A stretch of DNA of 64,000 nucleotides from Thiothrix litoralis (GTDB lineage: Bacteria; Pseudomonadota; Gammaproteobacteria; Thiotrichales; Thiotrichaceae), in NCBI RefSeq assembly GCF_017901135.1, contig NZ_CP072801.1, forward strand, positions 1,922,001 through 1,986,000, written 5' to 3'. Below the pieces are notes generated by a model that saw nothing but the letters and a program-made list of their open reading frames with translations, did not search any database and had not been told where the DNA came from. This document shows positions 1 through 64,000 of the stretch, one piece after another. The position numbers and the translations under genes are program-made. The stretch's first letter is position 1; every line of letters begins with the position of its first letter.

Positions 1-367
1 TGAATGCCTGCAAGCGCCGCAACACGGCCTTGACCCGCGCCACCACCTCGCGTGGGCTGAAAGGTTTACAGATGTAATCATCCGCCCCCAGCTCCAGCCC
101 CAGTAAACGGTCGATCTCTTCGACGCGCGCGGTCAGCATGATAATCGGCACGGGGGAAAACTGGCGGATGTCCTTGCAGACTTCCAAACCATCTTTCCCC
201 GGCAACATCAAGTCGAGCAGGATAAGCTGCGGGTGTTCCTTGCGTACCCACTCCCCTACCCCAAGGCCAGTATTGAGCCAGTGGGTTTGGTAATTGGCGT
301 TTTGCAGGTATTTTTGCAGCAAATCGGCAATTTTAGGTTCGTCTTCAACAATCAGAATCTGTTCCAT
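1..367 (-). CDS. Response regulator, BaeR/OmpR-like (3' end off the window)
   Basis: The gene runs off the left edge, so only the receiver domain and linker are seen. Visible are the acidic pocket VEDEP near the start, the phospho-acceptor region [11 protein letters not shown], and the conserved lysine in [14 protein letters not shown], which marks an OmpR/BaeR-type receiver. The start (CAT read backwards at 365-367) lies 11 bp after the stop of the histidine kinase gene, so the two form an operon, kinase first. The receiver closely resembles that of the regulator at 50069-50743. The DNA-binding domain is outside the window, so calling it a winged-helix transcription factor is inference from the receiver subtype. 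Confidence 0.9.
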
Positions 368-378
368 GTGGGTATCCG

Positions 379-1857
379 TCAACTTTGCAGGGGTAGGTGT
401 ACCCGAATTTCCAAGCCACCCAGTGTGGAATGCGCTGCGCTAATGTTGCCACCATGGGCTTCCACAATATTGCGGCAAATGCTCAGGCCAATACCAGCGC
501 CACCCGTGGCGCGGTTACGCGAGCTTTCGACCCGATAGAGGCGTTCAAACAAGCGGGGTAAAGCATCCTCAGGGACGCCGGGGGATGAATCTTCAAACAG
601 GATGTCGACCCAGCCAGCCTTGAGCTGGGTACTGATATGCAACTGCCCCGGCTTGTCGGTGTAACGCAGGCTGTTTTCCAGCAAGTTTTTGAACAATTGC
701 TGCAACCGTTGTGAATCGCCTTGAATCAATACTGGCTGCTGGTTTAAGCCTTTCACATCGACACTCAATTGTTGTTCATCCAGTGAGGTACTATGCAAAG
801 CCAAGGTTTCTTGCAACACCGCAATGAGATCGAGACTTTCCTTTCGGTAACTGAGTGCCCCGCTGTCAGACATGGAAAGGTCGTACAAGTCGCTGACCAA
901 GCGTTGCAAGTGGCTGACTTCCTGATGCAAGGAGGCCAGCGTGCTGGCATCCGGCTGGTTGATGCCATCCTGCAAGGCTTCGATTTCACCACGTAAAATC
1001 GCCAGCGGGGTGCGCAGTTCGTGGGCAATATCCGCTATCCACTGCTTGCGGGAAGCCTCATTCTGCTGCAAGCGCTCCGCCAACTGATTAAAATCACAGG
1101 TCAACAAGCCAAGTTCATCACGGCCCGCTGGCTGCATACGCGAAGCATAATTTCCATCAGTCAATTGGCGGGTTCCCCTACGAAGTGCCTGAATCGGCCG
1201 TCCCAAATGACGCGCCAGCAGGAAGGACAATAGCCCCGCCATGGGTAAAGCCAACAACAATACAACCATCCACAAGGTGCGTTGCAAACGGTCAGCGAAA
1301 TCCACATCCACTTTTTCGGTCAGGCGTTGGCGGCGGTGCATTCCCAGATAACCGATGGTTTTCCCCTTGGATTTAAGTTCGTGTAAATCCTGAGGGACAT
1401 CAAGGCGGATATTGCCTTTGACAATGGCACGCTGGGCATCCAGCAGTACAATTCGACTGATGAAACGTTCCATGCGTTGCGCAATATGCGAGCGGGGGGG
1501 AGGTGGCGGTCTGCCACTTGGCTCACGATAAGAACCGGGTGGGGATGCCAAAAGCTGCGGATCAGCGCCCTCTGCGTCGTCACCATTGGCCGGAAAAAAG
1601 CTGCTACGCACGGCACTATCAAGAATAAAGGTCCAAAGCCGCGAGTTACGCTCGAGTTCCGTCCAATCACCACGGCTCTCATAAACCTCGACCAAGCGGG
1701 CTTCTAACTGGAGAAGGGAACGGCTCTCCTGCTCATTCAGGTAGTCCAGAAAGTTGCGTTTCAAACTGTATTGCAAAATACCTGCTAGCCCGCCTGCAAT
1801 GAGTAAGCAGGCGAGAAAAATGGCGATAAACAGTTTGGTACGGATACTTAATATCAT
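379..1857 (-). CDS. Sensor histidine kinase, BaeS-like
   Basis: Inner-membrane sensor kinase of about 492 aa. A first membrane segment lies near residues 8-28, followed by a periplasmic loop of about 160 residues with a short proline run ([10 protein letters not shown]), a second segment near 190-215, and a HAMP linker ([18 protein letters not shown]). Then come HisKA with the phospho-acceptor in [15 protein letters not shown] and a HATPase with ENSLRYTD and [18 protein letters not shown]. All catalytic boxes look intact. The partner regulator begins 11 bp downstream. The pair is paralogous to the kinase/regulator pair at 48.5-50.7 kb. BaeSR handles envelope stress in enterics; the ligand here is unknown. 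Confidence 0.93.
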
Positions 1858-1926
1858 GGTGCATCATTGGACATTAGCAACCGGAAAATAGTTGCACGTT
1901 TAACGCCATTTATTGAATGCTGGTTA

Positions 1927-2625
1927 CTATTGGTATCTGATTTCCAGCCATACATGGCCTTTGCTACCAGACTTTTTAACCTGCACCACTTCAACTTCAC
2001 GTCCAGCCGCCAGATTGCCTGTTACTTTACCCAGCTTGCTACCGTTTTGACTTTGTTTACCAGGGGCATGTTCACGCACAGTTGCCGACCAGCTCAGTGG
2101 ATACTTATTACCTGTAACGGGTAATTCAGCACCGATTTTCAACCCTTGCTCCGCCCATTTGCCATTGGCAAACTGCCCGGCATAAATCCAGCCAGTAGAG
2201 CCTGTTGCGGTTACGTCAACCTTCTCTTCGGCAGGTAAGGCTTCGGATTCTGTCGGTGCAACGACCTCAGTGGTTTGCGCTTCCACTGTTTTGGTTTCGG
2301 GCATAACAGTTGTTGCTGGCTCTGGCGTATTCACTGACACACTCGTCAGGTTGCTCGTCGCAATATCCAAGGAAGCCAGTGCTGGAATATCCGCTTTCGA
2401 CGCAGAGGCATCAGCAACAGGTATCGCCGCTACCAAAGGGGAAGGAGTAACCGCTGCTGGTTCAGTCACTGGTTTAGCCGCCGCGCTAGCTGGCTTGGCT
2501 TCAACATCAGCCTTGGCATTACTGGTGCTCGGGCTACTCGCTACCAACGTTTGGGAAAACAGGAAAGCCATACCCGCCATTAACAGCGAGGTTCCTATGA
2601 CGAGTCCAATCAACTCGCGCTTCAT
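1927..2625 (-). CDS. Membrane-anchored SH3-domain protein, function unknown
   Basis: The protein has a short basic N-terminus and one membrane anchor (LIGLVIGTSLLMAGMAFLF). A roughly 100-residue Ala/Pro/Thr/Glu-rich linker follows, then a C-terminal bacterial SH3-like domain (TVREHAPGKQSQNG to VWLEIRYQ) ending at the C-terminus. This layout suits a periplasmic protein whose SH3 domain touches peptidoglycan or a partner across a flexible spacer. I start at the methionine of MKRELIG. Longer starts at 2670 or 2682 add a charged tail, and none of the candidates has a strong ribosome site. The gene sits between the two-component kinase and alr without evident coupling. No specific function is recognised. 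Confidence 0.72.
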   Translation of the reverse strand: MKRELIGLVIGTSLLMAGMAFLFSQTLVASSPSTSNAKADVEAKPASAAAKPVTEPAAVTPSPLVAAIPVADASASKADIPALASLDIATSNLTSVSVNTPEPATTVMPETKTVEAQTTEVVAPTESEALPAEEKVDVTATGSTGWIYAGQFANGKWAEQGLKIGAELPVTGNKYPLSWSATVREHAPGKQSQNGSKLGKVTGNLAAGREVEVVQVKKSGSKGHVWLEIRYQ

Positions 2626-2762
2626 TTGCTCGCGGCGATTGTTTTGAACAGCATATCTTATTGTTGCCATGTGCAAGCCCATCCATCATCAGATTTATTT
2701 GAACAAAAAATAGGATAGCAAATTCTTATCAGATTATCAGCAACAAGGATTTACTTATTTCA

Positions 2763-3836
2763 TCAAATATATTCATGCTTACAAAGATTTCCTGCATTGC
2801 ACAGGATTTCATAGCTAATAGTTCCCGCCGCTTGCGCAATACGGTCAACAGAAAGGTGCTTGCCCCATAACTCCACCTGATCACCGACCCGCGCTTCGAT
2901 AGCGGTCAGGTCGATCACGATCATGTCCATCGAGACGCGCCCCAAGAGCCGGGTTTGTTTGCCATTGACCCAAACGGGCGTGCCTGTTGGGGCATGACGT
3001 GGGTAGCCATCAGCATAACCAATCGCCACCACGCCGGTACGGGTATCTTCCGGGCAAGTCCAGCTTGCGCCATAGCCAATGCTTTCGCCCTTGGCAATGG
3101 TATGCACAGCAACCAACGGCGCAGTCAAGGTCATGACAGGCCGCAAACCGTCACGCTTGGCATCACCATTGGCAAAGGGTGAGGAACCATACAACATGAT
3201 GCCAGGGCGCACCCAGTTAACATGTGTCTGCGGCCAACCGAGAATACTGGCTGAATTACCAACACTACGGGGCGCACGCAAACCATCGGTGTACTTGGTA
3301 AAGCGTTCCAGTTGTAGCGGGGTTTGCGGGTTATCCAGCTCATCGGCACAGGCCATGTGCGTCATCAGCCACGGGGTCGGCTTGATATTCGGGTGTTTTC
3401 CCAGCCGCTCGAACAGGTGATGCGCCTGTTCCACCGGAAACCCCAACCGGTGCATTCCGGTATCGAGTTTCAGCGCAACATCCAGTTTGATGGAAGCCGG
3501 GGCGCTATCCAGCAATTCAAGCTGCGACAAGTCGTGGAGCACCACCCGCAACCGGTGTTCCGCCGCTGCTTTCATGCCTTGCAAGGTGTTGAAGCCTTGC
3601 AACACCAGGATGGGGTGGATGAAACGCGCCTGACGCAATTCAATCGCCTCCTGAAGGCAAGACACCGCGAAACCGTTGGCATGGCTCAGGGTTTCCGCCG
3701 TCTTGAGCATGTTATGCCCGTAAGCGTCAGCCTTAATGACGGCCATTGCCAAACTGTTGGGCGCAACCGCGCGGCAGCGGGCAAGATTATGCCGCAAGGC
3801 AGCGGTGTCGATGGTGGCGCAGGCTGATCGTTTCAT
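2763..3836 (-). CDS. alr: Alanine racemase
   Basis: PLP-dependent interconversion of L- and D-alanine in the cytoplasm, feeding peptidoglycan precursors. The 357-residue length is normal for Alr. Lys35 in AVIKADAYGHN is the Schiff-base lysine, and the second catalytic residue is the tyrosine of IGYGASW in the C-terminal domain. The start MKRSACATIDTAALRHN matches the family's usual beginning. It lies 26 bp downstream of dnaB on the same strand, an arrangement common in gammaproteobacteria, and probably shares dnaB's transcript. Confidence 0.96.
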   Translation of the reverse strand: MKRSACATIDTAALRHNLARCRAVAPNSLAMAVIKADAYGHNMLKTAETLSHANGFAVSCLQEAIELRQARFIHPILVLQGFNTLQGMKAAAEHRLRVVLHDLSQLELLDSAPASIKLDVALKLDTGMHRLGFPVEQAHHLFERLGKHPNIKPTPWLMTHMACADELDNPQTPLQLERFTKYTDGLRAPRSVGNSASILGWPQTHVNWVRPGIMLYGSSPFANGDAKRDGLRPVMTLTAPLVAVHTIAKGESIGYGASWTCPEDTRTGVVAIGYADGYPRHAPTGTPVWVNGKQTRLLGRVSMDMIVIDLTAIEARVGDQVELWGKHLSVDRIAQAAGTISYEILCNAGNLCKHEYI

Positions 3837-3862
3837 GCGGGCAGTGTAGCGGTTTGCAGCAA

Positions 3863-5245
3863 TTATTCAAATCCTGAAGTGTAAATGTCAGGGGTAAAAT
3901 TCTCGAAACGGGTGTATTTGCCGAGAAACGTTAAACGCACACTGCCAATCGGGCCATTACGCTGCTTGGCGATGATGATTTCTGCCGTTCCTTTGTCAGG
4001 GGATTCAGGGTTGTAGACCTCATCGCGGTAGATGAAGATGATTAAGTCAGCATCCTGTTCAATCGCGCCCGATTCGCGTAAATCCGACATCACCGGACGC
4101 TTATTGGGGCGCTGTTCCAGACTGCGGTTAAGCTGTGACAGCGCAATGACGGGTACTGACAGCTCTTTCGCCAAGGACTTGAGGGAGCGGGAAATTTCCG
4201 AAATTTCAGCAGTACGGTTATCCGAGCTGCCGCCTACCTGCATCAGTTGCAGGTAGTCCAGCACGATCAGGCCAAGCTGCCCATGCTCACGCATTAAACG
4301 CCGGGCGCGGGCGCGGACTTCCGTCGGCGAAAGTGCTGGGCTATCGTCAATGAACATCGGCACATCATTGAAAATTTTGACGGCAGTGGCGATACGCGGC
4401 CAATCTTCGTCGGTCAATTTACCTGTCCGAATCCGAGTCTGGTCAACCCGCCCCATGGATGACAGCAGACGCAGGGTAAGCTGTTCAGCGGGCATCTCCA
4501 TACTGAAAATAGCGGTGGGAAGTTTTTTGTGGGCAGCGGCATATTCGGCGATATTCATCGAAAACGTAGTTTTGCCCATCGACGGCCGCCCCGCCACGAT
4601 CACCAAATCCCCCTTCTGCAAGCCCGAGGTCATCTCATCCAGATCGTGGTATCCGGTCGAAACGCCCGTGACATTGCTGTCGAGCTTGCTCATTTCTTCA
4701 ATGTGCGCCAACGTGACTTTGAGCAAGCCTTTTAGCGGCTTGAATACTTGCCCTTGCCGGGTTCCCTGCTCGGCAATTTTGAAAACTTTCTGTTCAGCCT
4801 CGTCCAGCAACTCTTTCGTAGGGCGGCCTTGCGCGGTGAATGCGGAATCAGCAATCCCCGTCCCCACCGTGATGAGCTGGCGCAGCACGGATTTTTCGCG
4901 GACGATTTCGGCATAAGCCTTGATATTGGCGGCACTCGGCGTGTCTTTTGCCATCGTAGCGAGGTATGCAAAGCCACCCGCATGTTCCAACTCACCGCGC
5001 TGCTTGAGCCATTCAGACACGGTGACCAGATCCAGCGGTTTGCTGTCTTCCACCAAATCAGCAATCGCGCGGAAAATCAGGCGGTGATCTTGCCGGTAGA
5101 AGTCGCCCTCCGTCACTTTATCGGCGATGGTATCCCACGCCGTGCTGTCGTTTGCCAAGCCACTCAGCAACAAGCCGCCCAGAACAGATTGTTCGGCTTC
5201 GATGGAATGGGGGGGAATTTTAAGTGATTCGTATGAGTCTGCCAT
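3863..5245 (-). CDS. dnaB: Replicative DNA helicase DnaB
   Basis: Hexameric 5'-3' replicative helicase that unwinds DNA at the fork. The 460-residue protein has the N-terminal DnaB domain (PPHSIEAEQSVLGGLL) and a RecA-like C-terminal domain. The latter carries Walker A GRPSMGKTTF, a Walker B region ending in LIVLDYLQLM, and the late helicase motifs ALSQLNRSLEQRPNKRP and LRESGAIEQDADL. No intein is present. It follows rplI but is separated from it by a transcription terminator, so it probably has its own promoter in the 5246-5314 gap. alr follows on the same strand. Confidence 0.98.
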   Translation of the reverse strand: MADSYESLKIPPHSIEAEQSVLGGLLLSGLANDSTAWDTIADKVTEGDFYRQDHRLIFRAIADLVEDSKPLDLVTVSEWLKQRGELEHAGGFAYLATMAKDTPSAANIKAYAEIVREKSVLRQLITVGTGIADSAFTAQGRPTKELLDEAEQKVFKIAEQGTRQGQVFKPLKGLLKVTLAHIEEMSKLDSNVTGVSTGYHDLDEMTSGLQKGDLVIVAGRPSMGKTTFSMNIAEYAAAHKKLPTAIFSMEMPAEQLTLRLLSSMGRVDQTRIRTGKLTDEDWPRIATAVKIFNDVPMFIDDSPALSPTEVRARARRLMREHGQLGLIVLDYLQLMQVGGSSDNRTAEISEISRSLKSLAKELSVPVIALSQLNRSLEQRPNKRPVMSDLRESGAIEQDADLIIFIYRDEVYNPESPDKGTAEIIIAKQRNGPIGSVRLTFLGKYTRFENFTPDIYTSGFE

Positions 5246-5314
5246 ACGGCGAGTTTACCCAAAATTGCGGGCAAGCGTTAGGGATAGAACAGTGGGAAAG
5301 CTGTGGATAAATAA

Positions 5315-5352
5315 AAATGCCCCGCAGCGCAATCAAGCACAACGGGGCATTT
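5315..5352 (-). terminator. Intrinsic terminator after rplI
   Basis: A 10-bp perfect inverted repeat (AAATGCCCCG at 5315-5324 with CGGGGCATTT at 5343-5352) encloses an 18-nt loop. Read on the minus strand, the GC-rich stem runs into TTTTTATTT, as expected for Rho-independent termination. It separates rpsF-rpsR-rplI from dnaB. Confidence 0.88.
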
Positions 5353-5378
5353 ATCACAAGGCATTGTTAAAGCAGGAA

Positions 5379-5825
5379 TTATTCCGCTTCAACCACGACC
5401 TTGATGGTAGTATCGACTTCAGCGTGCAAATGTACGCCGACTTCAAATTCACCCAAGTGGCGCAGCGCACCATCCGGCATACGGATTTCGCGACGCTCTA
5501 CCGTAATGCCAGCAGCCATAATGGCTTCAGCAATTTCAATGTTCGATACAGAACCAAACAACTTGCCTTCGTTACCCGCTTTGCTGGTGATGGTCAGAAC
5601 CATATCAGCCAGTTGGTCACGACGTGCTTGAGCAGCAGCCAGAATTGCTTCGGCTTCAGCTTCCAGTTCCGCACGACGCACCTCGAAGGCTTCCTTGTTG
5701 GCTTTAGTTGCCATTTGGGCTCTGCCTTGCGGGATCAGGTAGTTACGGGCATAACCAGGACGCACGGACACAACACTGCCCAAACTTCCCAAGTTTTCTA
5801 CTTTTTTCAGAAGAATGATTTCCAT
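5379..5825 (-). CDS. rplI: 50S ribosomal protein L9
   Basis: Structural protein bL9 of the large ribosomal subunit, 148 aa, the normal length. The N-terminal RNA-binding domain MEIILLKKVENLGSLG is followed by the central helix and the C-terminal domain. The start is taken at MEIILLKK. The frame stays open a few codons further upstream, but that extension is not part of the family. Third gene of the ribosomal operon after rpsF and rpsR; a strong terminator lies immediately downstream. Confidence 0.97.
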   Translation of the reverse strand: MEIILLKKVENLGSLGSVVSVRPGYARNYLIPQGRAQMATKANKEAFEVRRAELEAEAEAILAAAQARRDQLADMVLTITSKAGNEGKLFGSVSNIEIAEAIMAAGITVERREIRMPDGALRHLGEFEVGVHLHAEVDTTIKVVVEAE

Positions 5826-5889
5826 CGTTCTCACCTTGTCTGCGCACAAACATCGAGCATTTGTGCGTAAGTTGACTGTTTACAGCACT

Positions 5890-6117
5890 TTATTTGTGCT
5901 GATCCGTGTATGGCAGCAGCGCGAGGAAACGTGCCCGCTTGATGGCAGTTGCCAGTTGGCGCTGATAAATCGCTTTGGTGCCGGTAATGCGGCTAGGGAC
6001 GATTTTGCCGGTTTCGGTGATAAAGCTTTTCAGGATATCGAGATCTTTGTAATCAATCTCGGTGATCTTTTCAGCCGTGAAACGGCAGTATTTTTTGCGG
6101 CGGAATTGACGTGACAT
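5890..6117 (-). CDS. rpsR: 30S ribosomal protein S18
   Basis: bS18 of the small ribosomal subunit, 75 aa. It has the family hallmarks RKKYCRF near the N-terminus and the basic patch [19 protein letters not shown]. The partner bS6 is encoded immediately upstream (24-bp gap), as in most bacteria; S6 and S18 bind 16S rRNA together. Confidence 0.98.
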
Positions 6118-6141
6118 AAACTATCTCCAGATCAACCGTAA

Positions 6142-6531
6142 TTATTCGTCGTCAGATGAATCATCATCATCAGACAGGGTTTCTTCACGCATACGCTTGG
6201 CAGGGCGAGCTTCCGCGTCTTTTCTCAGCGGGGAAGGTTCGGTAACAGCCTTGTCACAGCGCATGGTGACATTACGGATAACCGCGTCGTTGAAACGGAA
6301 AATGCTTTCCAGTTCAGCCAGTGTTTCCGCGCCACATTCGATATTCATCAGCACATAATGTGCTTTATGCAGCTTGTTGATTGGGTAAGCCAGTTGACGG
6401 CGACCCCAATCTTCCAGACGGTGGATAGCACCACCGCTTTCTTGTACCATACTACGGTAACGTTCTACCATCGCAGGTACCTGTTCGCTCTGATCCGGGT
6501 GGACCAGGAAAACAACTTCATAATGTCTCAT
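6142..6531 (-). CDS. rpsF: 30S ribosomal protein S6
   Basis: bS6 of the small subunit, 129 aa. The start [17 protein letters not shown] is chosen over an in-frame start 23 codons upstream because the family begins here and an AAGGAAA ribosome site precedes it. The body shows the usual [11 protein letters not shown] motif. The C-terminus ends in a very acidic tail, as in proteins modified by glutamate ligase RimK in enterics, though no rimK is in the window. It is first in the operon, about 85 bp downstream of a good sigma-70 promoter. Confidence 0.97.
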
Positions 6532-6613
6532 GACGGTTTCCTTTCGGGTTAAACAGCCTCCCGCTAACGGTGAGGCAAGGATCCAAGGGCAATAGCCCAT
6601 AGAAAAGCGCGGA

Positions 6614-6643
6614 ATTATCCTTGAAGCAGAGGGGCTTTGTCAA
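6614..6643 (-). promoter_or_regulatory. Sigma-70 promoter of rpsF-rpsR-rplI
   Basis: On the minus strand, TTGACA (6643-6638) and GATAAT (6619-6614) are separated by 18 nt, close to consensus. The -35 hexamer is half of a perfect 12-bp palindrome, TGTCAATTGACA (6638-6649), so the plus strand also carries a TTGACA pointing toward the kinase gene. No good -10 follows in that direction. Confidence 0.7.
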
Positions 6644-6755
6644 TTGACATTGGATTGAATTTCAGCGACGCCAATAAGGGAAGCGACATACCCGCCTGCC
6701 ATAGCCTACACTACCCGAATGGGAATCATCAGAAAATAAAGGAAGGCGAGGGCAA

Positions 6756-6785
6756 ATGATTACGACCACAGGAATACCCACGTGA
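6756..6785 (+). CDS. Possible 9-aa leader peptide coupled to the kinase gene
   Basis: ATG at 6756 is preceded by a purine-rich ribosome site (GGAAGGCGAGGG) and encodes MITTTGIPT. Its TGA (6783-6785) overlaps the GTG start of the kinase in the tetranucleotide GTGA (6782-6785). The kinase start itself has little Shine-Dalgarno sequence. The layout suggests translational coupling, but so short an ORF could be chance. Confidence 0.4.
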   Translation: MITTTGIPT

Positions 6786-7609
6786 ACCATCCAGCACTGG
6801 CGCGGTATCCGTTGGCTTTACCGGGTCACCACTTATTGCAAGTACTGCACGAAAGCGAAAATGCCATCATTGTATTGGCCAGCGCTCCGGGCGGTCAGCC
6901 TGTGGTGATCAAACGCTTTAAATTCGATGCCAGCAAGCTGGATCAGTACTTGGTCGATGAATTCCTCATGGAAAGCTTGGCACTGGGTTTGCTGGCACAT
7001 CGCGGCTTGGTAAGACCCATTGATGCGGGTTTGTTAGCCGGGGCGTTATACATGATCATGGAATATGTGCCCGGTCATACCTTGCGGCGGCAACTGTCCC
7101 TGATGCCACTGCCCCCGCTGGAACAAGCCTTGCAGTGGTTTACTGAGATTACCTTGGCTCTGGGTGAAATTCACGGCATCGGCCTGCTGCATCAGGATCT
7201 CAAAACCTCCAACATACTGGTACGCAACGATAACTCCCTGGCGCTACTGGACTTTGGACTGGAAACCCGCCTGCTGGTAGCCACGGGGTTTATGCGTGAA
7301 GATGAAATCTATTGCACCCCCTATTACATCAGCCCGGAACGCATTATCGGCGACCCCCCGGATGAACGCACCGACCTCTACGCCCTAGGGGTAATACTGT
7401 ATGAATTACTGGTTGGTCACAAACCCTATGAATCAACATCGCTAGAAGAACTCTTGAAAAAACAGGCAATTGCCCCCATTCCTCTGCTACCTGCTACACT
7501 GCACGCTTATCAGCCACTGGTCAACGGGTTACTGGCAAAGTTCCCCGAAAACAGGCTACAGTCAACCAATATAGTGGTACGATTGTTGCAGGACATAAAA
7601 CAAAAATAG
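6782..7609 (+). CDS. Ser/Thr protein kinase (Hanks type), soluble
   Basis: A 275-residue single-domain eukaryotic-like kinase without membrane segments. Seen are the ATP-anchoring lysine (Lys44 in VVIKRFKFD), the catalytic loop LLHQDLKTSNILV (HQD in place of HRD, with the catalytic Asp, Lys and Asn kept), the metal-binding LLDFGLE, and an activation segment running EDEIYCTPYYISPERI. The C-lobe motif DLYALGVILYELLVGHKPY is intact. Activity is predicted. The GTG start overlaps the stop of a possible leader peptide. It precedes a small membrane protein and the exosortase pair on the same strand, so its substrate may lie in that envelope system; this is inference from proximity only. Confidence 0.93.
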   Translation: MNHPALARYPLALPGHHLLQVLHESENAIIVLASAPGGQPVVIKRFKFDASKLDQYLVDEFLMESLALGLLAHRGLVRPIDAGLLAGALYMIMEYVPGHTLRRQLSLMPLPPLEQALQWFTEITLALGEIHGIGLLHQDLKTSNILVRNDNSLALLDFGLETRLLVATGFMREDEIYCTPYYISPERIIGDPPDERTDLYALGVILYELLVGHKPYESTSLEELLKKQAIAPIPLLPATLHAYQPLVNGLLAKFPENRLQSTNIVVRLLQDIKQK

Positions 7610-7661
7610 ACGAGTGTGAGACAAACCGTGCGTTTGTTTTTAGACTAGGAGTATCGAAACC

Positions 7662-7976
7662 ATGAAAAAACACGTTAAATGTATTACCGCAAAAAATCTT
7701 GATTGTGAGCAATCACTGGTCTTTTACTTCATGCGCAGTGCCAAATGGGTGGCTCTGGCTTTACTGGTGGGGATTGGTGGGCTAAGTGCAGTACTCCAGT
7801 TTCAACGCCAGCAGGATATTAACTGGATATTCTTTTCAATCTGCATCCTGTGCGGTGCCATCCTGTTCTGGATCGGGCATTGCCTCATGAAAAATGAATG
7901 CGCCACCCAACGACGCTGCGGCACTTGCAACAAAGAACCGCCCACCATTGGCAATGTTCCGGTACGGCAAGCATAA
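7662..7976 (+). CDS. Small two-pass membrane protein with Cys-rich tail, unknown
   Basis: A 104-residue protein starting at MKKHVKCITAKN behind a clear AGGAG site (7648-7652). Two hydrophobic segments (about residues 28-46 and 55-75) are followed by a short tail holding NECATQRRCGTCNK. Three closely spaced cysteines in that tail, plus C6 and C15, could bind a metal or form disulfides. It lies between the kinase and exosortase genes, 52 bp after the kinase stop. I do not recognise the family. Confidence 0.65.
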   Translation: MKKHVKCITAKNLDCEQSLVFYFMRSAKWVALALLVGIGGLSAVLQFQRQQDINWIFFSICILCGAILFWIGHCLMKNECATQRRCGTCNKEPPTIGNVPVRQA

Positions 7977-8045
7977 CCAAGGCTACCTTTTAGCCCTAAA
8001 ATCAGATAAAATGATGCCATCATAAAAATCACAAGAAACAGGGCT

Positions 8046-8558
8046 ATGTTACGTTTTCTTATATTCTTCCTATTGTTGCAGGGCGTATTGTTTGGGGCTG
8101 AAATGCTGCAACCCGTACAGTCAGCCATTATCCTCCCTTGGACAAGCCTGCTGGCAAATATCAGCGGTGGGCTGATGTCAGCTTTCGACCCCAATGTTGC
8201 CACAGCAGGCAAAGTGGTCAGCAGCACCCTGAACGGTTTTGCGGTGTCGATTGAGCCGGGTTGCAATGGTGTTGAAGCCATGATTGTCTTACTCGCAGCG
8301 ATCATCGCCTTCCCTGCCCCACTCCTGCACAAACTCACCGGGCTATTCTGGGGCTTTATCGCGATTCAAGGCATGAATTTATTGCGGATCATCAGCCTGT
8401 TTTACTTGGGGCAATGGAGTCAGGAACTGTTTGACTGGGCACATTTGTACATCTGGCAAGCCCTAATCATGCTGGATGCACTGGTGGTCTTCCTGATCTG
8501 GATTCATTACCTGCCGGGGCAAGCAACGCCACCCAAGCTGACGGAGGCTAACGCATGA
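8046..8558 (+). CDS. xrtH: Exosortase H (XrtH-type transpeptidase-like protease)
   Basis: A short (170-aa) polytopic exosortase that recognises and cleaves C-terminal sorting tags of exported proteins at the inner membrane. The exosortase catalytic triad is visible: Cys73 in EPGCNGVEA, Arg114 in NLLRIISLFYLG, and His133 in DWAHLYIWQ. The compact length and the immediately downstream partner gene fit the XrtH subtype, which in other bacteria acts on IPTLxxWG-CTERM proteins. The next gene overlaps by 4 bp (ATGA). The sorting-tag proteins encoded 1.5 kb downstream carry a Gly-rich tag instead, so the real substrate is open. Confidence 0.88.
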   Translation: MLRFLIFFLLLQGVLFGAEMLQPVQSAIILPWTSLLANISGGLMSAFDPNVATAGKVVSSTLNGFAVSIEPGCNGVEAMIVLLAAIIAFPAPLLHKLTGLFWGFIAIQGMNLLRIISLFYLGQWSQELFDWAHLYIWQALIMLDALVVFLIWIHYLPGQATPPKLTEANA

Positions 8559-9181
8559 TCCAGCAACCGTTACGCCGTTTCATACTGGGGGTCATCGTGT
8601 TTTTTCCGCTGACGTTTTTTGTCTGGTACATCTCGGCGACTTTTCATCTCGCCCCCATCACCCTGATCACGGGCAAGCTGCTGTCTATGCTGATTCCTGA
8701 TGCTCTCATGTGGCTAAGGCTGGATGGTCACACCTTAGTGTTAGCTTCCAATTTTGGGCATGACCTGAATGGTGCTGTTATATCCCCGCCCATAGGGGAT
8801 GATGTACTGGGTTTTCACCTTAACCCCTTGATTTACAGTTACAGTTTGCCGCTGCTGGCTGCCCTGATCCTTGCCACGCCCAGCCAGCACAAAGCGCAAA
8901 ATCTGTTGTGGGGCTTATTGCTGATTTTGCCCACCGAAGTATTCAGCATGACCTTCAGCGTACTCAAAACCCTGACGTTTGATGTGGGCGCAGCGTTTCA
9001 GACCCAACAAGGCATTTCAGCGCCGCTTGCTGACTTCATTGCCCTAGGCTATCAAGTGGGGACACTGTTATTACCGATGATTGCGCCGCTCATTATCTGG
9101 GTTGCCCTAAATCGCGCGTTTTTGACACAGCTTGCCCCACAACTGGAGCACACCCTAAACCCTCAGCCTCACAATGATTAA
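8555..9181 (+). CDS. Exosortase H-associated membrane protein
   Basis: A 208-residue membrane protein with several hydrophobic segments (near residues 8-28, 100-116, 120-137 and 175-195). It is translationally coupled to xrtH through an ATGA overlap. Proteins of this size and position are the standard partner of exosortase H, and the call rests mainly on that pairing. Its role in tag processing is not known; it may be a scaffold or substrate-handling subunit in the inner membrane. Confidence 0.75.
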   Translation: MIQQPLRRFILGVIVFFPLTFFVWYISATFHLAPITLITGKLLSMLIPDALMWLRLDGHTLVLASNFGHDLNGAVISPPIGDDVLGFHLNPLIYSYSLPLLAALILATPSQHKAQNLLWGLLLILPTEVFSMTFSVLKTLTFDVGAAFQTQQGISAPLADFIALGYQVGTLLLPMIAPLIIWVALNRAFLTQLAPQLEHTLNPQPHND

Positions 9182-9308
9182 AAACACTGCAAATATTGGA
9201 TTTTCAAGGGGAAACCCCAGTGTGCACAGCAGCATTCCGGCTTGAGCACACTGCTAAAATAGCGTCTACTTCGCGCCATCACCACCTTGAACTATTAGGA
9301 ATATAACA
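9182..9308 (+). other. Intergenic stem-loop region after the exosortase pair
   Basis: No gene is seen. A 7-bp stem (AGTGTGC 9219-9225 with GCACACT 9246-9252) encloses a 20-nt loop. Part of it can also pair differently (AGCAG with CTGCT at 9251-9255). There is no T-tract, so this is a weak terminator candidate or a leader structure for the 35-aa ORF. Confidence 0.3.
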
Positions 9309-9416
9309 ATGGAACGCTCGCTCAAAAATTTATACGTAGCAATGGCTATTATGGCAGCCTTGGTGCTGCTCAACGTTGTCCTGACCGTCAACGGCTTGTC
9401 ACCGTTTGCCCTGTAA
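9309..9416 (+). CDS. 35-aa single-pass membrane peptide
   Basis: An AGGA site sits about 9 nt before ATG 9309. The 35-codon ORF encodes a charged start (MERSLKNLY), one hydrophobic helix of about 20 residues (VAMAIMAALVLLNVVLTV) and a short NGLSPFAL tail. The amphipathic-free, strictly hydrophobic core and good ribosome site support a real small membrane protein. It lies between the exosortase pair and its neighbouring tag-protein family, which hints at a regulatory or accessory role. No family is recognised. Confidence 0.55.
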   Translation: MERSLKNLYVAMAIMAALVLLNVVLTVNGLSPFAL

Positions 9417-9579
9417 CCGCCCGAGACACCCCGCCGCCATACCCTTCACTGCCTGTCCCTAAATCTCCCCAGTTTGTCTGTTTGTGAATGCGCCCCGCCA
9501 AAAATAATTATTTAATCATGCTATTAAAAATAATTTTGGCTCAACATGTTTTCACAAACATAACCCACGGAGAAACTTC

Positions 9580-9892
9580 ATGGCTCATAGCCACACGCCT
9601 TGCCGCACCCTTTCCAGCCAATTAACAACCAAACTGCCGTCGGAGCGGCAGGGCTGGTTACGCTACGGCTATCACCGGGCACATTTGCCGTCTCCTATGC
9701 CTTCCAGAACGGCGCTGTATTCCTTCGGGCAACCGCAAGCAACGGGGGAGTAACGTAGTCCGTGCCAGTAGCGGAGGTGGCGGCAGTTTCCCATTCACTT
9801 TGCTATTAGTGAGATTGATTTATTGCCTTTCGATAAAAAGAAAAAATCCACACCAAGCACTTGATAAATATAATTATTTATCGTTTTTGTGA
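9580..9892 (+). pseudogene. Relic of a Gly-rich-tag secreted protein: only the two ends remain
   Basis: This is a broken copy of the tandem paralogs at 10029 and 11976. A start codon with GGAGAA ahead begins at 9580. A segment at 9636-9758 in another frame reads LSPGTFAVSYAFQNGAVF and matches the signal-peptide junction of the paralogs at 14 of 18 positions. A third frame at 9764-9892 reads SSGGGGSFPFTLLLVRLI, matching their C-terminal tag at 14 of 18 positions. The roughly 500-residue middle is missing and the three pieces are in three frames, so no functional protein is made. Confidence 0.85.
9863..9888 (+). terminator. AT-rich stem-loop with T-tract, terminator-like
   Basis: A perfect 8-bp stem (GATAAATA 9863-9870 with TATTTATC 9875-9882) with loop TAAT is followed by GTTTTT. 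The stem is purely A/T except the outer pair, so it would be weak. It overlaps the 3' end of the relic and precedes the first intact paralog. Confidence 0.45.
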
Positions 9893-9993
9893 TTAGTTTT
9901 AAAGACTAATCCATTAACAATGATGATTTAAGTTAATGCAAACTTATTGAGTTGCGCTAAGATAATAACGCTTATAACCCCAATGAACAAAGT

Positions 9994-10013
9994 ACTGCTT
10001 TATCAGGAGCAGT
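9994..10013 (+). promoter_or_regulatory. Leader hairpin just upstream of the first paralog's ribosome site
   Basis: ACTGCT (9994-9999) pairs with AGCAGT (10008-10013) around the 8-nt loop TTATCAGG. GGAG of the ribosome site follows 3 nt later, then ATG at 10029. The same structure lies before the second paralog (11940-11961) with the closing pair changed from T:A to C:G, a compensatory difference. Confidence 0.6.
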
Positions 10014-10028
10014 TCTGGAGAAGACTAT

Positions 10029-11840
10029 ATGGCTAATATATTACCTACTCACATCCTTCCTACTTCCAGCAAATTATCGACCGGGCTGGCTGGGGTAGTT
10101 GGATTCATCAGCTTCGTGCTGTCGCCGGGAGCGTTTGCCGTCTCCTGTGATTTCCAGAATGGTGATGTATTCACCGAAATTTGTGGCTACGTGGAAGCAG
10201 GCGGGGTGCAGACCGGCGGGCAGCTCAAGCTCCACGTTTCCAGCACCACACCCCGTTTTAGTGTCAATATTAGACGCGCAGGGAACGACAACGAGAACTT
10301 GCTGAGCACCTCCCTTGATGGTGCAGGCAATTATGGCGCTAACAGTTACACACAGTTGAACTGGGGTTCTGCTTACCCGATCAGCATCCCGTCAAACTGG
10401 ACGAGCGGGATTTATGAAGTCAACTTCAATAATGACCGGGGAAATTACCCGGAATTCGTCGCCATCAAGGCAGCGCAACCGGGTAGCCATTCCAAAGTGT
10501 TGGTACTGGATAGCCTGCCCACCAAAATTGCCTATTCCCCGATAGGCGGCAAATCCTTCTACGGCTTCAATTCCACCAATGGGCAAGCCACCCCCCAACT
10601 AGGGATGGAACGCCCGACTGGTCGGGGACAATGGACAGAACACCGCGACTTTGCCGGTTGGCTCGACCGGGAAGGGATTGATTACGAAGCCGCCTCCATG
10701 ATGGATTTGCATCGTGACCCTTCATTGCTGAGCCACTATAACTTGGTGATTCTGGTCGGGCATAATGAATACTGGTCTAAAGAAATGCGCGATAATTGGG
10801 ACAACTACCTTGCCGGTGGTGGCAATGCGGCTATTTTCAGCGGCAACACCATGTGGTGGCAGGTGCGTTTCAGTGAAGATAGCAAGCAAATGATCTGTTA
10901 CAAAAACGCTGCCGCCGACCCATTGTATGGCACAGACAACAGCAGAGTCACCACCAACTGGTTCAGCCCCCCCATCGACAGACCCGAAAACCTTTCCATC
11001 GGTGTTAGTTTCCGCCACGGGGGTTATCACAACTACACGGAAAATGGCGTCCAATATTACGTCACGAACGGTACTAATGATGACGGCTCCAACGGCGGAT
11101 TCAAGGTAGCCGATGCTTCACACTGGGCTTTTGAAGGTACCGGGCTGACTAATGGCAGCATCTTCGGGCGGGTAAGCGGCATTGCTGGCTATGAAGTCGA
11201 TGGCGCATTATTCCGCATAGTTAACAATCAGCCGGTTGTGACCGGCGAAGATGGCACACCGCTCAACTTCCAGATTTTAGCCACCACACCGGCCTATGCC
11301 GTCAACTCACCTTCTAATGTTCCCGGCGTTGTGTACAACAACTACAACGGTCAAGGTTGGGGAACGTTAGGTCTCTTCAAACCTTCAACCAACAGCGGCA
11401 CAGTCTTTGTCGCGCCCACCATTGATTGGGCAGAAGGCTTGCATGAAGTGCCGGTAGCACGCATTACCAAAAACGTTATCAATCAACTCAAAAGCCGTAC
11501 TGCTACAAGCCCGTCCAGCAGCAATAGCAGTGGAAACGGAAACGTCAGTGATTCAGAGGGTACACCTGTCAGCACACCTGTCAGCACACCTGTCAGCACA
11601 CCTGTCAGCACACCTGTCAGCACACCTGTCAGCACACCTGTCAGCACACCTGTCAGCACACCTGTCAGCACACCTGTCAGCACACCTGTCAGCACACCTG
11701 TCAGCACATCACCTCAATCCGTGGCACAAACCAGTAGCGGTGGGGGCGGCAGTTTCCCACTCACCTCACTATTAATGGGACTGATTATTACTTTTGGCCT
11801 GAAGATTCGCAGAAAGCAGAAACAATTGACAACCAACTGA
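10029..11840 (+). CDS. Secreted DMFase-beta-C-like protein with Gly-rich C-terminal sorting tag
   Basis: 603 aa. Residues 1-37 form a signal peptide ending LSPGAFA. The body from about residue 150 has the motifs LVILVGHNEYWSKEMRD and AIFSGNTMWWQVR, typical of the C-terminal domain of N,N-dimethylformamidase beta-like proteins, a glutaminase-like fold of mostly unknown role. A Ser/Asn linker and twelve PVST repeats (residues 513-560) form a stalk. The C-terminus is SSGGGGSFP, a hydrophobic helix and KIRRKQK, a sorting-tag layout close to GlyGly-CTERM. The second paralog follows after 135 bp. The likely fate is export and tag-dependent surface anchoring or release; enzymatic activity is not assured. 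Confidence 0.8.
   Translation: MANILPTHILPTSSKLSTGLAGVVGFISFVLSPGAFAVSCDFQNGDVFTEICGYVEAGGVQTGGQLKLHVSSTTPRFSVNIRRAGNDNENLLSTSLDGAGNYGANSYTQLNWGSAYPISIPSNWTSGIYEVNFNNDRGNYPEFVAIKAAQPGSHSKVLVLDSLPTKIAYSPIGGKSFYGFNSTNGQATPQLGMERPTGRGQWTEHRDFAGWLDREGIDYEAASMMDLHRDPSLLSHYNLVILVGHNEYWSKEMRDNWDNYLAGGGNAAIFSGNTMWWQVRFSEDSKQMICYKNAAADPLYGTDNSRVTTNWFSPPIDRPENLSIGVSFRHGGYHNYTENGVQYYVTNGTNDDGSNGGFKVADASHWAFEGTGLTNGSIFGRVSGIAGYEVDGALFRIVNNQPVVTGEDGTPLNFQILATTPAYAVNSPSNVPGVVYNNYNGQGWGTLGLFKPSTNSGTVFVAPTIDWAEGLHEVPVARITKNVINQLKSRTATSPSSSNSSGNGNVSDSEGTPVSTPVSTPVSTPVSTPVSTPVSTPVSTPVSTPVSTPVSTPVSTPVSTSPQSVAQTSSGGGGSFPLTSLLMGLIITFGLKIRRKQKQLTTN
11565..11708 (+). repeat. 12 x 12-bp perfect tandem repeat encoding (PVST)n
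   Basis: Twelve uninterrupted identical copies of cctgtcagcaca lie inside the first paralog. Because the unit is 12 bp, copy-number change keeps the frame and only alters stalk length. The second paralog has a short Ser/Thr/Gly linker at the same place and no repeat. Confidence 0.98.
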
Positions 11841-11873
11841 TAAATAAAGCAATTAACTGAAATTTAATTAATC

Positions 11874-11907
11874 TTAACGTCATAATTATTAGTAATTATG
11901 ACGTTAA
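11874..11907. promoter_or_regulatory. 15-bp perfect inverted repeat between the two paralogs
   Basis: The left arm 11874-11888 (TTAACGTCATAATTA) pairs perfectly with 11893-11907 around the 4-nt loop TTAG. There is no T-tract on either side, so it is either a processing/attenuation hairpin between the genes or a DNA-level operator. Confidence 0.6.
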
Positions 11908-11939
11908 TTAATAACAATTTATGCGGCAAGTGAATAAAG

Positions 11940-11961
11940 AACTGCCTTATCAAGGGCAGTT
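11940..11961 (+). promoter_or_regulatory. Leader hairpin just upstream of the second paralog's ribosome site
   Basis: AACTGCC (11940-11946) pairs with GGCAGTT (11955-11961) around the 8-nt loop TTATCAAG. The segment CTGGAGAAGACTATATGGC that follows is identical to the one before the first paralog. Pair C11946:G11955 replaces T9999:A10008, preserving pairing. Confidence 0.6.
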
Positions 11962-11975
11962 CTGGAGAAGACTAT

Positions 11976-13625
11976 ATGGCTAATATATTACCTACCCACA
12001 TCCACCCTACTTCCAGCAAATTATGGACTGGTCTGGCTGGGGTAGTTGGATTGATCAGCTTCATGCTGTCACCGAGTGCGTTTGCAGTATCGTGTGATTT
12101 CAAAAATGGCGACGTATTCGCTGAAATTTGTGGCTACATCGAAGCAGGCAGCGTGCAAACAGGTGGACAACTGAAGGTGCATGTTGCCAGCACCACACCG
12201 AGTTTTAATGTATATGTACGGCGAGCGGGCAATGACAACCCTAACCTGCAAAGCAGCTCATTTGACGGTGCAGTCAATTATAATACACCCACCAACAGCT
12301 ATGACGACTTGAACTGGGGTTCCGCTTACTCCATCGGCATTCCGGCAGACTGGAAAAGCGGTATTTACGAAGTCAGCTTCAACAATGGCAAAGGCAGCTA
12401 TTCCGAATTCGTTGCCATCAAATCTGCACAACCGGGCAATGATTCCAAAATACTGGTGCTTGACAGCCTTCCCACCAAGATTGCCTACTCCCCGATTGGT
12501 GGGAAGTCCATGTATGGCTTCAACTCCACCGATGGGCAGGCAAGCGCTCAGGTATCCATGGAACGCCCGACAGGTAGGGGTCAGTGGGCAGAACACCGGG
12601 GATTCGTCACTTGGCTGGACAAGCAGGGCATTGCCTATGAAGCAGCCTCGATGATGGATCTGCATCGCGACCCTTCATTGTTGAGCCATTACAATCTGGT
12701 CATTCTGGTTGGGCACAACGAGTACTGGTCCAAAGAGATGCGTGACAATTGGGATAGCTACCTTGCAGCAGGTGGCAACGGTGCAATATTCAGTGGTAAT
12801 ACCATGTGGTGGCAAGTGCGTTTCAGCGCTGACAACAAACACATGGTCTGTTACAAAAATGCCAATAATGACCCCTTATATGGGCAAGACAATAGCAGAG
12901 TCACCACCAACTGGTTCAAATCGCCCGTGAACAGGCCGGAAAATCTCTCTACAGGTGTCAGCTTTCAACATGGTGGCTATGCTAATTACACCGAGTCTGG
13001 CGTCCAATACTACGTCAAAAATAGTACTGGTGACGATGGCTCTTATGGCGGTTTCAAAGTTGCCGATGCCACACATTGGGTATTCGCTGACACAGGATTA
13101 GCCAATGGCAACGTCTTCGGGCGCGGAGATGGCAACAGTAGCTCTGTAGTCGGTTACGAAGTTGATGGAGCATTGTATAGCATGTCCGGTAACAAACCTG
13201 TCGTCACCGGAGAAGATGGTACACCCCTGAATTTCCAGATACTGGCAACAACACCTGCTTATGCGGTCAACTCACCATCCCTCGTTCCGGGCGTAGTGTA
13301 TAATAACCATGCAGGCCAAGGCTGGGGCACAATGGGCATTTTCCAGCCAACAGCCAACAGTGGCACAGTATTTACTGCACCAACCATCGACTGGGCAGAA
13401 GGTTTGAATGATCCCCAAGTCAGCCGTATCACGCGCAATGTCATCGACCGACTGAACGCACGTGCTCAAACTAGTGGCAGCTCTACCAGCGGCAGCTCTA
13501 CCAGTTCCAGTGAACCTTCCTCACAAGTAGTGGCGCAATCCAGTGGCGGGGGCGGCGGCAGCTTCCCTCTCGCCCCCCTGTTACTGGGCTTGCTAGCGGT
13601 TGGCTTCAAGGCACGTAAACGCTAA
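11976..13625 (+). CDS. Second secreted DMFase-beta-C-like protein with Gly-rich C-terminal tag
   Basis: 549 aa, a close paralog of the preceding gene along its whole length. It has a signal peptide ending LSPSAFA, the same GHNEYWSKEMRD and FSGNTMWWQVR motifs, and a C-terminus of SSGGGGGSFP, hydrophobic helix, FKARKR. The stalk is a short Ser/Gly/Thr linker (GSSTSGSSTSSSEPSS) rather than the PVST array. It shares the leader hairpin and ribosome site with its neighbour, so the pair is probably regulated alike. Tandem duplication with stalk divergence, plus the relic upstream, points to an expanding and decaying local family. The function of the globular part is unknown. Confidence 0.8.
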   Translation: MANILPTHIHPTSSKLWTGLAGVVGLISFMLSPSAFAVSCDFKNGDVFAEICGYIEAGSVQTGGQLKVHVASTTPSFNVYVRRAGNDNPNLQSSSFDGAVNYNTPTNSYDDLNWGSAYSIGIPADWKSGIYEVSFNNGKGSYSEFVAIKSAQPGNDSKILVLDSLPTKIAYSPIGGKSMYGFNSTDGQASAQVSMERPTGRGQWAEHRGFVTWLDKQGIAYEAASMMDLHRDPSLLSHYNLVILVGHNEYWSKEMRDNWDSYLAAGGNGAIFSGNTMWWQVRFSADNKHMVCYKNANNDPLYGQDNSRVTTNWFKSPVNRPENLSTGVSFQHGGYANYTESGVQYYVKNSTGDDGSYGGFKVADATHWVFADTGLANGNVFGRGDGNSSSVVGYEVDGALYSMSGNKPVVTGEDGTPLNFQILATTPAYAVNSPSLVPGVVYNNHAGQGWGTMGIFQPTANSGTVFTAPTIDWAEGLNDPQVSRITRNVIDRLNARAQTSGSSTSGSSTSSSEPSSQVVAQSSGGGGGSFPLAPLLLGLLAVGFKARKR

Positions 13626-13646
13626 GAACTACGCACGCACAACGAC

Positions 13647-13670
13647 GGCTGCCCAAACCACTGGGCAGCC
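13647..13670. terminator. Hairpin between convergent genes
   Basis: GGCTGCCC (13647-13654) pairs perfectly with GGGCAGCC (13663-13670) around an 8-nt loop. It sits between the plus-strand tag-protein gene and a minus-strand gene, so it may stop transcription from both sides. There is no U-tract in either direction. Confidence 0.5.
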
Positions 13671-13687
13671 TGCTTGAAAGGATGTCA

Positions 13688-14686
13688 TTATTCGTCTTGA
13701 GTGGAGTTTTGTGGACTAACGACAGAATCCTTGTCTTTTTTCCAAGACTCCAAACTGATCACCTTGTCGGGCGTATCGCTGTTTTTACCTGCCACATGGG
13801 CATGACCCAGCAATACCGACGGATTTCCTGCCAGAAACTCACGCATCAGCCGTAACTTCAAGCTATTGGGAAACTTACTCTGGCTTTGGTCGTTTTCCAG
13901 CGCCTCAGCCTCTTCTTCCGTCAGGGAATTAACCAACTTCTCCCAACGCTCATTCAGCGCCTGCTCGATGCTGGCACTGTCTGCTTCCAGCTTGGCAAGC
14001 ACATCACCGGGTAGTGAATTCAAATACTCGTCAATATTGCCCAGAATCCGCCCAAAGCGCATTTCCAGCAAAGCCCGTAGCACTTCATCCGTCCACTGCT
14101 CTTCGGCGTATTTTGCAAACGTATCGGTATCACTGATCAGCAAACCATCGGAACTGACCGAACCATGCTCTTCCCCATAACGCCGCCACAAAATATGTAA
14201 CTGCGGCAGAAACTGTTCCAGCCGTAAATTCTCATCAGCAGACTTCGGCAGAAACGTAATCGGCTTGAATTGCGGGTAAAGCTGGCAAAACTGGTACAGG
14301 GCACTGACATACTGAAAGGGGTCAAAGCTCAGCGTAATGACATTCTCATCGAAGTCTTCCAGCGGCTCATCGTCTTCTTCATCGGCGGCAAGCTCAATGT
14401 CCAGAAAAGGCTCATAGTGCTCAAACACGATGTCCCACAGGATTTTATCGTCACGATGACGCACAAAAATAGCAGACTCCACCTGAAACTCAGGTAAATC
14501 TGGGGTGGTGTTTACAATCCAGTAATCGCCGGTAGCTTGGGCACTGCGCACAAGGGCACGAAAATCCAGCAATCCAAACGGGATTTCCATAATACGGTCT
14601 GGGTGGCTGTAACCTTCGAGCACAACAAGCTGCACAGAAGGCGCACCACCTTCGAGCGTGACAACAAATGACAAACTTTCTTCCAT
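13688..14686 (-). CDS. Acidic soluble protein of unknown function
   Basis: 332 aa with no signal peptide or membrane segment. It is acidic throughout, with a stretch AADEEDDEPLEDFDEN near residue 102 and a second Glu-rich run (LTEEEAEALEND) near 262. The C-terminal tail is charged and low in complexity. I recognise no domain or catalytic motif. It lies 54 bp downstream of the lytic transglycosylase gene on the same strand and may be cotranscribed. A cytoplasmic location is inferred from composition only. Confidence 0.7.
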   Translation of the reverse strand: MEESLSFVVTLEGGAPSVQLVVLEGYSHPDRIMEIPFGLLDFRALVRSAQATGDYWIVNTTPDLPEFQVESAIFVRHRDDKILWDIVFEHYEPFLDIELAADEEDDEPLEDFDENVITLSFDPFQYVSALYQFCQLYPQFKPITFLPKSADENLRLEQFLPQLHILWRRYGEEHGSVSSDGLLISDTDTFAKYAEEQWTDEVLRALLEMRFGRILGNIDEYLNSLPGDVLAKLEADSASIEQALNERWEKLVNSLTEEEAEALENDQSQSKFPNSLKLRLMREFLAGNPSVLLGHAHVAGKNSDTPDKVISLESWKKDKDSVVSPQNSTQDE

Positions 14687-14740
14687 CAGGGCATTCTACC
14701 AAAACACAGCGGAATACACTGAAAATTTCACAAGTGCTTG

Positions 14741-16576
14741 CTACAAATTTCGCAAACACTCGGCCACTTTCAAATGTTGCCTCGCTGAAATCACTGTACC
14801 TGCCTGAATATTATTCAGAAACAACACATCCTGAGGGTTAATCCCCAGCCTACTGGCAAGTTGCTCTACGGTATCACCCGCTTGAGGCAAGTAGAAAAAC
14901 GCACCATAGCGCCCACTACCACGCTCTTCAGTCTGCTCCAACAGTGACTGCGGCAAAGCATCACAACTTGGCAAACCCTTGTTTGCTGGTGATGGCGACT
15001 GCGGCACTGGTTGGGGGGCGGGAACAGACTCCCCTGCTACCGCTACAGGTGCTTCTAGGGTGGTTTCCACCAATAACGGCTCTGCTGCTGGAACGACAAC
15101 CGTCGTACTAACACGTTTCACGCGCACAATGTCTTGATCAATCATAGAAATCAGGTGGAAATTCGGTTGCTCACCAGCTTGGGCAGATGCCAGTGAAACC
15201 TTTTCATTCCGTGAGAATACCAAGGTTGCACCCGGCTGTTCTTCCGCCATTGGAGCTGGTAACGGAGTAGTTATATTCGCATCTGCGGAAGCAACTTGTT
15301 GTTGTCCCTCAACTGGCGACTGCTCCCCTTCAACCAACGGTTCTGCCGGTGGTTCAGCCACCGCGAGTGTTTCGCCACGCAAGGCAGCCTGATATTCCAG
15401 TTCAGCCTGCTCCCAGTCCGCCAACAATAACCGGGCATTCTCGATGGACTTTTTACCCTTTTCCAGCTTGGTCAGATTGGTTAGCACCTTACTGATATAG
15501 CCACGGGTTTCTACAAATGAAACCGTAATGGGCTGTCCTTGCTCTACCCTGCCTGCACCGGCATTGTAGGCGGCGATAGCATGGGAGAAACTGCCGTTAT
15601 AGCGCTTGAGCAACCAACTGAGGTAGCGGGTTCCCCCATTGATGTTTTCGGATGGATCAAAAATATCCATCACGCCCAACTCATCCGCCGTTTCAGGCAT
15701 GAGCTGCATCAAACCCGATGCGCCTTTATAGGAAACCACCATCTCGCGGTAACAACTTTCGGCAGCAATAACCGATTTGACCAGCGCCGGGTTAACACCG
15801 TAGCGCTTGGCGGATGTCTGAATCATTTTTTCATAAGGCGCGGCCTTTTCTTGCAGGGTCTTTGCGCTGAAACCACCACAGCCTCTCGCCTCCGGCGCGC
15901 GTGCGTAATGGATACTCGCCAGACGTGACTTGAACCAGATTTTAAGCGCTTTCTCATCCGGCCTCGGCAAGGCTGCCAAGGCGGTGAGGTAAATATCTTC
16001 GGATTTATCCCAAGTTTTCAGCAAGGCTTGTGCCTCACGATTGGCTTTCTTGTTGTTTGCCAACTTGAGCAAAGTACTGAGTAATTGCTTAACTGGCTCG
16101 CGAATCTCAGCCAAGGGGGCTTTTTTGGTGGCCTCTTCCCTCAGTCTGCCACCATCACTCACATACGCGGTCAGTACTTCTGCCAAACTGCCTTGGTAAC
16201 GTTTCAGCAAATAACTGAGGTAGCGGGTTCCCGCATCAATATTGGCGTCGGGGTTGAGTACCTCCAACGCACCAAAGCGCTTGGCAGTATCCGCCCTGAG
16301 CTGCATCAAGCCAACCGCGCCCTGCGGGGAAACCTTTACGGCATTAAAGCAACTGCTAGAGGCCATTACCGCCTTGATAAGTGACGGGCTGACATCATAA
16401 CGCTTGGCTGCTTGCTTAATAGCGGCCTGATAAGGTTCGGCCTGTTTATTGAGTGTTTTAGCGCTACTGTCGACACACGCTGGGATTGGTGCTTCCCCAG
16501 CGTATAGACTAAATGGAAAGCATAGCAGACTGATTGCCAGCAATGCTGACAACAGGGTTTGATCTGTTTTTTTCAT
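14741..16576 (-). CDS. Double-SLT lytic transglycosylase with C-terminal LysM, first SLT domain degenerate
   Basis: Periplasmic peptidoglycan-cleaving protein of about 611 aa. The start is taken at MKKTDQTLLSALL, which opens a signal peptide ending SLYAG; an 18-codon extension upstream is not plausible. Two SLT domains follow. Domain 2 (about residues 255-375) has the catalytic glutamate in VIAAESCY, GLMQLMPETA and AAYNAGAGRV. Domain 1 (about 45-165) aligns throughout, but the glutamate is Ser74 (VMASSSCF) and AAYNAGAG is TAYVSDGG, so it should be inactive. A Pro/Ala-rich spacer and a LysM domain (GDTVEQLASRLGINPQDV) end the protein. It resembles MltD with an added pseudo-domain. Confidence 0.88.
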   Translation of the reverse strand: MKKTDQTLLSALLAISLLCFPFSLYAGEAPIPACVDSSAKTLNKQAEPYQAAIKQAAKRYDVSPSLIKAVMASSSCFNAVKVSPQGAVGLMQLRADTAKRFGALEVLNPDANIDAGTRYLSYLLKRYQGSLAEVLTAYVSDGGRLREEATKKAPLAEIREPVKQLLSTLLKLANNKKANREAQALLKTWDKSEDIYLTALAALPRPDEKALKIWFKSRLASIHYARAPEARGCGGFSAKTLQEKAAPYEKMIQTSAKRYGVNPALVKSVIAAESCYREMVVSYKGASGLMQLMPETADELGVMDIFDPSENINGGTRYLSWLLKRYNGSFSHAIAAYNAGAGRVEQGQPITVSFVETRGYISKVLTNLTKLEKGKKSIENARLLLADWEQAELEYQAALRGETLAVAEPPAEPLVEGEQSPVEGQQQVASADANITTPLPAPMAEEQPGATLVFSRNEKVSLASAQAGEQPNFHLISMIDQDIVRVKRVSTTVVVPAAEPLLVETTLEAPVAVAGESVPAPQPVPQSPSPANKGLPSCDALPQSLLEQTEERGSGRYGAFFYLPQAGDTVEQLASRLGINPQDVLFLNNIQAGTVISARQHLKVAECLRNL

Positions 16577-16678
16577 AATGACAAGACACTCACTGAATAA
16601 CCCGCCTATTAATATAGGCCAATGAAGCAAATTCTGCCGGAAAATACCGGGGAATGCTTGCAGCCATTCAAGCAGTGG

Positions 16679-17518
16679 CTATTTCACCCGATAAGCGGCA
16701 TCTTCTGCCCACGTTTTTTCCATTGCTTCCAACTGTGCCAGTTCATTCGCACTGAAACCTGCCTGCAAGCGTGCCTCGGTGTAAAACGGGCCACGTAACG
16801 GCCCCTGCAACACCTCACGTATCAACTGGCGGAACGTGGCTTCCGGCTCCAGCCCGCGCTGTGCGCAGCAGTAACGGAACCAGTGCGAACCAATCCGCAC
16901 GTGCCCAATTTCATCCCGCAGGATAATCTCCAAAATCGCGATGGTCGGCTCATCCCCCACCTCGCGTAAGCGCTGCATCATGCCAGGGGTCACATCCAGC
17001 CCACGCGCTTCCAGCACACGCGGCACCAGCGCCATACGAATCAGCACATCATGATCCGTCTTACAGGCTTGTTCCCACAAACCATTGTGCGCGGGCAACT
17101 CACCATACGTGCAATCAAGCTCCCGTAAGCGTTCACGCAACAAGCTGAAATGATAAGCCTCTTCCGCTGCCACCTGTAACCAGTCACCGTAATACGCCTC
17201 TGGTAAATCGCGAAAACGGTAGACAGCATCCAGCGCCAGATTGATCGCATTGAATTCAATATGCGCCACTGCGTGCAACAAGGCTCGTCGCCCTTCCGGG
17301 GTGGTCAGCTTGCGTTGTTTGACCTGTTTGGGGTGAACAAGTTCCGGTTTGGCGGGGCGTCCCGGCATTGAAATCGTCAGCACCGGGCAGTCCAGAGTAT
17401 TTTCACGCAAACAATTACCCGCCTGCCAGTCGGCGTAGAGCTGACGGGCACAAGCCAGTTTATCCTCAAGGTCAGTTTGCATCAAGCAGGCATAAGCTGC
17501 GGCGTAAAGGTTTTTCAT
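16679..17518 (-). CDS. DUF455 ferritin-like protein
   Basis: 279 aa, starting at MKNLYAAAYACL, whose ATG overlaps the stop of the glycerate kinase gene by 4 bp. The frame is open upstream, but that part lies inside the neighbour. Carboxylate/histidine motifs expected of a ferritin-like diiron helical bundle are visible: HIEFNAINLALD, AAEEAYHFSLL and RDEIGHVRIGSHW. The DUF455 family is widespread and its reaction is unknown. The gene is last in the run mrcA, nucleotidyltransferase-like gene, glycerate kinase, DUF455. Confidence 0.87.
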   Translation of the reverse strand: MKNLYAAAYACLMQTDLEDKLACARQLYADWQAGNCLRENTLDCPVLTISMPGRPAKPELVHPKQVKQRKLTTPEGRRALLHAVAHIEFNAINLALDAVYRFRDLPEAYYGDWLQVAAEEAYHFSLLRERLRELDCTYGELPAHNGLWEQACKTDHDVLIRMALVPRVLEARGLDVTPGMMQRLREVGDEPTIAILEIILRDEIGHVRIGSHWFRYCCAQRGLEPEATFRQLIREVLQGPLRGPFYTEARLQAGFSANELAQLEAMEKTWAEDAAYRVK

Positions 17519-18669
17519 GACAATTTCAGGCCAATAATCACATCCATCACATTCGTGCCCGTCGGCCCAGTATGGATCAGGTCGCCGCTGGCTGCCAAGA
17601 ATATACCGGCATTGGCTGCCTGAAAACAAGCCAGTGGGTCAAGGTTTTGGGACTTACCACGCTGCACCGTGCCATTATCCACCAGTGCGCCGGTATCATC
17701 TGTCACACCATCCGTACCATCTGTCCCCGCTACTAACAAGAACAGATTATCATCAGGGCGTAAATAAAGCGCCGCCGCCAAGGCGAGATGCTGGTTTCGC
17801 CCACCGTGACCGGGGTTGAGCGGGAGTTGAACCGTGGTTTCCGCCCCCCATAAATAGAGTCCGGGTTCACTGTTGCGCAAGTGTTCCACGCAAAGATGGG
17901 CGACAACTTCAGCATCGCCTTCCAGAAAATCGGGCATAACAGTGGAAGAAACGCCACCTGGCAGCCCCTTGTCAGAGGAGGAGGCCACCGCCATTGCCGC
18001 TAGTGCTTGCTGGTTACTGGCGACGATTTCCCAGTCGAAATCCTCGCGCGGCGCAGGAAACAGCAAGCCGGAACCAATCACCGCCGGGTCATCACCGGGC
18101 ACATCGGACATCAACAGGCAACGCACCGGACGCTCACTAACGTATTGCCACAATTTGCCGCCCTTGATCAGGGACAGCGTGCGGCGCATGGCATTGATGT
18201 CGCTGATTACCACACCATTCGCCAGCATGTCTTGGGTAGCCTGTTGCAGCCGAGGTAAGCTCCAACCCGCTTCCAGCACTTCCACCAGACTCGATGTACC
18301 ACCGGAAATCAGGAAAAGGATAGGTTCCTCTGCGGGCAGACCTTGCAGGTACGTGATCAGGGCTTTGCCCGCTTGCAGGGAAGATTCATCAGGGATCGGA
18401 TGGGCGGATTCGATAATCTGTACATGATCGCCGATAGTAGAATTGACATGACCGTGCTTGGTAATCAACAAACCGCTTTGCAGATTGCCTTTCAGGTAAC
18501 GGGCTGCACCGCTGAACATGGCTTCGGCAGCTTTGCCAATCGCCACCACGTGGCAAGGCTCGCGTTTACCTCTAACCAGCATCGCGCGGTAAACAGCCTG
18601 CTCACCATTAACGGCAGCTAAGCCAGCAGCATAGGTTTCCAGCAAGTGTGTACGATGCTTACTCATCAA
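17515..18669 (-). CDS. Glycerate 2-kinase (MOFRL family)
   Basis: Cytoplasmic glycerate kinase of the GckA/TtuD type, which makes 2-phosphoglycerate from D-glycerate. The 384-residue length is slightly short for the family. The N-terminal DUF4147 domain includes VVAIGKAAEAMF and LISGGTSSLVE. The C-terminal MOFRL domain includes LVAGTDGTDGVTDDTGALVD and HTGPTGTNVMDVIIGL. The start overlaps the upstream gene's stop by 4 bp and the end overlaps the next gene's start by 4 bp, so this is a tightly coupled operon. Its link to cell-wall genes is not obvious. Confidence 0.92.
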   Translation of the reverse strand: MMSKHRTHLLETYAAGLAAVNGEQAVYRAMLVRGKREPCHVVAIGKAAEAMFSGAARYLKGNLQSGLLITKHGHVNSTIGDHVQIIESAHPIPDESSLQAGKALITYLQGLPAEEPILFLISGGTSSLVEVLEAGWSLPRLQQATQDMLANGVVISDINAMRRTLSLIKGGKLWQYVSERPVRCLLMSDVPGDDPAVIGSGLLFPAPREDFDWEIVASNQQALAAMAVASSSDKGLPGGVSSTVMPDFLEGDAEVVAHLCVEHLRNSEPGLYLWGAETTVQLPLNPGHGGRNQHLALAAALYLRPDDNLFLLVAGTDGTDGVTDDTGALVDNGTVQRGKSQNLDPLACFQAANAGIFLAASGDLIHTGPTGTNVMDVIIGLKLS

Positions 18670-19265
18670 CCCAACAATGCCGCCACTTTCTTGCGATCTG
18701 CCCGCCTCATCGCCTTGCCGGTAATGGGGCTGATCGGCGCTCCGGCAAAACGGTCATCCTGCGGGAACACCATCAGCTCCACTTCCACATCATCGACATA
18801 GAAACGCAACAGCGGGAAATAATCCTGTTTCTTGCTGCCCAGACGGGTGCGGCGTTCATGCGTCTGGAACGGGATGTGCTGATCTTCAAGGAAAAACATC
18901 ACTTCTTCCACACTGTCCGCCCCCAAATACAAGGTAACAGCAGAGTGCGGGCTAGACGTTCCTTCGAGGGCAGCCCCCGTCAAATAGGGGTGATAGGCTT
19001 GCAGGAAATCCATCGCCTCCAGCGCCACTTCGCGGTGGTGGCGCAGCAAGACAGGTTGGGTATCCGCATCGAACAATTGGATACGCTGGTGGATGGCGGC
19101 TTCCACCTCTTCATTGGTCGGTTGGGCGCTACCCTGCAACCTCACGCCCAGATTTTCCGCCGCCCGTAACTTGGCAAGCCGGTAATCGCGCATCCCGTCT
19201 TCGTAAAGCAGACGGGCAGCCTCATCTGCGACCAAGTGACGCAGTTCATCGCGGCTATTGCGCAT
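18666..19265 (-). CDS. Nucleotidyltransferase-like protein, tentative
   Basis: 199 aa, soluble. The start codon shares one base with the mrcA stop and the stop overlaps the glycerate kinase start by 4 bp. The N-terminal half is helical and basic (MRDYRLAKLRAAENLGVR). The C-terminal half contains YVDDVEVELMVFP, which resembles the acidic strand of minimal nucleotidyltransferase folds, and a conserved-looking end SPITGKAMRRADRKKVAALL. The family assignment is tentative and no substrate can be named. Confidence 0.6.
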   Translation of the reverse strand: MRNSRDELRHLVADEAARLLYEDGMRDYRLAKLRAAENLGVRLQGSAQPTNEEVEAAIHQRIQLFDADTQPVLLRHHREVALEAMDFLQAYHPYLTGAALEGTSSPHSAVTLYLGADSVEEVMFFLEDQHIPFQTHERRTRLGSKKQDYFPLLRFYVDDVEVELMVFPQDDRFAGAPISPITGKAMRRADRKKVAALLG

Positions 19266-21790
19266 CAGAAAAGCTGCTCGGGAATTTCCACCCGTTCCGG
19301 GGTACGTTGTGGTGCGGGCGCTCGCGGCTGCGCAACTTGCTGGCGGGTCACAATGTCACGCTCGCTTTTGTACTGGAAGCCACTATTGGTAGAAGCCGTC
19401 TGACTGCTACTGCTACTGCTACGCCGTTTCGGCTTATCCTCGATATCAAGCCCCAAATCTGCTTCCTTGAGATCCACCGGCCTTTCCCATTCTTTGGAAG
19501 GCTCACCCTTAAGCACCCGATGCATAAAATCAATCCACATTGGCAAAGCCACATTGGTAGCGGTTTCCCCTTCCCCAAGCTTCGCCATATCATCAAACCC
19601 AACCCAGGCAATGCTCACAACATCCGGGGTAAAGCCACAGAACCAAGCATCTTTTTGATCGTTGGTGGTACCGGTTTTACCCGCAATATCCTTACGATTC
19701 AAACTGCGCCCAGCGCGTGCAGCCGTGCCAAACTGAGTAACACCCTGCATCATGCTGACAATTTGGTAATGGGTGCGGCTATCTAGAATACGTTTGGCAG
19801 CAGGGTATACCCCTTCGTCACCCACTTTCGGGCGCTCAACTTCAGCCGTTTCCCAGATGGGTTTATCGGACACTTCCTTTTTAACCGCGTCCGTTTTAGT
19901 CACTGCCTTGTCATCTGGCTGCTTGATAACGCACACGTCAGACCCACCCGCACAAATCCGGGGTGAGGTTTCCTTGAATAAAACCTGATGATTGCGGTCT
20001 TCAATCCGAGTTATAAAATAGGCATCAATCTTGTAGCCGCCATTGGCAAAAGCTGCGTATGCCGTCGCCATTTCCATGGGCGTTGTCATCGCCGTCCCTA
20101 AAGCCAGCGTCAGGTTCTGGGGTAAATTTTCTCTGGGAAAACCAAAGCGGGTTGCAAAATCAATCGCATAATTAACCCCGATACTCCGCAGCAAGCGGAT
20201 CGACACCAGATTACGCGACTTTGCCAAGGCTTCCCGCAACGTCGTGGGGCCAATGTATCTGCCCCCAAAATTCTCAGGCTTCCAGTTACTGCCAGGAATA
20301 TCCAGCGGTGCATCATTCACCACACTCGCGGGCGTAAAGCCTTTAGCCAAAGCAGCCGCATAAATAATCGGCTTGAAGCTGGAACCCGGCTGACGCACCG
20401 CTTGGGTCGCACGATTGAATTTGGAATGGTAGAAATCAAAGCCACCCATGACCGCACGAACCGCGCCATCCGCAGGGTCAAGTGACACCAACGCACCACC
20501 AACGGTTGGCACTTGGGAAAGCACCCAGGTATTTCTTTCCTTATCGGTCTGACGCAAACGTACAATATCGCCCGCCTTCAGCACATCACTGACACGTTTA
20601 GGGGATGCGCCGCGCCGGTCTTCTGTCTTGAATGCACGCGCCCATTTGACCGCATTAATATCCAGTGTCACCCGTGTCTCACCCACCAGCAACTCAGCCG
20701 CTTTGCTGTCAGCACTCAGCACCAAGGCAGGGTACAAATCACCAAAGACCGGGTAAGTGGAAAGTTTATCGCGCATCTCATCTTCGGTTTTCAAATCGCC
20801 GAGATCAACCTTATCTTCAGCCCCCCGATAACCATGACGCTGGGCGTAGGAACTCAGCGCCTTACGCAACGAGGCGGCGGCTTCTGCCTGTTTTTCGGAA
20901 TCCAGCGTCGTGTAAACATGGTAGCCCTGTGTATAGGCATTATCCACACCAAAACGTTTGACAATTTCCGCTCGCACCATTTCCGCAAGATAAGGCGCAT
21001 CGGCATCAATTTCGGTCTTGTGTTTTTCAGCAGTATTCGGCTCATTCAGCGCCGTCTGGTACTCCAGTTGGGAAATATGCCCAAACTCCAGCATCCGCTT
21101 GAGGATATAGTTACGGCGGATCGTCGCCCGCTCAGGATTAGCCAATGGGTTATAACGCGAAGGCGCTTTGGGCAAACCAGCAATCATGGCACTTTGCGCC
21201 AGCGTCAGTTCACCCAATGTTTTGCCGTAGTAAGTTTCTGCCGCAGAAGCAATCCCGTAAGCGCGATTGCCCAGATAAATCTTGTTGAGGTATAACTCAA
21301 GGATCTGGTCTTTGCTCAGATTTTGCTCCATTTTGATGGCTAGCAGGGTTTCCTTGAATTTACGTTCGAGGTTTTTACCAGAATCCAGGAAGGAATTTCG
21401 CGCCAACTGCATGGTGATCGTACTAGCGCCCTGACTTGCCGAACCTGTTGACACCACATTGCGCAGCGCCCGCAGTACCCCTTTGAGATCCACGCCTTGA
21501 TGTTCGTAAAAACGGGCATCTTCAATGTCGATAAATGCCTGACTCAAGTTACGGGGAACTTCAGCAAGTGTTACCGGGCGGCTACGCCGTTCGCCGTATT
21601 CAGCCAGCAATTCGCCATCCTTTGTATAGATACGCAAAGGCACCTGAATATCAATTTTGCGCAGCTCGGCTTCATCAGGCAATTGGGGTGCATAATGGGA
21701 GTATAAGGCAAACAAACCTAACGCCCCTAACGTGAGGAGCGCAAAAAAAGCGCCTAAAACAAGCTGAAAAAACTTATAGATGAACCGCAT
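19265..21790 (-). CDS. mrcA: Penicillin-binding protein 1A
   Basis: Bifunctional class A PBP of 841 aa, anchored in the inner membrane by one N-terminal helix. It polymerises glycan strands and cross-links them in the periplasm. The glycosyltransferase domain carries EDARFYEHQGVD and the GASTITMQLARN segment. The transpeptidase carries PGSSFKP (active-site Ser and Lys), SRN and KTGTT. An OB-like insert separates them. The C-terminal tail is Ser-rich and basic. It is divergent from pilM, as in Pseudomonas and relatives. Three small genes follow in tight coupling. Confidence 0.97.
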   Translation of the reverse strand: MRFIYKFFQLVLGAFFALLTLGALGLFALYSHYAPQLPDEAELRKIDIQVPLRIYTKDGELLAEYGERRSRPVTLAEVPRNLSQAFIDIEDARFYEHQGVDLKGVLRALRNVVSTGSASQGASTITMQLARNSFLDSGKNLERKFKETLLAIKMEQNLSKDQILELYLNKIYLGNRAYGIASAAETYYGKTLGELTLAQSAMIAGLPKAPSRYNPLANPERATIRRNYILKRMLEFGHISQLEYQTALNEPNTAEKHKTEIDADAPYLAEMVRAEIVKRFGVDNAYTQGYHVYTTLDSEKQAEAAASLRKALSSYAQRHGYRGAEDKVDLGDLKTEDEMRDKLSTYPVFGDLYPALVLSADSKAAELLVGETRVTLDINAVKWARAFKTEDRRGASPKRVSDVLKAGDIVRLRQTDKERNTWVLSQVPTVGGALVSLDPADGAVRAVMGGFDFYHSKFNRATQAVRQPGSSFKPIIYAAALAKGFTPASVVNDAPLDIPGSNWKPENFGGRYIGPTTLREALAKSRNLVSIRLLRSIGVNYAIDFATRFGFPRENLPQNLTLALGTAMTTPMEMATAYAAFANGGYKIDAYFITRIEDRNHQVLFKETSPRICAGGSDVCVIKQPDDKAVTKTDAVKKEVSDKPIWETAEVERPKVGDEGVYPAAKRILDSRTHYQIVSMMQGVTQFGTAARAGRSLNRKDIAGKTGTTNDQKDAWFCGFTPDVVSIAWVGFDDMAKLGEGETATNVALPMWIDFMHRVLKGEPSKEWERPVDLKEADLGLDIEDKPKRRSSSSSSQTASTNSGFQYKSERDIVTRQQVAQPRAPAPQRTPERVEIPEQLF

Positions 21791-21892
21791 GACTACATTG
21801 GACTTTTATTCGTTTACGCACGGCTCCCGTTTATCTGAAAGCACGCCACCCAAGACGGGCAGAGTAGACTATTTTGAGATTCGACGCTACCA

Positions 21893-21921
21893 TTGACCTG
21901 AAAATAATTAAAAGATATGAA
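21893..21921 (+). promoter_or_regulatory. Sigma-70-like promoter of pilMNOPQ
   Basis: TTGACC (21893-21898) and TATGAA (21916-21921) are spaced 17 nt apart and lie about 40 bp before pilM. The surrounding 21900-21950 stretch is A/T-rich. Nothing else coding lies in the mrcA-pilM gap. Confidence 0.6.
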
Positions 21922-21961
21922 CAATAACCTTTAATAATAACAATAACCCCCGGAATTGCCT

Positions 21962-23014
21962 GTGTTTTCAATATATCCTCGCAAAGAAAGTCTGCTCGGC
22001 CTGGACATCAGCTCTTCTGCCATCAAACTGGTGGAAATGACCCGTAGAGGGCGCGATTACCGGATCGAAAGCTATGCCGTTGCCCCTTTGCCCGAAGGTG
22101 TCGCCAACGAAAAAGACATCGTGGAACCAGAGCCTGTGGGTGAAGCCATCCGCCGCGCTTTGCGTGACAGCCGCTCCAAACTGAAGCATTGCGCACTCGC
22201 CATCCCGACATCCATGGCGATCAGCAAGATCATCCAAATGCCAGCCTCCATCCCACAAGCCGAGCTGGAAGCACAAATGTCGATGGAAGCCGAGCAACAC
22301 ATTCCTTACCCGATGAACGAAGTCAATTATGACTTTGAAGTCCTCGGGCCATCCGCCAATTCCCCCGAAACAGTGGATGTACTACTCGCTGCTACCCGTT
22401 CAGAAAATGTCGAAGTCCGGGTGGCAGCGGCCGAAATGGCGGGCTTGACCGTGGATATTGTCGACACCGAAACCCATGCACTGGAAAAAGTCCTGCGCCA
22501 CCTGACCAGCGAATTGAGTCAGCACGATTCACTCGCCATCGTCGACTTTGGTGCGACCATGACCGGTATCAGCGTCTTTGAGCAAAGCCGCTTAACCTTT
22601 TCCCGCGAGCAAGTCTTTGGTGGACGGCAATTGACCGAAGAAATCATGCACCGCTATGGCCTGACCTGGCAGGAAGCAGGCTTGGCAAAAAAAGAAGGCA
22701 ACCTGCCGGAAAACTACGTTTCCGAGGTATTGGAACCCTTCAAGGACAGCATGGTGCGCCAATTGCACCGTTTTCTTCAGTTTTATTACGCCTCCAGCCA
22801 GAAAGACAGCGTGTCACAAATCCTGATTTGTGGTGGCTGCGCCCGTATTCCCGGTGTGGATGAGCAAATCCAGTCCACTATCGGCATTCCTGTCAGGGTC
22901 ATCAACCCATTTACGCAGGTTGCCCTCGGCTCACGGGTCAGCCCGGTCAGGTTTACCAATGACATGCAGGCTCTACTGATTGCGGCAGGCTTGTCACTGC
23001 GAGGGCTGGAGTAA
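21962..23014 (+). CDS. pilM: Type IV pilus assembly protein PilM
   Basis: Cytoplasmic actin-like ATPase that recruits PilN and builds the inner-membrane alignment complex of the type IV pilus. Nucleotide-binding motifs LLGLDISSSAIKLVEM and IVDFGATMTGISVF are visible. I choose the GTG at 21962 because GGA lies 7 nt upstream. A TTG at 21956 is in frame, but the GGA would sit almost on top of it. The stop shares a base with pilN's ATG. First gene of pilMNOPQ. Confidence 0.95.
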   Translation: MFSIYPRKESLLGLDISSSAIKLVEMTRRGRDYRIESYAVAPLPEGVANEKDIVEPEPVGEAIRRALRDSRSKLKHCALAIPTSMAISKIIQMPASIPQAELEAQMSMEAEQHIPYPMNEVNYDFEVLGPSANSPETVDVLLAATRSENVEVRVAAAEMAGLTVDIVDTETHALEKVLRHLTSELSQHDSLAIVDFGATMTGISVFEQSRLTFSREQVFGGRQLTEEIMHRYGLTWQEAGLAKKEGNLPENYVSEVLEPFKDSMVRQLHRFLQFYYASSQKDSVSQILICGGCARIPGVDEQIQSTIGIPVRVINPFTQVALGSRVSPVRFTNDMQALLIAAGLSLRGLE

Positions 23015-23631
23015 TGGCAGGTCTTAACCTTCTCTCCTGGCGCGAAAAAGCTCGCGAGGAAAAAAAGAAGCAGTTTTTCACCCTAGTGGGGGTCAGTGCG
23101 GCGTTGGCGACTGTCGCTGTGTTTGGCGCACACCAGTTCATGCTGTCATCCATTGAGAATCAAGAGCAACGCAATCAATTCCTGGCCACTGAAATTGCCG
23201 CACTGGATAAGCAGATCAAGGAAATCGAAAAACTCGACACCACCCGTCAGGCATTGCTGGATCGGATGCAGATCATTGAAGATTTGCAAAGCACCCGCCC
23301 GGCAATCGTCCATCTGTTTGACGAAATGGTCAATGCTTTACCCAAAGGCATGTACTTGCTCTCCCTCAAACAGGAAGCCACCAAGGTGCAACTCGAAGGC
23401 AAGGCCGAATCCTATGCGCGGGTTTCCAGCTACATGAACCGGCTGGATGCTTCCCCGTGGTTGAGCTCTTCCAACCTGAACATCATTTCCACCAAACAGG
23501 AAGCCAAAGATGCTGACATCCTGCTGAGGGATTTCAAGCTGGATGTCACCCAGTTACTGCGTCAAGGCAACGATACAGAAGAGACGGCCACTCCAGCAAA
23601 GGCAAAAGCTAAACAAGGGGGTGGCTCATGA
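23014..23631 (+). CDS. pilN: Type IV pilus assembly protein PilN
   Basis: Bitopic inner-membrane protein of 205 aa. The N-terminal cytoplasmic stretch MAGLNLLSWREKAREEKKKQ contains the N-L-L-W-R peptide that docks into PilM. One membrane helix is followed by a coiled coil and a periplasmic ferredoxin-like domain that pairs with PilO. Overlaps with both neighbours show translational coupling. The C-terminus is a short Ala/Lys tail. Confidence 0.95.
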   Translation: MAGLNLLSWREKAREEKKKQFFTLVGVSAALATVAVFGAHQFMLSSIENQEQRNQFLATEIAALDKQIKEIEKLDTTRQALLDRMQIIEDLQSTRPAIVHLFDEMVNALPKGMYLLSLKQEATKVQLEGKAESYARVSSYMNRLDASPWLSSSNLNIISTKQEAKDADILLRDFKLDVTQLLRQGNDTEETATPAKAKAKQGGGS

Positions 23632-24260
23632 ACCTGCACGAACTCAATAACCTCGTCGATGACCCCGGTAGTGTTTCCTGGTCGATCAAATCAATGACAC
23701 TGGCTGTCATCATGATCATCATTCTAGTGTTGGGCTACCAACTCGTCATCGTCGATGAGATTGATGCCTTGACAGCGGTTGAAACTAAGGAGCAACAACT
23801 GCGCAGCGATCTGGAAACCAAACAGAAACGCGCCAGCCAGCTCCCACAGTATCAGGCGCAACTGGAAGAAATGCAGCGCTCCTTCAGCATCCTGTTACGC
23901 CAGTTACCCAGCGACACCGAGATTCCGGGGCTGATTCTGGATATTTCCGAAAAAGGCTTATCCAACGGCTTGGCATTAGAACTATTTGAGCCACAAGGCG
24001 AAGTGAAGATGGAATTTTATGCTGAAAAGCCCATCAAGATCATCGCCAAGGGTTCCTATCGCGAACTGGCAACCTTTGTCAGTGACATTTCTGGTCTATC
24101 ACGCATCGTTACCATCAATAATATCGACCTGAAACCCGAAGACAAAACCGGGCGATTACGCATGGAAGCCATCCTGAAAACCTACCGTTATCTGGAAGAC
24201 AGCAACGGCGATACCCCAGCCACCAATAAAGTTGCCAGTAAAGGGAGTAAGCAAGGATGA
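23628..24260 (+). CDS. pilO: Type IV pilus assembly protein PilO
   Basis: Inner-membrane partner of PilN, 210 aa. It has a short cytoplasmic start (MNLHELNNLVDDPGSVSW), a membrane helix near residues 25-42, a periplasmic coiled coil rich in Gln/Leu, and a C-terminal domain with LSRIVTINNIDL, which is typical of PilO. It overlaps pilN and pilP by 4 bp each. It aligns the secretin with the motor and platform. Confidence 0.95.
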   Translation: MNLHELNNLVDDPGSVSWSIKSMTLAVIMIIILVLGYQLVIVDEIDALTAVETKEQQLRSDLETKQKRASQLPQYQAQLEEMQRSFSILLRQLPSDTEIPGLILDISEKGLSNGLALELFEPQGEVKMEFYAEKPIKIIAKGSYRELATFVSDISGLSRIVTINNIDLKPEDKTGRLRMEAILKTYRYLEDSNGDTPATNKVASKGSKQG

Positions 24261-24790
24261 AACGCACCCTGAAACTATCCGCTGGCCTGAGCGTGCTGCT
24301 GTTGTTAAGCGCCTGTAACAGCGACATGAGTGACTTGGAGCAATACGTAAAAACGGTCAAGGCCAAACCCGCAGCCCCGATTGACCCCATCCCCGAGGTG
24401 AAGCCTTATGTGCGCTTCATTTACCCTGGGCATGAACTGAACCCATTTGATTCCAAAATACTCGCACCCGATAATGCGGTAGAAGCCGGGAGTAGCATCA
24501 TGCCTGACCCGAATCACATTCCCGAGTTTCTGGAAAGCTTCCCACTGGACAGTTTGCGCATGGTAGGCACGATCAATCAAAACAACTCACTGTGGGCACT
24601 AATCCGTATACCGGATGGAGCAGTCCATCGGGCGCGTGCCGGTAACTACCTTGGCAAAAACCACGGTAAAATTAATAAAGTTGAAGAAACCAAAATTAGC
24701 GTACAGGAAATTGTCGAAAACGGCTTCGGTGGTTTCAAGGAACGGGAAAATGCCATTGCCCTTTCTGACCTCAAAGATGTAAAAAAATAA
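24257..24790 (+). CDS. pilP: Type IV pilus lipoprotein PilP
   Basis: Inner-membrane lipoprotein of 177 aa that bridges PilNO to the PilQ secretin. The signal sequence ends in the lipobox LLSACNSD. A flexible proline-containing linker precedes the HR-like domain with MVGTINQNNSLWALIRIPDG and RARAGNYLGKNHGKI, both typical of PilP. It sits 20 bp before pilQ. Confidence 0.96.
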   Translation: MKRTLKLSAGLSVLLLLSACNSDMSDLEQYVKTVKAKPAAPIDPIPEVKPYVRFIYPGHELNPFDSKILAPDNAVEAGSSIMPDPNHIPEFLESFPLDSLRMVGTINQNNSLWALIRIPDGAVHRARAGNYLGKNHGKINKVEETKISVQEIVENGFGGFKERENAIALSDLKDVKK

Positions 24791-24810
24791 CAAACAGGAC
24801 TAGCAACAAA

Positions 24811-27210
24811 ATGAAAACAATAAAGCAAAGTGTTGCTTTGGCAATTCTCATGGCCTGTACACCAGCCAGCAGCTTGGTATTGGCAGCCGATACGCAGCTA
24901 CAAAATATCTCTGCCCACGCAGCGGGCAACAAAACCGAAGTACAGTTGCAGTTCAGCTCCCCCGTCGCCTTGCCCAAAGGTTTCATGATGGAGAACCCTT
25001 CTCGCTTGGTGTTCGACTTTCCCGCGACGGAAGTCGACGCCAATAGCCGTAGCAAAACCATCAACCTGGGACAAATCCAGACCATTGATGCCGCCAACAA
25101 TAAAGGCAAGGCTCGGGTTGTCGTACACCTCAATGGCTTGGTAGACCACACGATCGAAGCACGGGGCAACACGGTTGTCATGCTGTTTGACAATAAGAAC
25201 GGCCAAGCGACACCAGCCTCTGGCGTGCACCGCAGTGGCAAAGCCGCCCCCGATAAACTGACAACACCAGCGTTAACGCCGCCCCAGCCAAGCTGGAATA
25301 ACGAACATTCGCCCAGCGCAGCCTCCTTGCCGTTGCCGGAATTGCCAGTGCCCAACAGCTTGCCAACCGATTACGCTTGGTACACCCCGCCCGGCGGCAA
25401 ATCCGCGTCCGCGCCTGCACCCGTGGTTATGCCAACAGCCGCGCCTGTTGTTGCCCCCAAACCAGCGGCAGTCCAGCGCCCGGCTCCAGCCATCATGCAA
25501 AATACTGCGCCCTCCCCACAACCTGCTGTCAGTGCAGCCCCGTTGTTACAGGCCGTAGACTTCCGCCGTGAAGCAGATGGTGGTGGGCGTGTGGTCATCA
25601 ACTTGTCTTCTGCCAATACCAATATCAGCGACGACAAAACTGGCAACACCATCACCATTACCTTCGCGGCAACCGATGTCCCCGCCAACCTGCAAAAGCG
25701 CATGGATGTCATGGACTTCGGCACGCCCGTGAGTGCTATTGATGTCGCCGAGCGCAGCGGTAACGCCCGCATTCGTATCACTACCCACGAAGGTTTTGAA
25801 TACACCACCAAGCGTAACGGCAATGAGTACACTGTCCAGATCGACAAACTCAAAGCAGTGCCAGAAGACAAACTGGTAGGTGGCAAGAAAAAGAAAACCT
25901 TCACCGGCGAAAAGCTCTCACTCAACTTCCAGGACATTGAAGTCCGCGCGGTTCTGCAACTGCTGGCTGATTTCACCGACAAAAACATCGTGGTCAGCGA
26001 CACCGTTACAGGCAATATCACCGTGCGCCTCAAAGACGTACCGTGGGATCAGGCGCTGGACATCGTACTCGAATCCAAAAACCTGGCCATGCGTGAAAAC
26101 GGCAATGTCATCTGGGTAGCGCCCGCCGCCGAACTGGCCGCCAAAGAGCAACAAGAACTCGAAGCCATCAAGTCCAAACAGGCATTGGAACCCTTGGTGA
26201 CAGAATACATTGCCATCAACTTTGCCAAAGCCACCGACATGGTAGCCATCATCGAAAAATCCAAGGGTGGGGACAAAGAAAATGACAAGCAATCCCTGCT
26301 CTCCTCACGTGGCAAAGTATCGGTAGATGAACGCACTAACACCCTGTTGGTGCAAGACACCGCCACACAGGTCAACGCCATCCGTGATTTGATCAAAGTG
26401 CTGGACGTACCCGTCGCACAAGTACTAATCGAATCACGCATCGTCATTGCCAGCGACTCCTTCGGCAAAGAACTCGGCGCACGTTTTGGTATCACCCCAA
26501 CGTGGATCAATCAGGATAGCGTCGGTATTGGTACAGGCACACTGGGTACAGGTACTGACACCTACTGGGAAAGCGCCACCAAAGCCTTGGCAGACACAAC
26601 GGGCTCTGCCACCGTCACCATGCCTAGCCTGAGCGACCGCCTCAGCGTCAACCTACCGGTGACGGGGGCGATCGGCAGCTACGGCTTCTCGATCCTCAGC
26701 AAAGACTTTTTGGTGGATCTGGAACTGTCGGCCTCACAATCGGAAAACAAAAGTGAAACCATTTCCAGCCCACGAGTGATCACCTCCAACCAAACCAAAG
26801 CGCTGATTGAACAAGGTGTGGAAGTGCCGTACCTGCAAGCTTCTTCCAGCGGTGCTGCCAACGTCGCCTTCAAGAAAGCGGTGCTCAGTATGGAAGTCAC
26901 CCCACAAATCACCCCCGATGAGCACATTTCGATGGATTTGAAGGTCAATCAGGATACGGTTGGCTCGATATACTCCGGGGTTCCCAGCATCAATACCCGC
27001 GAAATCCAGACCAAGGTACTGGTTGAAAACGGTCAAACCGTGGTGCTCGGTGGCGTCCACGAGGAACGCAGTACCAACGGCACCAGCAAAGTCCCCGTGC
27101 TGGGCGATGTGCCTATCCTCGGTCGCCTGTTCCGTACAGACAATAACAGCAAGAGCAATAATGAGCTGCTGATCTTTGTCACGCCCAAGATTGTGGACAG
27201 TAAATCCTAA
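24811..27210 (+). CDS. pilQ: Type IV pilus secretin PilQ
   Basis: Outer-membrane secretin of 799 aa through which the pilus exits. It has a signal peptide (MKTIKQSVALAILMACTPAS), two AMIN domains separated by a long Pro/Ala linker, an N0/STN domain (LNFQDIEVRAVLQLLADFT), an N1 domain, and the secretin core with VPVLGDVPILGRLFR. Secretins assemble as a ring of 12-15 subunits. Length and domain order are normal for a gammaproteobacterial PilQ. Confidence 0.97.
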   Translation: MKTIKQSVALAILMACTPASSLVLAADTQLQNISAHAAGNKTEVQLQFSSPVALPKGFMMENPSRLVFDFPATEVDANSRSKTINLGQIQTIDAANNKGKARVVVHLNGLVDHTIEARGNTVVMLFDNKNGQATPASGVHRSGKAAPDKLTTPALTPPQPSWNNEHSPSAASLPLPELPVPNSLPTDYAWYTPPGGKSASAPAPVVMPTAAPVVAPKPAAVQRPAPAIMQNTAPSPQPAVSAAPLLQAVDFRREADGGGRVVINLSSANTNISDDKTGNTITITFAATDVPANLQKRMDVMDFGTPVSAIDVAERSGNARIRITTHEGFEYTTKRNGNEYTVQIDKLKAVPEDKLVGGKKKKTFTGEKLSLNFQDIEVRAVLQLLADFTDKNIVVSDTVTGNITVRLKDVPWDQALDIVLESKNLAMRENGNVIWVAPAAELAAKEQQELEAIKSKQALEPLVTEYIAINFAKATDMVAIIEKSKGGDKENDKQSLLSSRGKVSVDERTNTLLVQDTATQVNAIRDLIKVLDVPVAQVLIESRIVIASDSFGKELGARFGITPTWINQDSVGIGTGTLGTGTDTYWESATKALADTTGSATVTMPSLSDRLSVNLPVTGAIGSYGFSILSKDFLVDLELSASQSENKSETISSPRVITSNQTKALIEQGVEVPYLQASSSGAANVAFKKAVLSMEVTPQITPDEHISMDLKVNQDTVGSIYSGVPSINTREIQTKVLVENGQTVVLGGVHEERSTNGTSKVPVLGDVPILGRLFRTDNNSKSNNELLIFVTPKIVDSKS

Positions 27211-27263
27211 GCGAAACACACAAGTCGCTTGATTCCCGCGCCCGGTACTGGCATAAATCCGGG

Positions 27264-27806
27264 ATGCAAAATAACATCATCCTGGTGGGTTTGATGGGCG
27301 CGGGAAAATCCACCATAGGCCGACACCTCGCCCGTCGACTGAACCTAACATTTTACGACTCCGATAAGGTAGTCGAAGAACGCACAGGCGTCAGCATTCC
27401 AACCATCTTTGCCGTTGAAGGCGAAGCGGGTTTTCGTGAGCGTGAAGAACAGGTCATTGCCGAGCTAACCGCTTTACCCAATACCCTGATTGCCACCGGC
27501 GGCGGCAGTGTCTTGCGGGACATCAACCGCGAACACATCAAGGCAGGTGGCACGGTCATCTACCTGCGTGCCTCGGCTGAACAGCTTTTTCAGCGCATCC
27601 GCCACGACAAAACCCGACCCTTGATGCAAACCGCCAACCCCATGCAAACCTTGCGGGACTTACTCAAAGCCCGTGAGCCGCTGTACATGGAAGTTGCTGA
27701 TTTGATCATGCCTACCGGCAAACAAAAAGTGAATGTCATCCTGCGTGACATTCACGCCAAACTAAAACAATTACAGGATGTTACCCATGCAAACGCTGAA
27801 TCTTGA
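27264..27806 (+). CDS. aroK: Shikimate kinase
   Basis: Phosphorylates shikimate at O3 in the aromatic amino acid pathway. 180 aa with Walker [12 protein letters not shown], the substrate-binding DSDK and GFREREEQV segments, and the GGG(S) motif in IATGGGSVL. It follows pilQ and precedes aroB, the usual order in gammaproteobacteria, and overlaps aroB's start by 20 bp. Confidence 0.97.
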
Positions 27807-28863
27807 GCTTGGCGAGCGTAGCTACCCGATCCACATCGGGCAAGGCTTGCTGCAACACGCCGAACTGGTCACGCCCCACATCAAGGGCAACAGTGCCGTA
27901 GTGGTTTCCAACACCACCGTCGCCCCGCTCTACCTGACTGCTGCCCAGCAAATGCTGACCGGCCTGAAACATTCCACCGTCACCCTACCTGATGGCGAAG
28001 CATACAAAAACCTCGACGTACTCAACCAGATTTACACCCACTTGCTGGAAAGCAAAGCTGACCGCAAAACCACGTTGATTGCGCTGGGTGGTGGTGTCGT
28101 CGGCGATATGGCAGGCTATGCGGCGGCAAGCTACCAGCGCGGCATCAACTTTATCCAGATTCCCACCACCTTACTAGCCATGGTCGACTCATCCGTCGGC
28201 GGCAAAACCGGGGTGAATCACCCGCTCGGCAAAAACATGATCGGCGCATTCCACCAGCCACAATGCGTGCTGATCGACACCGACACACTCAACACCCTGC
28301 CCGACCGCGAACTCAGCGCCGGGATTGCCGAAGTGGTGAAGTACGGCCTGATCCGTGATCCCGCGTTCCTGCAATGGCTCGATGCGAACATGGATAAACT
28401 GCTGGCGCGTGACCCGGAAGCCCTCACCTACGCGATTTTCCGTTCCTGCGAACACAAGGCAGAAGTCGTGGCGGCGGATGAACGCGAATCCGGGCAACGC
28501 GCATTGCTCAATTTAGGGCATACCTTCGGCCACGCGATTGAAGCGGCAATGGGTTACGGGAACTGGCTGCACGGCGAAGCGGTTGCGACCGGCATGGTAA
28601 TGGCGGCGGAACTGTCACAGCAAATGGGTTGGCTGGCGGCGGATGACGTGGCTTACACGCGCCACATCCTGCAACGCGCCAACTTGCCGGTTGTCCCGCC
28701 CGCACAGATGACGGGCGAGGATTTCACCCGCTATATGTCGGTAGACAAAAAAGTGCTGGATGGCACCTTGCGCCTCATCCTGATGAAATCGCTGGGCGAA
28801 TCCATCGTCACCGCCGACTTTGATCCGGCGGCACTCAAACGGGTATTGAATCGGGAAATTTAA
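27787..28863 (+). CDS. aroB: 3-dehydroquinate synthase
   Basis: Converts DAHP to 3-dehydroquinate, using NAD and a divalent metal. Visible are the NAD-binding [13 protein letters not shown], the substrate region [16 protein letters not shown], and the metal-binding histidines of HTFGHAIE and [10 protein letters not shown] start at ATG 27787, giving [18 protein letters not shown] with AGGA about 9 nt upstream. An in-frame ATG at 27778 has its AGG directly abutting it. The stop abuts the stop of the convergent DUF3131 gene. Confidence 0.96.
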
Positions 28864-30180
28864 TTATTTCCCCAATTTCATCAGCTTACCACTCTGCTTA
28901 TACGCCAACGTCTCCAGAATGATGCCGTTGGTGTTGGCAGTCAGCGCCTTATTGGGTTCACCGCTGACTTCATACACCCCGGAATACCAACCGCGTTCCG
29001 GGTCGGTTAACGTGGCGGCTTTATCCATTAGTTTCTGGGTGTAAGGCGTTTCGTAAAGCATGTGCCAGCCAAACGCCGCTTTGGTACTCAGGGTTTTGAA
29101 CTGGCTGGCATCCTCACCTTTTTCGGTGATCGCATTCCAAATTTTGCCATTGGTAAACACGGTGTTGTAAACAAAGTACGGCGGCTTATCGATATTGTCT
29201 TCCGATACAGCGGTGAGGATGCCGGTATCCTCAAAGCGTTTTTCCTGCACCTTGTAGACGCGCCATGCCAGTTCCTGCGACAGATGATCCCAACCGAATT
29301 CCACACCATCGAGAATGTACGGTTCGCTGACCACGTAGTTATGCGCCCCGTATTGCTGCGCACTGCGACTATCCGTTGCCACCTGAATGCCATCAATATC
29401 AACAAACGTGAGGAAATCGGTGTAACGCAAGGCATTAGCCACATCCAACCCCATCAGGTTGAAGGATTTCGCCGCGTATTCCTCATAACCCAAACGCCCT
29501 TCCTGAAGGTATTCGGTTTTGCCCGCAGCAGTAACCGCCGCACCTTGCAACGTACCTTTCACCAGCATCGGCTGCGTATCCCAACGTTCCATCACTTTTT
29601 TGACCGAAGCGGTATGCTGCGGGTAATTCCACGCCAACACATTCAGCGGAACCAATGCCCGCCCGATGTCGATCGCTGACCAACCAATCCCCTTTTCACT
29701 CGGCTGATTGGTGTAATCCACCATTTGCAGGGAAATCGTGTTGTAGGATTTGTTCGGCAGTTTGCCTTCAAACAGCGGCATTTTCGTCAGGGAATCCAGC
29801 GCCTTGGCAATACGCGTATCGAATTCGTTCTGGTCAATAATGCCCAAGCGCTGCGCCGCAATCACCGCCATCAGGTAGGACGAGGTATCCCACAAAGTCG
29901 AGGCATTATACTTATCCACCGAGTTCACTAGCCCAGTTTCCGGCATGGTATTGTTCTGGAAATAACGCCACGCCGTTTTCGCCCACGCCATTTCCTGCGC
30001 AGTCAGCGGACGCGTTGGAGCAATTTTCACATCCGCATTGGCCTCAATAATCGCCTCAGGCGTATTCGCATTGCCGACACTAAGCCCTTCCAACCAGCCA
30101 ACCAAACCAAACGCGGTGACTAACCCCGTCAAAAAAATCAAATGGCTACGCGCACGCACCAAGCTCTGTTTAAAACTCAT
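28864..30180 (-). CDS. DUF3131 protein, last gene of the polysaccharide operon
   Basis: 438 aa with one N-terminal membrane helix (LIFLTGLVTAFGLVGWLEG) and a periplasmic DUF3131 domain. Characteristic stretches are ASTLWDTSSYLMAVIAAQR, RLGYEEYAAKSF, YVVSEPYILDGVEFGWD and ANTNGIILETLAYK. DUF3131 resembles an alpha/alpha-barrel fold and is often found beside polysaccharide synthases, possibly acting as a glycoside-active enzyme; the activity is not established. Its start overlaps the glycosyltransferase stop by 4 bp. A paralog sits in the divergent operon at 39469-40917, which makes two copies per locus. Confidence 0.88.
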   Translation of the reverse strand: MSFKQSLVRARSHLIFLTGLVTAFGLVGWLEGLSVGNANTPEAIIEANADVKIAPTRPLTAQEMAWAKTAWRYFQNNTMPETGLVNSVDKYNASTLWDTSSYLMAVIAAQRLGIIDQNEFDTRIAKALDSLTKMPLFEGKLPNKSYNTISLQMVDYTNQPSEKGIGWSAIDIGRALVPLNVLAWNYPQHTASVKKVMERWDTQPMLVKGTLQGAAVTAAGKTEYLQEGRLGYEEYAAKSFNLMGLDVANALRYTDFLTFVDIDGIQVATDSRSAQQYGAHNYVVSEPYILDGVEFGWDHLSQELAWRVYKVQEKRFEDTGILTAVSEDNIDKPPYFVYNTVFTNGKIWNAITEKGEDASQFKTLSTKAAFGWHMLYETPYTQKLMDKAATLTDPERGWYSGVYEVSGEPNKALTANTNGIILETLAYKQSGKLMKLGK

Positions 30181-32048
30181 ACTGTCACCTCATTATTTTT
30201 ATATTGTTGGGGTTGAGCTACTTCCTCGGTAACGGCTTCTTCCGCATCTGGCTGCCAAAATGCTGCCATCACAATACCACTCAACGCCAGAATGTTATTC
30301 AAGCCCCAGAACAGATTGGTCAGAATACCCCCCATCGAATAATCGTGATTACCCAGCACAAAAAATTGCACGCTAGCGTAAACAATCCCCAATACCGTCA
30401 ATACAATCACCGCAAATTGTGGCAGCACCAGATGGAAAAAATTGCCCTCTTGCCGGTCTTTCGGCGTCACCGGGAATTTGATCTGTTCACCTTTCAATAC
30501 CGTCCAAATCGCTTGCAAGTTAACCGGGAAAAACGACAAGTAACTCGCCTTGGAACGGTAGCCCGCAACGCCCCACGTCCCCACCATGAAGGCCAGCTCC
30601 ATCGCAATCAGGAACGGCAGGATGTGCAGAAAAAAGTCCCCAGTGTAAGCACTCACCGGCGCAATGCCACTAAACAGGTAAATCAACGGTGCGACCAGAA
30701 ACATCATGTTCCAGATACCGCCGAGGTATGACCACGCGGTTGCCCCATACATCAACCGTTGCGCCCAACTCATGCCCTTACGCGTTATCGGATTATCATG
30801 CGCCACGATGTCCAGCGTGCCACCTGCGTATTTGAAGCGTTGCACCGTCCAGCTCAACAAGTCTTGCGGCGACAACATTTTGGACTCGACGGCCGGGTGC
30901 AGTACCGATTTCCAATGACGATCCTCATCCGAATGCAGCACGATAGAGGTATAAATATCTTCGGAAACGTGGAAACGGTAGGGGGTAAATTCTTCCTCAC
31001 CCGCCACCTGATGGCGCATTTCCTGCACCAAACCGCTATCCAGCGCTTCTCCACCCATCAATTTCTGCAACTGTTTGGACTGCTTGCCCACCTGCTTTTC
31101 GATGGTGTCGGAATAGGTTTTGAGCGCGGCTTCCATCACCGCTTCACGACGGTGGATCGAACCAGCCCCGCAACAAAACGACGCATTCGCCCAGTTACGG
31201 CGGCGCTGGATAATGTCGTAAAACATTTTTGGCTCATTCACGAACGGGTCTTCGCCAACGCGCAGTTCGCCGATCACCGCTTCCACGCCTTTGCCGATCC
31301 AACGCCCCGGTGCTTTCAGGTATTTACCCAATACATCCGGCAAACGCTTGCCTTCCGGCAGATCGAAGAACCATTGCGGGGTTTGTACCCATGCCACATC
31401 CGGGTCACGGAAATAGCCCAGCGTGTGTTCCAGAATAGTGGGGAACGGGCGGGTATCCGCGTCACAAATCACGATGAAATCACCGTGAGTCTGTTCCATC
31501 GCATTGCGCAAATTGCCTGCTTTGAAACCGATATTGCTGGTGCGGGTGATGTAACCGACGCCCTCTTCTTCCGCCACCTGACGCATGGCAGGACGTTTGC
31601 CATCATCCAGCACGAAAATTTTCAGGTCAATCGCGTGTGGATACGTCACTTTTTTGGCATCGCGGATGCTCAGGCGTACCAGTTCCACGTCTTCGTTGTA
31701 GCTGGGGAAAAACACATCCACCTTCAACGGACGTTCTTCGCCATGACCGGGGCGCACCACCTCGTCGAGTTTAGCGGGCGGTGGCAATTGCTCGTAATCC
31801 TGCACTTTCCACAAGTTGAACACGAACAAACCCAAGCCAAAATACGACGCGGTTTCCGCAAACGCCAAAGGAATGGCGTACCACAAGGCATCCGGGTTAA
31901 GCGAATCCGTCCAGCGCCACCACAAATACCATGCACCTAACGTCAGGGCGATAACCGCGAAAAATTGCCAAATGCTCTCCGTAACCGCCGAATATGCCAG
32001 CGGCGGCTCAGGTTTGCGCTCTTCAAACTTGTCGAAATAGAATCCCAT
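30177..32048 (-). CDS. BcsA-like family 2 glycosyltransferase (processive polysaccharide synthase)
   Basis: Inner-membrane synthase of 623 aa. Two helices precede the catalytic domain, and a bundle of about five follows from residue 430 onward. GT2 motifs are in order: VLDDGKRP, ICDADTRP, VSEDIYTS (the catalytic Asp region) and the QRFKYAGG gating motif in the place of QxxRW. No C-terminal PilZ domain is visible, so c-di-GMP activation of the bacterial-cellulose kind is unlikely in this chain. It is coupled to GH2 upstream (12-bp gap) and DUF3131 downstream. The product polymer is unknown; a sheath, holdfast or biofilm glycan is inferred. Confidence 0.9.
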   Translation of the reverse strand: MGFYFDKFEERKPEPPLAYSAVTESIWQFFAVIALTLGAWYLWWRWTDSLNPDALWYAIPLAFAETASYFGLGLFVFNLWKVQDYEQLPPPAKLDEVVRPGHGEERPLKVDVFFPSYNEDVELVRLSIRDAKKVTYPHAIDLKIFVLDDGKRPAMRQVAEEEGVGYITRTSNIGFKAGNLRNAMEQTHGDFIVICDADTRPFPTILEHTLGYFRDPDVAWVQTPQWFFDLPEGKRLPDVLGKYLKAPGRWIGKGVEAVIGELRVGEDPFVNEPKMFYDIIQRRRNWANASFCCGAGSIHRREAVMEAALKTYSDTIEKQVGKQSKQLQKLMGGEALDSGLVQEMRHQVAGEEEFTPYRFHVSEDIYTSIVLHSDEDRHWKSVLHPAVESKMLSPQDLLSWTVQRFKYAGGTLDIVAHDNPITRKGMSWAQRLMYGATAWSYLGGIWNMMFLVAPLIYLFSGIAPVSAYTGDFFLHILPFLIAMELAFMVGTWGVAGYRSKASYLSFFPVNLQAIWTVLKGEQIKFPVTPKDRQEGNFFHLVLPQFAVIVLTVLGIVYASVQFFVLGNHDYSMGGILTNLFWGLNNILALSGIVMAAFWQPDAEEAVTEEVAQPQQYKNNEVTV

Positions 32049-32060
32049 AGCAACTCATTT

Positions 32061-34262
32061 TTATTGTTGTGATTGGAGGGTGAAGCGGTATTCATTCGTG
32101 CTTAACAATGCCCCTTTAGCATCAAGAATGCTGGCTTCAAGGCGATACTCACCGGCTTCAGTTGCCGGTACTCGGTAATCGTGCAAGTGCTGGTGCATAT
32201 CCGCGCTCAGCTCAAATGCCCACGTTTGCGTATCCAGCGTTTGCTTGCCGCATAACAGTTTGACCTGATACTGCGCTTGCGGGTAACTGGCGGTGCTGTC
32301 ATTCAATGCCCATAAGCCCACGCTGACAGACTCGCCTGTTTTATAGTCAACCTTGTTCCAAGCCAGACTCGGCAAAATCGGTTGGTAGGCACGTTGCAAA
32401 GCGTAATAGCCCGGTTTGGGTTTACGCCAGAAATCTACCATACCCCAATTCATCGAAGGCCAATCTTCCACCAGCATAAACTGGAACAGCGCCCCCACCG
32501 GACGATAGGCTTGCCGACGGTAAGATTCTGCCGCAAGCTGGTTTAACCGCGCCTGATATTGCTGGGTATTGGTGATAAATTCATCCAGCGTTTTGCCTTG
32601 CGGAACTTTGGCAATCTCTAGGGTTTCCTTGCGTTGGAAATTGTGGAATGCCCATTCCTGCCACTGTGCATCCGTCGTGGGTAGTTCCGCCTCATGTCCC
32701 AGAATTTTGCTCAACGTAGCCTTATCGGGTAAAGCTTGCGCCCCGAATTCGGCAATGGTGGCGTGTTTGGTCGGTTTGGCATAATCCAGCCAGCTCCCGG
32801 AATACCAGCCCAGCCACGGGTGTTCCTTGGTCGAGGAAATCATGCTGATCGGACGGGTTTTCTCCAGCGCAACAGCAGCGCGATAGAGCTGATTATCCAG
32901 CACTTTGTTTTGCTGTGGGTCGTAATCCTTGTATTTCCACTTCATCCAGTCCGCATCCCATGGCGGTTCGTTGTGTAGTGTCCACTGAATAATGGAGGTG
33001 TATTGCCCGAACTGGCGGATCATGTCGCCCACTTGCAACACTGCTTGCTGCTGGAATTCCGGCGTATCCTGATACCCCCATTGCAGCGGGAAATCTTGCC
33101 ACACCATCAAACCCATTTCGTCGCACAGGCGGTAAAACTCTGGGGCGGTAACATGGGCATGAACCCGCACGGTGTTGATATGGGCGTCCAGCATCAACTG
33201 GATGTCACGGCGAAAATCTTCCGTTTTCATCTCAGCAAGCCACTGGTTGGCAATGTAATTAGTGCCTTTGAGCTGGATGCGCTGGTCGTTGATCGTCCAG
33301 ATTTCCTGCGGTGACTGGCGGACTTTGCGGAAGCCGATAGTGCGCTCGAAACTATCCAGCACCTTGCCGTTTTGTACTGCGCTGACGGTCAGCTTATAGA
33401 GGTTTGGGTCGCCGTAGCCGTGCGGATGCCAACGTTTGGGATTGGTGATGGGAATGGATAAAGAGGGCGTATGCAATACGCCCCTACGCGGGCATTGTAG
33501 GGGCGTATTGCATACGCCCTCTTCGGCAAACCCAACAGGTTCAACCGACCATTGCCACTCCGTACCCTGTGGCACTTTCCCCAACACATCCAGATCCACC
33601 GACACCAACCATTGTTCCAAGCCTTTGGTGGGCTGGACGCGGATTTGGCGCGGTGAAATTTGTACCTGCTGCGTCTGGCGCAAATTCACCTCACCCCAGA
33701 TACCGCCGGTATTACGCTCTTGCCCACGATCCGACCAAGCCCCACCGGGGCGCGTGTCGTGGTGCGAAAAAATGCCTTTGATCAAGCGTTTATGCAACGA
33801 ATAATCTTCCGCTTTTTCTTGCGGACTGTTCACCCTGACCAGCAAGGTATTCTCGCCAGCCTTCAGGTTCTGCGAAACATCGAACGAAAATTGCTGAAAA
33901 TAACCTTCATGTGACCCGATCTGCTTCCCGTTCAGCCATACATCCGCAAAGTAATCCACCCCGCCGAAATGCAGGGTAGACACCGTTTCTGAGGAAGTTT
34001 GCGCAGAAAACTTGAGCCGATACCACGCAACGCCATGATGATCATAGCCTTGGGTGTACCAGTTGGCGGGAACGTTGATGGCTTGCCATTGGGCATTCCC
34101 GGCGAGCATAGCTGCTGAACCAGAAGGCAGGAATTCCCACGTCCCAGCCAGTGAACCAGCAGGTGTGATGGCAACCGGCTGAACGGACGGCATCACACTG
34201 CACCCCTGCAATAGCAGGAGTAACACCGTCATCACTACGCCGACAGCCCGTTGCATCGTCAA
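32061..34262 (-). CDS. Glycoside hydrolase family 2 lipoprotein with an in-frame palindromic insertion
   Basis: 733 aa. The signal sequence ends at a lipobox (LLLLQGCSVM). GH2 domains follow in order: sugar-binding (GVAWYRLKFSAQ), immunoglobulin-like, and TIM barrel with acid/base IIQWTLHNEPPWD and nucleophile region IAEFGAQALPD. The family includes beta-galactosidases, glucuronidases and mannosidases; the specificity cannot be told. Residues about 247-267 (EEGVCNTPLQCPRRGVLH) are encoded by a 61-bp palindromic repeat that the gene reads through, in the Ig-like domain. The start overlaps the anti-sigma-type gene's stop by 4 bp. It probably trims or edits the polymer made by the adjacent synthase. 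Confidence 0.88.
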   Translation of the reverse strand: MTMQRAVGVVMTVLLLLLQGCSVMPSVQPVAITPAGSLAGTWEFLPSGSAAMLAGNAQWQAINVPANWYTQGYDHHGVAWYRLKFSAQTSSETVSTLHFGGVDYFADVWLNGKQIGSHEGYFQQFSFDVSQNLKAGENTLLVRVNSPQEKAEDYSLHKRLIKGIFSHHDTRPGGAWSDRGQERNTGGIWGEVNLRQTQQVQISPRQIRVQPTKGLEQWLVSVDLDVLGKVPQGTEWQWSVEPVGFAEEGVCNTPLQCPRRGVLHTPSLSIPITNPKRWHPHGYGDPNLYKLTVSAVQNGKVLDSFERTIGFRKVRQSPQEIWTINDQRIQLKGTNYIANQWLAEMKTEDFRRDIQLMLDAHINTVRVHAHVTAPEFYRLCDEMGLMVWQDFPLQWGYQDTPEFQQQAVLQVGDMIRQFGQYTSIIQWTLHNEPPWDADWMKWKYKDYDPQQNKVLDNQLYRAAVALEKTRPISMISSTKEHPWLGWYSGSWLDYAKPTKHATIAEFGAQALPDKATLSKILGHEAELPTTDAQWQEWAFHNFQRKETLEIAKVPQGKTLDEFITNTQQYQARLNQLAAESYRRQAYRPVGALFQFMLVEDWPSMNWGMVDFWRKPKPGYYALQRAYQPILPSLAWNKVDYKTGESVSVGLWALNDSTASYPQAQYQVKLLCGKQTLDTQTWAFELSADMHQHLHDYRVPATEAGEYRLEASILDAKGALLSTNEYRFTLQSQQ
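33462..33522. repeat. 61-bp palindromic (REP/MITE-like) element inside the GH2 gene
   Basis: Two perfect 26-bp arms (33462-33487 and 33497-33522) flank a 9-nt centre. The arms begin AGAGGGCGTATGCAATACGC. Palindromes with a GGGCGTATGCAATACGCCC core are, to my knowledge, dispersed in many genomes. Here the element is translated rather than disruptive. Transposase-mobilised spread is inferred. Confidence 0.92.
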
Positions 34263-34690
34263 CCCAACTGCTTGCTGACGTGCAAGTGGTTGCCCTTGGC
34301 ATCAATGCTGTAACGGATGGAATCTGCCAGCAAATGGATCAAACCCATGCCCCAACCACCTTCCGGCAAATCTTCCGGGTTAGGCATATCGCGTGCTTCG
34401 GAATGCACGGCTTCCGGCATGGTATGCCCGCTGTCAGAGATGATCAGGTGTACGGCTGCCGGGCTGTAGTCGACCCGCACCTGTACATCATTGCCACCCT
34501 GCATTTGGTAAGCATGTTCGATGACGTTGTTGACAGCTTCCACCATCATCAATTCGAGCTGCCCCAGCTTGTCGTCGGAAAGTTCCAGTTCCTTGCCGAT
34601 GCCCCGTAGCGCACCGGAAAGTACCCGCACCTGTTCCAGACGGCTGTCGATGGAAAGGCGGATATTGTATTGTTTATACTCGGTTTCCAT
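34259..34690 (-). CDS. Anti-sigma-type ATP-binding protein (RsbW/HATPase family)
   Basis: 143 aa, cytoplasmic GHKL ATPase of the serine-kinase type that partners STAS proteins. Visible are the N-box MVEAVNNVIEHAYQ, the G1-like DSGHTMPE, and the GGWGMGLIHLLAD motif. In partner switching, such kinases phosphorylate and inactivate the STAS protein and bind a target. The gene's ATG shares one base with the stop of a 32-aa ORF (TGATG). Its stop overlaps the GH2 start (ATGA). No sigma factor is encoded nearby, so the target may be a non-sigma effector. Confidence 0.88.
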   Translation of the reverse strand: METEYKQYNIRLSIDSRLEQVRVLSGALRGIGKELELSDDKLGQLELMMVEAVNNVIEHAYQMQGGNDVQVRVDYSPAAVHLIISDSGHTMPEAVHSEARDMPNPEDLPEGGWGMGLIHLLADSIRYSIDAKGNHLHVSKQLG

Positions 34691-34788
34691 CAGGCTGCCT
34701 CCGCTTCTTCAAACCGCCCCTCGTAGGCACCCGGCATTTCGTTGGTAATGGAGCGCACCCGCGTCCCCTTCCCTGCTATCGCTTTCAT
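34690..34788 (-). CDS. 32-aa ORF between STAS and anti-sigma genes
   Basis: ATG at 34788 is preceded by a very strong ribosome site (GAGGAGGGGC on the minus strand). The ORF encodes MKAIAGKGTRVRSITNEM and then an acidic tail FEEAEAA. Its TGA overlaps the next gene's ATG in TGATG, so its translation should feed directly into the anti-sigma-type gene. The protein has a basic N-terminal half and acidic C-terminal half, with no hydrophobic segment. The strong start signal and perfect coupling argue for real translation. Whether the peptide itself has a role, or only the act of translating it, is unknown. Confidence 0.6.
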   Translation of the reverse strand: MKAIAGKGTRVRSITNEMPGAYEGRFEEAEAA

Positions 34789-34824
34789 AGAAGCCCCTCC
34801 TCTCAAATACACGGTAAGCCCACA

Positions 34825-35163
34825 TTACGCCGCCACTGCACCCAGTGCTGCATCCACGCTATCCGCCATGCGGAAGACGCGATCCATACGGGTCAGTTTG
34901 AACAGGTCGGCAACGATGCCTTTTGCGCCAACGATGATCAGATCACCACGGTTGCCGACCATTTTCAGTAGGCTGACCAGTGCGCCAAGGCTGCTACTGT
35001 CCATGAAAGTCACGGCGCTGAGATCCAGCACGATGCGGGTCGCGCCATCATCCAGTAACTGGGCAATCTGTTGTTTGAGTTCGGGGGCTACGGCGGCATC
35101 CATACGGGTTTCGCCAATGACCGCAACGGTGAATTCACCTTGGGTGTGAGTAGAGAGTTTCAT
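34825..35163 (-). CDS. STAS-domain anti-anti-sigma factor
   Basis: 112 aa, a stand-alone STAS domain of the SpoIIAA/RsbV type. Its phosphorylation loop is LSAVTFMDSSSLGALV, where the serine after Asp is the expected phosphosite. GAGGA precedes the start at a good distance. It is the middle element of the partner switch: phosphorylated by the anti-sigma-type kinase, dephosphorylated by the PP2C protein encoded upstream. Only the 36-bp gap and the small ORF lie between it and the kinase gene. Confidence 0.92.
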   Translation of the reverse strand: MKLSTHTQGEFTVAVIGETRMDAAVAPELKQQIAQLLDDGATRIVLDLSAVTFMDSSSLGALVSLLKMVGNRGDLIIVGAKGIVADLFKLTRMDRVFRMADSVDAALGAVAA

Positions 35164-35247
35164 TCTTGTTGTCCTCTTGGTTTGATGTTGTCTTGCATTT
35201 ATAGTAATAATTATTAAATAAACTATATCTATAATTAAGGGTTTTAG

Positions 35248-36456
35248 CTAGCCACAGAAGTCAATGATTAGCAGGGAAATATCATCCGGCTTGTCATCAT
35301 CCTCCCTACCCAGCCCCAACTGCTCACCCAACTGGGAAACAAGCTGACGAGCAGGCAGGCCGCTCAACGCCTGTAAACGCTCCTGCAAATCATCTTCGGT
35401 CATGGGATCACCTGATGGATGCTGCAATTCCAGGATACCGTCAGAGTACAAAATAAAACGACTACCGGGTGGAAATGGCAGATCAATGGTTTCATATTCC
35501 ATGTCCGGTAATAGCCCAATCGGGAAACCGGTACACTCGATTCGCTCAACCTGCTGGGTGGCGGGGTTATACAGGAAAGGTTGCGGATGTCCTGCCTGTA
35601 CGAAATACAAACGTTCGTCTACCGTATCCACTACGCCCATGATCAGGGTCAAGTAATGGTCTCCGGTATCCAGCACATGATTCAAGTGATGATTCAGATT
35701 CTCCGCCAAACGCGCCGGGAAACTTGCCGCATTCGCTCGCGTCAGTTCATCCATGCAATACAGTTCGCCCGTTGAACTGAGTAAGGTTTGCAAACACATC
35801 GACAGCAAGGCGGCGGAAATGCCATGCCCCGACACATCAATGGAATAGAAAAACAGCAATTCATCATTGATCGGAAAGTAGTTAAAAGTATCGCCACCAA
35901 TGTACTGGGCAGGCTGGAAAAACCAATCAACACACAAGCGCCCCAAGCTCTTTTGGATCGGCAACACCCCGGTTTGCAAGGTAGCCGCCCGCTTCAAATC
36001 ACTCTGGATCAATGCCTGTGCCGCTGACAAGGATTGATTGACACTTCCCAGATGGCGGTTCTTTTCCTCAAGCGTCTTTTCCAGATTCAGCACACGCTGA
36101 GCCGCACGCAAGCGCACTTCCAATTCTTCACGCACGATAGGTTTGGTGGAAAAATCATCCGCGCCAGCATCCATGCCCAGAATCAGGTTTTGCCTGCCCG
36201 ACATACCCGTCAGTAAAATGATGTAAACGTAGTGCGGTAACTCGGCGGAACGGATCGTTCGACACAAGGTTGGGCCATCCATGACAGGCATTACCCAATC
36301 ACTGATCACTACTTGGAAATTATGTTTCTGGAGCAGCTCCCATGCTTCCTGACCATGGTCAGCTAGCACCACCTGATGTCCCATCAGGGTCAGGATGCGA
36401 CGTAGGATTAACTGCATATCTCTGGCGTCATCGACAACTAGGATGTTCATGCTCAT
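35248..36456 (-). CDS. Response regulator fused to PP2C phosphatase (RsbU/SypE-like)
   Basis: 402 aa. The N-terminal receiver has DD at 9-10, the phospho-acceptor Asp53 in VISDWVMPVMDG, and the conserved lysine in DFSTKPIVREE. A short coiled coil (about 130-155) links to a SpoIIE-type PP2C domain with YIGGDTFNYFP, SIDVSGHGISAALLS and FILYSDGILE. It is predicted to dephosphorylate the STAS protein when its receiver is phosphorylated. The Hpt protein encoded divergently, 151 bp away, is the obvious phosphodonor. In Vibrio fischeri, SypE/SypA are an analogous polysaccharide switch. Confidence 0.92.
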   Translation of the reverse strand: MSMNILVVDDARDMQLILRRILTLMGHQVVLADHGQEAWELLQKHNFQVVISDWVMPVMDGPTLCRTIRSAELPHYVYIILLTGMSGRQNLILGMDAGADDFSTKPIVREELEVRLRAAQRVLNLEKTLEEKNRHLGSVNQSLSAAQALIQSDLKRAATLQTGVLPIQKSLGRLCVDWFFQPAQYIGGDTFNYFPINDELLFFYSIDVSGHGISAALLSMCLQTLLSSTGELYCMDELTRANAASFPARLAENLNHHLNHVLDTGDHYLTLIMGVVDTVDERLYFVQAGHPQPFLYNPATQQVERIECTGFPIGLLPDMEYETIDLPFPPGSRFILYSDGILELQHPSGDPMTEDDLQERLQALSGLPARQLVSQLGEQLGLGREDDDKPDDISLLIIDFCG

Positions 36457-36551
36457 ATATTGTTTTTATGCGGTTATTAACACTCGAATAGTTCTATGCT
36501 AACATCAAAATATAAATTGTCGATATAGATAGAAATTATAAAAAACACAAT

Positions 36552-36583
36552 TCCGGCAAGTGGTACTTTTGAGACGTGCCGGA
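36552..36583 (+). promoter_or_regulatory. Leader hairpin in the shared promoter region
   Basis: TCCGGCA (36552-36558) pairs with TGCCGGA (36577-36583) around an 18-nt loop, 24 bp before the hpt start. It lies in the 151-bp A/T-rich gap that must hold the promoters of both divergent operons. It could be a transcribed leader structure or an operator; no canonical promoter is obvious. Confidence 0.4.
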
Positions 36584-36607
36584 TAAATAAACCAGTGGGT
36601 AATAACG

Positions 36608-36964
36608 ATGACAACGATGACACACACCCCCGTTGACGAAGAAACCTATAGCCAGTTGCAAGAAATTATGGCAGATGAGTTCGCCGAACTGATTGGCCTT
36701 TTCACCACAGATACCGAGCAGTGTCTTATTACGCTAAAACAATGTGTTGCAACACAAGATAGCCCGCAGGTCGGTGCGCTTTGCCACAAACTCAAATCCA
36801 GTAGCAAGCTCATTGGTGCTTTTAGGTTAGCGGAATTTGCCCACTTACTGGAAGACTATCGTGAAAACAATGACCATCAAGCCGCAGCGCTCCATTTAAG
36901 CCAGTTACAAGCTGAATATACCCAAGTTCTCGAATGGCTTAAACAACAAGCAATTGCCGTTTAA
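36608..36964 (+). CDS. Histidine phosphotransfer (Hpt) protein
   Basis: 118 aa, a single four-helix Hpt domain. The phospho-acceptor His60 lies in LCHKLKSSSKLIGAF, the canonical HxKSSS context. It carries phosphate from the receiver of a hybrid kinase to a final receiver. Both partners are adjacent: the hybrid kinase two genes downstream and the receiver-PP2C protein in the divergent operon. The start MTTMTHTPVDEE could alternatively be the fourth residue. Confidence 0.92.
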   Translation: MTTMTHTPVDEETYSQLQEIMADEFAELIGLFTTDTEQCLITLKQCVATQDSPQVGALCHKLKSSSKLIGAFRLAEFAHLLEDYRENNDHQAAALHLSQLQAEYTQVLEWLKQQAIAV

Positions 36965-37009
36965 TTAAACAGTACAAATAAATCACAACAATAACAACGG
37001 GAATACCGC

Positions 37010-37558
37010 ATGAAAGGTTTAGTGTTTACGGAGTTCATGGAAATGGTGGAACAGACCTTTTCCGCCGATATGGTTGACGACATTATTGAAGCATCCGACC
37101 TGCCCTCCGGGGGTGCTTACACCACTGTCGGCACTTACCCACACTCCGAAATGGTTACGCTGGTACAGAGCCTTTCCAAACAAACGGGAATGCCCGTTCC
37201 TGCGTTGGTCAAAGCCTTTGGGCAGTATCTTTTCGGGCGCTTTGTGGTGCTTTACCCGACATTCTTCACCAACAGCCCGGATATGTTCGATTTTCTCGAT
37301 TCCATCGAAAACTACGTTCATGTGGAAGTACGCAAACTTTACCCGGATGCCCAACTACCCACCTTTGAAACCCGCCGTGAAGGCTCACAAAAACTGATCA
37401 TGATCTACCGTTCGCAACACCCGTTTGCCACTCTAGCGGAAGGGCTAATCGAAGGCTGCATCAACCACTACCAAACCAAAGCACAGATTGAAGTAGTGGA
37501 TTGTTCCGCAGGCAAGGGCACACATGTTGAATTCCACATCACCCGGATGACAGCCTAA
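37010..37558 (+). CDS. hnoX: H-NOX heme-binding gas sensor
   Basis: 182 aa, cytoplasmic heme NO/O2-binding domain. The proximal heme ligand is His104 in [16 protein letters not shown], and the N-terminus [14 protein letters not shown] is typical. The YxSxR propionate-clamp reads YRSQH (133-137), with His in place of Arg. The position matching the O2-stabilising tyrosine of thermophile H-NOX (five residues after that Arg) is Leu142, so NO rather than O2 binding is predicted. The stop shares one base with the hybrid kinase ATG. H-NOX proteins normally inhibit the kinase encoded next to them when NO binds. Confidence 0.94.
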
Positions 37559-38895
37559 TGATTGATCAGCTAACCCGTCTGGAACGCCGTCTGGAACGCG
37601 AGCGCCGCGCCCGTAAACAGGCTGAGCAGTTACTGGAAAGCAAAAGTCTGGAGCTGTATCAAGCCAACCACGAATTGCGGGCGGTAGCCAGCTCTCTGGA
37701 AAATACGATTACCACACGCACTCAGGAATTGACCGAAGCCCGCGATCAGGCACTTTCTGCCAGCCGCTCCAAAAGCGCGTTTCTGGCAGCCATGAGTCAT
37801 GAAATCCGCACACCGATGAACGGCATCATCGGCATGGCGACGCTATTGCAAGACACCCCATTAAGCCCCGAACAAAGCCAGCAACTCGACACTGTGCTGC
37901 AATCTGCACAATCCTTGCTGGGCATTATCAACGACATTCTCGACATTTCACGGCTGGAAGCAGGCAAATTGGAAGTACTGGAAGAACCCTTCCAACTCTG
38001 TAGCATCCTGCCCAATATCATCGATACCATGCGCACTGTTGCCAGCCAGAAACAACTAGAACTGGTGCTGAGCGTGGAGAAAAATATTCCCACGAACTTA
38101 TGTGGCGATGCCCTGCGCTTACGCCAAATCTTGCTCAACCTGATCAGCAATGCCATCAAATTCACCACCGCTGGGCAAGTCACGGTACGGGTATCCCGCT
38201 CCCAGGCGAATACCAAAACATTACGCTTTGAAGTACAAGACAGCGGTACGGGCATTTCCCCGGAAAAACTCAACAGCCTGTTCCACGCTTTCAGCCAAAT
38301 CAGCCGCTACGATCAGCACAATAACGGCGGTGCCGGGCTGGGTCTGGCGATCAGCCGCAAACTGGCTAACCTGATGGGTGGCACGATCGGCGTACACAGC
38401 ACTGAAGGTGTCGGCAGCACCTTCTGGTTTGAATTACCCATCATCGCAGACTCTACCGGGTTAGCTTCCTCAGCCCAGCCAGACATACCCATGAAGCCAT
38501 CAACCCCTATCGCAGATGGCGGTAATCAACGCGTCCTCGTGGTGGAAGACCATAAAGTCAACCAGATGGTTGCCAAAGGAATGCTCGCCAAACTCGGTTA
38601 TCACTTCACCTTGGCAGAAAACGGCTTCGAGGCACTCGACTGCTTACGTCGTGAAGATTTTGCATTGGTGTTGATGGACATCCAGATGCCCGGCATGAGC
38701 GGCGTGGAAACCACTGAAAAAATCCGCGCCGAATTCCCGGATCGTCACCTGCCCATCATTGCCCTGACCGCCAATGCCATGAAGGGCGACGAACAAGCCT
38801 ATATAGCTGCGGGCATGAATGCCTGCCTGACCAAACCCATCCAGATCAACACCCTAGCAACCACACTTGAGGCGTGGTGTTTGGTCACTGCCTGA
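37558..38895 (+). CDS. Soluble hybrid histidine kinase, H-NOX-associated (HnoK-like)
   Basis: 445 aa with no membrane segment or sensor domain of its own. An N-terminal coiled coil (about 5-70) leads to HisKA with His81 in [16 protein letters not shown], then a HATPase ([29 protein letters not shown]). A C-terminal receiver (about 325-445) holds [13 protein letters not shown] and [13 protein letters not shown]. The lack of an input domain fits control in trans by H-NOX, whose stop overlaps this start. The attached receiver needs an Hpt carrier, which is two genes upstream. Confidence 0.93.
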
Positions 38896-38954
38896 GATAG
38901 GCACAACACCCTAATACATAACAAAAAATAATAGCAAAGGGGGTAATACCGCCA

Positions 38955-39476
38955 ATGAACCACTTTCAACATGTCGTGCTCAGCATGTCGCTGGTGCTGA
39001 TCAGCTACCTGGTATTCCAGAACCAACAACTACGCGCCGAAATACAGGTGCTCACCACGTTACAGCAAGGCTCATCCACCGTGCTGGCAGAAACGCTTGC
39101 ACCCCTTGCAATCAAAATTGATGCGATTAACGCCGTCACCAGCAAACAGGGCAAAGCAGCCGATGAAGCCGAAAAAAAGCAGCAAGCCTTAGCCAAGCAA
39201 CGCAGTGAGTTGAGCAATATCCTCGCCACACTCAAACAAGCCAATCAGTTACGCACCGACGGTAAAGGCAAAGAAGCGGCTGAAAAACTTGCCAGCGCCA
39301 AGAAACCGATCTGGCAAGCAGGCGACACCCTCACCGCGCAAAAAACCCGCCTGCAAGCGCTGATGGGGCCGATCGACAAATTCATGGCGGCCTGGAAAAG
39401 CGGTGACACCAGCACTGCGCCCGACGCTGTAAGCAAGGAAATCGAAGCTGTCCTAGGGGAGCTGGGTCATGAATAA
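38955..39476 (+). CDS. Membrane-anchored coiled-coil protein, unknown
   Basis: 173 aa. One N-terminal membrane helix (VVLSMSLVLISYLVFQNQQL) precedes a long Ala/Lys/Glu/Gln-rich region predicted to be coiled coil. The rest is probably periplasmic. It overlaps the DUF3131 gene start by 8 bp, so it belongs to the hpt-hnoX-kinase operon. It could tether or space components of an export complex. No family is recognised. Confidence 0.7.
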   Translation: MNHFQHVVLSMSLVLISYLVFQNQQLRAEIQVLTTLQQGSSTVLAETLAPLAIKIDAINAVTSKQGKAADEAEKKQQALAKQRSELSNILATLKQANQLRTDGKGKEAAEKLASAKKPIWQAGDTLTAQKTRLQALMGPIDKFMAAWKSGDTSTAPDAVSKEIEAVLGELGHE

Positions 39477-40917
39477 CCATAAACTCAAAACAGGGTTGGC
39501 TTGGCTGACAGGTTTGCTGCTGGCTGGCCTCATCATTTTTTTCAGCAACCGCAGCGCACCGTCGGTAACGACTAACGTTGCCAGCGACTCCCCCAGCCTG
39601 TTGCAAATGCTGAAAACAGGCTCGACTTCTGGGCGCAACGACACCTTCTGCGCCCTCACCACCGGCCCGGACAACAGTTGTTTGGGCAATCCCCAAGCCC
39701 TGTGCAGCACCGACATGGAAATGGCACAAATCGCCTGGAAATACTTTGAAAACAACTATAACCCGGAAACCGGGCTGTACAACGCTGCCGATAAATACCC
39801 CTCCACCACCATGTGGGATACCGGCTCAGCACTCGCTGCCACCATTGCCGCCCGTGATTTCGGCCTGATTGATGACAAGGATTTTGATGAGCGCGTCCGC
39901 GCCATGTTCAAAACCCTCAACAGCATGGAGCTGTTCAACAAAGAAGCACCCAACAAAGTATATCACGCCATCAAAGGTGAAATGGTCGATTACCGCAACC
40001 AGCCAACGCCCGATGGTATTGGCGTTTCCGCACTGGATTTGGCGCGGTTAGTGTCATGGCTGAATACCCTCAGTTGTATGCACCCGCAATACGCCAACCC
40101 CGCCAAACAAGTCATCAAACGCTGGGATATGAAACGCCTGATCAAAGACGGACAAATGTTTGGCCTGTATCGTGACCCGGTATCTAAAAATATGGTCGTG
40201 GCACAAGAAGGCCGCTTAGGATATGAGCAATACGCAGGCAAGATTTTCCGCAAGCTCGGCTATGACCAACACGTCGCTGCCACCTATAACAACGAATTCC
40301 GTACAAGCATCAATATTTATGACGTACCAATTGCTTATGACCGACGTGACCCGCGTGATTTAGGCGCATACAACTACGTTGTTACCGAATCGTATGCGAT
40401 GGATGCGATTGAAAACGGCATTGACGCTGAAAACCGCCCGCTGCTGGACAATATTTACAAAGTCCAAAAACGCCGCTGGGAAGAAACCGGGATTGTTACC
40501 GCCGTTTCCGAAGACAATATCGACCAGAAACCGTACTTCCTCTACAACACCATATTTACCGCTGGCTTGCCGTGGAACACCACCACCGACAAGGGCGTGC
40601 GTTACGACAGCCTCAAAACCACCTCGGTAAAAGCCGCGCTCTCCATGGCCTTGCTCTACCCGGCTGACCCTTACAGCAAGGAATTGGCCTACACCGTCAA
40701 CTCTGCCTATAACCCGGATCGTGGCTGGTACTCAGGCATTTACGAAAGTGGCGGTGGCTACAACAAGGCCATTACTGCCAATACCAACGGCATCATCATG
40801 AGCCTGCTGCTGTACAAAAAATATGGCGAATTCCACCCCATGTGCGAACGCTGCCAGCGCGAGATAAAGACAGACGCCATTCCTGCCAGAACGTGCGATG
40901 TCTGCGCCACTCAATAA
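39469..40917 (+). CDS. DUF3131 protein with a Cys4 C-terminal tail
   Basis: 482 aa, a paralog of the protein encoded at 28864-30180. One N-terminal membrane helix is followed by a DUF3131 domain with STTMWDTGSALAATIAARD, RLGYEQYAGKIF, YVVTESYAMDAIENGID and ANTNGIIMSLLLYKKYG. Unlike the paralog, it ends in HPMCERCQREI and TCDVCATQ, two CxxC pairs suggesting a small zinc or disulfide knuckle. The next gene begins within its last 20 bp. One DUF3131 copy therefore lies at the end of each divergent operon. Confidence 0.87.
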   Translation: MNNHKLKTGLAWLTGLLLAGLIIFFSNRSAPSVTTNVASDSPSLLQMLKTGSTSGRNDTFCALTTGPDNSCLGNPQALCSTDMEMAQIAWKYFENNYNPETGLYNAADKYPSTTMWDTGSALAATIAARDFGLIDDKDFDERVRAMFKTLNSMELFNKEAPNKVYHAIKGEMVDYRNQPTPDGIGVSALDLARLVSWLNTLSCMHPQYANPAKQVIKRWDMKRLIKDGQMFGLYRDPVSKNMVVAQEGRLGYEQYAGKIFRKLGYDQHVAATYNNEFRTSINIYDVPIAYDRRDPRDLGAYNYVVTESYAMDAIENGIDAENRPLLDNIYKVQKRRWEETGIVTAVSEDNIDQKPYFLYNTIFTAGLPWNTTTDKGVRYDSLKTTSVKAALSMALLYPADPYSKELAYTVNSAYNPDRGWYSGIYESGGGYNKAITANTNGIIMSLLLYKKYGEFHPMCERCQREIKTDAIPARTCDVCATQ

Positions 40918-42679
40918 GTTTTTACTGCTCTCTTTGGGTGGGGGGGTATTGGTTACGCCAGCGATGGCGTATGACCCCCCGCCGCCCTTACAACAAAAAC
41001 TGCACGCGCTGCAATGTGCGACAGATGCCAAGTCAGCCCAGGAAATCCTCAAAACCTTGAACAATATTACTCCACCCGGTCAGCAGTGGCCGGATGAATG
41101 GCTAGGGCAAAAATCGGAGCCTTCTCTCCATGCCGGGTTGCTGGATATTGCCTTGGATACCTTAAAATCCACCGCCGAACGCTTCCCCGACTTGCGGGAA
41201 GAAGCCGAACGGATCGCCTTGCAATGGGGCTACTGCGAGGTGCTGGAAGATCAGAAACTTCACGATCTGATCTTGCGGCAAAAAAAGCTGTACAAGATGC
41301 TGGCGGCGGATGAAACACCGCTGAAGTCGAAAGGCTTCCGCGAATGGGGATTTTTAACACCCGATCCAGCCAAACGCTTTGTGCCCAAACTGCTGGATGA
41401 AATCCGCATCGCACCCGAAGCTTACCACCTGTTTCTACACGAAATTTACCGCAAACGCTGTTTCCCACACCCGGCAACCGGCCTATTGGTCAGTGAGGCA
41501 GAAGCCCCTTCGGCGGCGGTATCCAATCACGCTTTAACCCTGACCGAAATACCGGAAGAAATTGCCCAAGCTTACCCGTTCAAATGGGACAACACCTGTC
41601 AGGTGATCCCTGCTAAACAACCGGCAACGTCACAGAAAAAGGCTCTCCCCAACACAAAGGAGGCAGCCACCACCAAAACCAAAGCAACTCTCCCCAAAAA
41701 AACGGCAGAGAAAACCAGCAAAGTACCGTTGGCATCCAATAAAGCTGAACGCAAAAAACAGCGTGAGATACGGCAGCAAACCCGACAGGCACAACAGCAA
41801 AGCCGGGAAACGCAAGTGACGCCAACCACTTCACCGCCGCTCATACTGTCCCTGCCAACACCCACGCCCCCTTCACAAGCTGCGTTGGGTGCAAAAGGAG
41901 AGGTTGGCAAAGCTGCCCCCCCGCCAACGCTGCACACGGCAAAAGAGCAGATGAACCTGCCAGCCGTTATTCCGATAGCGGCGGGTGGCGATATTCCCAT
42001 ATACATCGAAGACGAGGAGAAAACAGCATCTGCTAACCAACAAGCTCATAGCACCACCGGCATTATTGGTACTGATAAAAACAGGAAAAACAACAGCAAG
42101 AAAAAGAAGTTACGGCTGGCAGGCAGCTTTGCCAACACCGTTTCACTCAAGGATGGTAAAAACAGTTTATCTGCCAGTGCCACTTGGTCACCCAAACCCA
42201 ACTGGTTTGTCAGCGGCAATGCCTCGCTCAAGGAGGGCGAAATGGGGTATTCGTGGAGCGCGGGCTACGCAGATTATAAACCGGGCGGTATGTCAGCACA
42301 GGTCAACAACTGGGGGCCGATCAAACCGGGCGAAGGCTTGGCACTGGACAAGGCAGTGGTCAATATTGGCAAAAAAATTAAATCGGAAAAACTCACCAAA
42401 CACAAACTGGCGGCCTCCACCAACCTGAGCATTCCCGTCAAGGGCAAGCGCAGCCTTAGCGGCACCATGCAATGGAACCCCAAACCCAACGTATACACCC
42501 GAGCCACTGCCAGCGTACCCCTCGAAGGCGGCAAGCCGAACTGGAATTATGTGGTCGGCTATTCCAGCCCCAAACCGGGTGGCGTAAAGATCGAATATGC
42601 CAACTACGGCAAAAACCAGTTCCCCGGCGACAACCTGAAAGATGGCGCGATTACGGTGAGCCGGAGCTGGCAGTTTTAA
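40898..42679 (+). CDS. Secreted protein with beta-rich C-terminus, possibly outer-membrane
   Basis: 593 aa. A signal peptide (FLLLSLGGGVLVTPAMA) is followed by a charged N-terminal domain (about 30-215) and a long Lys/Ala/Thr/Gln linker (about 240-350). The C-terminal 190 residues are built from repeating short strands (NSLSASATWSPKPNWFVSGN, SLSGTMQWNPKPNVYTRATA). It ends in VSRSWQF; a terminal Phe is typical of outer-membrane barrels. Export of the polymer or surface anchoring is inferred from its operon. No named family is recognised. Confidence 0.7.
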   Translation: MSAPLNKFLLLSLGGGVLVTPAMAYDPPPPLQQKLHALQCATDAKSAQEILKTLNNITPPGQQWPDEWLGQKSEPSLHAGLLDIALDTLKSTAERFPDLREEAERIALQWGYCEVLEDQKLHDLILRQKKLYKMLAADETPLKSKGFREWGFLTPDPAKRFVPKLLDEIRIAPEAYHLFLHEIYRKRCFPHPATGLLVSEAEAPSAAVSNHALTLTEIPEEIAQAYPFKWDNTCQVIPAKQPATSQKKALPNTKEAATTKTKATLPKKTAEKTSKVPLASNKAERKKQREIRQQTRQAQQQSRETQVTPTTSPPLILSLPTPTPPSQAALGAKGEVGKAAPPPTLHTAKEQMNLPAVIPIAAGGDIPIYIEDEEKTASANQQAHSTTGIIGTDKNRKNNSKKKKLRLAGSFANTVSLKDGKNSLSASATWSPKPNWFVSGNASLKEGEMGYSWSAGYADYKPGGMSAQVNNWGPIKPGEGLALDKAVVNIGKKIKSEKLTKHKLAASTNLSIPVKGKRSLSGTMQWNPKPNVYTRATASVPLEGGKPNWNYVVGYSSPKPGGVKIEYANYGKNQFPGDNLKDGAITVSRSWQF

Positions 42680-42682
42680 GCG

Positions 42683-43017
42683 TTGCCCGACACGCCGGGA
42701 CAGCTAGAAATGAGCATGTTCCCCAGCTATCCCAAGCATTTGGAGCCATTCAAAGCGGGCGAACCGCGCATCGAATACAATGCACAATGCTGCACCGCCG
42801 GTATCTGGACATCCTTCAGTACGCCGAAATATTTCCCACTGCTTCCGCCACGATCAGCCGCGCCAAAAGCGTGATTTTGGGCAAAGTTGCGGATAACATG
42901 AAAGCGTGCTCACAATACCGCTATCGGGTCGAAACGTATTCCGACCAGCGCGACACTGACGAAGAAGCCAACGACGTGCTGTCTGCCCGCCGTGCGGTTG
43001 CCATCCGCAATTGGTGA
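42683..43017 (+). pseudogene. Frameshifted fragment of an OmpA-like peptidoglycan-binding domain
   Basis: Two frames together resemble one protein. The first reads MSMFPSYPKHLEPFKAG from about 42711; the second, from about 42788, reads FPTASATISRAKSVILGKVA and RVETYSDQRDTDEEAND then LSARRAVAIRNW. That end matches the OmpA C-terminal pattern, but a stop codon follows directly after IRNW. The fragment lies between the beta-rich gene and a tnpB element. A frameshift plus premature stop indicates decay. Confidence 0.6.
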
Positions 43018-43064
43018 CACCGATCAAACCGAAGTAAGCACAAGGAAAGGCAACTTGACTTCCT

Positions 43065-43084
43065 CCCCTCCCTAAAGGAAGGGG
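43065..43084 (-). ncRNA. Hairpin at the tnpB 3' flank, possible part of the omega RNA
   Basis: CCCCTCCC (43065-43072) pairs with GGAAGGGG (43077-43084), with one G-T wobble, around TAAA. Its position directly after tnpB matches where omega-RNA scaffolds lie in IS200/IS605 elements. Transcription is inferred. Confidence 0.45.
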
Positions 43085-43093
43085 ATTCCTAAT

Positions 43094-44245
43094 TCATCGA
43101 GAACAGGACAACGACACCGAAATGCCATCACCGCTAACATTCTCTCCAAAGGCTAACACCGCCAGCCCGGCGGCTAAAATGTTACGTGCTGCATTCACGT
43201 CACGGTCGTGGGTTGCGCCACATTCCGGGCATTCCCAAGACCGCACGGCCAGCGGCATGTTTTCTTTCACGAAACCGCAGCCGTTACAGCGTTTGCTGGA
43301 AGGAAAGAAACGGTCGATTTCGACATACGTCCTGCCTGCCCAGTGGGCTTTGTATTCAAGCTGGCGGGTGAATTCCCCCCAACTCGCATCGGCAATGTGC
43401 TTGGCTAATGTTGGGTGTTTAATCATGTTTTTCACAGCGAGGTTTTCAGCGCAAACGACTTGGTTCTCGTTAATCAGTTTGCGGGACAGCTTGTGCAAGT
43501 TGTCCGACCGGCAATCGGAGATCTTCGCGTGAACACGGGCAACGTTGCGTTTAGCTTTCAGCCGATTCTTGCTGCCGAATTTCTTCTTGGCAAGACGGCG
43601 TTGATACTTCGCCAGTTTAACCGCGTGTTGGGCGGTATGGCGGGGATTGCCGGACTTGAAGCCGTCGCTAGTGACGAACAAATCCTTGATGCCCACGTCA
43701 ATGCCAGCCTTTTTGTTGGTGACGGGCAACAGCGTGGATTCAAATTCACACAAGCAGGACACGAAGTAGCGTCCGGCCTGATCTTTGGACACGGTGACAG
43801 TGGTCGGGGCAGCAGGAAGTGGCTGGCTCCATCGAATGTTCAGCGGCGCATCGCACTTCGCCAGCTTCAATTCACCGTTGCGGTATGTAAAAGCACGGTA
43901 AGTAAATTCTGCCGACTGTCGGTGCTTTTTGGATTTGAAGACAGGGTATTTTGCCCTGCCCTCAAAAAAGTTCTTGAACGCGGTTTGTTGGTTCCGCAAG
44001 CATTGTTGCAGCGGAACACTGGAAACGTCGTTCAGAAAAAGCCGTTCAGGCAGCTTCTTGATGGCGGTCAACCGCGCATTAGCACCCAGGTAACTGACCT
44101 TTTCCTGAGCCTGATCGTAAGCATCCGTGCGGTAACGCAAAATGCTGTTGTACACGTAACGCACACAACCAAACGTCTGCGCCAGCAACTTTTCTTGTTG
44201 CGGGTCTGGGTAAAACCGGAATTGGTAGGCGCGTTTCGTTGGCAT
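43094..44245 (-). CDS. tnpB: TnpB RNA-guided nuclease, intact
   Basis: 383 aa, full length. It has the N-terminal helix-turn-helix/OrfB region (YQFRFYPDPQQEKLLAQTFG), a RuvC-like nuclease and a zinc ribbon. The catalytic residues are visible: Asp183 in AGIDVGIKDLF, Glu267 in VVCAENLAVKNM, and the final Asp in THDRDVNAARNIL. The zinc ligands are in CNGCGF and CPECG. TnpB proteins cleave DNA with a guide RNA made from the element's end and help retain the element. With no tnpA here, movement would need a transposase supplied in trans. Confidence 0.95.
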   Translation of the reverse strand: MPTKRAYQFRFYPDPQQEKLLAQTFGCVRYVYNSILRYRTDAYDQAQEKVSYLGANARLTAIKKLPERLFLNDVSSVPLQQCLRNQQTAFKNFFEGRAKYPVFKSKKHRQSAEFTYRAFTYRNGELKLAKCDAPLNIRWSQPLPAAPTTVTVSKDQAGRYFVSCLCEFESTLLPVTNKKAGIDVGIKDLFVTSDGFKSGNPRHTAQHAVKLAKYQRRLAKKKFGSKNRLKAKRNVARVHAKISDCRSDNLHKLSRKLINENQVVCAENLAVKNMIKHPTLAKHIADASWGEFTRQLEYKAHWAGRTYVEIDRFFPSSKRCNGCGFVKENMPLAVRSWECPECGATHDRDVNAARNILAAGLAVLAFGENVSGDGISVSLSCSR

Positions 44246-44388
44246 GACTCACAGTGTAGTCCATGCCGTGTTCGTTGTGCCTGTTTAACCAAAATAGCGT
44301 AAACGAAAAGAGGAGCGAGAACAGGGTCGGCTCCGCCGACGCGCTATCCCTCCCCGACCTGAAGGACGGGGTATCTCGCGCAAGATGG

Positions 44389-45540
44389 ATGAACAGCATC
44401 GCCCCTTACGCCGCTAACCCCGCCCACACCCAAGGGCGGCGTTACCCCGAACCTGCGCCGACGTACCGCACGGAATTTCAGCGTGACCGCGACCGCGTGA
44501 TCCACGCCAAAGCCTTCCGGCGGCTGGAGTACAAAACGCAGGTATTCGTCAACCACGAAGGCGATTTGTACCGCACCCGCCTAACACATTCGCTGGAAGT
44601 GGCACAAATTGCCCGCACCGTCGCCCGCAGCATGGGGCTGAACGAAGACCTCACCGAAGCCATTGCGCTTTCCCACGACGTGGGGCACACCCCGTTCGGG
44701 CACGCCGGGCAGGATGAACTCAATGATTGCATGAAAGCCTACGGTGGATTTGAACACAACCTGCAATCGCTGCGCGTGGTGGATGTGCTGGAAGACAGCT
44801 ACGCCGATTTTCCCGGCATCAACCTCACTTTTGAAACCCGCGAAGGTATTCTCAAACACTGCGCCCTGAAACACGCGCAACAACTGGGCGATGTCGGCGA
44901 ACGTTTCCTCAACAAAACCCAGCCGACATTGGAAGCACAACTCACCAACCTTGCCGATGAAATTGCCTACAACAACCACGACATTGAGGACGGCTTACGC
45001 TCCGGCCTGATCACACTGGAACAGTTGCAGGACGTGCCAGTGTTTGCCGTGGAATATCAGGCAGTGCGGCAGGCTTACCCCGAGTTGACAGGGCGTCGTT
45101 TAATCCGCGAAACCTTGCGCCGCCTGATTGGCTGCATGGTGGTGGATTTGATCGAAAGCAGTCGTGCCGCCATTACCACATCAGGCGTGCAAACCTTAGC
45201 GGAAGTCCGCGCCCAACCGCTGGCGCTGATGCGTTACAGCGACGAGATGCGCCAGCAGAAAAATGTGCTGAAGAAGTTTTTGCGCGAAAACCTGTATCTT
45301 CACCCCACCGTTTACCGCATGACCTGGCGGGCGCGGAAGGTAGTACGGGCGCTGTTTGAAGCCTACATGCAGGACACGCGCCTACTGACCCCGAAATACC
45401 AAGCCTTCGCCAAACGTTATGAAACGGCTGACGGCGAGGCCGGACGGGCGCGGGCGATTGCCGATTTCATTGCCGGGATGACGGATCGCTACGCGATGCG
45501 GGAGTATGGGCAATTGTTTGATCTGGCGGGGCTGCGCTAG
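44389..45540 (+). CDS. dgt: dGTPase-like HD-domain triphosphohydrolase
   Basis: 383 aa from MNSIAPYAANPAHTQGRRYP; longer starts lie inside the neighbouring IS end and are unlikely. HD motifs are clear: RLTHSLEVAQIART, ALSHDVGHTPFGHAG, and DEIAYNNHDIEDGL. The family hydrolyses dGTP to deoxyguanosine and triphosphate. The start codon lies only about 8 bp from the inferred end of the tnpB element, so its native promoter has probably been displaced. The 3' end overlaps the convergent yihY gene by 74 bp. Confidence 0.93.
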   Translation: MNSIAPYAANPAHTQGRRYPEPAPTYRTEFQRDRDRVIHAKAFRRLEYKTQVFVNHEGDLYRTRLTHSLEVAQIARTVARSMGLNEDLTEAIALSHDVGHTPFGHAGQDELNDCMKAYGGFEHNLQSLRVVDVLEDSYADFPGINLTFETREGILKHCALKHAQQLGDVGERFLNKTQPTLEAQLTNLADEIAYNNHDIEDGLRSGLITLEQLQDVPVFAVEYQAVRQAYPELTGRRLIRETLRRLIGCMVVDLIESSRAAITTSGVQTLAEVRAQPLALMRYSDEMRQQKNVLKKFLRENLYLHPTVYRMTWRARKVVRALFEAYMQDTRLLTPKYQAFAKRYETADGEAGRARAIADFIAGMTDRYAMREYGQLFDLAGLR

Positions 45541-46777
45541 CCTCTGCCAGCAACTCACTGATGCTCATTTGTTGATGGGCTGCCACATCCGCTAACCACG
45601 CATCCGCCAAGCCGGTCTGGCGCTGGATTTGCCGCGCCTGCCGTTGCTGCTGGTGATTACCTTGCCAGAAGCAGTGCCTAATTTCTGCCACCGTCAGTTT
45701 TGCTGGCGAAACCCGCAGTAAATAATGGGCAGGGTCATCGTCGTCGCGGCTGAGAATGCCGTATTCCATCAGGTCTTCCAGCAAATCTTCCAGCAGCAAA
45801 CGCGATACTGGAATTGCCCGGCTCAATACATCCAGCGTCGCCGGTTCCTGCTTGTTAAGGAAGCGTTCGCCGATTTCGCGCAATACCACCGCCGCCAGCA
45901 TTTCACGGGTTTGCACGCTGGTTTCGGTCGGTTGTTGGGGCAAATACACGGCATCAGGGTGCTGGAAATAATACGCCAACCGCGCCCCCGTCAGCACAAT
46001 AATCCAGCCCACATACAACCACAACATGAACAAAAACAAGCTAGCAAAAATCGAATAAATAGCCGTTTGTTGCCCGGAACTGACCACGAAAGAGGCAAAT
46101 ATCCAGCCAGCCACCTGCCACGCCAACCCAGCCAATACCGCGCCACCCAACGCCGCTAAAGGCTGCACCCGTGTATTCGGCATCAACAGGTAAACAAAGA
46201 AAAAAGCCAACACAATCAAGACTGTCGGACTAATCTGCACCACGACATTCAGCAACACCCCCAGCGGTTCTACGCCTGCAATGGTTTGCAACAACGCCAG
46301 ATTACCCAGCGAACTCCACACCCCCAGCGCGGACACAATCAAAATAGGCCCCACCAGTACCATGCTCAAATAATCGCGGAATTGTGCCACGATGGAGCGC
46401 GGCTTCCTGACCCGCCACACATGATTGAAGGCTTCCTCGATCTTGCCCATCAGCGACACCACGGTGTAGAGCAAAATGGTCAAACCCGCAAACCCCAGTA
46501 CCCCGACCTGCACATTATCGACAAACCCGAGTACTTGAGTAGTCAGCTCCTCCGCCTTCGACCCCATTGGTGCAAACAAACGTAGCAAAAACGGCTGCAT
46601 CTGGTTATGCACCCCAAAGCCTTTCAGCACCGAAAAGCTCAAGGCCAGCAACGGTACCAATGACAACAGCGTGGTATATACCAACCCCATCGCCCGCAAG
46701 GTAAGGCTACCCTGATGCATGTCATGGAACAGCGCCACAGCCAGCGCACGGATAAAAATCAACAGTTTCTTGAGCAT
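45467..46777 (-). CDS. YihY/BrkB family membrane protein
   Basis: 436 aa, polytopic inner-membrane protein with about six hydrophobic segments in the first 270 residues. It starts MLKKLLIFIRALAVALFHDM and carries the family patch LRAMGLVYTTLLSLVPLLAL. A soluble C-terminal part of about 150 residues is winged-helix-like. YihY was once called RNase BN in error; transport or envelope roles are suspected. The C-terminal tail is coded within the 3' end of dgt on the opposite strand. Confidence 0.9.
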   Translation of the reverse strand: MLKKLLIFIRALAVALFHDMHQGSLTLRAMGLVYTTLLSLVPLLALSFSVLKGFGVHNQMQPFLLRLFAPMGSKAEELTTQVLGFVDNVQVGVLGFAGLTILLYTVVSLMGKIEEAFNHVWRVRKPRSIVAQFRDYLSMVLVGPILIVSALGVWSSLGNLALLQTIAGVEPLGVLLNVVVQISPTVLIVLAFFFVYLLMPNTRVQPLAALGGAVLAGLAWQVAGWIFASFVVSSGQQTAIYSIFASLFLFMLWLYVGWIIVLTGARLAYYFQHPDAVYLPQQPTETSVQTREMLAAVVLREIGERFLNKQEPATLDVLSRAIPVSRLLLEDLLEDLMEYGILSRDDDDPAHYLLRVSPAKLTVAEIRHCFWQGNHQQQRQARQIQRQTGLADAWLADVAAHQQMSISELLAEASAAPPDQTIAHTPASRSDPSSRQ

Positions 46778-46873
46778 TACGGTGGTATATCAGTTAAAAC
46801 TTATGGAAAATTCAGTGCGGCAGCCACTACTGCTACAGTTACGCACCTACCCCATTTTAGAAGGCACTAGCAC

Positions 46874-47560
46874 ATGAACGCACCTGTTTTCCTGCAAGAA
46901 CTCAAAGAACGCGTCAATCAGCACCCTTTTTTGCGTCACCCATTCCTACACCAGTTTTCCACACAAGCTCTGACGTTTGAACAGGCACGCACTTTTGCAC
47001 TGCTGTATTACCCGCATATTTTGCGCACGCGCCTGTATCAAGCCAATGCGCTGGGCGTAACGCCGGATGAACGCATTCAGGCAGTATTAGCGGATATTCT
47101 GTACGACGAGTACGGCAACGGCGACCCGTCAAAATCGCACATGGAAGTTTACCGCAAACTGCTGCGGGCGCTGGATTTCAGCGACGCAGACATGGCCAAC
47201 GCCCCCGTCATTCCCGAACAGCAAGGCTATATCGACACCATGATGCGCGTGACTCAAGGCACCGATTGGCTAGCAGCCGTCGGCGTCGCAGGCATTGCCG
47301 GGGAATGGCCGATTCCACCCTATTACCGCATGTTGCTGACCGGCTTGCGTACCGTCCCCGGCCTTAGCGAAGACGCGCTGGAATTGTTTGTCGGGCACAT
47401 CGAACTCGATCTTGAACACTCGCGCATGATCGAAGATGCCATCCTGCCGCATCTGGAAACCCGCGAAGGGCAAGCCTCCCTCTGGCGTGGTATTGAGCTG
47501 AATCTAAATGCGCGGCTGGTGCAGCTTAGTGGTTTGCAGCGCGAAGTGTTTGGCAACTGA
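46874..47560 (+). CDS. Heme-oxygenase-like diiron protein (iron-containing redox enzyme family)
   Basis: 228 aa, soluble. The protein has the helical-bundle features of the TenA/PqqC/heme-oxygenase-like group and carboxylate/histidine motifs of its diiron branch: DEYGNGDPSKSHMEVY, EWPIPPYYRMLLTGL and ELDLEHSRMIEDAIL. Members of this branch perform N-oxygenation, desaturation or p-aminobenzoate formation. The gene is alone between divergent yihY and the carbonic anhydrase gene, so context does not identify the substrate. Confidence 0.82.
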   Translation: MNAPVFLQELKERVNQHPFLRHPFLHQFSTQALTFEQARTFALLYYPHILRTRLYQANALGVTPDERIQAVLADILYDEYGNGDPSKSHMEVYRKLLRALDFSDADMANAPVIPEQQGYIDTMMRVTQGTDWLAAVGVAGIAGEWPIPPYYRMLLTGLRTVPGLSEDALELFVGHIELDLEHSRMIEDAILPHLETREGQASLWRGIELNLNARLVQLSGLQREVFGN

Positions 47561-47688
47561 CCGGCACAGCAACGGGTGAAAATTACTCTTTAGTAAGCAA
47601 ATTTCTGCTGCATCTGGCAAAAACTGCTTCTATAATCGCGCCCCATCGTTAAAGAGCAAATTTTTATCTAAAAAACGGGAGACACCAC

Positions 47689-48438
47689 ATGAAACCATGG
47701 CTAGCTACTGGCATCTTATTACTATCCGCAGGGTTTGCTCACGCCGAGGAAGCCCATACTACCCATTGGACGTATGACGGCGCTGAAGGCCCCGAATACT
47801 GGGGTGAACTGGCTGATACCTACAAAACCTGCTCCACAGGCAAAAACCAATCCCCTATCAATCTCGACAGCAAAGTTGAAATCGAAGCCGAACTGTCGCC
47901 GTTGACCCTGGCTTACCAAGCGGGTGGCAACGAAGTGCTCAACAACGGTCACACCATTCAGGTCAAATATGAGCCAGGCAGTACCCTGACGCTGGACGGG
48001 CAGGCTTTCGAGCTAAAGCAATTCCACTTCCACGCCCCCAGCGAAAACCAGATTGACGGCAAGTCTTACCCCATGGAAGCACATCTAGTACATGCTGACA
48101 AAGATGGCAACCTCGCCGTGGTCGCACTCATGTTTGCAGAAGGCACAGAGGATAATGCCGGTCTGGAACAGTTCTGGCCACAAATGCCAGCCAAAGCGGA
48201 AGAAACCACCGCCTTGACAGCCAAGACTGACGTTTCCAAACTGTTGCCAGCCGATCATGATTACTACCGTTTCAACGGCTCGCTGACGACACCTCCGTGT
48301 ACCGAAGGGGTTGTCTGGTTGGTCATGAAACAGCCCGTCATTGCTTCCAAAGCACAGATCGAGAAGTTCACCCAGATCATGGGGCATCCGAACAACCGTC
48401 CGGTACAGGCGGTGAATGCACGCCCTGTGTTGAAGTAA
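47689..48438 (+). CDS. Periplasmic alpha-carbonic anhydrase
   Basis: Hydrates CO2 in the periplasm. 249 aa with a signal peptide (MKPWLATGILLLSAGFAHA). The three zinc histidines lie in FHFHAPSEN (two) and MEAHLVHAD (one). The N-terminal CSTGKNQSPINL and the C-terminal SLTTPPCTEGVVWLVM are family signatures; the two cysteines can form the usual disulfide. It stands as a single gene with a hairpin after it. A role in CO2 supply for carbon fixation or pH balance is inferred. Confidence 0.96.
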   Translation: MKPWLATGILLLSAGFAHAEEAHTTHWTYDGAEGPEYWGELADTYKTCSTGKNQSPINLDSKVEIEAELSPLTLAYQAGGNEVLNNGHTIQVKYEPGSTLTLDGQAFELKQFHFHAPSENQIDGKSYPMEAHLVHADKDGNLAVVALMFAEGTEDNAGLEQFWPQMPAKAEETTALTAKTDVSKLLPADHDYYRFNGSLTTPPCTEGVVWLVMKQPVIASKAQIEKFTQIMGHPNNRPVQAVNARPVLK

Positions 48439-48454
48439 TTTTCGCCCAGTTGCT

Positions 48455-48481
48455 GGCAGGCCATCCTTGGGGTGGCCTGCC
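48455..48481. terminator. Hairpin between convergent carbonic anhydrase and kinase genes
   Basis: GGCAGGCCA (48455-48463) pairs perfectly with TGGCCTGCC (48473-48481), loop TCCTTGGGG, and extends through TGCT/AGCA with one bulge. It lies in the 52-bp gap between two gene ends and could act on both strands. No T-tract follows. Confidence 0.6.
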
Positions 48482-48490
48482 TAGCAAAAC

Positions 48491-50020
48491 TCAGATGGAC
48501 TCCAACGGCAACACCACCTCAATCAACAACCCACCCAAGGGCGAATGCGCCGCCCGGATCGTGCCGCCATGCGCTTCCACGGCATTCTTGCAGATCGACA
48601 AACCCAGACCGGAACCACCCAAGGCACGGCTACGCGACTTATCCACCCGGAACAAGCGTTCAAACAAGCGCGGTAATGCCGCATCCGGTACGCCCGGCGA
48701 ACTGTCCTGAATGCTAACCATCACCTTGTTGCCTTGCTGCTGTGCCAGTATTTCCACCTGCCCGCCCTCATCGGTGTAGCGGTAACAATTGCCCAACAGG
48801 TTGCCAAACAACTGGTAGAGACGCTCGGCATCGCCACGTACCCACAACGCTTGCTGCGGGTCGAAGCGGGTGGTCAGGCCGATCTGCTTTTCCTGCAAAC
48901 GCGCTTGTGCACTCAAGGCCGCCTCCGTCAACACCGTTGTCAAATTCACGGGTTCAGCCGCGAGGCTCAGTTCGGCGCTATCCGACAAAGCAAGCTGGTA
49001 CAAATCTTCCACCAGTTTGCCCATCGCCAACACATCCACATGCAGGGACTGGATGCGCTCCGGCGTCGGCTGGCGGATGCCATCCAGCAGCGCCTCGATT
49101 TCACTGCGCAAAACGGCAATCGGGGTGCGCAATTCGTGCGAAATATCCGCCACCCATTGCTGGCGCATTATTTCATTGTGCTGCAAGGCTTCTGCCAAGG
49201 TATTGAAAGCCTGTGCCAAACGCCCCAGCTCATCCTGCGTAGCCACCTCAATGCGGGTATCGAACTTGCCCGTCGTCAAAACTTGCGCCCCCTGCGTCAG
49301 GGAATGCACCGGGCGCAATAAGTGCCTGACCAACAGGATAGCCAACAGGAAGGAAAGCCCGGTAGCAAACAGCGCGATCAGGTAGAGGTTGCGTACCTGC
49401 TGATCTAAAAAAGATTGCGCCAAACCGTCTGTCACCACACCGCCTTGCCAGACCGTCACCCAGCCCACCAATTTGTCAGCCGCACGAACTTCCACCTTCG
49501 TCAGCCCACCCTGATCACGGCGATTACCGGGGCGACCTAGCGGATGACGCAAACCACCTATCACCTGTTGCTGATCACTATCCAGCAAGCTCAGACGCGC
49601 CCCCAGCGGCGGCGGTTTATCCTGATCCGGTGGTGGTGGCAATTTACCCTGATCCGGTGGTGGCAGTTGATCTCGATCCGGTGGCGGGCCAGCAGGCGGC
49701 GGAAAAGGTGGCGGCTGCCCTCCTCTTTCCATCATGCCGGGGGGGTGCTGCGGGGGTAGCGGCGCGGACTCCCCCAAATCTCCCAGCAATTTTCCCCATT
49801 GTTGCGGATCATCACGCAGGAAATCCCAACTGTTATGGGTCGCAAATTCAGTCCCTAGCACTTCGGCGAGTTCTTGTACTTTGTCCAACTCCTCTGCATG
49901 GTGGTAAGCTGTGAAGCCTGTGCGAAAGCTCCAGTTCATGAACACCACCATGACCAGCACCACCATAAGGGTCGCTAGCAACATCGCCAGAAACAGTTTA
50001 GGAAAAATATTCAATCGCAT
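48491..50020 (-). CDS. Sensor histidine kinase, BaeS-like, with proline-rich periplasmic loop
   Basis: About 509 aa. The start at MRLNIFPKLFLAMLL is chosen because a GAGG site precedes it; a 10-codon extension has no support. A membrane helix near residues 8-28 is followed by a periplasmic domain with an extended Pro/Asp/Gln stretch (near 90-140, of the type PPPPDQDKPPPLG). A second helix, HAMP, HisKA (ISHELRTPIAVLRSE) and HATPase (GSGLGLSICKNAVEAHGG) complete it. Catalytic motifs are intact. The partner regulator lies divergently, 48 bp away, rather than downstream as in the pair at 0-1.9 kb. Confidence 0.93.
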   Translation of the reverse strand: MRLNIFPKLFLAMLLATLMVVLVMVVFMNWSFRTGFTAYHHAEELDKVQELAEVLGTEFATHNSWDFLRDDPQQWGKLLGDLGESAPLPPQHPPGMMERGGQPPPFPPPAGPPPDRDQLPPPDQGKLPPPPDQDKPPPLGARLSLLDSDQQQVIGGLRHPLGRPGNRRDQGGLTKVEVRAADKLVGWVTVWQGGVVTDGLAQSFLDQQVRNLYLIALFATGLSFLLAILLVRHLLRPVHSLTQGAQVLTTGKFDTRIEVATQDELGRLAQAFNTLAEALQHNEIMRQQWVADISHELRTPIAVLRSEIEALLDGIRQPTPERIQSLHVDVLAMGKLVEDLYQLALSDSAELSLAAEPVNLTTVLTEAALSAQARLQEKQIGLTTRFDPQQALWVRGDAERLYQLFGNLLGNCYRYTDEGGQVEILAQQQGNKVMVSIQDSSPGVPDAALPRLFERLFRVDKSRSRALGGSGLGLSICKNAVEAHGGTIRAAHSPLGGLLIEVVLPLESI

Positions 50021-50068
50021 GGAATTAATACCTCTGCGGGCAGGATACATACAAAATGGGTAGAAAAT

Positions 50069-50743
50069 ATGGATGAGCGCATTCTAATCGTAGAAGATGA
50101 GCCAAAATTGGCGCAGGTTGTGGGCGAATACCTGAATCAACTAGGGCTACAAACGCATTGGCTGGATAACGGCACACAAGTCATCCCGTGGGTACGTGAA
50201 CACCAACCGAATTTGATGATACTTGACCTGATGCTGCCGGGGCGTGACGGCCTCGACATTTTCCGCGAGTTACGCACGTTTTCCGACATACCAGTGATTA
50301 TGGCGACCGCCAGAATCGACGAAATCGACCGCCTGATCGGGCTGGAACTGGGGGCAGATGATTACGTTTGCAAACCCTACAGCCCACGGGAATTGACCGT
50401 TCGGGTAAAAAACCTCCTACGGCGCATGACCCGCCCCTTGCACGAACAGGCCAACGACAGCCGCATCCAGATCAATGCTGAATGCATGGAGGCCAGCTTC
50501 AATGGGCAAAAACTGGATTTGACCCCGGTGGAATTCCGCCTGCTGGAATATTTATTTAATCACCCTGCCCGCGTGTATTCACGAGCGCAATTGATGGATC
50601 GTTTATACGACGACCACCGCATCGTGACCGACCGTGCTATCGACAGCCACGTCAAAAACCTGCGGCGCAAGCTGCAAAGCATCGAGCCGGAATGCGACGT
50701 GATCAAATCCATCTACGGGGTGGGTTACAAACTGGAGTTTTAG
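50069..50743 (+). CDS. Response regulator, BaeR-like (OmpR family)
   Basis: 224 aa, cytoplasmic transcription factor. The receiver has VEDEP and LDLMLPGRDG (phospho-acceptor Asp), and lysine in KPYSPREL. The C-terminal winged helix includes LTPVEFRLLEYLFNHPARVY and the recognition region TDRAIDSHVKNLRRKL. It closely resembles the partial regulator at 1-367. It is divergent from its kinase; the 48-bp gap must hold both promoters, and the regulator may act on that gap. The ribosome site is weak. Confidence 0.95.
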   Translation: MDERILIVEDEPKLAQVVGEYLNQLGLQTHWLDNGTQVIPWVREHQPNLMILDLMLPGRDGLDIFRELRTFSDIPVIMATARIDEIDRLIGLELGADDYVCKPYSPRELTVRVKNLLRRMTRPLHEQANDSRIQINAECMEASFNGQKLDLTPVEFRLLEYLFNHPARVYSRAQLMDRLYDDHRIVTDRAIDSHVKNLRRKLQSIEPECDVIKSIYGVGYKLEF

Positions 50744-50775
50744 CAATAACCGCCCAAGAGTTGGCGAAATCGCCA

Positions 50776-51633
50776 TCAGTGCTGGCGAATCTGCCACTGA
50801 TACAATCGGGCTTCGCTGTCACTGACCACGTATAGCTGCGTACCATCGAGACTCAGGCTGATGCCTTCGGGCTTGTCGACCGTTTTTTCCTTGTCCTTGC
50901 CACTGAGCCAATGCAGCGGCAAACTCTGCGTCACTTGACTGCTGGCCAGATCGAACACAAACACGCGGGCGGCTTCGTCGCTCAGTATCCACAACCGTTC
51001 TCGCTTGGCATCGTAGCTCAGCCCCGAAAAGTCGACGGTAGCGTCGGGATTGTCGGGGTCGATAAAGCCGCGTGCCGCCGTCAACGGTGTCGATGATAAA
51101 ATTGTCTTCAGATCGGCAGAAATTTCCACCAATAGCCCCGGCGGGCCTTCGAGTACCGCAAACAAACTGCCGCGCCCCGGATGCCAAGCAATGCCTTCAA
51201 AGCCGCTCTTGCTACTGGCCGCCTTGATGCTGGCGCGAATGTCTGCGTACCCGGCCAGGGCGTGGATTTTTTGACTGGCAAGCCGCCGCCCGTCAGACAT
51301 CGCAAAACAAGAGATACGCCCCTTGACTTCGTTGATGGTGAAAAATTTACCATCGGATTCCGCCAGGGTGATCGCCTCCATTTCGTCCTCATTAATAGGC
51401 AGGGTAATCACTATCGCCGGGTCATCCGGGGAAAACCTGAATACCGCCGAGGTATCGTCACTCACCGCCCATAATTCACCCGTAACCGCAGAAAGGGTCA
51501 GTCCAGATGGCTCCTTGAGGCCGCTGGAAGCATTCTTGAGTTTTTCCCTTGAAACAAAGTCTAGCGAAAGCACAGGCTCAGCCAAAAGCGGTGCTGTCAC
51601 CAGCAACGTACCCATAAACAGTGCAACAGACAT
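50776..51633 (-). CDS. SdiA-regulated/YjiK-like beta-propeller protein
   Basis: About 285 aa from MSVALFMGTLLVTAPLLAEP, a signal peptide with AGG just upstream. A start at 51672 would overlap the porin's end. The body has propeller-like repeats, for example EPSGLTLSAVTGELWAVSDD, FSGLSYDAKRERLWILSDEA and PEGISLSLDGTQLYVVSD, matching the SdiA-regulated family. Such proteins resemble phytase-like propellers; the activity is unknown. It is the last gene of the CotH-DUF4956-porin operon. Confidence 0.82.
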   Translation of the reverse strand: MSVALFMGTLLVTAPLLAEPVLSLDFVSREKLKNASSGLKEPSGLTLSAVTGELWAVSDDTSAVFRFSPDDPAIVITLPINEDEMEAITLAESDGKFFTINEVKGRISCFAMSDGRRLASQKIHALAGYADIRASIKAASSKSGFEGIAWHPGRGSLFAVLEGPPGLLVEISADLKTILSSTPLTAARGFIDPDNPDATVDFSGLSYDAKRERLWILSDEAARVFVFDLASSQVTQSLPLHWLSGKDKEKTVDKPEGISLSLDGTQLYVVSDSEARLYQWQIRQH

Positions 51634-51661
51634 AAGCCTGCCACACGTCTGCCGACGACGC

Positions 51662-52819
51662 TCAGAAAGCATATTTCACTCGAAGGGTCGCTGCGTTACC
51701 ACTTGGATCATCACTGACATCCGCGCCAGCAGTATCTGCCGTCAACAGGGCAGCCATCACGCTGAAGTTTTTACCCTGATAATAATTTACCCCTGCCAGC
51801 AGCGTCTCGGCTTGCGTACCATCATCGGCATCACGCAGATCGGCTTGCTCGGCTCGCAAAACCATCTCCCAGGCCGAACGTCCCTTCTTCAAACCCGATA
51901 GCTTAAAGCTGCCGTTGCGATATTCGCGGTGAGCCGACCCAAACAACCATGCCCCCTGAATATAGCTACCGGAATAACGTGGATCGGGCGCGTTCTCGGC
52001 AAGGCTCAGGTCTGACTGAAACCACTCGCCCTGCACTGCCAAAGGCCCACGCAACCATGCTGCTTCCAGAGCCACGGTTTGCATCGTGTCGACATCGCGG
52101 CGTTTGCTGGCGATGATATTTGCAGCCAGATTGACGCCGCCTTCATTGTTGAGCTTCAGTGAAGTGCCCCCCAGATCCCGGTGGGTGGCACTGGCACCAA
52201 GGTGTACGGTTTGGGTATCGTTATTCAGCACTGCCTTGGTCGCACGACCGCTGAACGCCAGCCCGCTGACATCGCTGTCAGCATCGGCCTCAAACACCCC
52301 GATAGCCAGCGTGTGGCGGGGGGCTTGAGTGGCATACACTAGCCCTGTGTGACGATCCGGGGCGAATAGCTCAGTCGCCATGCTGCGTTCGATGCCCGCA
52401 ATCTGCTTCGATGACTGATTGTTCTCCAAACCCATGGGTTCTTTTTGCCGACCGACTGTCAACTGCTGATGTTCCGTGATGTCCCAGCTCAACAGCGCGT
52501 CCTTGAGTTTGGCATTATCAAGGCCATCCTCCAGTTGAGCCGACAGCTCAAGCTCAACAGTGGGAGCAAGCTCCGCCGACATTCCCAAGGTGGCGCGGCG
52601 CAGCTCCGTTTCTGTCTGCTCCACACCTTTGCCGTAAACACCGTCGAAACTTGAGCTGTCCAGCATCAACACCCCGTCGAAGCTCACGCGGGGCTTCTCC
52701 GTAGCAGTTTTGGTCAATGCCGTCTCAGTCAGCAGGCTGTCAGCCAGTAGTGGCAAGGGTATCAATGCGCAAGCGAGCGCACCGACAACCGCCATCCGAG
52801 ACTTTTGAGTGGTCATCAT
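51662..52819 (-). CDS. OprO/OprP-type porin
   Basis: 385 aa, signal peptide (VVGALACALIPLPLLA) followed by a beta-rich body ending in LRVKYAF with a terminal Phe. Motifs in VGRQKEPMGLENNQSS and GIERSMATELFAPDRHTGLVY fit the phosphate-selective porin O/P family, although specificity for phosphate or polyphosphate is not settled by sequence. It overlaps DUF4956 by 4 bp. A role in anion uptake across the outer membrane is inferred. Confidence 0.82.
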   Translation of the reverse strand: MMTTQKSRMAVVGALACALIPLPLLADSLLTETALTKTATEKPRVSFDGVLMLDSSSFDGVYGKGVEQTETELRRATLGMSAELAPTVELELSAQLEDGLDNAKLKDALLSWDITEHQQLTVGRQKEPMGLENNQSSKQIAGIERSMATELFAPDRHTGLVYATQAPRHTLAIGVFEADADSDVSGLAFSGRATKAVLNNDTQTVHLGASATHRDLGGTSLKLNNEGGVNLAANIIASKRRDVDTMQTVALEAAWLRGPLAVQGEWFQSDLSLAENAPDPRYSGSYIQGAWLFGSAHREYRNGSFKLSGLKKGRSAWEMVLRAEQADLRDADDGTQAETLLAGVNYYQGKNFSVMAALLTADTAGADVSDDPSGNAATLRVKYAF

Positions 52820-53526
52820 CCGCTCAGACCTCTCAATACGACAGTATTTGGACGCGCCACGAAGGGACGCGGGGACACAGGCGCAATCTTGTCTTCGCGC
52901 GGGGTTTCCTCACTTACCGGGGAAAGGCTGCTATTCAATTCAGGTTTTGGATAGTAAATCCGCAATTTGGCGGTTTTACTATCGTAGTTGCGATCAACCA
53001 CCTCCACTATTTGAACATCCAGCCCGGTAAGCTCACGCAGGTCAGCCAGTAGATTCCCCCAGCGTTCTGGTTTGAGATTCTTCATACGCCCATAAGTCAG
53101 CGTGGCAACCTCGTGACGAACAGCCAGAATGCGGGTTTCGTACACCCAAGCCAATGCACAAATAAGGGCATTTATCACCAACAATTCGCCATGAGAAACC
53201 GGTCCAACCGATGAGATAAGTGCAACCACAATCACCAAAAACAGGTAAGTCATACTGCGCACGGAGATGGACTCCGTGCGGTAGCGCAACATTGAGAACA
53301 CCGCAAACAACCCAAAGGCAAAGCCCATTGAGATGTCGATATTATGCAGCAAACCAGCGACGATAAACACGCCGTGACCGAATAACGTGAAGCTGAACAG
53401 CGAATCACGGTCGTTGCTGTAGCGAAAAAAGGTGTATTTCAATAAAAACAACAAGGCGATGGCGTGGATGCCAAAGCGAATAATAAAGTCGAACCCCATA
53501 ATATCCATTTCAAACCCCTCAACCAT
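52816..53526 (-). CDS. DUF4956 membrane protein
   Basis: 236 aa with about four membrane helices in the first 130 residues and a soluble C-terminal domain. Typical DUF4956 segments are visible: FALLFLLKYTFF-like helix, FGLFAVFSMLRYRTESISVR and TYLFLVIVVALI. The start codon shares a base with the CotH gene's stop (TAATG), and the stop overlaps the porin start (ATGA). DUF4956 is commonly encoded with CotH kinases and with VTC polyphosphate polymerases; no VTC gene is present in this window. Confidence 0.88.
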   Translation of the reverse strand: MVEGFEMDIMGFDFIIRFGIHAIALLFLLKYTFFRYSNDRDSLFSFTLFGHGVFIVAGLLHNIDISMGFAFGLFAVFSMLRYRTESISVRSMTYLFLVIVVALISSVGPVSHGELLVINALICALAWVYETRILAVRHEVATLTYGRMKNLKPERWGNLLADLRELTGLDVQIVEVVDRNYDSKTAKLRIYYPKPELNSSLSPVSEETPREDKIAPVSPRPFVARPNTVVLRGLSG

Positions 53527-55082
53527 TATTGATTGTTCAAATACGTACTAACCGCTGTCGCTCGGCTGGTCGCATGTAATTTGAGTGCGCTCACATCACT
53601 GTAAAAATCACTGGCATTGCTCAGGAAGGAATACCCGGCTAATTCCGTCGTCGCATAAGGAGCAACCAAGGTCGAATAAGTATCATAAGTCGTCTGGAGG
53701 GTATTGGTTTCAAATGCGCCCAGAATCACTTCAGACAAATAAGCGTTATAGCGTGCTTTATACTCTGTATCCGCGTAGATCTTGGCGATCAAAGGCCATT
53801 CTGAGCTTGTCAGATTAGCGAAATCCAGCGCCAGTGCGCCCTGTTGTTTGCCCTCTTGCAAGGCTTCATTATTATCCCAAGGAATCCAGGTCAGCTTGCC
53901 GGTTGCTGGATTGTTGTAAAGATAAAAGTTGTGAGCCATACGCCCGTAAGTATCCCAGTTCTGGATAATGCCATTAACAGCCAAGTATTTCAGGAATCCA
54001 TCGACATCAAAAACTGCTTCAAGGTTTGCTCTCCACGTAGCGGGGTCTGTGGTCGCGGTATCGGCGTGCAGCGCGGCGAACAAGGACTCAATATCAGACC
54101 AATCGGCATCGTCTTCATTCGTCTTTTTCTCAAAATCGTCCGCATTGAACGTGCCTTTAACAAAGTTGGCACTGCCGTCTTCCGGCTTATACAAATTACC
54201 TTTATTGCTAGAGAATTGGGTATCTATTACCGTGTCATCTATCTCTTCTACCAAGGTATATAAACCAAAATACTCTGGGCCATTACCATGATCGAGGTAC
54301 AACGTGTAAAACGCCGTATGGGAAACGGGTACTCCCGCGTTTTTAAAGACTTCTGACGCTACTTTTTCCCGGAGCTGGGAGTTATCAAGATAATTGTTTT
54401 TCAGACTGAATTTTTTGAAGCCATAAAAACGCTGGTTATCGATTTGCGGGTAATCATCCTCAAATTCATCAAAGTCCATCTTGAACGATAGCTTGAGGAT
54501 GCCTGATTGCCAACTGCCTTGCAGGGTAGAATTCCCCTTGAAGCGAATGCCTACACGATACCATTCCTTACCGTTGTAAAAGACTTCAGCAGGAACCATG
54601 ACCTGATCTTCATCAGACGTTATCAGCGTCTGAGCAGCGGCTTGAGCAGCGACTGGAGCAGCACCACCAACACCGCCACCGCCAGGAGCAGCACCGCCTG
54701 CTGGAGCACCACCAGTAGTTCCCGTCGTACTAGCCCCAAATGTACCGTAAGTAGTGGTCATATTGTCGAGCATACTTTGCCAGCGTTCGGCAGTCACCAC
54801 GAAATCCAGACGCTTAACCTGTGTATCATTGAAAACTTCATCAAAGTTGGGGTCGGCGCTCTTACTATGCGTTGCATCCGTCCAGTCTGTCGCCTCGAAA
54901 TCAGCATCTGATACCACAGCGGTACTCGTTGTGGTATCGGTAGTATCAGTGCTGGTGGTTGTATCCGCAGTATCGGTAGTGGTGGTATCCGCAGTACTAA
55001 TGGTTGTACTGCTGCTACTGTTACACCCTGATGCCAGCAGTGCAGACCCCAAAGCCATAATAAGTAAAGATTTTCTGAACAT
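53526..55082 (-). CDS. CotH-kinase family lipoprotein
   Basis: About 518 aa starting at MFRKSLLIMALGSALLASGC, a lipoprotein signal with lipobox LASGC. A 40-residue Thr/Asp/Ser run forms a spacer, followed by DATHSKSADPNFDEVFNDTQ and a Gly/Ala/Pro-rich insertion, then the CotH kinase domain. The latter has FGLYTLVEEIDDTVID, NWDTYGRMAHNFYLYN and IPWDNNEAL, the expected ATP/metal residues. CotH proteins are atypical kinases that modify surface proteins in spores and elsewhere. It is first in a four-gene operon. Surface protein phosphorylation is inferred. Confidence 0.9.
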   Translation of the reverse strand: MFRKSLLIMALGSALLASGCNSSSSTTISTADTTTTDTADTTTSTDTTDTTTSTAVVSDADFEATDWTDATHSKSADPNFDEVFNDTQVKRLDFVVTAERWQSMLDNMTTTYGTFGASTTGTTGGAPAGGAAPGGGGVGGAAPVAAQAAAQTLITSDEDQVMVPAEVFYNGKEWYRVGIRFKGNSTLQGSWQSGILKLSFKMDFDEFEDDYPQIDNQRFYGFKKFSLKNNYLDNSQLREKVASEVFKNAGVPVSHTAFYTLYLDHGNGPEYFGLYTLVEEIDDTVIDTQFSSNKGNLYKPEDGSANFVKGTFNADDFEKKTNEDDADWSDIESLFAALHADTATTDPATWRANLEAVFDVDGFLKYLAVNGIIQNWDTYGRMAHNFYLYNNPATGKLTWIPWDNNEALQEGKQQGALALDFANLTSSEWPLIAKIYADTEYKARYNAYLSEVILGAFETNTLQTTYDTYSTLVAPYATTELAGYSFLSNASDFYSDVSALKLHATSRATAVSTYLNNQ

Positions 55083-55365
55083 ATCAGGCGAATGCCCAGT
55101 GGACGATAAATTAAACATAAATTAACCCTGCTATTAGTAAATAGCCCTTCATCATGAGAAGAGCTGAAGATGTATTGCGAATAAATATACAGGCGAAATG
55201 TGAGGGAAATATGGAGAAAATGACCCAATTAACACTTATGGCCCCAACTAGCCACGATACAATTCGCTTATTCGCTCTAGTAAGAATTGCTGGTTAAATC
55301 ACTGATATAAAAAGAAAATAAATCATGGCAAACCAATGGCAGTAGCAAAGGAGAGCGTAAACCGA

Positions 55366-55677
55366 TCATTTTCCACAAAAGCAAGCTGATTTCAAGACGG
55401 CTACCGCCGTGGCGATTGCCCCGGTAATTGCAGCCTGATGTTCGATAACGAAATCGGCAATCTCGGAGCCTGTTTTAGGATACCGATACTTGACCTTACC
55501 CGCATGGTCGGTATTTTTGACTTCAGCAAAATCCAGCCGATCGCCCCCTTCAAACACGATGGAACCAGCAATGTAACCCTGCTTGTCGTTGTAGAGCGTT
55601 TTGCGCAGCGTGAGATTTTGGGCATTGGGAACAGCTTGCAACACCCGCTCAATTTGCGCGAAATACGCCTCGATCAT
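55366..55677 (-). CDS. TumE-like toxin (DUF6516), C-terminus possibly altered
   Basis: 103 aa beginning MIEAYFAQIERVLQAVPN. The core GYIAGSIVFEGGDRLDFAEV and KVKYRY segments match the TumE/DUF6516 toxin family. The family's usual histidine-rich C-terminus (FRYDNxPHH-like) is absent. Another frame over the same bases reads RFRY at about the right point, suggesting a frameshift after KYRY, but this is uncertain. It overlaps the antitoxin's stop by 4 bp. Toxicity is not assured. Confidence 0.62.
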   Translation of the reverse strand: MIEAYFAQIERVLQAVPNAQNLTLRKTLYNDKQGYIAGSIVFEGGDRLDFAEVKNTDHAGKVKYRYPKTGSEIADFVIEHQAAITGAIATAVAVLKSACFCGK

Positions 55678-55987
55678 TGCAATTCCTGCAAGCGCTGCTG
55701 ATTATCACGCAACATTTCATACAGCCCCGACCACAGCATGTAGTCTTCGCGGTCATCCGCGACACCCTGCTCAAACTGGCTGTAAAACACTTCGGAAAGC
55801 ATCTGATACTGCTCTTCAAACTTTTTCAAATCCAGCCGCAGGTTCAGGATACCCCGTTTCAGTTCATGCACTTGAAAGGCGATGACATTGCGGGCAAAGG
55901 TTTCCTGATCCGCCACTTGCGACATTAACCGGCGCAAACGCTGCTCGGTGGCAGGCTGCACATCCAACTGTAAGCTCAACATGGTGA

Positions 55988-55994
<7 letters not shown>
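55674..55994 (-). CDS. TumA-like antitoxin
   Basis: About 106 aa; the frame is open further but inside the IS end. Motifs KKFEEQYQMLSEVFYSQFEQG and EDYMLWSGLYEML fit the antitoxin partner of TumE. The ATG at 55994 follows directly on GGGGAGG, a sequence contributed by the neighbouring tnpB element's end. A second ATG 12 nt later (55982, MLSLQLDVQ) may be the native start. It is upstream of the toxin, as expected for a TA module. Confidence 0.72.
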
Positions 55995-58969
<2,975 letters not shown>

Positions 58970-58979
58970 GGGTACGACT

Positions 58980-59327
58980 ATGCAACCCACTGAGCAAAAC
59001 CCTATTCCAAACCCTGACCAGAACACCGCTTTCCTGCGCAAGATAGGCACAAAAGCAGAGCGCAAACTCAAGGCACAGCGCGAGGGGAAGCAGCCTGTGT
59101 GGCTGGGGCTGGGAGTCATGGGCATCGTCGGCTGGTCAGTAGCCGTGCCAGTACTCATCGGACTGTTCACGGGCATATGGCTGGATGGCTGCTGCCCCGG
59201 CAAATACACCTGGACACTGAACCTGCTGATCGTCGGCTTGGTCATCGGCTGTGTGAATGTCTATTACTGGATAAGCAAGGAACAGCGGGCAATACACGAC
59301 GACAAAGAGGAGGATAAACATGCTTGA
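58980..59327 (+). CDS. atpQ: N-ATPase accessory membrane protein AtpQ (AtpI-like)
   Basis: 115 aa with two membrane helices (VWLGLGVMGIVGWSVAVPVL and LNLLIVGLVIGCVNVYYWI) and a charged N-terminus. The loop holds GIWLDGCCPGKYTW. The start is at 58980 because the longer frame lies in atpC. AtpI-type proteins assist c-ring assembly or carry Mg2+; in N-ATPases this place is taken by AtpQ. It overlaps atpR by 8 bp. Confidence 0.87.
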   Translation: MQPTEQNPIPNPDQNTAFLRKIGTKAERKLKAQREGKQPVWLGLGVMGIVGWSVAVPVLIGLFTGIWLDGCCPGKYTWTLNLLIVGLVIGCVNVYYWISKEQRAIHDDKEEDKHA

Positions 59328-59613
59328 AAGTCTGTTAATGCCACTACTGACCGGCATCGCGCTCGGCCTGTTTTTCTTTGGCGGGCTGTGGTGGACAGTG
59401 CGCAAGGGAAGCATCGCCAACAACCCTGCCTTGTGGTTTCTCGGCAGTTTCCTGTTGCGTACTGGTATGGCGCTGGGCGGATTTTATGCGGTGGGCGCAG
59501 GAGACTGGCGACGCTTGCTGGCCGCCTTGGTCGGTTTCGTGCTGGCACGGATGCTGTTAATCCGTTTCACCCCGACACCGTTATCCTCGCAGGAGCGCAG
59601 CCATGCACCTTAG
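59320..59613 (+). CDS. atpR: N-ATPase accessory membrane protein AtpR
   Basis: 97 aa with three hydrophobic segments (LLTGIALGLFFFGGLWW, NPALWFLGSFLLRTGMALGG and LLAALVGFVLARMLLI). The AtpR family is diagnostic for the N-ATPase operon and is not found in ordinary F-ATPase operons. A conserved arginine in LLRTGM was proposed to interact with the c subunit. It overlaps atpQ by 8 bp and atpB by 11 bp. Confidence 0.9.
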   Translation: MLESLLMPLLTGIALGLFFFGGLWWTVRKGSIANNPALWFLGSFLLRTGMALGGFYAVGAGDWRRLLAALVGFVLARMLLIRFTPTPLSSQERSHAP

Positions 59614-60286
59614 TTCCGACGAGCTGATTTTCTGGCAATACGGTTTCGCCAAACTCAACCTCACCATTGTCACCACTTGGGGGTTAATGCTGGTACTGAG
59701 CGTGGGCGCATGGCTGATTACCCGTCGTATCAGCAACGACGTTCACCTTTCGCGCTGGCAGAATGCGCTGGAAGTGATCGTGCTGGGCATCAAAACACAG
59801 ATCGAAGAAGTGGGTTTGCTTGAGTCGCGCAAATACATTGCCTTCATCGGCACGCTGTTCCTGTTCATCGTGGTGTCGAATCTGATGGCGATTGTGCCCG
59901 GTTACGAGCCACCGACCGGCTCGCTGTCGACCACCACCGCGTTGGCCATTTGCGTATTTGCCGCCGTACCACTGTTCGGCATCCGGGAAAAAGGTGTGAC
60001 GGACTATTTGCGTTCCTATTTGCAGCCGACGGTGGTGATGCTGCCGTTCAATATCATCAGCGAAATTTCGCGCACGCTCGCGCTAGCCATCCGCCTGTTC
60101 GGCAATGTCATGAGCGGCGGGATGATTATCGCTATTTTGCTGACCATTACACCGCTGTTTTTTCCCATTCTGATGAAGATGCTCGACTTACTGACGGGCA
60201 TGGTGCAAGCCTATATTTTCAGTATCCTCGCCACGGTTTATATCGCGGCTGCCACCCGCAAAGAAACAAGGAAAACACATGGATAG
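59603..60286 (+). CDS. atpB: N-ATPase subunit a
   Basis: Membrane subunit that conducts the ion past the c-ring. 227 aa with about five helices. The essential arginine lies in LALAIRLFGNVMSGG, the signature of the family. It overlaps atpE by 8 bp. Confidence 0.94.
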   Translation: MHLSSDELIFWQYGFAKLNLTIVTTWGLMLVLSVGAWLITRRISNDVHLSRWQNALEVIVLGIKTQIEEVGLLESRKYIAFIGTLFLFIVVSNLMAIVPGYEPPTGSLSTTTALAICVFAAVPLFGIREKGVTDYLRSYLQPTVVMLPFNIISEISRTLALAIRLFGNVMSGGMIIAILLTITPLFFPILMKMLDLLTGMVQAYIFSILATVYIAAATRKETRKTHG

Positions 60287-60560
60287 CATGACCCTGATTG
60301 CCATTGCCTCGATCATCACCGCCGGGATGACGATTTCCATCGGCGGCATTGGCCCGGCACTCGGCGAAGGCCGCGCGGTCGCCACGGCGCTGACCTCTCT
60401 GGCACAACAACCGGATGCCGCCCCCACCATTACCCGTACCCTGTTCGTGGGGCTGGCAATGATCGAATCGGTGGCGATTTACTGTTTCGTGGTGTCGATG
60501 ATCCTGATCTTCGCCAACCCGTTCTGGAACCATGCCATCGCCAAGGCAGCCGGAGGTTAA
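60279..60560 (+). CDS. atpE: N-ATPase subunit c (Na+-type site)
   Basis: 93 aa hairpin of two membrane helices. Helix 1 has GIGPALGEGRA with Glu30; helix 2 has MIESVAIYCF with Glu63-Ser64 and Tyr68. A second carboxylate in helix 1 together with Glu-Ser and Tyr in helix 2 is the pattern predicted to bind Na+ in N-ATPases and resembles the Ilyobacter Na+ site. H+ use cannot be excluded by sequence. Confidence 0.95.
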   Translation: MDSMTLIAIASIITAGMTISIGGIGPALGEGRAVATALTSLAQQPDAAPTITRTLFVGLAMIESVAIYCFVVSMILIFANPFWNHAIAKAAGG

Positions 60561-60563
60561 ACC

Positions 60564-61334
60564 GTGCTAATTGATTGGTTCACGGTCGGCGCACAGGTGA
60601 TCAATTTCCTGATCCTGATGTGGCTGCTGAAACATTTCCTCTACCAACCGGTGCTGGATGCCATCGACGCCCGCGAGCAACGCCTTGCCAGCCAGTTGGA
60701 GGAGGTGAAAAAAGACAAAGCCGCAGCGGCACTGGAACGTGAGGAATTCGAGTACAACAACGCGCATTTCGAGGAACAACACGCCGCGATGCTGCAAAAA
60801 GCCCGCGCCGAAGCCCAAACCGCCCGCAGCCAGTTGCTCGAAGAAGCCCGTACCGAAGCCGCCGCTTTACGCACCCAATGGCAGGAAGCCGTGCGCAAGG
60901 AACAGCAAAACCTCAGCGCCAGCATTGCCACCCGCACCCATCAGGAAGTGTTCGCCATTACCCGCAAAGCTTTGACGGAACTGGCGGATAGCGGGCTGGA
61001 AACACGCATAGTCGCGGTGTTTATCCAACGCTTGCAGGCATTGGGTGAGGCGGAAAAAGCGCCGTTATCCACCCCGGATGGCGCAGTGCTGATCCGCAGC
61101 GCCTTTCCGCTCCCGGAAGCCGAACAAGCCACGCTGACAAAGGCGGTGCAGGAGGCGCTCTCCATCAAAGCACCGCTCCAGTTCGAGACGGAGCCGGAAC
61201 TGGTGAGCGGGATTGAACTGATCAGCGGCGGCCACAAGCTGGGCTGGAGTATCGCCGAATATCTGGGCGGGCTGGAAGAAAGCATTACCGGCTTACTGGA
61301 CAGCAAGGTGGAGGAAAAAACCGATGACAGCTAG
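60564..61334 (+). CDS. atpF: N-ATPase subunit b, long form
   Basis: 256 aa, about 100 residues longer than an ordinary b subunit. It has a GTG start, an N-terminal membrane helix ([20 protein letters not shown]), a long coiled coil rich in Ala/Glu/Arg/Gln, and a C-terminal domain with [20 protein letters not shown]. The operon has no atpH (delta). The C-terminal part probably takes over delta's role of linking the stalk to F1, which fits its resemblance to the delta end (inference). It overlaps atpA by 11 bp. Confidence 0.92.
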
Positions 61335-62748
61335 CCTGCAAACCACCCTCGACCAAGCCTTTCACGCCCTCCACCAAGCCCGCGAAACCTTCACCCCACC
61401 CTTGCAAGCCCGCGAAATCGGGCGCGTCAGCAGCGTCGCCACCGGCATTGCCAAAGTCACGGGCTTGCCGAATGTGGGTTACGAAGAACTGGTGAAATTC
61501 CCCGGCGGCTTGTACGGCATCGCCTTCGAGCTGACCGAAACCGACATCGGCGTGGTCTTGCTGGGCAATTACTGGCATTTGCAAGCCGGGGATGAAGTGG
61601 AACGCACCGGCAGGGTCATGGATGTGCCCGTCGGCGATGCGCTGATCGGGCGCGTCATCAACCCGCTGGGCGAGGCGCTGGATGAAAAGGGTGCGCTGAG
61701 CGTTACCCAACGCTTGCCGATTGAACGCCCCGCCGCGCCGATCATGCAGCGGGCCCCGGTCACTGTGCCGTTGCAGACTGGCATCAAGGTGATTGACGCG
61801 CTGGTGCCGATCGGGCGCGGGCAACGCGAACTGATCCTCGGCGATCGTCAGACCGGCAAGACCACCATTGCGGTCGACACCATCCTCAACCAGCATGACC
61901 AGAACGTGCTGTGTGTGTATTGCGCCATTGGGCAACGCGCCTCAGCGGTAGCGAAAGTGATTGCCAGCCTGCGCAAACACGGCGCAATGGCCTACACCAC
62001 CGTGATTGTCACCGAAGGCAATGACCCGCCGGGGCTGAGTTATATCGCGCCCTACGCGGCTACCAGCATTGCCGAATATTTCATGCAGCAAGGCCGCGAC
62101 GTGCTGATTGTGTACGACGACCTCACCAACCATGCGCGTGCTTACCGCGAACTCTCCTTGCTGTTGCGCCGCCCGCCCGGTCGGGAAGCGTTTCCGGGCG
62201 ACATTTTCTACATCCATTCGCGCCTGCTGGAACGCGCCACGCACTTGCGCCCGGAACACGGCGGCGGTTCGCTGACTGCTTTGCCGGTGATTGAAACCGA
62301 AGCGCAGAACATGGCCGCCTACATTCCCACCAACCTGATTTCGATCACCGACGGACAGATTTACCTCTCGCCCAAGCTGTTTGAACTGGGCGTACTACCG
62401 GCGGTGGACGTGGGGCGCTCGGTATCGCGGGTCGGCAGCAAGGCGCAACGCGAGGATTACCGCAAGGTTGCGGGCAGCCTCAAGCTGGCCTACGCGCAGT
62501 TTGAAGAGCTGGAAAACTTTGCCCGTTTCGGCACGCGGCTGGATGATGACACCCGCAAAGTGCTGACACACGGGCAGCGCATCCGCGCCTGTTTGCAACA
62601 GGGTGAACACCAACCCGTGCCGGTCGACGCGCAAATCAGCCTGCTGCAAGCCCTGAGCGATGGCAAGTTTGACGAAGTGCCGCTGGAAAAAATGCCCGCC
62701 GCCGAGCAAGCACTGTATGCCAGCGCCGGTTTCGAGCCAGCCACATGA
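61324..62748 (+). CDS. atpA: N-ATPase subunit alpha
   Basis: 474 aa, slightly shorter than standard alpha chains. P-loop [13 protein letters not shown], the [12 protein letters not shown] segment, and [20 protein letters not shown] are typical. [19 protein letters not shown] and the C-terminal helical domain are intact. Nucleotide binding is regulatory, not catalytic. It overlaps atpG by 4 bp. Confidence 0.95.
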
Positions 62749-63626
62749 GCGACAGCGGCGAAACCCTGCGGCATCGGATCGACGGGGCGGGCGATCTTCA
62801 GGCGGTGGTACGCACCATGAAGGCGCTGTCCGCCGCCAATATCAGCCAGTATGAACGCGCCGTCCACGCGCTGGAGGTGTATTTCCACACCGTCGAACTG
62901 GGGCTGGTGGCTTGTTTGCGCCAGCCTGACCTGCAACTGCCGACCACCTTCACCCGCCCCAAGGCGGCGCGGATGACGGGGGTGATTGTGTTCGGCTCTG
63001 ATCAGGGACTGGTCGGGCAATTCAACGACTTGCTGGTGGAATTTGTCACTCATGCCCTGACCGATTTACCGGGTGACAAGCAGGTGTGGGCAGTGGGCGA
63101 GCGAATGCGTGACCGCTTGCAAGACGCCGGTTTGCCGCTGGCGGGGCTGTTCAATGTACCGAATTCGGTGAATGCGATTACCGCGCTGATCGGGCAATTG
63201 CTGCTGGCAACCGAAGCGGCGCATGAACACGGCAAGCTCAGCCATTTGTACTTGTTCCACAACCGTCCTGGCGCTGTCGCGGGTCAATATGAGCCGATCA
63301 GTCAACGCCTGTTGCCACTGGATGCACAATGGCAAAACCACTTGCTGGCACAACCCTGGCAAACCCACAAGCTGCCGGAAACGTTGGGTTCCAGCCAGCA
63401 AACGCTGTGGGCGCTGATCCGCGAATACCTGTTTGTGTCGCTATACCGGGCGTGCGCCGAATCGCTGGCGAGCGAAAATGCCAGCCGTCTGGCAGCGATG
63501 CAGCGGGCAGATAAAAACATCGGTGAAATGCTGGAAAATTTGACGCAGAGCTACCACCAGCAGCGGCAGGACAGTATTGATGCGGAATTGTTTGATGTCA
63601 TCGCGGGGTTTGGTAATCCTGCGTAA
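62745..63626 (+). CDS. atpG: N-ATPase subunit gamma
   Basis: 293 aa central rotor stalk. N-terminal helix [20 protein letters not shown], Rossmann-like middle ([20 protein letters not shown]), and the C-terminal helix with [20 protein letters not shown] typical of gamma. It is the last gene of the operon; no terminator is evident before the following repeats. Confidence 0.92.
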
Positions 63627-63631
63627 AACAT

Positions 63632-63691
63632 ACCCCTAAAATCATAGTCACTGTATGAAAAGACACCCCTAAAATCATAATCACTGTATGA
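63632..63691 (+). promoter_or_regulatory. Two tandem 27-bp repeats with internal dyads
   Basis: Copies at 63632-63658 and 63665-63691 differ at one base and start 33 bp apart, about three helical turns. Each contains the dyad TCATA-N7-TATGA. The second copy ends about 10 bp before GCTATAGTGA, which may hold a -10. They lie 45-100 bp before the next start codon, consistent with a dimer-binding operator. Confidence 0.6.
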
Positions 63692-63735
63692 TTGTGCTAT
63701 AGTGAAGGCTCGTTCACTTGAATGGGCAAGTCTTC

Positions 63736-64000
63736 ATGCAACGTCAACAGCTACCATTTCTGACCCGCTGGTTACACAACAAAAATCGTAAACCCCTGAT
63801 CATCCGGGGTGCGCGGCAAGTCGGCAAATCTACATTGGTGCAGTTGTTCGCCGCACAGCAAGGCATGACCCTGATGACGGCCAATCTGGAACGCTACCCC
63901 GCCTTGGCAAACACCTTTGCCAGTAATGACCCGGAAAAAATCCTGCAACAAATTGAAGCCTTGCCGCGTATGCCTGCCGTCGATGAATCGACATTGCTGT
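63736..64000 (+). CDS. AAA ATPase (DUF4143 family), 3' end off the window
   Basis: Only 88 codons are visible. MQRQQLPFLTRWLHNKNR leads to the P-loop in IIRGARQVGKSTLVQLF and NLERYPALANTFASNDPEKI. This is the standard N-terminus of stand-alone AAA_14/DUF4143 ATPases, common orphan genes often of mobile or defence-related distribution. Their biological role is unclear. Confidence 0.85.
   Translation, partial: MQRQQLPFLTRWLHNKNRKPLIIRGARQVGKSTLVQLFAAQQGMTLMTANLERYPALANTFASNDPEKILQQIEALPRMPAVDESTLL

Follow-up and report, generated by a model that had tools for sequence, protein, structure and literature searches.

A locus in Thiothrix and its relatives probably joins a NO-responsive phosphorelay to a partner switch controlling a cellulose-synthase-like machine for exopolysaccharide. 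This reading draws on gene content, catalytic residue conservation, linkage and co-occurrence, from which we infer each phosphotransfer, the effect of NO and its sign, and the target of the STAS and RsbW-like proteins. H-NOX would sense NO and restrain the hybrid kinase encoded next to it. Without NO, phosphate would pass from the kinase to its own receiver, to the adjacent Hpt protein and on to the receiver of a response-regulator phosphatase (REC-PP2C). Phosphorylated REC-PP2C would then dephosphorylate the STAS protein, acting against the RsbW-like kinase, and unphosphorylated STAS would bind RsbW or the synthase complex and thereby allow polymer synthesis; on this scheme, less polymer would be made in the presence of NO. 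The same Hpt may also be fed by a FIST (NosP-like) protein and the hybrid kinase that accompanies it, or elsewhere by a Tll0287-type kinase.

The window, the whole stretch of 64,000 nucleotides that was analysed, covers positions 1922001-1986000 of a single 4.28 Mb contig. We scanned the 12 genes at 28864-42679 with Pfam. They form two divergent operons with intra-operon gaps of -20 to +134 nt:

28864..30180, minus strand, DUF3131a (Pfam PF11329, 1.3e-152)
30177..32048, minus strand, GT2, cellulose-synthase-like catalytic subunit without PilZ (Pfam)
32061..34262, minus strand, GH2-family glycoside hydrolase, a variable operon member (Pfam)
34259..34690, minus strand, RsbW-like serine kinase, HATPase_c_2 (Pfam, 4.3e-23)
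34732..34791, minus strand, nucleotidyltransferase gene remnant (tblastn with the L038 protein)
34825..35163, minus strand, STAS protein with the motif MDSSSLG (Pfam, 1.3e-19)
35248..36456, minus strand, REC-PP2C (SpoIIE) response-regulator phosphatase (Pfam Response_reg and SpoIIE)
36457..36607, no strand, divergent intergenic region with conserved blocks (alignment of relatives' intergenic regions)
36608..36964, plus strand, stand-alone Hpt phosphotransfer protein (Pfam, 1.4e-12)
37010..37558, plus strand, H-NOX (HNOB), haem NO sensor (PF07700, 2.6e-42)
37558..38895, plus strand, hybrid histidine kinase, HisKA-HATPase-REC (Pfam)
38955..39476, plus strand, hyp173, small protein of the polysaccharide operon (without Pfam match)
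39469..40917, plus strand, DUF3131b (Pfam, 1.6e-129)
40898..42679, plus strand, orf593, possible outer-membrane protein with C-terminal beta strands (AF2; without Pfam match)

The original prediction placed divergent operons at 34259-38895, and Pfam found every domain it named. Its extent was too short, as both operons are longer. The left one, on the minus strand, extends as far as 28864, taking in GH2, GT2 and DUF3131a. The right one, on the plus strand, had been ended too early; it extends as far as 42679 with hyp173, DUF3131b and orf593, of which the second DUF3131 protein and the possible outer-membrane barrel (orf593) had been overlooked. Between the operons, the arms of a hairpin candidate (TCCGGCA..TGCCGGA, about 36551-36583) change together in loci L046-L048, as judged by eye. 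We rejected it as a leader structure preceding Hpt, since RNAalifold, run on 11 sequences, gave a consensus without covariation in which the arms stay unpaired; Rfam gave no family above its gathering score.

The start of the hybrid kinase overlaps the end of hnoX by 1 nt, making it the cognate kinase in the H-NOX operon. It had been described as input-less, and Pfam likewise found no input domain in it. The Hpt His is kept in 27/27 rows from the window and relatives. Hpt lies at most 230 nt from REC-PP2C and divergent to it in 26 of the 31 PP2C loci, window included, and still adjoins REC-PP2C where H-NOX is 8.6-11 kb off or absent. This persistent adjacency fits a role for Hpt as phosphate donor to the REC-PP2C receiver. 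Clade g5 and genome G015 have no Hpt adjoining PP2C. In clade g5 the H-NOX-linked kinases do not carry a fused Hpt: a PF01627 search of G028, G029 and G030 gave two Hpt domains in each, neither adjoining H-NOX. The host genome encodes another stand-alone Hpt. A FIST (NosP-like) protein and a further hybrid kinase lie between STAS and PP2C in 10 of the 19 adjacent loci; PF08495 scores above its cut-off there in each of the 10 genomes. The FIST protein of L035 has both FIST_N and FIST_C (PF08495, PF10442); its adjoining hybrid kinase matches the NCBIfam NahK models below cut-off (NF041832, 169.7 bits against 400; NF041831, 117.3 against 1500). Other loci contain a Tll0287-type kinase.

The left operon encodes an RsbU/V/W-type set: a PP2C phosphatase, a STAS protein with a phosphoserine motif and a HATPase_c_2 kinase. 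In REC-PP2C, residues D9, D10, D53, T83 and K105 and the GGD, SGHG, SDG and PDD motifs are conserved in 30/30 rows from the window and relatives. The STAS serine motif is MDSSSLG or MDSSGLG, also in 30/30 rows, and the N box of the RsbW-like kinase is recognisable in 31/31, with variable G boxes. By Pfam, REC-PP2C carries only Response_reg and SpoIIE domains, the HATPase being a separate gene, unlike the HsbR/SypE type. Relatives have a nucleotidyltransferase gene between STAS and RsbW. Residues 3-22 of the L038 nucleotidyltransferase match 34732-34791 at 75% identity by tblastn (E 3.8e-7 against the gap, 0.001 against the whole window); the best match of this protein in the host genome has 35% identity.

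The likely output of the locus is the cellulose-synthase-like enzyme. The GT2 matches PDB 7lby_A at 1.5e-41 and shares with BcsA (PDB 7lby, 4hg6; TIGR03030) the catalytic core, with the DDG, DAD and SED motifs aligned. It differs from BcsA in that Pfam found no PilZ domain, in its DUF3131 neighbours, in a TIGR03030 score of 228 bits, below the cut-off of 699, and in having QRFKY in place of QxxRW; QRFKYAGG is present in 19/19 rows of at least 500 aa. DUF3131a is predicted to have an N-terminal helix and an alpha/alpha barrel (AF2 pLDDT 88.9), and its best Foldseek match, a beta-1,2-glucanase (E 2.5e-11, TM about 0.6, 14% identity), suggests a glucanase-like fold. GH2 was not found in the loci of some relatives, such as L050, L051 and L056, and relatives of hyp173 adjoin DUF3131b in many loci. 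Residues 407-592 of orf593 are modelled mostly as strand (pLDDT about 75, in a whole model that is weak at 61.8), making it a candidate exporter. One specific form of the preferred reading is tentative: two to three haem gas sensors (H-NOX, NosP-like FIST and Tll0287-type) may act independently of c-di-GMP through one Hpt on REC-PP2C, with STAS and RsbW binding and gating the PilZ-less BcsA-like synthase post-translationally, without a sigma factor.

We consider it unlikely that the partner switch is instead an RssB/HsbR-like regulator of an RpoS-type or flagellar-type sigma factor, with NO altering a broad lifestyle programme in which the polymer is one downstream set. Pseudomonas RssB, whose partner is RssC, is also a REC-PP2C without a fused kinase and provides the nearest full-length NCBIfam model (NF045505). 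The match, over residues 2-398, is 140 bits, far under the cut-off of 700, and the window differs in its separate RsbW-like kinase and its polysaccharide genes. The closest solved chain to REC-PP2C is 3eq2_A. HsbR-HsbA acts on both RpoS and FlgM in P. aeruginosa, as excerpted from PMC6482189, and in G056 (91% complete) H-NOX, Hpt, PP2C and STAS persist although RsbW is degraded and GT2 was not found. However, the Pfam scan of the 12 genes at 28864-42679 turned up neither a sigma factor nor any other known target of RsbW, and RsbW directly adjoins GH2 or GT2 in 26 of 31 RsbW loci (the exceptions are L043, L054, L068 and L069; L041 is cut short there). GT2 also tracks REC-PP2C: among the 63 family genomes, 29 have both, one has only GT2 and one only PP2C.

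To follow the linkage we sampled these 63 genomes; an order-level search returned the same 63, and the L075 region was left out of every locus count. H-NOX is encoded in 33 of them. That the halves occur together in relatives, on which the original prediction depended, was found to be the case: REC-PP2C lies within 12 kb of H-NOX in 25 of the 33. Three gene orders were seen, with Hpt-HNOX-kinase divergent from PP2C (19 loci), HNOX-kinase downstream of DUF3131a, PGI and a Tll0287-type kinase (three), or HNOX-kinase convergent with DUF3131a (three). In G009, G010 and G033, H-NOX adjoins GT2 and/or DUF3131a and the contig ends before PP2C. H-NOX follows REC-PP2C: of the 30 genomes that have a PP2C orthologue, 28 have H-NOX; of the 33 that lack one, five do. 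The H-NOX and PP2C trees are similar (distance r 0.91, 27 shared genomes); the linkage is therefore mostly inherited. Outside the family, a SpoIIE domain was found within 15 kb of H-NOX in none of the 24 H-NOX genomes of the class, judged from coordinates with some contigs short. No similar gene set was seen in 19 mapped H-NOX regions from 18 of these 24 (G341 has three H-NOX places and G326 two, of which one each was mapped). The kinase of G064 (L160) adjoins a protein that matches REC-PP2C at 43 bits, but the sole SpoIIE match in G064 lies on a different contig. One of 370 class genomes outside the family encodes the GT2 (G180, 45% identity), with DUF3131 adjacent and no PP2C, STAS or H-NOX match in its 20 kb region. 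On the family-wide linkage and the class control we reject chance adjacency of the halves.

It is decidedly unlikely that the halves are neighbours without direct signalling, with H-NOX, kinase and Hpt acting on another regulator and the PP2C receiver fed by FIST-linked, Tll0287-type or other kinases. Several orphan kinases do share HptB in P. aeruginosa (PMC5085249, in part). The halves are on separate contigs in G015 and G030, at least about 37 and 58 kb apart judged by contig ends, and H-NOX was not found in G016 and G025, which have PP2C; in G016, PP2C and GT2 are themselves on different contigs. Against this stand the linkage in three gene orders, seen in none of the 24 H-NOX genomes of the class outside the family, the adjacency of Hpt to PP2C and the loss of the H-NOX haem His in two near-complete genomes, G039 (99%) and G050 (100%), which have E and R at that position and lack a PP2C orthologue and GT2. 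Four H-NOX genomes lack both; the other two, G032 (64% complete) and G033 (56%), are very incomplete and keep the His. Together, the conserved linkage, the lack of a nearby SpoIIE domain in the 24 H-NOX genomes of the class outside the family, the FIST loci and the His loss in two near-complete genomes without PP2C and GT2 give good support for the locus as a unit. The original interpretation stands in uniting the two halves.

Its claim that no chain from H-NOX through a partner switch to polysaccharide was known does not hold. In excerpts of the cited papers, V. fischeri HnoX-HahK-SypF-SypE/SypA, one step of which is a model, and P. aeruginosa NosP-NahK-HptB-HsbR-HsbA share this logic (PMC12369376, PMC11784011, PMC5085249). 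HnoX of V. fischeri is an inhibitor of HahK, whose signal passes by way of the Hpt of SypF and of LuxU. In the model, SypF has two targets, SypG and SypE, and SypE sets the phosphorylation state of SypA, a STAS protein (PMC12369376). The HnoX/HahK effect is fully SypG-dependent and the HahK-to-SypE step is a model (PMC12369376). The proposed Thiothrix circuit has in common with it an H-NOX restraining a same-operon hybrid kinase, phosphate carried by Hpt, a response regulator setting STAS phosphorylation and biofilm polysaccharide as output; in V. fischeri, Hpt is a SypF domain with LuxU as a second Hpt, SypE is described as a dual serine kinase/phosphatase and SypG also controls transcription (PMC12369376, PMC8256260, in part). 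Thiothrix has a stand-alone Hpt and a separate serine kinase protein, its two halves lie side by side, and its synthase is of the BcsA-like GT2 type. The P. aeruginosa route, in which NosP inhibits NahK, NahK feeds HptB and HptB controls HsbR and HsbA, also has a haem NO sensor, hybrid kinase, stand-alone Hpt, response-regulator phosphatase and STAS protein in series (PMC11784011, PMC5085249, PMC6482189). It differs in that the sensor is NosP, the genes of the sensor kinases lie elsewhere on the chromosome, HsbR combines kinase and phosphatase, and the outputs are FlgM/FliA, RpoS and HsbD/c-di-GMP. The Nostoc punctiforme HmpU/V/W locus for hormogonium motility and polysaccharide similarly ties a phosphatase, STAS and kinase to polysaccharide in a filamentous bacterium; excerpts of PMC8256260 mention no H-NOX or Hpt relay there.

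What is new here is the compact linkage, the several haem-sensor genes per locus and a PilZ-less cellulose-synthase-like enzyme as the likely output. Accounts of how NO controls biofilm polymers usually invoke c-di-GMP (PMC8738867, section 10). Among the matches listed in the open-licence literature, none described H-NOX, partner switch and polysaccharide in combination; PMC6473078, in part, names H-NOX and RsbW/V as separate systems. No open-licence paper was found on Thiothrix H-NOX, DUF3131 with a glycosyltransferase, or RssB/RssC. About half of the sampled family genomes encode a haem NO sensor, and most of these keep it by a partner switch and a PilZ-less cellulose-like synthase. In these filament-forming sulfur bacteria, the gene grouping suggests that NO controls the timing of polymer production, by wiring that would resemble the Vibrio and Pseudomonas circuits. 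The locus is a candidate control point for Thiothrix polymer, possibly sheath, holdfast or rosette material. Because it is compact, the H-NOX to STAS route is testable with one small protein set; in V. fischeri, that route is a model mixed with transcriptional control.

The window H-NOX matches PDB 6ocv_A at 6.3e-40 with the proximal His aligned. The propionate-binding motif of H-NOX is YxSxR, and the window protein has YRSQH in its place; haem binding by it is therefore not guaranteed. YxSxH replaces YxSxR in 19 of 21 H-NOX sequences from clades g1 and g8, versus YxSxR in 12/12 from clades g2, g3 and g5. That H-NOX senses redox or haem availability rather than NO, given this altered motif and the other sensing modes proposed for H-NOX (PMC8738867, section 10, in part), is very improbable, with the proximal His present in 30 of 33 sequences from the window and relatives and with FIST and Tll0287-type genes at the same locus pointing to haem/gas sensing. 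G057 keeps the locus, yet its H-NOX aligns R at the His position, with a His two residues earlier.

The T. litoralis genome is a single contig of 4.28 Mb, and all the domains named in the original prediction were confirmed by Pfam in the window. They are encoded in two divergent operons separated by a 151-nt region:

35248-36456 (-), receiver-PP2C protein (REC-PP2C), first gene of the left operon
34825-35163 (-), STAS protein
34259-34690 (-), RsbW-like kinase
onward to 28864 (-), GH2, GT2 and a DUF3131 protein (DUF3131a), in that order
36457-36607, divergent intergenic region
36608-36964 (+), Hpt, first gene of the right operon
37010-37558 (+), H-NOX
37558-38895 (+), hybrid kinase
onward to 42679 (+), hyp173, a second DUF3131 protein (DUF3131b) and orf593

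Past the kinase, the right operon extends through hyp173, DUF3131b and orf593 with gaps of 59, -8 and -20 nt, and both operons thus end in likely polysaccharide genes. A nucleotidyltransferase gene is encoded between STAS and RsbW in many relatives from the genus; the window keeps only a 20-codon remnant of it (34732-34791, minus strand). In many genomes of clade g1, GTTATTAACACTC and TATGCTACCATCAA-like blocks are conserved in the intergenic region. The region also contains an inverted repeat. Its two arms seem to co-vary in a few relatives, but a consensus fold of the region gave no support for the repeat.

H-NOX was found in 33 of 63 genomes surveyed from the family. REC-PP2C matches were found in 31, and excluding G033, where only the receiver was matched (residues 3-145), leaves 30 orthologues, counting one truncated at a contig end (G009). 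H-NOX and REC-PP2C are adjacent with Hpt between them in 19 of the 33 H-NOX genomes, 15 from clade g1, the window included, and four from g8. In six more (G001, G012, G018, G028, G029, and G034), 5.7-11 kb separates them on one contig. The two halves are linked on one contig in these 25 of the 33, the window genome among them. In three others (G009, G010, and G033) H-NOX is by GT2 and/or DUF3131a with the contig ending before PP2C, and the 5.6-kb H-NOX contig of G032 is too short to judge linkage. The genes are unlinked in G015 and G030, and the family search found no PP2C orthologue in G039 and G050. H-NOX is encoded in 28 of the 30 genomes with REC-PP2C versus five of the 33 without (Fisher p 1.2e-10, a descriptive value as relatedness and missing contigs are ignored). 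For a genome of 4 Mb, the computed probability of placement within 12 kb by chance is about 0.6%. The H-NOX and REC-PP2C trees are similar (r 0.91 over 27 shared genomes), so the linkage is mostly inherited, although it is seen in three gene orders.

Within these loci, Hpt goes with the phosphatase. Counting the window and a second locus in G058 (L054), there are 31 PP2C loci, and in 26 of them the Hpt gene is divergent from REC-PP2C and no more than 230 nt from it. This also holds for L055-L057, in which 8.6-11 kb separates H-NOX from the phosphatase gene, and for L068 and L069, from genomes without an H-NOX match. Hpt was called by Pfam for the window and L055, by genome-wide Pfam for seven genomes, and by phmmer (E <1e-4) for the rest. 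No adjacent Hpt was found at REC-PP2C in four g5 loci (L058-L060 and L064) or in L062 from G015. The three g5 genomes searched each encode one stand-alone Hpt elsewhere.

We also examined the class outside the family. Of 370 genomes sampled, 26 encode H-NOX, two of them family members (the window genome and G039). SpoIIE domains are encoded somewhere in 17 of the other 24. By coordinates, none of the 24 has one within 15 kb of H-NOX; some of the contigs are short and a few linked cases could therefore be missed. No H-NOX/partner-switch set was found in 19 mapped H-NOX regions from 18 of the 24. The nearest case outside the family is G064, with a protein matching REC-PP2C (43 bits) beside the kinase, but the only SpoIIE match of that genome is on another contig.

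In V. fischeri, HahK is described as inhibited by HnoX, with phosphorylated SypE favouring biofilm (PMC12369376). In P. aeruginosa, the HsbR phosphatase is described as activated by phosphorylated HptB (PMC5085249). By analogy with HnoX-HahK-SypE and HptB-HsbR, NO is expected to lower polymer output: it would reduce kinase flux, the lowered flux would leave STAS phosphorylated, and phosphorylated STAS would result in less polymer. Unlike SypE and HsbR as those reports describe them, the kinase and the phosphatase here are separate proteins. No chain from H-NOX through a partner switch to polysaccharide was known to the author of the original prediction. That part is not supported: the logic of the wiring has been described piecemeal and, as a model, almost completely in V. 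fischeri. New are the compact and conserved linkage of the H-NOX relay and the partner switch, several haem-sensor genes within one locus, a PilZ-less synthase as the likely output, and two near-complete genomes that lack the output genes and whose H-NOX has lost its haem ligand.

Of the 19 adjacent loci, 10 encode a FIST-domain protein together with a hybrid kinase between STAS and REC-PP2C. Both were Pfam-tested in L035, whose kinase scores below the cut-offs of the NCBIfam NahK models, and in G054 the FIST-linked kinase is broken into two reading frames. NosP belongs to the FIST proteins, and FIST genes are reported near hnoX (PMC8738867). A match to the Tll0287-type kinase of L055 is encoded in seven loci, directly upstream of H-NOX in four (L055, L056, L057, and L066); the type was assigned by Pfam on L055, with CxxCH read in L055 and L041. 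Judging from their positions, several haem sensors may feed one relay. The second G058 locus (L054, contig C26) is paralogous and codes for Hpt, REC-PP2C, STAS, the nucleotidyltransferase, RsbW, a FIST-kinase pair and a Tll0287-type kinase; H-NOX and GT2 were not found within its 19 kb stretch.

The GT2 resembles cellulose synthase (PDB 7lby_A, 1.5e-41). Pfam found no PilZ domain in it, and it differs from BcsA in having QRFKY at the QxxRW position in all 19 rows of at least 500 aa. GT2 and REC-PP2C are encoded together in 29 genomes, in G016 on separate contigs; GT2 alone was found in G010, at a contig end, and REC-PP2C alone in G056. RsbW directly adjoins GH2 or GT2 in 26 of the 31 loci holding RsbW. 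DUF3131a is modelled as an alpha/alpha barrel (AF2 pLDDT 88.9). Its nearest folds are beta-1,2-glucanases and the cyclisation domain of cyclic beta-1,2-glucan synthase (TM ~0.6, 10-14% identity). The orf593 model, of low overall confidence, has beta strands along its C-terminal stretch. A possible product is a beta-glucan-like exopolysaccharide. In L050 (G040), GT2 reads as two adjacent pieces, which may reflect a break or a sequencing error.

Residues were checked in alignments of the window and the relatives' loci, omitting REC-PP2C rows under 350 aa. All 30 REC-PP2C rows retain the PP2C metal motifs as well as the Asp, Thr and Lys of the receiver, and the STAS serine motif (30/30) and the Hpt histidine (27/27) are conserved too. 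RsbW is more variable. The proximal His of H-NOX is present in 30 of 33 sequences; at its position G039 has E, G050 has R, and G057 has R with a His two positions before it. The Arg of the H-NOX YxSxR motif is present in all 12 g2, g3, and g5 sequences and is His in 19 of 21 from g1 and g8, the window among them; judged from the alignment, the change to YxSxH is clade-specific.

REC-PP2C and GT2 are both absent from G039 (99% complete) and G050 (100%), and their loss of the proximal His is as expected if haem sensing is retained for this output. Against this reading, G057 has the locus yet lacks the His, and G056 (91% complete; L043) retains H-NOX, Hpt, REC-PP2C and STAS with a degraded RsbW, while GT2 and the set's other polysaccharide genes were not found there. 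H-NOX keeps its His in G032 (64% complete) and G033 (56%), where neither REC-PP2C nor GT2 was found; in G033 it is still by DUF3131a.

Elsewhere in the window, reading by eye, a 383-aa OrfB/TnpB transposase-like protein with CxxC motifs is encoded between orf593 and a dgt-like gene (43094-44245, minus strand). Two similar tandem proteins with signal-peptide-like starts are encoded at 10029-11840 and 11976-13625, the first with a long TPVS repeat ahead of its C-terminus.
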